Both the position numbers and the translations under genes were made by a program. A stretch of 26,072 nucleotides of DNA from NCBI GenBank assembly GCA_934293835.1, contig CAKQZO010000006.1:1-26072 (forward strand), written 5' to 3'. This DNA comes from an uncultured Lacticaseibacillus sp. Its GTDB lineage: Bacteria; Bacillota; Bacilli; Lactobacillales; Lactobacillaceae. Of the stretch, positions 1 to 26,072 are shown piece after piece (position 1 is the stretch's first letter; each line of letters starts with the position of its first letter). The notes under the pieces were generated by a model. The model was not told the DNA's origin. It saw nothing but the letters and a program-made list of their open reading frames with translations, and did no database searches.

Positions 1-106
1 ATACTGGAGTGAAGCCGTTTAGAAACAGACAAAACTTTATATTATTTCATCTGTCAACTTGACAGGGCCTAGTGCACTTCTCGGCAGGGGCCGGTTTTGA
101 TGTTTA

Positions 107-1888
107 CTACTCGGCCGAATCGATAATCGGTGCGGCCACCAGCTTCAATGCGGTGACGGCAACGCCTTCGGTTTCCATGACGATCACCGTGTTGTGACGC
201 TGCAACAAACCATCAGGCACGTAGAGACTGTGGATCGGCCCCCGCGACCAGTAACGGCCGATGTTGACTCCGTTAACTAGCACGCAACCTTTGCCATAAG
301 CGCGACAGTCGATGAAAGTATTGGCTGGTTCATCGATATCGAAGGTGAAGCGGGTGAGCATGGGCTGGCCATTAGTCGGCAAGGCGGCTGTGGTGAACGG
401 CAGCTGCGCCACCATGGCTGCGTCGCAGGCGAGGCCGAATTGTTGCCAATGGTCCCGAAATTGGTGGTCGACCATCACGCCGGTACGGATGCCTTTTTGC
501 TGCGTCGTCGCGGTGAGCTTGTAACCGTAGTTGACCCGGCCGAGGTTCTCGATCAAGATGTCAAGCGTCAGGGTCGCGCCTGGCAAGTCGCCGGGGATCG
601 TCAGCGGGGTCCCAATTGCCTCATACAGCTGGGTGGCGAGCGGCCGGCCATTGATGAAAACCTGCGCGCGGTCGCCGGCATCGACGATGCGCAGACTCTG
701 CTCGTGGTGGTAATTCTTCAAGGTCGTGCGGTATAAGACATAGCCATACGGGTAATCGAGTTGCTCGAAAGTCTGTGGAGACAAGTTGACCTGTACAGGC
801 AAGGCCGCCACATGCGCAAGCAAAGCACAGTGTCCGTCCGGCGCATACGCCCCGAAGCCGCGCGTCGACGGCACGATCGGTGCGGCCTGGGCAACTTCCG
901 GGAATTGCTCATGGATGACGCGTTTTAAGGCCGTATACTTGGCCGTCGGGGCGCCCCATTCGGTGAGCGGCGCATCGTAATCATAGCTGGTGACCTGTGG
1001 CAGATCGCGGGTGCCGCGCGCCGAGCACCCGTTCATGAACCCGAAGTTGGTGCCGCCACGGAACATATACAGGTTCAGACTGCCGCGTTTCAGCAGCTGC
1101 GCGATGTCCGTCGCGAATTCACTGGCATCGCGGCGGATCACCGGTTCGCCCCAGCGGTTGAACCAGCCATCCCAATATTCCATACACATCAGCGGCCACT
1201 GCCGGTGGTGGGCTTGGTGAAAGGCTGCTAACGCGTCAAAATTGGCCGAAGCGTGCGAACCGAAGTTGCCGGTGGTCAGCACCCCTTGGTCGGCCATGTT
1301 GCCGGCGTCCAAGGCTTCCGGCCAGGTGCCATCGGCGGTGAATAGCGGCACATCGATGCCACCTTGCTCCAGCATCGTCTTGATTGCGGTCAGATACGCC
1401 CGGTCTTCACCATAGGAACCATATTCGTTTTCGACCTGCATCATTAACACCGGGCCGCCGTGCGTCACCTGCCAGTTAACTAGGCGCGGCAAGAGCTCAT
1501 CGTAATAGGCTTGCACGGCGGCGAGAAACTGCGGGTCACTCGATCGCAGGCGCATGGGCGTTTTTAACAACCACGCCGGTAGCCCGCCGAATTCCCACTC
1601 CGCACAGATGAAGGGGGTCGGGCGCAACAGCACATACAGCCCCAACTCCTGCGCCAGCGCGAGGAACGCCTCGAGGTTGTATTGCCCATCGAATGTGAAG
1701 CGCCCTTGCTGCGGTTCATGACCATTCCAAGGGATATAGGTCTCCACGGTGTTGAACCCCAGCGCCTTGAGGTTGCACAGCGTCAGGCGCCACTGGCTGG
1801 GATGAATGCGGAAATAATGCACCGCACCGGATAAGATGGTGAACGGCTTACCGTCTAGGTAGAAGCGGTCTTTAATCGTAAATTGCAT
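107..1888 (-). CDS. GH35 beta-galactosidase (BgaC/GnbG-like)
   Basis: This is an intracellular exo-beta-galactosidase of glycoside hydrolase family 35, with 593 residues, the usual length of compact bacterial BgaC-type enzymes. The TIM-barrel spans about residues 5-330. The acid/base glutamate is E155 in QVENEYGSYG and the nucleophile is E237 in MEYWDGWF. A beta-rich C-terminal half follows. There is no signal peptide. The ATG at 1888 is chosen because AAAGGA lies 7 nt upstream; a longer frame to 1921 would start inside the upstream hairpin. It is the last gene of the leftward PTS operon. Known relatives include pneumococcal BgaC (Gal-beta-1,3-GlcNAc) and L. casei GnbG, a GH35 enzyme acting on PTS-imported galacto-N-biose or lacto-N-biose. 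I infer a similar role on sugar delivered by the adjacent PTS; whether the substrate is phosphorylated cannot be told. Confidence 0.93.
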   Translation of the reverse strand: MQFTIKDRFYLDGKPFTILSGAVHYFRIHPSQWRLTLCNLKALGFNTVETYIPWNGHEPQQGRFTFDGQYNLEAFLALAQELGLYVLLRPTPFICAEWEFGGLPAWLLKTPMRLRSSDPQFLAAVQAYYDELLPRLVNWQVTHGGPVLMMQVENEYGSYGEDRAYLTAIKTMLEQGGIDVPLFTADGTWPEALDAGNMADQGVLTTGNFGSHASANFDALAAFHQAHHRQWPLMCMEYWDGWFNRWGEPVIRRDASEFATDIAQLLKRGSLNLYMFRGGTNFGFMNGCSARGTRDLPQVTSYDYDAPLTEWGAPTAKYTALKRVIHEQFPEVAQAAPIVPSTRGFGAYAPDGHCALLAHVAALPVQVNLSPQTFEQLDYPYGYVLYRTTLKNYHHEQSLRIVDAGDRAQVFINGRPLATQLYEAIGTPLTIPGDLPGATLTLDILIENLGRVNYGYKLTATTQQKGIRTGVMVDHQFRDHWQQFGLACDAAMVAQLPFTTAALPTNGQPMLTRFTFDIDEPANTFIDCRAYGKGCVLVNGVNIGRYWSRGPIHSLYVPDGLLQRHNTVIVMETEGVAVTALKLVAAPIIDSAE

Positions 1889-1908
1889 ATGCGTGTCCTT
1901 TCGTGACG

Positions 1909-1945
1909 AGAAGCGCCGCAATCCCTCGGCGATTGCGGCGCTTCT
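1909..1945 (-). other. Perfect 15-bp intercistronic hairpin
   Basis: An inverted repeat with arms 1909-1923 and 1931-1945 pairs perfectly over 15 bp around a 7-nt loop. It lies between the GH88 stop and the GH35 ribosome binding site. No T-tract follows on the minus strand, so it is not an ordinary terminator. An mRNA-processing or stabilising hairpin, or a partial attenuator that lowers GH35 expression relative to upstream genes, is likely. Confidence 0.7.
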
Positions 1946-1958
1946 TAGGATACCTGAA

Positions 1959-3122
1959 TTACCAGAACGTCGCCCAAGTCGGATCAGCTAAGCGCTGCAA
2001 AGCTTCCATGTAGAAGTAATCCCCCCACAGGTTCGCCTCATCGATGCCTTTGCCTTCGCTGAACGCATACACGCTGTGTTGGAGTAGGCCTTCTTGGTCG
2101 GCGGTGGTGCGATAACGCGCGGCCAGTTCATGCACAATCCCCCGCGCCAGGGCCACCCCGTCGTCACAATAGCCTTGTGCCTGGGCCTCGATCAGGCCGC
2201 AAGCAACGATGGCTGCGGCGGAACTATCCTTGGGCTGGCGGTCGGCCGCGCTGAACGTCAGGTCCCAATAAGGCATGAGATCCGCACTGAGATGTGTTAG
2301 GTAATAGACCAACAGACGCTGATATTGGTCGCGCTCGGCGGCCTCGGGGCTGAACTTGCGATACAGCGGCATCCCCAACAGGATCCACGCCTGCCCCCGC
2401 GCCCAACACGAGTCATCGGCAAACCCTTGATGCGTCGCCCCATGGTCCGGCGCGCCGGTCACCGGGTCGAAATAGAAGGTGTGATAGGTCGACTGATCCG
2501 GCCGAATGATGTTGGTGACCACGCTACGATAGTGTGCCTGCGCGATGGTCTTGTATTGCGCATCGCCAGACAAGCGGCTGGCCTCAAACAGCAACGGCAG
2601 ATTCAGCAGCGAGTCGATGATCAAGCGGTATTCGTTGGCGGCTCCGGGTTCGCCCCAGGCCTGGATGAACTGCCCGCGCGGCTGGAAGCGTCGTGTGAGG
2701 GCTTGGGCGGCCGCGATAGTCAGCCGCTTGCTCGCGTCATCGTGGGTCCGAGTGTAGTGGGCGTAACTCGATAGTGAATACAAGAAGCCGATGTCGTGAT
2801 GATCTAAGACGAAGTGGTCAGCCAAGCGTCGCTTGAAACTGACCAGCTGAGCTTGGATCGTCTGCGTCGTTGCCGCGTCGGGCCAATGCCAGTTCTTGAG
2901 CAGTAACATCGCCGTCCAGAAGCCGTTGGTCCAGTCATCGTTATCCTTGATGCGATAGCGCATATCAGTGGTGCAAGCTGAGGGATAGTGTCCGACAAAA
3001 CGCGGTAGCATCGCGTCTAGGCGCCGGGCGCACCATTGCAGTTGGGCCTGCGCCCAAGTGGCATCCACACCCTGCCCGGCCGCACGCAGTTGGGCGGCTA
3101 TCTCTGTTGCAGTGGGATTCAT
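1959..3122 (-). CDS. GH88 unsaturated glucuronyl hydrolase
   Basis: This cytosolic enzyme hydrates the 4,5-unsaturated uronic acid at the non-reducing end of oligosaccharides made by polysaccharide lyases, releasing the sugar beyond it. The 387 residues fit the (alpha/alpha)6-barrel GH88 family. Landmarks are NDDWTNGFW (61-69), HHDIGF (108-113), IIDSLLNLPLL (168-178), YHTFYFDPVTG (213-223), HQGFADDSCWARGQAW (231-246) and GDYFYMEAL near the C terminus. D110 and D170 correspond to the two catalytic aspartates of the Bacillus enzyme. There is no signal peptide. GGAGG lies 6 nt before the ATG. It starts 13 bp after the IIB gene. In streptococci GH88 genes sit with a mannose-family PTS that imports unsaturated hyaluronan or chondroitin disaccharides. 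No lyase or ketouronate-pathway gene is visible here. GH105 is a less likely alternative. Confidence 0.92.
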   Translation of the reverse strand: MNPTATEIAAQLRAAGQGVDATWAQAQLQWCARRLDAMLPRFVGHYPSACTTDMRYRIKDNDDWTNGFWTAMLLLKNWHWPDAATTQTIQAQLVSFKRRLADHFVLDHHDIGFLYSLSSYAHYTRTHDDASKRLTIAAAQALTRRFQPRGQFIQAWGEPGAANEYRLIIDSLLNLPLLFEASRLSGDAQYKTIAQAHYRSVVTNIIRPDQSTYHTFYFDPVTGAPDHGATHQGFADDSCWARGQAWILLGMPLYRKFSPEAAERDQYQRLLVYYLTHLSADLMPYWDLTFSAADRQPKDSSAAAIVACGLIEAQAQGYCDDGVALARGIVHELAARYRTTADQEGLLQHSVYAFSEGKGIDEANLWGDYFYMEALQRLADPTWATFW

Positions 3123-3135
3123 GGCGGGCCTCCAA

Positions 3136-3615
3136 TCACAGGAACTTCTCGATGGAGACGTCTGGGTCGTCTGGCACCATCACCGCAGACACGCTGACCC
3201 CACGGGCTAACAAGGCCTTGATGTCGGCAAGCTCTTGTTCAGTCAGGCTGACCGACTTCTTAACTTGCGTGGTCTCTGGGCGATTGGACATGTTACCGAT
3301 GTTGATCTTATCGAAGCTCAAGCCGGCATCGAGCAGATCCAATAACACCTTAGGGCGTTTGACTACCAACAAGACGCGCTGGTTGGCATACTTGTCGGCT
3401 TGGATATTGGCAATGGCCTTAGCTTCCGTGATGATCGACGTCGCGATTCCACTTGGTGCGGCCATCCTGAGCGCTGCCTTTTGCACCGGATCGTTGGCGA
3501 CTTGATCATCGATGACCATGATGCGCGAAGCGTGCAAGCCGGTCGCCCAGCGGTTAGCAACTTGGCCGTGGATCAAGCGATCATCGATACGGATATTAAC
3601 GAAACCTTTCATCAT
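3136..3615 (-). CDS. PTS mannose/sorbose-family EIIB
   Basis: This is the cytoplasmic phosphocarrier that takes phosphate from EIIA and passes it to the sugar during transport through the IIC-IID complex. It has 159 residues, normal for a free-standing mannose-family IIB. The phosphorylated histidine is H16 in RIDDRLIHGQV, the family signature. Two ATG codons stand side by side. AGGGGG lies 4 nt before the first and 7 nt before the second, so the protein may start at Met2 (3612). The gene lies 15 bp after the IID gene and 13 bp before the GH88 gene, within one operon. IIB is the component most tied to sugar choice within gnb, aga and glycosaminoglycan systems, but the sequence alone does not tell me which. 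Confidence 0.93.
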   Translation of the reverse strand: MMKGFVNIRIDDRLIHGQVANRWATGLHASRIMVIDDQVANDPVQKAALRMAAPSGIATSIITEAKAIANIQADKYANQRVLLVVKRPKVLLDLLDAGLSFDKINIGNMSNRPETTQVKKSVSLTEQELADIKALLARGVSVSAVMVPDDPDVSIEKFL

Positions 3616-3630
3616 ATTACCCCCTATTGG

Positions 3631-4431
3631 TTATGAGAAAATCTTCAAGTTGAATGCCAAGATGCCGACGACGATCAGAATCAGAGTGACGCGCGTCGAG
3701 TTCATCTTCTTGCGCCCTAACAACCAATACGTCAACAACACGACCAAGGCCGGGGCCAAGGCTGGCATGATCTGGTCAGCCAGCGACTGGATGGAAACCT
3801 TGACGCCACCGTTCTTGAAGCTATACGCCCAAGTGGCAGTGATGACCGACGGGATCAACGCTCCGATCACGGTCATCCCCAAGACATTTGCGGCTTTGGT
3901 AATTTTCTTGAGGCGGTCGCCTAAGTTATCGATCAGCTTGACCCCTTCGCGATAACCCATTGCGAAGAAGGAACGCATGATACCCAGGCGCAAGATTCCA
4001 AAAGCAATCCAGAGAATCAGGCCCAGCGGGTTGCCTTTGAGTGCCATGTACGACGCGATGGAACCGATGATGGTGTTGGGAATCACGGCAAACAGCGTGT
4101 CGCCGATTCCGGCTAAGGGCCCCATCATCCCGGTTTTCAACCCGGCAATCGCGTCATTCGCCGTGACGCCTTGGTGTTCTTGAATCGCGCCGTCGACGCC
4201 CAAGATGATTGGCGCCATGGAGTTGTTGGTGTTGAAGAATTGCAGTTCATTCATCGCCGCGGCCACCCCGTCATCGGAGTCGCCGTATAGCCGATGCAGC
4301 AACGGATACATGGCATAATAATAGCCTTGGCCCTGCATCTTCTCGTAGTTCCAGCCGGCTTGGCCGAAGAAGTACCACCGCCAGAACGTCCGCTTCATTT
4401 CAGGAGTCATTGTGATCTTCTCTTTACTCAT
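3631..4431 (-). CDS. PTS mannose-family EIID membrane component
   Basis: This is one of two membrane subunits that form the sugar channel. It has 266 residues from the chosen start. The N-terminal part is cytoplasmic and carries the family pattern FGQAGWNYEKMQGQGYYYA and GMMGPLAGIGDT (about residue 100). Hydrophobic segments follow near residues 115-140, 185-205 and 220-260. The third in-frame ATG at 4431 is preferred because GGAGG lies 9 nt upstream, whereas the ATG at 4440 abuts it directly. The start overlaps the IIC stop by 8 nt (ATGAGTAA), so translation is probably coupled and IIC and IID would be made in equal amounts. Confidence 0.92.
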   Translation of the reverse strand: MSKEKITMTPEMKRTFWRWYFFGQAGWNYEKMQGQGYYYAMYPLLHRLYGDSDDGVAAAMNELQFFNTNNSMAPIILGVDGAIQEHQGVTANDAIAGLKTGMMGPLAGIGDTLFAVIPNTIIGSIASYMALKGNPLGLILWIAFGILRLGIMRSFFAMGYREGVKLIDNLGDRLKKITKAANVLGMTVIGALIPSVITATWAYSFKNGGVKVSIQSLADQIMPALAPALVVLLTYWLLGRKKMNSTRVTLILIVVGILAFNLKIFS

Positions 4432-5206
4432 CTTCATCATCCTCCGAAGTCATTCCCGCACTTGCTGGTGTTGCCTGATGCTCATCGGCATTGAACACGA
4501 CAAGCGCGATTGCTAAGCCGACCATGGCCGCACCGATCACCGGTACCTTCAAGAACGCGGCCAAGAAGAAACCGACTAACAAGAAGGCGAAGTTGGCGCG
4601 AATCGGCAAATACCGTAGCAAGATCGCGATCCCCAGTGCAGGTAAGATTCCACCGGCGGTTTTAAGCCCACTCATCAGCCAAGTCGGCATGTTGTTGACG
4701 ACATTTTGCACAAAAGCGGAACCAAAAACCAGCGCGAGGAATACGGGTAGCATACGCGACAAGGAGGTCGGGATGATGCCCAGCAAGTTCATGTATGTGG
4801 CCTGCTTGAGCTTCTTTTCCTGCACCAGCTTCTCGGCACGATGTTGGAAGAACGTGTTACAGAAGCGCGCCAGCACGTCGAGTTGAATCATCAGCAGCCC
4901 GATCGGCACCGCGAGCGTCGCGCCGAACTGCGCGCCTTTGCCAGACAGCACGGCGAAGGTCGTGCCCAACAAGGCCCCAGTCATGTAATCAGGCATCGAC
5001 GAGCCGCCAAAGTTTCCGACCCCGAGTACCAGCAGGTTCAAGGTCCCACCGACGATCAGGCCGGTTTGGACATCACCTAAAATCAGCCCAGCGAAGAAGC
5101 CGGCCATGGTCGGCTTGACGGTGCCGAACGTCGTGTTGTTACCATCATAAATCGCCCAACCGGCATATAACGTAATCAATAAGATTTGCCACCATTGGAT
5201 TTGCAT
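4424..5206 (-). CDS. PTS mannose-family EIIC membrane component
   Basis: This is the second membrane subunit of the transporter and the main substrate-binding part in this family. It has 260 residues. At least six hydrophobic segments are visible, and the N-terminal GGTLNLLVLGVGNFGGSSMPD region is typical of IIC of the sorbose/N-acetylgalactosamine branch. The C terminus is an acidic tail (SEDDEDE) whose codons contain the ribosome binding site and start of the IID gene. AGGAGG lies 9 nt before the ATG. The gene starts 99 bp after the gntR stop. No convincing promoter was seen in that gap, so readthrough from the gntR promoter is likely. Confidence 0.92.
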   Translation of the reverse strand: MQIQWWQILLITLYAGWAIYDGNNTTFGTVKPTMAGFFAGLILGDVQTGLIVGGTLNLLVLGVGNFGGSSMPDYMTGALLGTTFAVLSGKGAQFGATLAVPIGLLMIQLDVLARFCNTFFQHRAEKLVQEKKLKQATYMNLLGIIPTSLSRMLPVFLALVFGSAFVQNVVNNMPTWLMSGLKTAGGILPALGIAILLRYLPIRANFAFLLVGFFLAAFLKVPVIGAAMVGLAIALVVFNADEHQATPASAGMTSEDDEDE

Positions 5207-5305
5207 GAATAATTGCCTCCTGAATAAGGGTAAATAACAGCATGTCGGTGGATTAGCGCACCAGATCGCACAGATTGTGCAGTCATAGCGGCGCGAAGTC
5301 AGCGC

Positions 5306-6010
5306 TTAATGGCGCTCCACCTCGACTTCGAAATAATCCCAACGTTTGTAACTCTCGACATATTCGACGCAACTGCCATCGGCCAAAAAACTATGGCGCT
5401 TGATCAGCGCAGCCGGATAGTCGCGATCAGTCATCTGGAGCAACTTAGCGTCTTCTGTCGGCATCGGGAAAACGATCTCGGTGCTTTCAGTCATCGGGGC
5501 GCTGAACAGGTCTAAGTCGCTGTCGGCTCGGATTCGTTCATATAAAGCCTGATAATACTGCGAATCATTCAACGCACGCGGGTTGAAATAATCTGCGGTC
5601 AGATAGGTGTGCTGCACATATACCGGCACCCCATCGATCTTGCGTAAGCGGAGGATGTGATAGTAATGATCTGCTCTGGGCGTCTGCAGCTCCGCCAAAA
5701 TCCGGGGGTTGCTTGCGGCCTGCATGCTCACAACCACGACCTCTTCGCCGTCTGCATTACGCTCATCATCGCGTTTGAGGTTAACGCGCTCACCTACTGG
5801 CTCTTGAGCGACGAAAGTGCCTTTGCCTTGCTGACGCTCCAAGAGGCCTGCGGTGACTAAGGCATTGATGGCCTTGATCACCGTAGCGGAACTGACCCCG
5901 AAACGCTTCTTAAGTTCCGATTCCGAATAAAAGCGATCTCCTGGATGAAATTCGTCGCTGTTGAGCTTGTAACGCATAAATTGTTCGACTTGTTTATATT
6001 TTAATGCCAT
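5306..6010 (-). CDS. GntR/HutC-family regulator with UTRA domain
   Basis: This is a local transcription repressor of 234 residues. An N-terminal winged helix (about residues 5-70) carries FYSESELKKRFGVSSATVIKAI and the wing GLLERQQGKGTFV. A UTRA ligand-binding domain occupies about residues 95-230. GGAGG lies about 10 nt before the ATG. It is the first gene of the leftward operon and is divergent from the EIIA gene. GGTTAACC palindromes occur just upstream of both start codons. Family knowledge suggests that a phosphorylated sugar taken up by this PTS releases it from DNA; the ligand is not identifiable here. The layout is close to gnbR of L. casei and to hyaluronate or galactosamine PTS clusters. 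Confidence 0.93.
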   Translation of the reverse strand: MALKYKQVEQFMRYKLNSDEFHPGDRFYSESELKKRFGVSSATVIKAINALVTAGLLERQQGKGTFVAQEPVGERVNLKRDDERNADGEEVVVVSMQAASNPRILAELQTPRADHYYHILRLRKIDGVPVYVQHTYLTADYFNPRALNDSQYYQALYERIRADSDLDLFSAPMTESTEIVFPMPTEDAKLLQMTDRDYPAALIKRHSFLADGSCVEYVESYKRWDYFEVEVERH

Positions 6011-6026
6011 AATGCTCGTCCTCCAC

Positions 6027-6077
6027 TTAACCGGTTAACCTTGACTAGAAGATAACATGAAATCGGTTACTTGTAAA
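6027..6077 (-). promoter_or_regulatory. gntR-operon promoter with operators and cre-like site
   Basis: On the minus strand, TTTACA (6072-6077) and TATCTT (6049-6054) are separated by 17 bp. TCGGTTAC (6063-6070) lies in the spacer. A perfect TTAACCGGTTAA palindrome (6027-6038), overlapping GGTTAACC (6033-6040), lies between the likely start site and the ribosome binding site. These are probable autoregulatory operators. The stretch 6072-6085 fits most of the catabolite-repression cre consensus (TGTAAACGCT) but diverges at its end. Confidence 0.6.
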
Positions 6078-6184
6078 CGCTGAATTTTATGCAGTGATTT
6101 TTCTCATAATCTCGCGATGCTTTGCGGTGTCAGGTGTTCACCGCCGAAATTAGCAACCGCGCCTCCTTGAATTCTCATGTTGAG

Positions 6185-6243
6185 TTGACGAATTTATAGA
6201 ATACGGTTACATTGAACACATCAAAATAAAAAGAGGTTAACCG
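6185..6243 (+). promoter_or_regulatory. EIIA promoter with GntR operators
   Basis: TTGACG (6185-6190) and TACATT (6208-6213) are spaced by 17 bp. ACGGTTAC (6203-6210) overlaps the -10 element. GGTTAACCG (6235-6243) overlaps the ribosome binding site AGAGG and repeats the 8-bp core found upstream of gntR at 6033-6040. Shared sites at both divergent promoters point to joint control by the adjacent GntR protein. A separate 6-bp hairpin (6124-6144) lies between the two promoters. Confidence 0.6.
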
Positions 6244-6244
6244 T

Positions 6245-6646
6245 ATGAGTGAATTGATCTTGATCAGCCATGGCCAATTGAGTGTCCAACTGAAGGCGAC
6301 TGCCGAGATGATCATGGGGCCGCAACCCAATGTATCCGCAGTGTGCTTGATGCCTAACGAAGGCCCCGAAGATTTCCGTAAGAAACTGGAGACCACGCTG
6401 GCCGGTAGGAAAGACGTGACGGTGTTTGCCGACCTGCTCGGCGGCACACCGGCGAACATCGCGTCGCGTCTGTTGTTAGAAGGCAAGGCAGACTATGCAC
6501 TGTATGCCGGCATGAACCTGCCGATGGTGATCAGCTTCATCAACGCGGAGCTGGTCCACACACCAGCCGATTACGTGGCTGATGCCCAAGGCGGGGTCGT
6601 ATCCGTCAACGCGCTTTTAACCGCCGCCAATGATGATGACGAATAG
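6245..6646 (+). CDS. PTS mannose-family EIIA
   Basis: This cytoplasmic phosphocarrier accepts phosphate from HPr and hands it to EIIB. It has 133 residues, the normal length for a free IIA. The phosphorylated residue is H9 in LILISHGQLS. DLLGGTPANIAS (about residues 61-72) is a typical fold element. The C terminus is acidic (NDDDE). AGAGG precedes the ATG by 8 nt and overlaps an operator. The gene is transcribed away from its partners, which lie in the leftward operon. No terminator follows it, so the 58-aa gene downstream may share its transcript. Confidence 0.93.
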   Translation: MSELILISHGQLSVQLKATAEMIMGPQPNVSAVCLMPNEGPEDFRKKLETTLAGRKDVTVFADLLGGTPANIASRLLLEGKADYALYAGMNLPMVISFINAELVHTPADYVADAQGGVVSVNALLTAANDDDE

Positions 6647-6798
6647 CCGTACTTAGCAACAACGCCCTTGCCTCGGCACAATTACGAATCAATCTTTTAA
6701 TAAAAATCGTTTGGTACTCGTCCGCCGATGCCGCCGAATCGTTTCACTTGGGATTATTCCAACTCGCGTGCATACTTGGTCGCAAGGAGGACGCGACC

Positions 6799-6975
6799 AT
6801 GCAAAAAGAAGCGATTATGTTCATTGAGCACGACGAATTCGCCACGATTGAGTACAAGGGCAAAACGATTGCCATCACCATCGGCGAAGCGCACGTAGAG
6901 TTTGCCCATGATGAAGATGGCAACAACGTCGAAATCGTGCACAACGCAGATGGTTCAATTATAGTACTGGCTTAA
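6799..6975 (+). CDS. Small acidic protein of unknown function (58 aa)
   Basis: I do not recognise this protein. It has 58 residues, is rich in acidic residues and histidine, and alternates short beta-like stretches (FATIEYKGKTIAITI, VEIVHNADGSIIVLA), which suggests a small all-beta fold. No membrane segment or signal peptide is seen. AAGGAGG lies 8 nt before the ATG, a strong signal, and a terminator follows the stop codon. It lies 152 bp after the EIIA gene on the same strand, so it may belong to the PTS regulon or be independent. An upstream in-frame ATG at 6748 lacks a comparable ribosome binding site. Confidence 0.75.
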   Translation: MQKEAIMFIEHDEFATIEYKGKTIAITIGEAHVEFAHDEDGNNVEIVHNADGSIIVLA

Positions 6976-6982
6976 CCCACGC

Positions 6983-7022
6983 AAAAACACCACCGCACAC
7001 AATTAAGCGCGGTGGTGTTTTT
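6983..7022. terminator. Bidirectional terminator
   Basis: Arms 6983-6996 and 7009-7022 form a 14-bp perfect stem with an A-run before and a T-run after. It can end rightward transcription of the 58-aa gene and leftward transcription of the first sstT gene. Confidence 0.9.
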
Positions 7023-7052
7023 GATTAAGGCATAGGAGTCACGCGAGTCAGG

Positions 7053-8351
7053 TTAGGCTTGTTCCGCGTTTGCGGCCGCAGGGGCCGGAACCCGGGAAGC
7101 TTCCTTGTGGCTGGCGGCGCGAACCGCAGCCTTGATATCAACTTTTTTACCAGTTTGTTTCTGGACGTCGTGGTATTCAGCCGCGGCGGCAAACAGCAAG
7201 TCAGAAGCGGAGTTGACCGCAGTTTCGACAGAGTCTTGGATGACCCCGATGATGAAGCCAATCCCAACGACTTGCATCGCGATGTCGTTGGAGATCCCGA
7301 AAATCGAAGCAGCCATCGGGATGATCAGCAGGCTCCCGCCGGCGATCCCACTAGCACCGGTCGCAGCCAAGGCCGTCAGGACACATAAGATGATTGCCAA
7401 GAAGAAGGAGACGTGAATCCCCAAGGTCGCACAGGCAGCCAAGGTCATGACGGAGACGGTGATCGCCGCCCCACCAGAGTTGGCCGAACCGCCTAAGGTG
7501 ATGGAAACTGCATAAGATTCCTTGTTCAAGCCGAGGTCTTCACAGGCCTGCAGGTTGATCGGAATGTTAACCGCCGAGCTGCGGGTGAAGAAGGCCGGAA
7601 TTCCAGAAACTTTCAAGGTCCACAGGGTCAACGGATACGGGTTTTGGCCCGTCATCACAAACACCATCAGCGGGTACAACACCAGGTAAACTGCGGCCAT
7701 CGTCCCGACCAAGAGGACGACCAGTTGGCCATACTTGGCGATGCTGGCGAACCCAGTTTCAGAAACAGAGGTGTAAACCAAGCCCGCAATCCCGAATGGG
7801 GCGAACTCGATGACCAGCTGAGCGACCTTGATGATCGCGTCAGAAACTTCGGTAATGACCTGGCGAGTCTGCTTAGAGGCCAGCCGTAAAGCGAAGCCGA
7901 TCAACAGCGCCCAGAACAAGATGGACAAGTAGTTGGCGTTGACGATCGCGTCCAGCGGGTTGCCGACCGCGTTGACCAGCAAGTCTTCGATGACCTTGGC
8001 CAAGCTCTTGGGTGCGGATGCGGCAATGTGGACACTCTTAGGAAACGCCAGCTTCAATGGGAACAGCCACGAAGCGGCCACAGCGGCGAACGCAGACAAC
8101 AAGGTCGCCGACAGATATAGCTTAATGACCGAGCCGAAGTGATTCTCACCACCGGAATGGAACGCCGAAATCGCCGACAGGATCAAGAAAAATACCATGA
8201 CTGGGGCGATCCCTTTCAACGCGCCGACGAACAACTGCCCCAAGACGCCAATGAACGCAGCCTTGGGAAAAACGAAGGCCAACACGGCCCCGACTAACAG
8301 GCCAATGATGATCCGCAAGATCAAGCTGACCGAACGATATTTTGCAAACAT
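7053..8351 (-). CDS. sstT: SstT-type serine/threonine:Na+ symporter, copy 1
   Basis: This is a membrane carrier of the DAACS family (dicarboxylate/amino acid:cation symporters), closest in pattern to SstT, which imports serine and threonine with sodium. It has 432 residues with about eight membrane segments. The serine-rich re-entrant loop FFTRSSAVNIPINL and the C-terminal GISNDIAMQVVGIGFIIGVIQDS block are diagnostic. The start at 8351 is chosen because AGGAGGAG lies 6 nt upstream; an in-frame TTG at 8357 abuts that site. It has its own promoter and lies behind the terminator of a second copy. The C-terminal tail is rich in alanine, as in the family's variable tails. Confidence 0.92.
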   Translation of the reverse strand: MFAKYRSVSLILRIIIGLLVGAVLAFVFPKAAFIGVLGQLFVGALKGIAPVMVFFLILSAISAFHSGGENHFGSVIKLYLSATLLSAFAAVAASWLFPLKLAFPKSVHIAASAPKSLAKVIEDLLVNAVGNPLDAIVNANYLSILFWALLIGFALRLASKQTRQVITEVSDAIIKVAQLVIEFAPFGIAGLVYTSVSETGFASIAKYGQLVVLLVGTMAAVYLVLYPLMVFVMTGQNPYPLTLWTLKVSGIPAFFTRSSAVNIPINLQACEDLGLNKESYAVSITLGGSANSGGAAITVSVMTLAACATLGIHVSFFLAIILCVLTALAATGASGIAGGSLLIIPMAASIFGISNDIAMQVVGIGFIIGVIQDSVETAVNSASDLLFAAAAEYHDVQKQTGKKVDIKAAVRAASHKEASRVPAPAAANAEQA

Positions 8352-8395
8352 ACGCAACTCCTCCTCAATGTGTCACCCTTAAGTTGATGCTGCCT

Positions 8396-8424
8396 ATTGT
8401 ACGTCATTCATGCACAGTTGTCTA
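8396..8424 (-). promoter_or_regulatory. Promoter of sstT copy 1
   Basis: On the minus strand TAGACA (8419-8424) and TACAAT (8396-8401) are spaced by 17 bp, a near-consensus sigma-A promoter about 45 bp before the start codon. AATGAGTTTTT occurs on the plus strand at 8442-8452, upstream of it. Confidence 0.75.
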
Positions 8425-8466
8425 CGGAAATTGTCACAAAAAATGAGTTTTTGCTAAGATTTGCAT

Positions 8467-8503
8467 AAAAAAGTGCTGACACCGCTAACATGTCAACACT
8501 TTT
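8467..8503 (-). terminator. Terminator of sstT copy 2
   Basis: Arms 8491-8503 and 8467-8481 pair over about 13 bp with one mismatch, and the minus strand ends in a T-run. It separates the two tandem transporter genes into individual units. Confidence 0.85.
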
Positions 8504-8518
8504 CCAAGTGACGTCTTC

Positions 8519-9772
8519 TTATTCTTTGGCCTTGGCCCGCTTGAGGGCGGCCGCGATATCGACTGGGGCACCAGCGACGCGCCGGTCGGGATACTCGGCC
8601 GCGGCCGTGAACAGCAAGTCCGATGCCGAGTTCACCGCGGTTTCCACAGAGTCTTGGATCACGCCGATGATGAAGCCGATGCCGACGACCTGCATCGCCA
8701 CGTCGTTGGAGATACCAAACAGCGACGCGGCCATCGGGATGATCAGCAAGCTCCCACCCGCGATTCCAGACACTCCGGTCGACGCCAAGGCTGCCAAGAA
8801 GCACAGCAATAGCGCCAGCGGCAAGCTGACCGCGATATTCAGCGTGTAGCACGTCGCCAGAGTCATGATGCCGATGGTGATGGCCGCCCCACCAGAATTA
8901 GCCGAAGCGCCCAGCGGAATGGACACCGCATAAGACGTTTTGTCCAGCTCGAGGTCTTCGCAGGCCTTCAGGTTGATTGGGATATTCACAGCGCCGCTGC
9001 GGGTGAAAAACGCCGGGATACCGCTGACCTTCAGCGTCCATAGCGTCAGCGGGTACGGATTCTGGTGCGTCATCAGCGCCACGATCAGCGGGTACGCCAC
9101 CAGGTAGACGAAGACCATCGCCCCCACCAGCAGCAACACCAGCTGGCCATACTTCGCCACTCCGGCAAAGCCGGTTTCGCTGATGGTCGAAAACATCAAC
9201 CCGACGATCCCGAACGGGGCCAACTCGATGATCAACTGCGCAACATGGGTGATGGCGCCGGAGACTTCCGTGATCACGCGCTTCGTCTGCGCGCTGGTCA
9301 GCCGCAGCGCAAACCCAATCGTCAGCGCCCAGAACAAGATGGCGAGGTAGTTCGCCTCGACGATGGCCTGCACCGGATTGGCGACCGCATTGACCAGCAG
9401 ATCGGAGATCACCTTCCCCAGAGCCTTCGGGGCCGCACCTGCGGCCACATGCGCGCTGGCGGGAAACACCAGCCGCACCTTGAACAAGAAGCTGGCGACG
9501 ACCCCCACCACCGCTGACAACAGCGTCGCGGCGAGGTACACCACGATCACCGTGCCGAAGTGATTGTCACCGCCGGCCTCATAATGGGAAATCGCGCTGG
9601 CGATGATGAAAAACACCATCAAAGGCGCGATGCCTTTCAGCGCCCCGACGAATAATTGCCCCAAGATGCCGATCGCGGTGGCATGAGGCACCAACAGCCC
9701 CAACAGCGTCCCCACCACAATGCCGATGACGATCCGCAAAATCAGGCTGATTTCTGTATACCGTTTAAACAT
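8519..9772 (-). CDS. sstT: SstT-type serine/threonine:Na+ symporter, copy 2
   Basis: This is a second DAACS/SstT-like carrier with 417 residues. It is clearly a paralogue of the next gene: long stretches match, including FFTRSGAVNIPINLKACEDL and the C-terminal GISNDVAMQVVGIGF block. Differences concentrate in loops, in the start of the re-entrant loop (SGA against SSA) and in the tail. The ATG at 9772 is preferred, with GAGGGG 9 nt upstream; the frame stays open to 9856 but has no better start. TACAAT at 9803-9808 on the minus strand is a plausible -10 element, with a poor -35. A 14-bp palindrome lies just upstream. Confidence 0.9.
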   Translation of the reverse strand: MFKRYTEISLILRIVIGIVVGTLLGLLVPHATAIGILGQLFVGALKGIAPLMVFFIIASAISHYEAGGDNHFGTVIVVYLAATLLSAVVGVVASFLFKVRLVFPASAHVAAGAAPKALGKVISDLLVNAVANPVQAIVEANYLAILFWALTIGFALRLTSAQTKRVITEVSGAITHVAQLIIELAPFGIVGLMFSTISETGFAGVAKYGQLVLLLVGAMVFVYLVAYPLIVALMTHQNPYPLTLWTLKVSGIPAFFTRSGAVNIPINLKACEDLELDKTSYAVSIPLGASANSGGAAITIGIMTLATCYTLNIAVSLPLALLLCFLAALASTGVSGIAGGSLLIIPMAASLFGISNDVAMQVVGIGFIIGVIQDSVETAVNSASDLLFTAAAEYPDRRVAGAPVDIAAALKRAKAKE

Positions 9773-9835
9773 TCTCACATTCCCCTCACCTGAATCCCTT
9801 CTATTGTACCGAAGCGGTCGGGAAAAGGCGATGAC

Positions 9836-9849
9836 ATTTCCCGGGAAAT
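9836..9849. promoter_or_regulatory. Perfect palindrome, candidate operator
   Basis: ATTTCCCGGGAAAT is a perfect 14-bp palindrome. It lies 28 bp upstream of the candidate -10 element (9803-9808) of sstT copy 2, where activators or repressors often bind. The regulator is unknown. Confidence 0.4.
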
Positions 9850-10056
9850 CATTCATTGGTTGACCAGCTCGATATTGGTGGTGTTAGCCTTTTGCTCCTT
9901 ATTTTTTGGGTCGTCAGTTGCACTTGCCGGCGCTTTAATTGCCGCGGTGATCGTGCAATTGATCTTAAGGCATTCGTGGGCGTAGCTAATGACTAGGATT
10001 TCTTGGAAAATATATGGTGATGCGTGGGCTGGTTGCGTGAGGCAAGGGGCGGTTGC
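9850..10056. other. Gene-poor spacer with a possible coding remnant
   Basis: The 331-bp gap between sstT copy 2 and the XRE gene holds the sstT promoter side, a palindrome and the XRE promoter. In the plus direction a frame ending with TAG at 9983-9985 reads as a strongly hydrophobic peptide (SSILVVLAFCSLFFGSSVAL and onward) with no good start or ribosome binding site. It may be a remnant of a membrane-protein gene or chance. Confidence 0.3.
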
Positions 10057-10065
10057 TGGTACAAT
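10057..10065 (+). promoter_or_regulatory. Extended -10 promoter of the XRE gene
   Basis: TGGTACAAT is an extended -10 motif (TGnTACAAT) 38 bp before the start codon. No good -35 is present at 16-18 bp, which is common for extended -10 promoters. Confidence 0.6.
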
Positions 10066-10103
10066 GAAGGCGAATTCCTTAAAGTGATGATGGAGGCGTG
10101 AAG

Positions 10104-10664
10104 ATGACGATAGGCGAACAACTGGCAGCGGCGCGCAAAGCTCGCGACCTTACCCAAGTGCAAGTGGCACAGGCGGTCCATGTCACGCGACAGACGATCT
10201 CCAGTTGGGAGATTGGCCGCTCCTACCCGGACATGGCCAGTGTGTTGGTCTTGGCGGATTTCTTCTCGTTGTCCTTAGATCAATTACTCAAAGGAGATGT
10301 GAGAATGATGGCAGATGCGAAGCAGAAAGAACAAGAGCGGCGTAGTGCCAAGCGCTTATATTGGGGGACGCAAGGGGTGGCATTTGCGATCTGCGTGATT
10401 ATCTACGCTGACGTGTTGCACTTGCCAGGGGCGAATATGGGGCCGACAACGACGATCTTGATGTTAGTGGCCTTATTAACCAGCATCGCAGTCGTGATGC
10501 TCGCCGGTGCTGGTTATCGGCACAAAGCATTGCACACTTATGTGAGAAATCCTGTGATGTGGGCGGCCATTGGGCTGACACCGGTGATGCTCAGCGTATC
10601 AGGGGCAATCCTGCTGTTACTAGCTTGTTTGTGGTGGTGGCACCGCGGCCAAGCAAATTTCTAA
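10104..10664 (+). CDS. XRE-family regulator with C-terminal membrane domain
   Basis: This 186-residue protein joins an N-terminal Cro/CI-type helix-turn-helix (about residues 3-60, with VAQAVHVTRQTISSWEIGRSYP) to three hydrophobic segments (about 87-107, 115-135, 155-180). The positively charged stretch KQKEQERRSAKR precedes the first segment. It is probably a membrane-anchored DNA-binding protein that reports an envelope or ligand signal; the signal is unknown. The ATG at 10104 is chosen with GGAGG 8 nt upstream, while the in-frame GTG at 10098 is too close to it. A terminator follows, then a broken paralogue. Confidence 0.88.
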   Translation: MTIGEQLAAARKARDLTQVQVAQAVHVTRQTISSWEIGRSYPDMASVLVLADFFSLSLDQLLKGDVRMMADAKQKEQERRSAKRLYWGTQGVAFAICVIIYADVLHLPGANMGPTTTILMLVALLTSIAVVMLAGAGYRHKALHTYVRNPVMWAAIGLTPVMLSVSGAILLLLACLWWWHRGQANF

Positions 10665-10677
10665 TTTGGTTTACCCC

Positions 10678-10712
10678 AAAAAGGCGCCAACTGGCAATGG
10701 TCGGCGCCTTTT
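10678..10712 (+). terminator. Terminator of the XRE gene
   Basis: Arms 10679-10688 and 10703-10712 form an AAAAGGCGCC/GGCGCCTTTT stem of 10 bp with a T-run. The flanking A-run may also let it act leftward. Confidence 0.88.
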
Positions 10713-10729
10713 GGACGCAGTAGGCGCGC

Positions 10730-11152
10730 CAAACAATCTCAAATTGGGAAACCGGTCGCTCCTATCCAGACACTACCAGTTTGACCGCCTTGAGTGATTC
10801 GTTTATCATTTCCCTTGATCAATTATTGAAGGAGGATTCAGCCATGGTAGATGATTTACGGACCAAAGAACTAGAACGTAAACAGGCGCGATGGCTATAT
10901 TAGGTATCAATGGGCGTCGGACTAGCGTTGGTGGTGGTGATCTGGATGGCCAATGCGCATCGTTTAGGGTTTGCGATGTCAGATTCGGTCACATACGCGT
11001 CATTCGTGATTTTTTATGCGGATCTGGTGGTGGTGTTTGTCACCAGCCGGCGGTATCGCCTAGAACAACCCCTGTTTCGTGGTGTCATACTCGTGGTTGG
11101 CATCGCGTTGATCATCACTGGAGTCATTCAGCAACATCAGCGTCACTCGTGA
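10730..11152 (+). pseudogene. Truncated and interrupted copy of the XRE membrane regulator
   Basis: The frame starting at 10730 reads QTISNWETGRSYPD, then SLDQLLKEDSAM, matching residues about 29-70 of the preceding protein. The first roughly 28 codons and a start are missing. The match runs into KQARWLY and then an in-frame TAG at about 10902-10904. After it the same frame stays open with two or three hydrophobic segments and stops at 11152. It is a decayed tandem paralogue. A short product could still be made from ATG 10844 or 10910, but no full regulator. Confidence 0.85.
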
Positions 11153-11190
11153 GCTAACAGCCAAGCAAATAACCCCACCATGCGGTGATC

Positions 11191-11230
11191 AAAAAGCCTG
11201 TTAAACTTCTTGTCCGAAGTTTAACAGGCT
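11191..11230 (-). terminator. Terminator of the oppA transcript
   Basis: Arms 11195-11208 and 11217-11230 pair perfectly over 14 bp with an 8-nt loop, and the minus strand ends in TTTTT. It lies 284 bp beyond the oppA-like stop codon, so that transcript carries a long, structured 3' untranslated region. Confidence 0.88.
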
Positions 11231-11243
11231 GCACGGACATCAT

Positions 11244-11294
11244 GTGAACGCATGGCGTCTTTTTCTATAGTTTCATCATGCCATGCAAGTTCAC
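11244..11294. other. Long-loop inverted repeat in the oppA 3' region
   Basis: GTGAACGCATGGC (11244-11256) is complementary to GCCATGC-AA-GTTCAC (11280-11294): 13 bp with a 2-nt bulge and a 23-nt loop. It lies between the repeat pair and the terminator. Function unknown; an RNA structure of the 3' untranslated region is plausible. Confidence 0.5.
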
Positions 11295-11330
11295 GAGAGA
11301 AATTGGCTAATATCATGTATCTCGTCATTC

Positions 11331-11388
11331 TCTTCAGTTAGCTTCAACGCGGGTATCCCCCAGCAAAAACCGCTCAGCTCCGCCCTGG
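11331..11388 (-). repeat. Structured repeat A0 (short, degenerate copy)
   Basis: In RNA sense (minus strand) this copy starts CCAGGGCGGAGCTGAGCGG and ends with ACCCGCGTTGAAGCTAAC. Both ends resemble copy C2 at 21936-22053, with the middle missing. It directly follows copy A through the junction GTAGCTCGACGAAGAAA-CCAGGGCGG. Confidence 0.6.
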
Positions 11389-11389
11389 T

Positions 11390-11513
11390 TTCTTCGTCGA
11401 GCTACGCAGGACAACGCGGTTGCGTCTAAGTCATCTCGGACGTTCACCGGCTTTGCCGGCTCCCGCCCAAGCTGTCTTAGACACACCGCTAAGCCCATCC
11501 TGCTCCGCTCTCG
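11390..11513 (-). repeat. Structured repeat A (full copy)
   Basis: The unit begins at the base after the oppA TAA. In RNA sense the outer helix is GAGC-GGA-GCAGGA with TCCTGC-GTA-GCTC. The second helix is GCGGT-GT-GTCTAAG with CTTAGAC-GCA-ACCGC. A third helix CUUGGGCG/CGUCCGAG uses two G-U pairs, and the tip is CCGGC-AAA-GCCGG. The helices share their layout but not their sequence with copy B2. Confidence 0.8.
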
Positions 11514-13139
11514 TTATTTTATCCGCGCGCCGACGTAATCATACGTATTGGCCGGCGTGTAGGTCAGGCCCGTGATGTTGCGGCTGACCAGGTGTGCGGC
11601 GACGGTTTGGTACAAAGGCACCATCCCCGCCTGTTCCGTCAACAACTGCTGAGCCTGCTGGAGATCGTTGTAGCGCTTGGTGGCATCCGCCGCGTCGGTG
11701 GTTTTGGAAGCCTGAATCAACGCATCATACTGAGCATTGCTCCAGCCCCCGAAGTTGTAGGTGTTGCCGGTGGTGTACATATCCAAGAAGGAGACTGGGT
11801 CTGGGTAGTCGCCTTGCCAGCTGGACAACACGAGTTGGGTATTGCCAGCCAGCGACTTGGTGACGCGCGTCTTGAACGAAACGGGATCGAGTTTAATTTT
11901 CAACCCTGGTAGCTTCTCCAGCATCGATTGCAGATACACCGCAGTCTGCTTCGCCTGCTCAGTATCATCGGACAACAGCGTGACGTGCAGCGTCGTCTTA
12001 CCCACCGCGTGCATGCCGTCTCGCCACAATTTCTTGGCCCGCGCCAGATCGTACTGGCTGTATTGACCGGCAGAAGACCGCGCGGCTTCTTGTGCAAAGT
12101 CCTCGCCAGTTTTGGGATTCTGGGCGATGCCTTGCGGGGTCAGGTTGCGCGCAATGATCGACCCATCGCGCAACACCTTATCGACGAATTGCGGGCGATT
12201 GATCGCCAAGGAGATCGCCTGACGCAGCTTGGCGTTAGCAAAAGCCGGAACGCGCTTCTGGTTCATATCCAAGAAGCTCGTGCGCCCTTGCATCTGCCCT
12301 TGATAGGCCTTGTCTTTGCGATACACCTGTGCGAGGTTGCCCGTCAAGATCGCATCGTCGAGCCGCCCGGAGCGATACAAGCTCAAGGCCGTGGCGGAGT
12401 CCTTGACGACTTCAGTTTTGATTGTCTTGATATGAACGTTCTTAGCATTCCAGTACCGCGGATTTTTGACCTCAGTCCACGCGGTATCATTGCTGCTCCA
12501 GCGCCGCAGCGTATATGGCCCATTAGTCATCGTCGTCTGCGAGCTGGTACCGTACTTCGCGCCATACTTGGCCACCGTCGCTTTGGCCATCGGGAAAAAC
12601 ACCGGGCTGACCATCATAGTGTTGAAATAAGGGATCGCGTGGTCCAGAGTAACGACTAGTGTGTGGGCATCTGGGGCGCTGATCCCTAGCGTCTCCGGCT
12701 TCGCCTTGCCAGCTTGGATCGCATCGGCGTTCTTGATGCCGAAAAAAAGATAGGCGTACTCGGACTCCGTCGCCGGGGCGACTGCTCGGCGCCAGGCATA
12801 CACGAAGTCTTGTGCCGTGACCGGCTGGCCATTGCGCCACTCAGACGCACGCAAATGATAGGTATAGGTCAGCCCACCATTAGTTGGCTGGACCACCGTC
12901 GTCGCCAGCGCCGGCTTGAGCCTGTTGCTGGAATAGCGGTACAGGCCTTCCATCGTGTCGACTGCAGTTTGCCCAGAGACCTGATCGATAATTTTGGCGC
13001 CGTCTTGCGTCTGAATCACATCTTTGGCCATCCGCGACCAAGTGTTGGTTTGCGTCGGCTTCTTGGCTTTCGGCTTGTGTTGACAGGCGCTCAGCGTCGC
13101 CAGTGCCAATAATGCGATGACGATCTTACCCCACTTCAT
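11514..13139 (-). CDS. Peptide ABC transporter substrate-binding lipoprotein (OppA-like)
   Basis: This is an extracellular, lipid-anchored receptor of solute-binding family 5, which captures oligopeptides for an ABC importer. The chosen start gives 541 residues. A signal peptide with the lipobox LSAC puts the lipidated cysteine at about residue 19. The mature protein shows the family pattern YHLRASEWRNGQPVTAQDFVYAWRR and a C-terminal GGWSNAQYDALI region. GGGAGG lies 10 nt before the ATG and 4 nt before an in-frame GTG at 13145, so either start is possible. No permease or ATPase gene is adjacent, so it must use components encoded elsewhere. Its 3' region carries a structured repeat pair. A pheromone-binding role cannot be excluded. 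Confidence 0.9.
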   Translation of the reverse strand: MKWGKIVIALLALATLSACQHKPKAKKPTQTNTWSRMAKDVIQTQDGAKIIDQVSGQTAVDTMEGLYRYSSNRLKPALATTVVQPTNGGLTYTYHLRASEWRNGQPVTAQDFVYAWRRAVAPATESEYAYLFFGIKNADAIQAGKAKPETLGISAPDAHTLVVTLDHAIPYFNTMMVSPVFFPMAKATVAKYGAKYGTSSQTTMTNGPYTLRRWSSNDTAWTEVKNPRYWNAKNVHIKTIKTEVVKDSATALSLYRSGRLDDAILTGNLAQVYRKDKAYQGQMQGRTSFLDMNQKRVPAFANAKLRQAISLAINRPQFVDKVLRDGSIIARNLTPQGIAQNPKTGEDFAQEAARSSAGQYSQYDLARAKKLWRDGMHAVGKTTLHVTLLSDDTEQAKQTAVYLQSMLEKLPGLKIKLDPVSFKTRVTKSLAGNTQLVLSSWQGDYPDPVSFLDMYTTGNTYNFGGWSNAQYDALIQASKTTDAADATKRYNDLQQAQQLLTEQAGMVPLYQTVAAHLVSRNITGLTYTPANTYDYVGARIK

Positions 13140-13269
13140 CCGCACAGTACCTCCCTTATCGTTGTTAACGTTCAGGTTACGGGAAAATACCGGGGAAGTA
13201 AAGCGGCGCTGAGGCGCGCCTAAGCAGACCTTCAGCCGATTCTCATCGAATTATCTTAAATCCGTGACC

Positions 13270-13300
13270 ACAAAAAGAAGGACCTGTGAAAACAGCCCCG
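13270..13300 (-). terminator. Weak terminator candidate after the MFS gene
   Basis: On the minus strand an imperfect short stem (GGGGCTGT with ACAGGTCC, one wobble and one mismatch) is followed by CTTCTTTTTG. The stem is weak, so some readthrough into oppA is possible. Confidence 0.4.
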
Positions 13301-13308
13301 TCTTAGCT

Positions 13309-14541
13309 TCAATTACGTTCTGGTTTGATTGTATCGATTTGATCCTTCGTCCGCCAGACCTGCCGCGTCGCCGGGAACAGCAACAAGACGTTGATGCCTT
13401 CTAAGATGGCTGTCATCATGAAGACCCCGCGGTAGCTAAACAGACTGGCGACCACCGAACCCATCATCGGCCCGGACACACTGCCCATCGCCTGAAACGA
13501 CTGGTTATATGAGAAGATGCGCCCGAACCCGGCCTTGGGCACGTAACGCGTCATCAATGTCTGAATCGCAGGCAACAGCGCCGCGTCAGAGATGCCTAAC
13601 AGCATCCGCAATAACCCCAGCTGCCAGATGTTGGTGATGAAGCTCATTGGGATGAAGCACACCACCGCCAAGATCAGCCCTGCCAGCAGCACCTTTTCCG
13701 GGCCGATACGGTCGGACAAGGCGCCGAGCAAAGGACTGGCGATCAGCGTGACGATCCCAGGTAGCGACGAGATCACCCCGGAGACGAAGGCCACCTGACC
13801 GGGATTCTTGACCATCGCATCGACCAGCAGACTGATGAAGCTGGTGATCGACATGTTCGCCGCCTGAATCACCATCGTCGTGATGAACAGCCCCCAGATC
13901 AGCTGCGGGTACCGGATCTCCTTGAAAATCTGCTTGGTCGGCATCATCTGCGCCTTTTTCATCGGGGTGAATTCTTCATGGACAAAAAACAGCGTCAGCA
14001 AGAAGACGACTAACATCATCGCCCCGGTCACCAGGAAGCTAGACCGATAACCGAACATTCCGGCCAACACGCCGCCAAGCAGCGGTCCCAACAGCGTCCC
14101 AACGACGTTACCGGTCGCCAGCGTCCCCAGCGCCTTACCGGAGCGTTCCACCGGCACGCTGGCTGCAATGATCGCGTTGGCGTTATTGATGTAGCCGGAG
14201 AAACAGCCTTGAATCGCGCGCAACACGATCAAGACACCAACGTTAGGCACCAAGCCGCACAGCGTGATCGTGAAGGTCATCCCGAGGCTGGCGCGCAAAC
14301 ACATCGGCTTACGCCCGTATTGATCGGCGAGCCGCCCCCAGAAAGGCGAAACGATCGCCTTGGCCAAGAAGGTGATCGCAAACGCGAAGCCGCTCAGCAA
14401 GTTCAACTCCCACTTGCCAAAATGACCTAGCGTCTGAATAAACAGCGGTAAGAATGGCATCGTCATCGAAAACCCCATGCCAGTCATGAAGTTGCCAAAC
14501 CACAGGTACACCAAATTCGTCTGCCAGCGCTCACGTTTCAT
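13309..14541 (-). CDS. MFS multidrug-type efflux transporter (DHA1)
   Basis: This is a 12-segment major facilitator protein of 410 residues. Motif A is seen as GRLADQYGRKP (about residues 70-80) and the antiporter motif C as GTLLGPLLGGVLAG (about 150-163). The second half repeats the loop as GALSDRIGPEKV. This pattern is typical of proton-driven drug exporters of the lactic acid bacteria; the substrate is not known. The ATG at 14541 is used with GAGGTG 6 nt upstream; a GTG at 14550 lies inside that ribosome binding site. It has its own promoter. Confidence 0.9.
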   Translation of the reverse strand: MKRERWQTNLVYLWFGNFMTGMGFSMTMPFLPLFIQTLGHFGKWELNLLSGFAFAITFLAKAIVSPFWGRLADQYGRKPMCLRASLGMTFTITLCGLVPNVGVLIVLRAIQGCFSGYINNANAIIAASVPVERSGKALGTLATGNVVGTLLGPLLGGVLAGMFGYRSSFLVTGAMMLVVFLLTLFFVHEEFTPMKKAQMMPTKQIFKEIRYPQLIWGLFITTMVIQAANMSITSFISLLVDAMVKNPGQVAFVSGVISSLPGIVTLIASPLLGALSDRIGPEKVLLAGLILAVVCFIPMSFITNIWQLGLLRMLLGISDAALLPAIQTLMTRYVPKAGFGRIFSYNQSFQAMGSVSGPMMGSVVASLFSYRGVFMMTAILEGINVLLLFPATRQVWRTKDQIDTIKPERN

Positions 14542-14571
14542 TTGCGTCACCTCGATTGGAATAATATTAAA

Positions 14572-14599
14572 ACTCTATCACTGTATTCTCATTTGTCAA
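14572..14599 (-). promoter_or_regulatory. Promoter of the MFS gene
   Basis: On the minus strand TTGACA (14594-14599) is followed after 16 bp by TAGAGT (14572-14577). The -35 is consensus and the -10 matches at four positions. The -35 runs into AAATGAG, a string also seen near the ilvD and brnQ promoters. Confidence 0.6.
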
Positions 14600-14621
14600 T
14601 TAACGTCACCCGGGGCAAAAC

Positions 14622-14660
14622 AAAAACCAAGACGGCTCTCCATGAGACCCGCCTTGGTTG
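14622..14660 (-). terminator. Terminator of the BASS carrier gene
   Basis: On the minus strand ACCAAG and CTTGGT close a stem with further CGG/CCG pairing around ATGG, followed by TTTTTGTTTTG. It ends transcription from the BASS gene before the MFS promoter. Confidence 0.8.
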
Positions 14661-14675
14661 ATTTGCTTCAAGCAA

Positions 14676-15641
14676 TCAGTGTGTCGCAACGGTTGTGGCC
14701 GTCGCCTTTTGCTTTTCGCTGTGACCGCGCCACCAAGAAGACAACACGGACCCAGAGATATTGTGCCAGATACTGAACAGGGTCGAAGGAATCGCCGCAG
14801 CCGGGGCGAAGTAGGCCATCGCTAGCGTCGCACCGAGACTAGAATCTTGCATCCCCACTTCGAAGGTGATCGCCTTGCGTTGTGGCTCTTTCAACCGGAT
14901 CAAGAACGAGAAGCCTAAGCCCAGCGCGTAGCCGGACAGGTTGTGTAAGATAACTACTGGGATCACGATCGCAGTCGCGGCCGTGAACAGGTTCGCGTGG
15001 TTGGCAGAAACTACGGCGCCGATGATCAACAAGATTGCAGCTTGAGAAACCAGTGGTAGTGCCCGAGTGACCACATCAACTTGCTTGCGGAACAAGGTGT
15101 GGATCACAACCCCTAAGATAATCGGCACCAGGACGATTTTGACTGTGCTCAGGAACAGGGACTGGGTTGGGATCGGCACATACTTGCCGGCGTACAACAC
15201 CAGCAGACCTGGCAATGCCAACGGGGCAATCAATGTCGATAGCGTTTCGATCGAAACATCAAGGGCAACATCACCCCCGGCCAGATAAGCCATCACAGAT
15301 GAGCTCGTCCCACTTGGGCAGGAACCGACCAAGATCACGCCGGCAGCCGTCGCGCCTTGCAAGTTGAAGATCTTGCACAGCAAGACCGCGATCAACGGCA
15401 TGATGACATAATGTGCCACCGTCCCTAAAATGACAGGCAACGGCCGCTTCAAGATACGCGCGAAGTCTTCCCCACGCAAGGTCAGCCCCATGCCGAACAA
15501 GATAATGCCAAGCAAGTAACTCGTGTTTGGAATAATTGCAGTACTGGTCTGCGGAACAAAATAGTTGAACGCCGCCCACACAATGACAATCAATGTAAAC
15601 CAATGACTGACCCATTTACCAAATGCTTCCACTTTATCCAT
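14676..15641 (-). CDS. BASS-family (bile acid:sodium symporter-like) carrier
   Basis: This is a membrane transporter of 321 residues with about nine hydrophobic segments. It carries the family patterns FGMGLTLRGEDF (about residues 50-61), GSCPSGTSSSVMAYLAGGDVALDV (about 106-129, near the sodium sites) and FEVGMQDSSLGATLA (about 260-274). Bacterial members are rarely bile-acid carriers; PanS of Salmonella moves ketopantoate and pantoate. Because the gene lies downstream of ilvD, whose product is a pantoate precursor, a keto-acid or pantoate role is a reasonable inference. GAGGCG precedes the ATG by 6 nt. The two structured repeats B2 and B1 fill the space between it and the sufT-like gene. Confidence 0.88.
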   Translation of the reverse strand: MDKVEAFGKWVSHWFTLIVIVWAAFNYFVPQTSTAIIPNTSYLLGIILFGMGLTLRGEDFARILKRPLPVILGTVAHYVIMPLIAVLLCKIFNLQGATAAGVILVGSCPSGTSSSVMAYLAGGDVALDVSIETLSTLIAPLALPGLLVLYAGKYVPIPTQSLFLSTVKIVLVPIILGVVIHTLFRKQVDVVTRALPLVSQAAILLIIGAVVSANHANLFTAATAIVIPVVILHNLSGYALGLGFSFLIRLKEPQRKAITFEVGMQDSSLGATLAMAYFAPAAAIPSTLFSIWHNISGSVLSSWWRGHSEKQKATATTVATH

Positions 15642-15660
15642 AAAATCGCCTCAAATTTCT

Positions 15661-15722
15661 TTCTTCGTCGAGCTACATGGCGCAACGGGCATCGCGGATA
15701 AGCCCATCCCGTTTCGCTCTGG
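15661..15722 (-). repeat. Structured repeat B1 (62-bp deletion derivative)
   Basis: This copy keeps both ends of the unit (CCAGAGCGAAACGGGA and GTAGCTCGACGAAGAA) but lacks the central arm. Its sequence can be derived from a B2-like unit by a deletion between the two TAAGC strings that flank that arm. It ends just before the leader of the BASS gene. Confidence 0.8.
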
Positions 15723-15723
15723 G

Positions 15724-15848
15724 TTCTTCGTCGAGCTACACGGGACAACGGCATCGCGGATAAGCAATCGCGTGCTTGCACCGGCGATGCCGGCACCGCA
15801 CCCACGCTTTCTTATCCACATGCCTAAGCCCGTCCCGTTTCGCTCTGG
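15724..15848 (-). repeat. Structured repeat B2 (full 125-bp copy)
   Basis: The unit starts one base after the sufT-like TAA. In RNA sense the outer helix is GAGC-GAA-ACGGGAC with GTCCCGT-GTA-GCTC. The second helix is GGCAT-GT-GGATAAG with CTTATCC-GCG-ATGCC. The distal arm has GCGTG/CACGC and a CCGGC-ATC-GCCGG tip. Compared with copy A, two helices have changed on both sides at once. Confidence 0.85.
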
Positions 15849-15849
15849 A

Positions 15850-16176
15850 TTAATAATGATACCGTAGGGCCATTCTGGCGTAGCGGCTCATCTTATCTGG
15901 CGTCCAGGCAGGCGACCAGACGATCTCGATATTGACCGCAGCTACCTCGGGTTCCTTCTCCAGTGCCGATTCGATCATGTTCTGCAAGACCTGACTGATC
16001 GGGCAACCTATCGTCGTCAAGGTCATCGTCACCGTCACAACGCCATCTTGCATGTTCAACCCATAGATCAAGCCGAGGCTCACCAAGTCGACACCGAGCT
16101 CGGGATCAATCACCCCAGTCAGGTCTGCTAACAGCCGGTCTTTCAGATCAACCGCAGTCGTTTCCGTTGTCGCCAT
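15850..16176 (-). CDS. SufT-like MIP18/DUF59 iron-sulfur protein
   Basis: This is a 108-residue protein of the MIP18/DUF59 family, whose members help insert iron-sulfur clusters into target enzymes. Visible landmarks are VIDPELGVDLVSLGLIYGL (about residues 21-39) and TTIGCPISQVL (about 54-64) with the conserved cysteine. GAGGGAGG lies 6 nt before the ATG. It starts 20 bp after ilvD on the same strand, so the two are almost surely cotranscribed. Since IlvD carries a labile iron-sulfur cluster, service to IlvD is an attractive inference. The older name metal-sulfur cluster biosynthesis protein also applies. Confidence 0.88.
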   Translation of the reverse strand: MATTETTAVDLKDRLLADLTGVIDPELGVDLVSLGLIYGLNMQDGVVTVTMTLTTIGCPISQVLQNMIESALEKEPEVAAVNIEIVWSPAWTPDKMSRYARMALRYHY

Positions 16177-16196
16177 GGTATCCCTCCCTCTCAGTC

Positions 16197-17948
16197 TTAG
16201 TCGTCTTCTTCCTTACCGAACAACTCATCTGCACCGCGCATCACACCACCGGTGTTGGCTGAAGTCACTAAGTATTGATACCGCGCGAGGTAACCGAAAC
16301 GCACCTTCGGCTTGAACGGCCTGAGTTCTTTGCGCCGGCGGGCGAACTCTTCATCAGACACGGCGACGTTCAAGGTCCGGTTGGTCAAATCGATCGTAAT
16401 CTTATCGCCATCGTGAATCAGCGCGATTTCACCACCGGAAGCCGCTTCTGGCGATACGTGGCCGACACAGATGCCGTGGGTCGCCCCGGAGAAGCGCCCG
16501 TCAGTGATCAAGGCCACCGTCCGGCCCAAGCCGCGGCCAATGATATCGGAAGTGGGGTTGAGCATTTCCGGCATCCCCGGTCCGCCTTTAGGGCCTTCGT
16601 AGCGAATCACGACGACGTCTCCGGCTTTGACCGTACCGTTGTCGATGCCTTCGACCGCCTCATCATGTGAGTCGAAACAGACTGCCGTGCCGACGAACTC
16701 ATGGATATCATCGTCGACCCCAGCCACCTTGATGACCGAACCGTCTTTGGCGATGTTGCCGTACAGCACGGACAAGCCACCTTCAAGCGAATACGCGTTG
16801 TCGATGGTGCGGATCACTTCCGCATTCAGCGTGTGCGCACCGGCGACATTTTCCCGCAAGGTCTTGCCGGTGTTGGTCAGGCGGTCGGGATGCAAGATCC
16901 CGCCGTGTTCGATCAACTCGTTCAAAATGGCCGGAATTCCGCCTGCAGCATGTACTTCTTCCATCGTGTAAGCGGAGCTCGGCGCAATCTTGGCGATATG
17001 CGGCGTCTTCTTGGCGATGGCGTTGATGTCTTTTTCGGAATAAGCGATGCCCGCTTCATGGGCGATCGCCAAACCGTGCAAGACGGTGTTGGTCGAGCCA
17101 CCCATCGCCATATCGAGAGCGAAGGCATCGTCGATCGCGTCTTTGGTGACGATGTTGCGCGGCTTGATGTCGTGTTCGACGTTGTACATCACCTGCCGTG
17201 CGGCTTTGCGAACCAGGTCGCGGCGCTCGTCGGAAGTCGCCAACGCGGTGCCGTTATATGGTAAGGCCAAGCCGAGTGCTTCCATCAAAGAATTCATCGA
17301 GTTGGCGGTGTACATCCCGGCACAAGAACCGCAAGATGGGCAGGCGTTTTGTTCGAGTTCGAGGAAATCTTCCTTGGACATCTTCCCGTCCTTGAAGGCG
17401 CCGACGGCTTCGAACACGGTCGACAAAGTTGCGGCCTTCCCGTTCGGGTCGAGGCCGGCCTTCATCGGGCCGCCGGAGACGAACGTGCACGGCACGTTGG
17501 TCCGCAGGCTGGCCATGATCATGCCTGGCGTGATTTTGTCACAGTTCGGCATGTACAAGACCCCGTCGAACCAGTGCGCGTTGATGACCGTCTCGGCAGA
17601 ATCGGCGATCAACTCGCGACTCGGCAACGAATAGCGCATCCCGATATGGCCCATCGCGATGCCATCATCGACCCCGATCGTGTTGAATTCAAAAGGAATT
17701 CCGCCAGCCTTGCGAATCTCTTCCTTGGCGATGTCCGCCAACTCGCGCAGATGCACGTGCCCCGGCACGATTTCGATGTAGGAATTGCAGATGGCAATGA
17801 ATGGTTTCTTCATGTCCTCTGGGTTTTTCACCTTCCCGGTTGCGTATAATAAGCTGCGCCCAGGCGCGCGATCAACGCCGACGGTGATTTCATCACTGCG
17901 TTTTTGCATGTCGTCGCCGCTGAGATTGAAGTTCAACGTGTCACTCAT
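16197..17948 (-). CDS. ilvD: Dihydroxy-acid dehydratase
   Basis: This cytosolic enzyme dehydrates 2,3-dihydroxy-3-isovalerate and 2,3-dihydroxy-3-methylvalerate to the keto acids that precede valine, leucine, isoleucine and pantothenate. It has 583 residues, slightly longer than usual because of a short N-terminal extension. Cluster and metal ligands are visible as C54 (AICNSY), C136-D137-K138 ([10 protein letters not shown]) and C209 ([14 protein letters not shown]). [19 protein letters not shown] is near the C terminus. The gene has its own promoter and a leader hairpin, and is followed by the sufT-like gene. No other ilv or leu gene is in the window, so the pathway context remains open. 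Confidence 0.97.
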
Positions 17949-17970
17949 TTTGACTCACCTTCCGTTTACA

Positions 17971-17991
17971 AATCGACGTTTCGCGTCGATT
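17971..17991 (-). other. Leader hairpin before ilvD
   Basis: AATCGACG (17971-17978) and CGTCGATT (17984-17991) form an 8-bp stem with a 5-nt loop in the ilvD 5' untranslated region, just upstream of the ribosome binding site. It has no T-run; a role in mRNA stability or translation is possible. Confidence 0.5.
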
Positions 17992-17998
17992 AATGGCA

Positions 17999-18026
17999 AT
18001 ATTATCACCGTTTTCTAATGTGTCAA
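17999..18026 (-). promoter_or_regulatory. Promoter of ilvD
   Basis: On the minus strand consensus TTGACA (18021-18026) is followed after 16 bp by TAATAT (17999-18004), about 50 bp before the start codon. Further upstream lie AATGAGTTTTT (minus strand, 18030-18040) and, at 18090-18104, a string matching 12 of 15 positions of the CodY box. Confidence 0.65.
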
Positions 18027-18117
18027 CTAAAAAACTCATTTGTTTATTATTCCGTGTCAGGTCTAAGCGCTGTACCACAAGGCCTCCCCTGTTTTCTGAA
18101 ATTTTTTGCCGGCCACC

Positions 18118-18168
18118 AAAAAAGCGCCTCTGGGTCATGATTCAATTGAATCATGACCTAGAGGTGCT
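18118..18168 (-). terminator. Long-stem terminator of rpiA
   Basis: A near-perfect stem of about 20 bp, with GGTCATGATTC and GAATCATGACC around AATT, ends in TTTTTT on the minus strand, 10 nt beyond the rpiA stop. Confidence 0.9.
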
Positions 18169-18178
18169 CATCAGTTTT

Positions 18179-18871
18179 CTAGCGGCGGGTCCGGTGCTCG
18201 ATCGTCCCGTCTGCCTTGGCGATCAACACATCATCGGCGAAGTTCATGAACAACCCGTGTTCGACCACACCGACGGTCGCATCAAGATAGGCCGCCAAGC
18301 CGGTCGGCACAGGCAGTGGATCGACATGCAAATCGATGATCAAGTTACCATAATGCGTCTTCAGGCGGCTCCCGTCGGCATTCCGCCGATAGTCCGGTTG
18401 CAAGCCCGCCTGGTCGAAGCGCTGGAAGTTCTGCTTGGCAGACACCGGCAAGACCTCGACCGGTAGTGGGAAGCCGGACAGGCGCTGAACCACTTTAGAT
18501 TCATCGACGATCCAGACGTTACGCTTAGAGTTGACCGCGACGTTCTTCTCCAAGGTGTGCGCTGCGCCGCCTCCCTTGATTCCATTGAGATCAGCGTCGA
18601 CGCGATCGGCGCCATCAACGGTCAAATCGAGCCGATCCACATCGGCCAACGCGTTGACTGTGAAGCCGTTTTCCTCAAGCTGCTTCTGGGAGCGATTCGA
18701 GGTTGTCACGATCGCCTTCAAGTGTAGTGGCGTCTGGCGGTTACGCGCCCCTAATGCGTCGATGAAAAAGGCGACGGTCGAGCCCGTACCGACGCCAAGC
18801 GCCATCCCCGGTTGCACCATTGCGACAGCTTGTTGGGCTGCTTGTTGCTTGAGTTCATCTTGTGTCGGCAT
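18179..18871 (-). CDS. rpiA: Ribose-5-phosphate isomerase A
   Basis: This cytosolic enzyme interconverts ribose 5-phosphate and ribulose 5-phosphate in the pentose phosphate pathway. It has 230 residues, standard for RpiA. GVGTGSTVAFFI (about 26-37) and TTSNRS (56-61) bind phosphate. The catalytic set D86, D89, K99 and E108 is present in DGADRVDADLNGIKGGGAAHTLEK. The usual DGADEVD reads DGADRVD here, and GGGGALLREK reads GGGAAHTLEK, so it is a divergent member; it may be a second RpiA tied to the neighbouring sugar system. GGAGGG precedes the ATG. It has a good promoter that overlaps the end of the rpiR-type gene. Confidence 0.93.
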   Translation of the reverse strand: MPTQDELKQQAAQQAVAMVQPGMALGVGTGSTVAFFIDALGARNRQTPLHLKAIVTTSNRSQKQLEENGFTVNALADVDRLDLTVDGADRVDADLNGIKGGGAAHTLEKNVAVNSKRNVWIVDESKVVQRLSGFPLPVEVLPVSAKQNFQRFDQAGLQPDYRRNADGSRLKTHYGNLIIDLHVDPLPVPTGLAAYLDATVGVVEHGLFMNFADDVLIAKADGTIEHRTRR

Positions 18872-18908
18872 ACTTGCCCTCCGTTTTGGCTAAAAGTGAC
18901 TACACATA

Positions 18909-18937
18909 ATTTTAGCGCGTGCCGGCAGCGGGTTCAA
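18909..18937 (-). promoter_or_regulatory. Promoter of rpiA
   Basis: On the minus strand TTGAAC (18932-18937) and TAAAAT (18909-18914) are spaced by exactly 17 bp. The promoter abuts the stop codon of the upstream regulator gene, whose TGA lies inside a CTCAATTGAG palindrome. Confidence 0.75.
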
Positions 18938-18938
18938 C

Positions 18939-19721
18939 TCAATTGAGATTATCCTCAAGCTGCCGCACGTTATCGGGACGCGCAAGCATCATCGCCCGGC
19001 GCGTGATTTTCTCGATGATGTAGATTGCCGGGGTCTGACTCGTCAGATTCGCCCCGTCGAGGTCTTGGGTCGTCACATAATACGCCAGCGCCACCGTCGC
19101 CAGACGCGCGATCGTCGAATTCGACGAGTTGGTAATTGCGATGATCGGCACGCCATGCTTCATCAGCTCGTTCATGTACCCGATCGCTACGCGATTCTCG
19201 CCGGACACCGAGCAGATGACGACACACATCGCGTGATACACTGCTTCGGGATAGTCTACCAGCGGATGCGTGCTCGGCGCCGTAAGCGAAAAGGCCATGT
19301 TGACGCTGTTGGAATAAGTCGCCGCACCGTAATCCGCGACCATCTTAGACGTGCCGAGCCCGACCCACACCACCTGGGCATGCTCATACAGCAGGTGTGC
19401 TGCCCGATCCATCGCCTGTTGATACTGCCCGTCTTCGCAGGCCGCGATCGAGCGCGTGATCTCGCCACCGTCGATGTCGTTGGGTAGCTGCCCTTGGTGG
19501 TTGCGCTGGGCGTTATACATCCGCAGCTTCGTCTTGAACTCAGCCCAGCCAGAACAATCGAACTTCTGGCAGAACCGTTGAATGCTTGCGGTGCTACAAT
19601 ACGTCGTCTCCGCCAAATCGCGGATGCGCATGTAGATCACGGCATCCATGTCCTTCACGATCTCACGATAGATCGTCATATCCGTTTCCGTTAATTCCGG
19701 CGTGTAATTCAAAAATAGCAT
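18939..19721 (-). CDS. MurR/RpiR-family regulator with SIS domain
   Basis: This is a transcription regulator of 260 residues. An N-terminal helix-turn-helix of the RpiR type spans about residues 1-77, with IRDLAETTYCSTASIQRFCQKF as the recognition region. A sugar-isomerase (SIS) domain follows at about 105-235 (VWVGLGTSKMVADYGA; CSVSGENRVAIGYM) and binds phosphosugars in this family. GAGGAG lies about 7 nt before the ATG. Its neighbours are rpiA downstream and a PTS IIC gene upstream, all leftward. AGGTGATACA occurs upstream of both this gene and the PTS gene, consistent with autoregulation and control of the PTS. Confidence 0.9.
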   Translation of the reverse strand: MLFLNYTPELTETDMTIYREIVKDMDAVIYMRIRDLAETTYCSTASIQRFCQKFDCSGWAEFKTKLRMYNAQRNHQGQLPNDIDGGEITRSIAACEDGQYQQAMDRAAHLLYEHAQVVWVGLGTSKMVADYGAATYSNSVNMAFSLTAPSTHPLVDYPEAVYHAMCVVICSVSGENRVAIGYMNELMKHGVPIIAITNSSNSTIARLATVALAYYVTTQDLDGANLTSQTPAIYIIEKITRRAMMLARPDNVRQLEDNLN

Positions 19722-19747
19722 GGCGTTTCTCCTCGACCAAAACCGCT

Positions 19748-19778
19748 TGTATCACCTCTGAACAAATCGGATTTGTTC
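19748..19778. promoter_or_regulatory. Candidate operators upstream of the rpiR-type gene
   Basis: TGTATCACCT (19748-19757) recurs at 21406-21415 before the PTS IIC gene. Next to it GAACAAAT and ATTTGTTC (19760-19767, 19771-19778) form an 8-bp inverted repeat. The half ATTTGTTCCC occurs again at about 19926-19935. No clear promoter was resolved in the AT-rich stretch 19780-19800. Confidence 0.45.
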
Positions 19779-19983
19779 CCATAAATTAATTTATTTTCTA
19801 TTACGACTGTCGTTTAGGTAATCGGTAACGCATTCACCCACCTGTTTATCATACAATACGATGTCACAAAAACGGTTGCAATGTTACAAATACCATAATC
19901 GTCACAGCCAGTAACACTCGTGCATATTTGTTCCCACAACTTATCTGCTGACTTAACGCTTCCTTCAACCGACTCACGGCAAT
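19779..19983. other. AT-rich intergenic spacer
   Basis: No gene is seen here. The stretch holds a second ATTTGTTCCC at about 19926-19935, several TTACAAAT-like and CGGTAAC/CGGTTGC strings, and probably the promoter of the rpiR-type gene, which I could not place with confidence. Confidence 0.4.
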
Positions 19984-20016
19984 CAAAAAGCGCCTCCGCT
20001 ACTCTCGGAGACGCTT
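19984..20016 (-). terminator. Terminator of the PTS IIC gene
   Basis: Arms 20006-20015 and 19989-19998 (AGCGTCTCCG with CGGAGGCGCT, one G-T pair) form a 10-bp stem with a T-run on the minus strand, 6 nt after the stop codon. Confidence 0.88.
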
Positions 20017-20021
20017 GGTGA

Positions 20022-21314
20022 TTATGCTTGCGCCTGGGCATCAGCCGCGGCTTGGGCATCTTTTTTATTTTGCATCGCCGTTGCCATGACGACAAACGGC
20101 GCGTAGATGACGGTCGCAACCACCAGGTTAACAGCTGCGATCACCCCACCTTGCCAGCTGGCAGTCGCAATCACGCCGCCGATGATCGGTGGTGTGACCC
20201 AAGGCGCCATGACGGTACATGCCGGCATGAACCCAGTCGTCGTTGCAAAGTATGCGATCGTGATGCAGACCATCGGGGCCAAGATGTATGGCACGAACAG
20301 AATCGGATTCAAGACGATCGGCAACCCGAAGGTCAGTGGTTCGTTAATATTGAACAGCCCTGGTGCAAACGACATGGAAGCGACCATGTTATACGCCTTA
20401 TTCTTCCGGGCGAAAATCCAAATCGCGATAATCAACGAGATCGTCACGCCGGTACCACCCATGTTTACGAAGGAGTCAAACAGCGGCTTGTTCACTACGT
20501 AAGGAATTTCTTTACCCGCCTTCAACGCGGCCAAGTTGGCCGTAATCGCCGGGGCGTTGATCGTCTGCATGAACGGATCGATCATGTTGGCCCCATGCAG
20601 CCCGAAGAACCACAGGAACGGCGTGATGAACGCGATCAACAGCGCGGTTGGATAAGAGTTGGCCATCCCCATGAATGGTTGTTGGACGGCTTTGTAGAAC
20701 GCCAGCACTAGGTTTTCGACATGCGCGGCGTTGAACAGCGTCGTCACAAGGCCGAAGAACAGCATCGTGATCATCGCCGGTAACAACGCGGCAAAAGAAG
20801 TCGCCACTGCAGGTGGCACTGAATCTGGCATCTTGATGACCAAATGCGGGTTGGATTCGAGGCGCCGGAAAATTTCAACGGAAATGATGGCAACTAACAG
20901 TGCAATGAATAATCCGGTGGAATCCATCCCAGACGCCCCACCAACAGCGAAGAACGAGCCTAACGACACGATCCCTGCAGCAACAGGCGCTGATTTGTAC
21001 GACTGCGCTAAATTATAGGCTACCAAGAAGGCGATCATGACCCCGAGCACAGCATAGGTCCCACTCCACAAGTTCCCCCCGAGCTTGGTCCAAATGAACG
21101 ACCCGTCCTTCATCTTCTCGCTGAAGATCCCATTCATTAAATCGATATAACCTGGGATCGGCAGGTTGTTGATCAAGGTCGCGAACGCCCCTAAGATCAT
21201 GAGTGGCATCGTGTAGGCAAACGCATCCCGGATCGCGATCAAATGGCGTTGATTACCAATTTTGGACGCGATCGGCAGGAAGTGTTTTTCCATAAACGCG
21301 ATAAAGCTTTGCAT
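20022..21314 (-). CDS. PTS lactose/cellobiose-family EIIC
   Basis: This is a sugar permease of the lactose/N,N'-diacetylchitobiose family, with 430 residues and about ten membrane segments. The N terminus (FMEKHFLPIASKIGNQRHLIAIRDAF) and the internal FGLHGANMIDPFMQ and FNINEPLTFGLPIVLNP stretches are characteristic of CelB-type permeases. No IIA or IIB gene is adjacent, so it relies on partners encoded elsewhere, as often happens in lactobacilli. The substrate (a beta-glucoside or other disaccharide) cannot be fixed. AGGGGG lies 8 nt before the ATG. It has its own promoter with palindromic operator candidates. Confidence 0.93.
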   Translation of the reverse strand: MQSFIAFMEKHFLPIASKIGNQRHLIAIRDAFAYTMPLMILGAFATLINNLPIPGYIDLMNGIFSEKMKDGSFIWTKLGGNLWSGTYAVLGVMIAFLVAYNLAQSYKSAPVAAGIVSLGSFFAVGGASGMDSTGLFIALLVAIISVEIFRRLESNPHLVIKMPDSVPPAVATSFAALLPAMITMLFFGLVTTLFNAAHVENLVLAFYKAVQQPFMGMANSYPTALLIAFITPFLWFFGLHGANMIDPFMQTINAPAITANLAALKAGKEIPYVVNKPLFDSFVNMGGTGVTISLIIAIWIFARKNKAYNMVASMSFAPGLFNINEPLTFGLPIVLNPILFVPYILAPMVCITIAYFATTTGFMPACTVMAPWVTPPIIGGVIATASWQGGVIAAVNLVVATVIYAPFVVMATAMQNKKDAQAAADAQAQA

Positions 21315-21355
21315 AAACGTTTCCCCCTTTGTTTTTGTTTCCGCTTACATGTCTA

Positions 21356-21415
21356 GTTATATCATCACCGAGGCGGCCGACTCAATGATACATGTATCAG
21401 AGCGGTGTATCACCT
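21356..21415 (-). promoter_or_regulatory. PTS IIC promoter with TGATACA operators
   Basis: On the minus strand TTGAGT (21380-21385) and TATAAC (21356-21361) are spaced by 18 bp. A perfect 14-bp palindrome TGATACATGTATCA (21386-21399) abuts the -35. AGGTGATACA follows (21406-21415) and is shared with the rpiR-type upstream region, so the RpiR protein is the likely binder. Confidence 0.6.
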
Positions 21416-21498
21416 GCCCTTACATTAAGCGTAGCAGGTTCGAGGCAGCCAACGCACGGATAACGGGCGTGATTTTAATCCTCATTTGTTTTTTATGG

Positions 21499-21526
21499 TT
21501 GACAATGAGTTTTCTCATGCTATACT
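21499..21526 (+). promoter_or_regulatory. Promoter of the brnQ T-box transcript
   Basis: Consensus TTGACA (21499-21504) and TATACT (21521-21526) are spaced by 16 bp. The spacer holds ATGAG-TTTT-CTCAT, a 5-bp inverted repeat. CTCATTTG lies just upstream. Confidence 0.85.
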
Positions 21527-21544
21527 CATTTACAACAAGACATA

Positions 21545-21809
21545 AATGCAACGAGAAAGACCAGTAGTCGAGCGTCAGCTTCAAGCGAGCTTCGTAAGGT
21601 GTGAGGAAGCAAGCGGGCGGTCGATGAATATCCCTTTCGAGCAGGACACCGAAACCTAGTAACGTGTCATGGCAGAACGCCCATTATCGTGTTCGCGTAT
21701 CGCTCTTTGGAGCCGTACGTCATGAGGCTATTTGTGGCGACACAAGTAGCGTGTTAAGGTGGTATCGTGCTACGGCACCCTTAGTTAAATCTAAGGGTGC
21801 CGTTTTTTT
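21545..21809 (+). ncRNA. T-box leader controlling brnQ
   Basis: This is a tRNA-sensing riboswitch that lets transcription continue when its cognate tRNA is uncharged. Stem I opens with GAAAG and closes with CTTTC (about 21553-21630). It contains the AGTA of the specifier-loop motif and, on the 3' side, TGAATATCC, where ATC (isoleucine) is the likeliest specifier given the downstream carrier. The antiterminator carries the T-box string AAGGTGGTATCGTGC (21756-21770), framed by GTAGC/GCTAC. TGGT would pair with the ACCA end of a tRNA with discriminator A, as in tRNA-Ile. A strong terminator follows. The specifier reading is moderately sure; the T-box class is clear. Confidence 0.9.
21773..21809 (+). 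terminator. T-box regulated terminator
   Basis: CGGCACCCTTAG (21773-21784) and CTAAGGGTGCCG (21791-21802) form a 12-bp perfect stem with a 6-nt loop and seven T residues. Its 5' arm competes with the antiterminator. Confidence 0.93.
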
Positions 21810-21811
21810 GT

Positions 21812-21934
21812 CCAGAGCGAAGCAAGCCGAACTTAGGGCGTAGGATAACGTGTGCGATCAGCGAAGCGAGACCCCTTGCGTAGCTGATCGTGCCGTTATC
21901 CCTAGCCCGTTGGCTTGCGTAGCTCGACGACGAT
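21812..21934 (+). repeat. Structured repeat C1 (full copy, inverse orientation)
   Basis: Starting 2 nt after the terminator T-run, the outer helix is GAGC-GAA-GCAAGCC with GGCTTGC-GTA-GCTC. The second is GGGC-GTA-GGATAACG with CGTTATCC-CTA-GCCC. The distal helix GATCAGC-GAA-GCGAG with CTTGC-GTA-GCTGATC repeats the GAA/GTA loop. RNA sense matches the brnQ transcript. Confidence 0.85.
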
Positions 21935-21935
21935 A

Positions 21936-22053
21936 CCAGAGCGAAGCTGAGCGTATTTACCGGGTCGGATAGCCTAGCGAGCACGCTTGGGGCGAACTTG
22001 GCCTCGAGTGTGATTGCGTAGCTAGCTGTACCCGCGTTGCTCAGCGTAGCTCG
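21936..22053 (+). repeat. Structured repeat C2
   Basis: The outer helix is GAGC-GAA-GCTGAGC with GCTCAGC-GTA-GCTC, then CGGGT/ACCCG. A distal arm pairs CTAGC-GA-GCA with TGC-GTA-GCTAG and ends in CUUGGGGC/GCCUCGAG, which uses G-U pairs. It directly follows C1 and precedes the short ORF before brnQ. Its ends resemble copy A0. Confidence 0.8.
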
Positions 22054-22102
22054 GCAATCCAAACTCGAAAAAAATTACTCGTTGCGAAAGGAGATGGTGT
22101 TC

Positions 22103-22195
22103 ATGGACAGTGGTATTAGTAATATTAGACCGGATAAACATGACGACAATCCTGGAGGAACTCAATTATGGAAAAACTTGTTGAAAAGAAATTAA
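22103..22195 (+). CDS. Short ORF overlapping brnQ (30 aa)
   Basis: An ATG at 22103 preceded by AAAGGAG (9-10 nt away) opens a 30-codon frame (MDSGISNIRPDKHDDNPGG, then TQLWKNLLKRN) that ends at TAA 22195, 28 nt inside brnQ. The brnQ ribosome binding site TGGAGG lies within it, so translation of the short frame would affect brnQ initiation. Its codons are more AT-rich than those of its neighbours, and it has two isoleucine codons. It may be a leader peptide that couples translation, or a chance frame; I do not recognise the product. Confidence 0.5.
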   Translation: MDSGISNIRPDKHDDNPGGTQLWKNLLKRN

Positions 22196-23547
22196 GTAAA
22201 CGCGACTATCTCGTCGTCGCCTCAATGTTGTTTGGCTTATTCTTCGGTGCCGGCAACCTGATCTTCCCGCTTCACCTCGGCCAGTTGGCCGGTAGCAACT
22301 GGGTCCCAGCGACCCTCGGCTTTCTCGTCACCGCCGTGATTTTGCCGCTACTGTCTGTGCTGGCGGTGTCGGCGATGCACGCCGAAGGGGTCTACGACAT
22401 CGGCAAGCCATTAGGCGCGTGGTTTGCGGTATTATTCATGGTCTTGATCCATCTGACCATCGGCCCACTGTTCGGGACCCCACGGACGGCCACGGTTTCG
22501 TTCACCACTGGCGTTGCGCCGATGCTGCCTAAGTCGATGCAGACCACAGGCCTGCTCGTTTTCTCCGCAGTCTTCTTCTTGGTCGCCTTTCTCCTTTCTT
22601 ACAAGGAACAACGGATCACGAGTGCGATCGGTAAAGCTTTGAACCCAGTCTTCTTAGTGCTCTTATTCTTCGTTTTCTTCTTCGGGTTCACCCACTCCAT
22701 GGGTAGCGCCTCAGCCCAAGCCAACACGGCTGGCTACACCGCATTAGGCGGCAGCTTCTTCAACGGCTTCTTACAAGGTTACAACACGATGGACGCGCTG
22801 GCCGGCTTGGCCTTCGGGGTCACCGTCGTCACCGCCGTCCGCGGGCTTGGCCTGAAGCGGCAAAGCTCGGTTTCTAAAGTCACCGCCAAAGCCGGCGTGT
22901 TGGCCACCAGCATGATCGGCTTGGTCTATCTGTTCTTGATCGTCTTAGGGGCCAAGTCCTTGGCTAACTTCAAAGTCTCTGCTGAAGGCGGCACGGCCTT
23001 CAACCAAGTGGTTACCTACTACTTCGGTACCGCCGGCCACGCCTTGTTGGCCACCCTATTGACCGTCACCTGCTTGACCACCGCGGTTGGTTTGGTCGCC
23101 GCATTCGCTCAAGACTTCCACAAGCATTTCCCCGTTTTGAGCTATGTACAATGGCTCGGCTTGATGAGCTTCGCCAGCTTCTTAACCGCCAACTTCGGCC
23201 TGGCGACTATCATCTCCTGGTCCACTCCAATGTTGATGTTCCTCTATCCCTTCGCCATGGTCTTGATCTTATTGAGTGTCACCGGCAAGTGGTTCAATCA
23301 TGACAAAACGGTTTACGCCTTCACGGTCGCCTTCACGGCGGTGCCTGCCTTCTTCGACATGATCGCCGCCTTTCCACCGGTTGTTTCTCAATCCGCTTTA
23401 GGGGTGGCTTTGACCAACTTCGAGCACGGCTTCTTCCCATTTGCGACATTGGGGATGGCTTGGGTCGTTCCCGCAGTGGTCGGCTTGGCCGTCGGGCTAA
23501 TCGTCTACAAAGTTCGGGCACGCAATACCGCCAACGCCCTCAACTAG
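22168..23547 (+). CDS. brnQ: Branched-chain amino acid carrier BrnQ
   Basis: This is a membrane symporter of the LIVCS family that imports leucine, isoleucine and valine with a cation. It has 459 residues and about twelve hydrophobic segments. The N-terminal GLFFGAGNLIFPLHLGQLAG (residues 18-37) and FGTPRTATVSFTTGV (about 102-116) are family signatures. TGGAGG lies about 9 nt before the ATG. Expression is controlled by the T-box leader upstream, probably through isoleucine tRNA charging, and the transcript then passes through repeats C1 and C2 and a short overlapping frame. A strong terminator follows. Confidence 0.96.
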   Translation: MEKLVEKKLSKRDYLVVASMLFGLFFGAGNLIFPLHLGQLAGSNWVPATLGFLVTAVILPLLSVLAVSAMHAEGVYDIGKPLGAWFAVLFMVLIHLTIGPLFGTPRTATVSFTTGVAPMLPKSMQTTGLLVFSAVFFLVAFLLSYKEQRITSAIGKALNPVFLVLLFFVFFFGFTHSMGSASAQANTAGYTALGGSFFNGFLQGYNTMDALAGLAFGVTVVTAVRGLGLKRQSSVSKVTAKAGVLATSMIGLVYLFLIVLGAKSLANFKVSAEGGTAFNQVVTYYFGTAGHALLATLLTVTCLTTAVGLVAAFAQDFHKHFPVLSYVQWLGLMSFASFLTANFGLATIISWSTPMLMFLYPFAMVLILLSVTGKWFNHDKTVYAFTVAFTAVPAFFDMIAAFPPVVSQSALGVALTNFEHGFFPFATLGMAWVVPAVVGLAVGLIVYKVRARNTANALN

Positions 23548-23587
23548 TCTGAGTTTTCCCCTCCCAAAAGCAACTCTAGACCAGCCA

Positions 23588-23637
23588 AAAAATCCCAGTC
23601 CCTGCGCGCAAAATCACGTCGGGACTGGGATTATTTT
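23588..23637. terminator. Bidirectional terminator between brnQ and the SDR gene
   Basis: AATCCCAGTCCC (23591-23602) and GGGACTGGGATT (23621-23632) pair perfectly. An A-run precedes and a T-run follows, so it can serve both convergent genes. Confidence 0.92.
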
Positions 23638-23643
23638 TATCCA

Positions 23644-24477
23644 CTAGACCTTGGCTAGCTTCAGTGCCAGCATCGTGGCCAGGTTGATCGTGTGCCGGAA
23701 CGCTTCGGGATGGACGCGCGCAAACCGGGCAACCAGCCGGTCTGAAGGCGCGTTGAAATACCGGCGCTTAGGCGCTTTGGCCGTTGCAGCTTGATAGAAA
23801 ACCTGCGCCAGATCCGCAGACGTCGCGCTGGACATGCCGACGAAGCGATCGAACAGCCCAACAAAGCCAGTCGTCAGGCGCTGATACGCCGACTCGGCGG
23901 GAAGATTCTCGCGCGCGTGTTGCATCGCGATGGTCTCCCAATTCGACGCGGTGCCGCCAGGCTCAACCACGATCGAGCGCAGGCCGAACTGGCGGATCTC
24001 CGAATCCAGGGTGTCCGACCAGACGTTCAGCGCGTGCTTAGACACATAGTACCACCCGCCGAGCGGTGAATACATGTCGCCACCGATGCTGGAGTTGTTG
24101 ATGACGCGGCCGTAGCCTTGGCGCCGCATCAGCGGCAACACCAGCTGGGTCAGGTCCGCCGCGCCGAGTAGGTTGGTTTCCAACTGCTGGCGCGCCTTAG
24201 CCAACGGCACCTCCTCCAGCGGCCCGAACTCACCATACCCCGCATTGTTCAACAAAACATCGAGCCGCGTCTGCCGCGTCATCGTCGCCGCGACGAAGCG
24301 CGCGTTGCTGGCGTGGTCGGTCACATCCAAGTGGTAAGGATGGATGTTATTGCCTTTGGGGATCAGATTTTCCCGGCGCGCGCCGGCGAACACCTGCCAG
24401 CCGCAGGTCGAAAACAGTTGCGTAGCCGCCTTACCCATGCCGCTCGACGCGCCTGTGATGAGAAGCGTCTTTTGCAT
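23644..24477 (-). CDS. Short-chain dehydrogenase/reductase
   Basis: This is a classical SDR oxidoreductase of 277 residues with a Rossmann fold. The nucleotide-binding motif TGASSGMGKA (about residues 7-16), NNAGYGE (about 81-87), the catalytic serine in NNSSIGG and the YYVSK motif (about 148-152) are all present. The ARRENL stretch after strand beta2 favours NADPH. The substrate is unknown; it resembles the broad oxidoreductase group that also includes retinol-dehydrogenase-like proteins. The ATG at 24477 has GGGAGG about 8 nt upstream. It lies 14 bp after pyrD and its ribosome binding site overlaps the pyrD stop, so the two are cotranscribed. Confidence 0.9.
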   Translation of the reverse strand: MQKTLLITGASSGMGKAATQLFSTCGWQVFAGARRENLIPKGNNIHPYHLDVTDHASNARFVAATMTRQTRLDVLLNNAGYGEFGPLEEVPLAKARQQLETNLLGAADLTQLVLPLMRRQGYGRVINNSSIGGDMYSPLGGWYYVSKHALNVWSDTLDSEIRQFGLRSIVVEPGGTASNWETIAMQHARENLPAESAYQRLTTGFVGLFDRFVGMSSATSADLAQVFYQAATAKAPKRRYFNAPSDRLVARFARVHPEAFRHTINLATMLALKLAKV

Positions 24478-24491
24478 CACTTCGTCCTCCC

Positions 24492-25433
24492 TCAATCCAG
24501 CGTCTTCAGCTTGCCGCGGAAGTCGGCGATGGTCGAATAGCCTTTCAACAGCATGATATCGTTGAGCTCCTTGGCGATCCGGTCAAAAATGGCCGGACCT
24601 TCATAGCCGAATTGCGTGCCGATCTGGAGCATCGAGGCGCCACACAAGATGTGCTCGAACGCGTCGCGCCCGTTGATGATCCCGCCGACTCCGATGACCG
24701 CGATCTCCGGTTTCAACCGCTGGGACAGCGCCCGCACGTTGGCCAAGGCGGTTGGCTTCACGCTGGCGCCGCCGATGCCGCCGAAGCCACCTTTTGGTCG
24801 AATCGCGACGGTTTCGGTGTCAAAATTCACCAGCAGCCCATTGCCGACACTGTTGATAGTGGTGACAAACCGCAGTGGATATTGGTTCAAGACCGCGGCA
24901 ATCTGATCGAAGTGCGCCAGGTCGAAGTACGGCGGCAACTTCACCCCCAGAGGCTTCTGGTAAAACGCGAAAACCGCGTCTAGAGTGCGCTTGGTCTGGT
25001 CAAAGTCATACGCGGTCTGCGGATGTCCTGGGACATTCGGGCACGACAGGTTCAGCTCTACGAAGCCTTGGTAAGCCGAGTCGTTGATCTGGTGTAGCAT
25101 CGTGAGATTATCTTCCAAGCTGGTGCCGGCAACAGACAAGAAGTTGGTCGTACCTGGGCGCTGCTGTTCGTCTTCGAGCACATAATCCAGATAATAATCC
25201 AAGCCGTTGTTCGGTAGCCCCATCGAGTTGAAACTCCCATGAGGCATCGTCGTCATCCGCGGCTCCGGGTTGCCTTGACGCGCTTGTGGGGTCGCGCTTT
25301 TGGTCACATACGCGCCAGCGTTCGAATTCACCAATGCGTCGAGATCGCGCTTGGATTGGCAGCGGATCCCGGCGGCATTCATCAGGCAAGTATCAAAGTG
25401 GCGTCCGGCAATGGTGGTGGCAAGTGTCAACAT
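24492..25433 (-). CDS. pyrD: Dihydroorotate dehydrogenase, class 1A
   Basis: This is a cytosolic FMN enzyme that oxidises dihydroorotate to orotate in pyrimidine synthesis, using fumarate in the class 1A group. It has 313 residues from the chosen start, close to Lactococcus PyrDA. Signatures are [16 protein letters not shown] (about residues 46-61), [14 protein letters not shown], the catalytic cysteine in [11 protein letters not shown], and GVGGI with [16 protein letters not shown] near the C terminus. The ATG at 25433 is preferred with AAAGGAG 10 nt upstream; longer frames to 25463 run through the ribosome binding site. It stands apart from a pyr operon, which is common for this class. Confidence 0.95.
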
Positions 25434-25531
25434 TTGATTCATTCTCCTTTTTCGACTGCGCATCTGACTCTACACTGCTTGTTATGATACCGCGTATCCG
25501 CGCCAACGTCACCGAAAATTTTGCGGATACC

Positions 25532-25564
25532 AAAAAAGGAGGCGTGACAACCGTCACACCTCCC
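25532..25564 (-). terminator. Terminator of fusA
   Basis: GGAGGTGTGAC and GTCACGCCTCC pair (one G-T pair) around GGTT, followed by six T residues on the minus strand, 7 nt after the fusA stop. Confidence 0.92.
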
Positions 25565-25571
25565 GTGGCAA

Positions 25572-26072
25572 TTACTTGCCGCCGTTCTTCTTGATAATGT
25601 CTTCTTGGATGGACTTCGGCGTTGGTTCGTAGTGGTCGAAGGTCATCGTGAAGGTCCCACGGCCTTGGGTCGCGGAACGCAAGGTCGTCGCATAACCGAA
25701 CATCTCGGCCAGCGGTACCATCGAGTTGATGACTTGGGCGTTACCGCGTGCTTCCATGCCTTCGACACGGCCGCGACGAGCGGTGATCTGGCCCATAACA
25801 TCGCCAAGATAGTCTTCTGGAACAACGACTTCAACGTGCATGATCGGTTCGAGAATCACGGCACCAGCCTTGCTGGCAGCGTTCTTCAACGCCATCGAAG
25901 CCGCAACCTTGAAGGCCGCTTCAGAAGAATCGACTTCATGGTAAGAACCATCATAGAGCTTAGCCTTAACGTCGATCAATGGGTAGCCGGCGAGGACACC
26001 GTTAGCCATGGATTCTTTCAAGCCTTGTTCAACTGAAGGGATGTATTCACGAGGAACCACACCACCGACGAT
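25572..26072 (-). CDS. fusA: Elongation factor G, C-terminal part (partial)
   Basis: This is the 3' end of the gene for translation elongation factor G, the ribosome-translocating GTPase. The frame continues past the window edge; about 166 codons are present, reading [20 protein letters not shown] at the open end. The visible part covers the end of domain IV and domain V, including [20 protein letters not shown] and [13 protein letters not shown]. The sequence is highly conserved, as expected for a housekeeping copy. A terminator follows. Confidence 0.97.

Follow-up and report, generated by a model that had tools for sequence, protein, structure and literature searches.

A multi-genus family of structured intergenic repeats in Lactobacillaceae with anchored and polarised arrays

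The stretch of DNA analysed here (the window; 26,072 nt from an uncultured Lacticaseibacillus sp.) contains five units of a ~118-nt hairpin, A, B1, B2, C1, and C2, and one remnant. Unit A (11395..11512, minus strand) is intact, scores 110.5 bits with the model R1 and has a fold z of -7.2. It starts 1 nt past the TAA of a gene for an extracellular solute-binding protein of family 5 (11514..13145, minus strand; Pfam PF00496, 2.7e-74), whose stop codon is the anchor of array A; the 5' flank reads ...ATAAAATAA, then C. A decayed second unit, A0 (CCAGGGCGGAGCTGAGCGG...CGCGTTGAAGC; 11341..11388, minus strand), was recognised by eye. A preliminary description of this DNA had counted six copies; five of them are scored by the model, but the sixth, A0, is a remnant with no significant score.

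The second array is anchored by the stop codon of an FeS-assembly-like gene (15850..16176, minus strand; Pfam PF01883, 2.4e-19). The intact unit B1 (15729..15847, minus strand; 110.0 bits, fold z -5.5) starts 2 nt past its TAA (5' flank ATTATTAAT) and is followed on its 3' side by B2 (15666..15721, minus strand), a 56-nt copy with an internal deletion that lacks the inner part, scores 26.6 bits and, with a fold z of -0.95, is not a strong fold. The full unit had been called B2 in the preliminary description; it is renamed B1 here, being first in RNA sense. A gene for an SBF-family transporter (14676..15641, minus strand; Pfam PF01758, 1.1e-40) lies downstream, and array B is absent from the orthologous site in L. 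baoqingensis.

Array C lies on the plus strand behind a T-box leader (21542..21785; RF00230, 77.6 bits, E 1.9e-15, under the gathering score of 93). The terminator hairpin and T7 run of this leader (21774..21809, plus strand, by eye) anchor the array. Unit C1 (21813..21929, plus strand; 73.1 bits, fold z -9.8) starts 2-3 nt past the T-run and contains a nested GAA/GTA internal loop, and the more divergent C2 follows on its 3' side (21937..22056, plus strand; 56.3 bits, fold z -5.9). Downstream of T-box and array sits a brnQ-like branched-chain amino acid transporter gene (22168..23547, plus strand; Pfam PF05525, 6.5e-125). The training set of R1 comprised 25 L. baoqingensis units and the window units A, B1, and C1; its E-values are rough.

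The strings quoted in the preliminary description were located in the window, and its helix pairs for A, B, and C1 are found in the sequence and also form in the predicted folds. The short string CCAGAGCGAA occurs four times exactly; it is not enriched by itself, since with up to two mismatches it is found at 30 places against 26.9 expected. GTAGCTCGACGAAGAA occurs three times exactly and once with two mismatches (0.15 expected at up to three). The proposed junction strings hold for most rows of alignment A1, with a CTTAG-like string 5' and GTT 3', but one subtype has TTATGG/CATG instead.

On the sense strand the unit folds as a rod of stacked helices. The outermost GAGC/GCTC stem is followed by a 3x3 internal loop (GRA/GYA), a variable helix of 7-8 bp whose closing pairs are C-G and a conserved G-U, an asymmetric YUUAG/GUU loop, a helix of 4-5 bp, a second internal loop, a 7-bp helix, and an inner hairpin. 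Sequence comparison shows that both arms of the unit co-vary, as had been claimed from the window copies. In a structure-blind alignment 27 of 6328 column pairs were significant against a tree-based null, and all 27 lie on one nested hairpin; this null was our own, with 20 simulated alignments, and 146 of 150 units were used after exclusion of duplicates and of units outside 100-130 nt. The covariation also exceeded that of slid structures and, on most measures, that of shuffles. G-U pairs in the helices are far more frequent than A-C (841 versus 24 and 423 versus 51) and G-U occupies the conserved position in 139 of 147 units, counts that lean towards the model because alignments A2-A7 were fitted to its structure. 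Among units of at least 110 nt, the sense strand was the more stable one in 233/233 and 146/151 cases. A noncoding repeat selected for its single-strand fold is the best reading of these data.

Further copies, whose search the preliminary description had suggested, were found in large number. Lacticaseibacillus baoqingensis, the closest named genome (G001), holds at least 112, and its congener G024 and genome G020 at least 150 each; these per-genome counts are lower bounds, 9 to 150 first-look candidates having been scored per genome. R1 matches were obtained in 25 of 30 genomes of the genus, and with a broadened model the family was present in 27 of 40 named genomes, among them Secundilactobacillus, Lentilactobacillus, and Companilactobacillus. 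Copy number varies widely among species. Full-length matches mostly measure 113-126 nt, and the 3' ends vary (GACG, GTTA, GTTT, AGACA). For the repeat, which the preliminary description could match to no family, Rfam at the gathering threshold gave no match to the window units or to 12 loci of other genomes; below the threshold, these 12 loci yielded a T-box situated outside the unit and two miRNA matches, both weak. No description of the family in Lactobacillaceae was found in the open-licence PMC literature, although a subscription paper may exist. The family spans several genera and may reach past the Lactobacillales.

Units are arranged head to tail with A-rich linkers between them. At their 5' end many arrays adjoin a stop codon or a terminator T-run, or, as judged by eye, the Shine-Dalgarno side of an antisense gene. 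In the sister species G001 and G024, 50 of 92 arrays begin 0-12 nt past a stop codon, compared with 418 of 4310 random intergenic positions; on the convergent side this was so for 11 of 89 arrays with a wider limit of 24 nt. Five of the 92 begin after a terminator T-run and 37 at neither. The stop test requires at least 50 open codons within 12 nt and overlooks short genes as well as arrays whose leading unit is a decayed mini-unit. Excluded were 3 edge arrays out of 95 arrays and antisense hits (1/248; 4/163 in other genomes); one array split at a region border (L180/L181) was counted twice, and the regions examined had been selected for holding units. The anchoring stop is TAA in 46 of 50 cases versus 380 of 713 genes. 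The TAA motif alone was rejected as the cause of the stop adjacency in these two species, stops making up only 393 of 3738 non-coding TAAs, whereas 46 of 92 arrays lie at stop TAAs. In other genomes 31 of 100 arrays start at a stop, 11 at a T-run, and 58 at neither, and the TAA preference is not seen there (19 of 31 stops). For G020, where 40 of 110 regions were read, the corresponding numbers are 2/40, 15/40, and 23/40. Judged by mechanical ORFs of at least 90 codons, 42 of 84 arrays have both neighbours in array sense, 19 are antisense to both, and 4 overlap such an ORF.

The arrays are also polarised. In G001 and G024 the unit at the 5' end scores higher than the one at the 3' end in 54 of 67 arrays (p 4e-7), a count from which 25 arrays of a single unit and 3 lying at locus ends were omitted; for G020 the first unit outscores the last in 19 of 23 (p 0.003), and the window arrays B and C behave likewise by R1 bits. 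Mean bits by rank are 108.0, 93.3, 97.3, 94.2, 97.7, 89.7, and 100.2. The polarity is thus mainly one of the first unit versus the rest, and as no score gradient exists beyond rank 1, stronger selection on the first unit fits equally well.

Units turn over rapidly at fixed sites. At 14 orthologous array sites of the sister species, hand-picked from the list of shared sites, the first units are 0.61-0.79 identical at 13 and 0.85 identical at one. The presence of a unit at the same site differs between species, and some sites are empty in relatives. On plasmids with ~99% identical flanks, two different units, or just a terminal scar, occupy one site. A G020 unit used as query matched 15 plasmids and no phages; BLAST with C1-C2 of the window found none on plasmids or phages, and two other unit variants gave no plasmid match. 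A clean pre-insertion site with an exact footprint was not found, the species-level empty sites being diverged, and no target duplication was seen at these. One short plasmid site lacking the unit is a deletion scar, and a Pediococcus pentosaceus plasmid site (92% identical) without the unit is too diverged to place the junction. As for MITE-type ends, the outer stem has just 4 bp.

These findings support the view that the three local elements of the window are members of a repeat family spread over several genera, whose arrays are anchored and polarised and whose units turn over fast. We interpret the family as a dispersed, non-coding, structure-selected repeat of ~118 nt, REP/MITE-like, probably mobilised in trans, added 5' at fixed sites and quickly turned over; to this reading, including the selection for a single-strand fold, we assign a probability of roughly one half. 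New units would arrive at the 5' anchor, or take the place of the resident unit through recombination between the ends, and older units would be pushed 3' and then decay. The machinery would recognise a folded single strand, RNA or ssDNA. Where a gene-sense unit directly follows a stop codon or a terminator, it can form the 3' end of the mRNA and may, as a secondary effect, influence decay or the termination of translation. A bolder version is tentative: mobile RNA-like cassettes across the Lactobacillales, perhaps all Bacilli, ~118-nt rods read by fold alone, set by a novel enzyme in fixed orientation at gene or transcript ends, the latest arrival lying next to the anchor, and passing as units between plasmids and chromosomes.

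We considered four other explanations. The main rival is that the unit is a cis-acting 3'-UTR RNA kept by the host, a hairpin past the stop that blocks 3' exonucleases, tunes termination or attenuates operons, copies being spread by gene conversion; we hold this to be possible but the less probable account. REP sequences near stop codons are known to have effects in E. coli, ribosome stalling among them. The one-strand G-U bias together with the covariation, the adjacency to stop codons, the 42:19 ratio of arrays sense to both neighbours over antisense to both, and the fact that no unit but the first is distinguished by its score would all be expected. However, sister species, and likewise near-identical plasmids, carry different first units at one site, the 19 of 84 arrays antisense to both neighbours do not fit, and copy number is widely variable, with some sites empty in relatives.

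It is improbable that the units are palindromes derived from REP/RAYT or IS200-IS605 and moved by a Y1 (HUH) transposase on lagging-strand ssDNA. IS200/IS605 elements show an orientation bias, and the fixed orientation, the hairpin, the same-strand arrays, the lack of a visible target duplication and the A-rich or TAA sequence on the 5' side of units in G001 and G024 are consistent with such a mechanism. Y1_Tnp (PF01797) is present in 13 of the 30 genus genomes, but this search, the transposase search being confined to Y1_Tnp and some genomes being drafts, found none in G007, G011, G016, G018, and G020, all of them unit-rich. Furthermore, G020 shows no replichore strand bias (30:28 and 28:31; 117 arrays of the best 150 units), and the REPs surveyed by PMC3733652 are 20-40 bp long with GTAG or CGTC tags, which are not conserved here.

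A group II or retron-type reverse transcriptase that retro-inserts the structured RNA, for example beside terminators, is slightly less probable still. The RNA-like fold and the T-run anchoring agree with it, and class C introns insert next to terminators, but no RVT_1 hit was obtained in G007, G011, G013, G016, G018, G020, and G028. Least probable of all, template-switch correction of quasi-palindromes would change both arms together and yield double changes without function, but it should erase the non-complementary loops and the one G-U pair, which persist, and the strand asymmetry of G-U versus A-C speaks against it. The latter three readings were down-weighted on these grounds.

If the preferred reading of a mobilised, structure-selected repeat is right, many Lactobacillaceae genomes share a very common intergenic feature for which there is neither an Rfam entry, nor a description in the literature searched, nor a known machinery. 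It would offer a tractable system for how a non-coding element settles at stop codons and terminators, and would bear on the annotation of 3' UTRs, on operon read-through and on the typing of food and gut strains.

Several known systems resemble the family. Integron attC sites and VCRs are imperfect hairpins of ~120 bp after stop codons, recognised by their fold and growing in a polarised manner; by description the units here differ in adjoining directly, with no gene cassettes in between. The EFAR repeats of Enterococcus faecalis are miniature elements whose assembly varies, double stem-loops in an L shape, ~170 bp long, which are said to insert at stem-loops with part of the target stem retained. 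The bcr repeats of the Bacillus cereus group are interspersed structured repeats, some of them mobile without a transposase; both likenesses are drawn from description. ERIC is said to form a single long stem-loop and BOX is intergenic, and the passages of PMC2267715 concerned do not mention stacked polar arrays. The same survey describes Efa-1 of E. faecalis as two paired stem-loops and places the L. johnsonii family Lac-1 in genes, and no casei or plantarum family appears in the passages concerned (PMC2267715). REP/BIME elements, tagged GTAG or CGTC, are likewise dispersed intergenic hairpins of high copy number with heterogeneous stems and some grouping, and those with the CGTC tag are reported to have no transposase of their own (PMC3733652). 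Unlike REP/RAYT systems, five unit-rich genomes yielded no Y1, and the tag is not conserved across genera. In contrast to REPs of 20-40 bp, the elements described here are multi-helix units of ~118 nt that stand in head-to-tail arrays.

The hairpin repeat, about 118 nt long, occupies intergenic positions in the window as unit A (11395-11512, minus strand) with a decayed remnant 3' of it, units B1 and B2 (15666-15847, minus strand), and units C1 and C2 (21813-22056, plus strand). The host chromosome is Lacticaseibacillus-like: the SBF transporter shares 92% identity with its L. baoqingensis counterpart, and the nucleotide identity over common genes is 65-80%. We call head-to-tail runs of units arrays and number the units in RNA sense. 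TAA stop codons lie 1-2 nt 5' of arrays A and B, and the T7 run of a T-box terminator lies 2-3 nt 5' of array C. The T-box leader itself (21542-21785, plus strand; 77.6 bits, under the Rfam gathering score of 93) has a branched-chain amino acid transporter gene downstream, and array C is situated in the read-through segment from its terminator to this gene. A GAA/GTA internal-loop motif was found again within unit C1 (21858-21888), as if the units were built of repeated helix-loop modules. Elsewhere in the window, tandem sodium:dicarboxylate symporter genes (7053-8357 and 8519-9856, minus strand) share three DNA blocks of 72-81% similarity and are likely an old duplication; a 46-nt palindrome without loop (18123-18168; 23-nt arms, 91% complementary), flanked by ribose-5-phosphate isomerase and ilvD-like genes, is possibly a bidirectional terminator.

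The preliminary description had claimed that both sides of the helices change together. This held against a phylogenetic null, for which 146 units were realigned structure-blind, a tree was built and 20 alignments preserving tree and composition were simulated: 27 of 6328 column pairs were above the null (E < 0.05), all 27 on two nested diagonals of a single hairpin. In a MAFFT alignment of 28 units both sides had changed in 24 of 33 pairs, and 500 shuffles reached none of the five measures. Among 147 distinct units from many genomes 91.9% of the cells are paired, and the covariation score is 0.918, whereas slid structures reach 0.172 at most. Out of 500 shuffles none attained three of the five measures, and 4 and 13 attained the other two. 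Next to the YUUAG/GUU loop, 139 of these 147 units have a G-U pair at one position. G-U outnumbers A-C by 841 to 24 and by 423 to 51, the 841 being inflated by near-fixed G-U columns, and the sense strand folds more stably in 233/233 and 146/151 units of at least 110 nt. Selection acts on the fold, and on that of one strand.

A 16-nt terminus with up to two mismatches was found at 22 places in L. baoqingensis and at 2 for the reversed control. The first covariance model, R1, trained on 25 L. baoqingensis and three window units, recovered the family in relatives, with matches in 25 of 30 genus genomes (E <= 0.001); two of the five others (G003 and G014) are yet matched by the broader R2, built from 84 matches. 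L. baoqingensis holds at least 112 copies and its sister congener at least 150. With R2 the family is present in 27 of 40 named genomes, comprising Secundilactobacillus (6/6, 28 to at least 91 copies), Companilactobacillus (5/5), Lentilactobacillus (4/4), Loigolactobacillus (4/4), Agrilactobacillus (2/2), Paucilactobacillus (2/2), Liquorilactobacillus (3/8) and the sole Limosilactobacillus genome sampled (one copy). R2 had no match in Streptococcus (n = 4), Lactococcus (n = 1), Bifidobacterium (n = 2) or one further Lactobacillaceae genome. Wider even draws, of undisclosed genome kinship, were positive in at least 33 of 301 genomes at family level (R1), at least 56 of 395 at order level and at least 29 of 398 at class level (both R2). 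The distant members inspected keep GCGRA...GYAGC-like outer-helix ends as well as a TTAG...CTG-like junction; tandem copies occur in several cases. The window units belong to one dispersed family and are not three separate loci.

In 60 regions fetched from L. baoqingensis and its sister, 247 of 248 hits group as 95 arrays of 1-7 units, spaced 4-9 nt at 145 of 152 junctions. Among the 92 arrays not at locus ends, 50 begin 0-12 nt 3' of a stop codon (39 of these at 1-3 nt), five follow a T-run and 37 follow neither; the controls gave 418/4310 for random intergenic positions and, with a 24-nt limit, 11/89 for the convergent 3' side. The anchoring stop is TAA in 46 of the 50 arrays, compared with 380 of 713 genes. 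Among 100 arrays from other genomes, 31 are anchored at a stop, 11 at a T-run and 58 at neither, and there is no clear TAA preference, because only 19 of the 31 stops are TAA. G020, a further genome of one contig (2,988,387 bp), has 15 of 40 arrays at a T-run, two at a stop and 23 at neither; by eye, several of the last adjoin an antisense gene on its Shine-Dalgarno side, and several come after an older unit. Both neighbours of 84 arrays lie in array sense at 42, antisense at 19, and are mixed or cut at 23.

Of 67 multi-unit arrays, 54 have a higher score for the 5' unit than for the 3' unit (p 4e-7); the same order holds for 19 of 23 G020 arrays (p 0.003) and for window arrays B (B1 110.0, B2 26.6 bits) and C (C1 73.1, C2 56.3 bits; all R1). 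Mean bits for ranks 1-7 are 108.0, 93.3, 97.3, 94.2, 97.7, 89.7 and 100.2, which sets the first unit apart and shows no gradient beyond it. Inside arrays of L. baoqingensis and its sister (L135-L194), inspection by eye shows a mixture of three or more subtypes (TTTAG...GTT; TTATGG...CATG; TTTAGCGCGTAG), which suggests distinct unit lineages using common sites. At 14 orthologous sites of these two species first-unit identity is 0.61-0.79 in 13 and 0.85 in one, with flank identity of about 74-92%. Some of their arrays are missing from the sister species, as window arrays A and B are from L. baoqingensis. Two sites have their closest match between unlike ranks (0.86, rank 2 to 4; 0.85, rank 3 to 1); this pattern fits displacement by newer units, but similarity can also arise between unrelated units of the same subtype.

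Plasmids carry units as well. One and the same unit lies between PTS IIB and IIC genes in L. paracasei pMGB0734-3 and Pediococcus inopinatus pCM-BC1-3, and a different one at this site in L. paracasei pMGB0245-2; the flanks are about 99% identical by eye, the full 1.8-kb stretches 97-98%. In L. plantarum pLP12-1 no more than the terminal 13 nucleotides are left, which read as a deletion scar, not a virgin site; P. pentosaceus pMGB0620-1, at just 92% identity, lacks both unit and scar. Another unit, located after a terminator, is common to L. rhamnosus k32 and L. paracasei L1 p2, the copy in the latter having an internal loss of 57 nt. Units of a G020 subfamily (L270-L309) start GAGCGCGAGCC and end GAGCGCGTTA. 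These termini form short direct repeats and could provide a slippage route for unit loss, matching the pLP12-1 scar (L315).

We read the family as a structure-selected mobile repeat that is added at its 5' anchor and whose units are exchanged fast, at a probability of about 0.52. The main rival, of lower probability, is a host 3'-UTR element spread through gene conversion, which also fits the unit polarity and the sense bias; the first units, however, are unconserved at their sites. Palindrome correction, through which the arms would change together, is disfavoured because non-complementary loops persist. Mobile repeat and 3'-UTR element can be combined in one element, which would persist because it lands where harm is least and tunes 3' ends.

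No replichore strand bias was seen in G020 for arrays among the best 150 units (30 minus/28 plus versus 28 minus/31 plus; dnaA at 331, terminus set at 1.5 Mb). The enzyme search covered two families, Y1_Tnp and RVT_1, and found them in 13 and 11 of the 30 genus genomes. Neither was found in the unit-rich G007, G011, G016, G018 and G020, some genomes being drafts; holding the family therefore seems not to require a RAYT or reverse transcriptase in the genome, although one or the other may have been active earlier.
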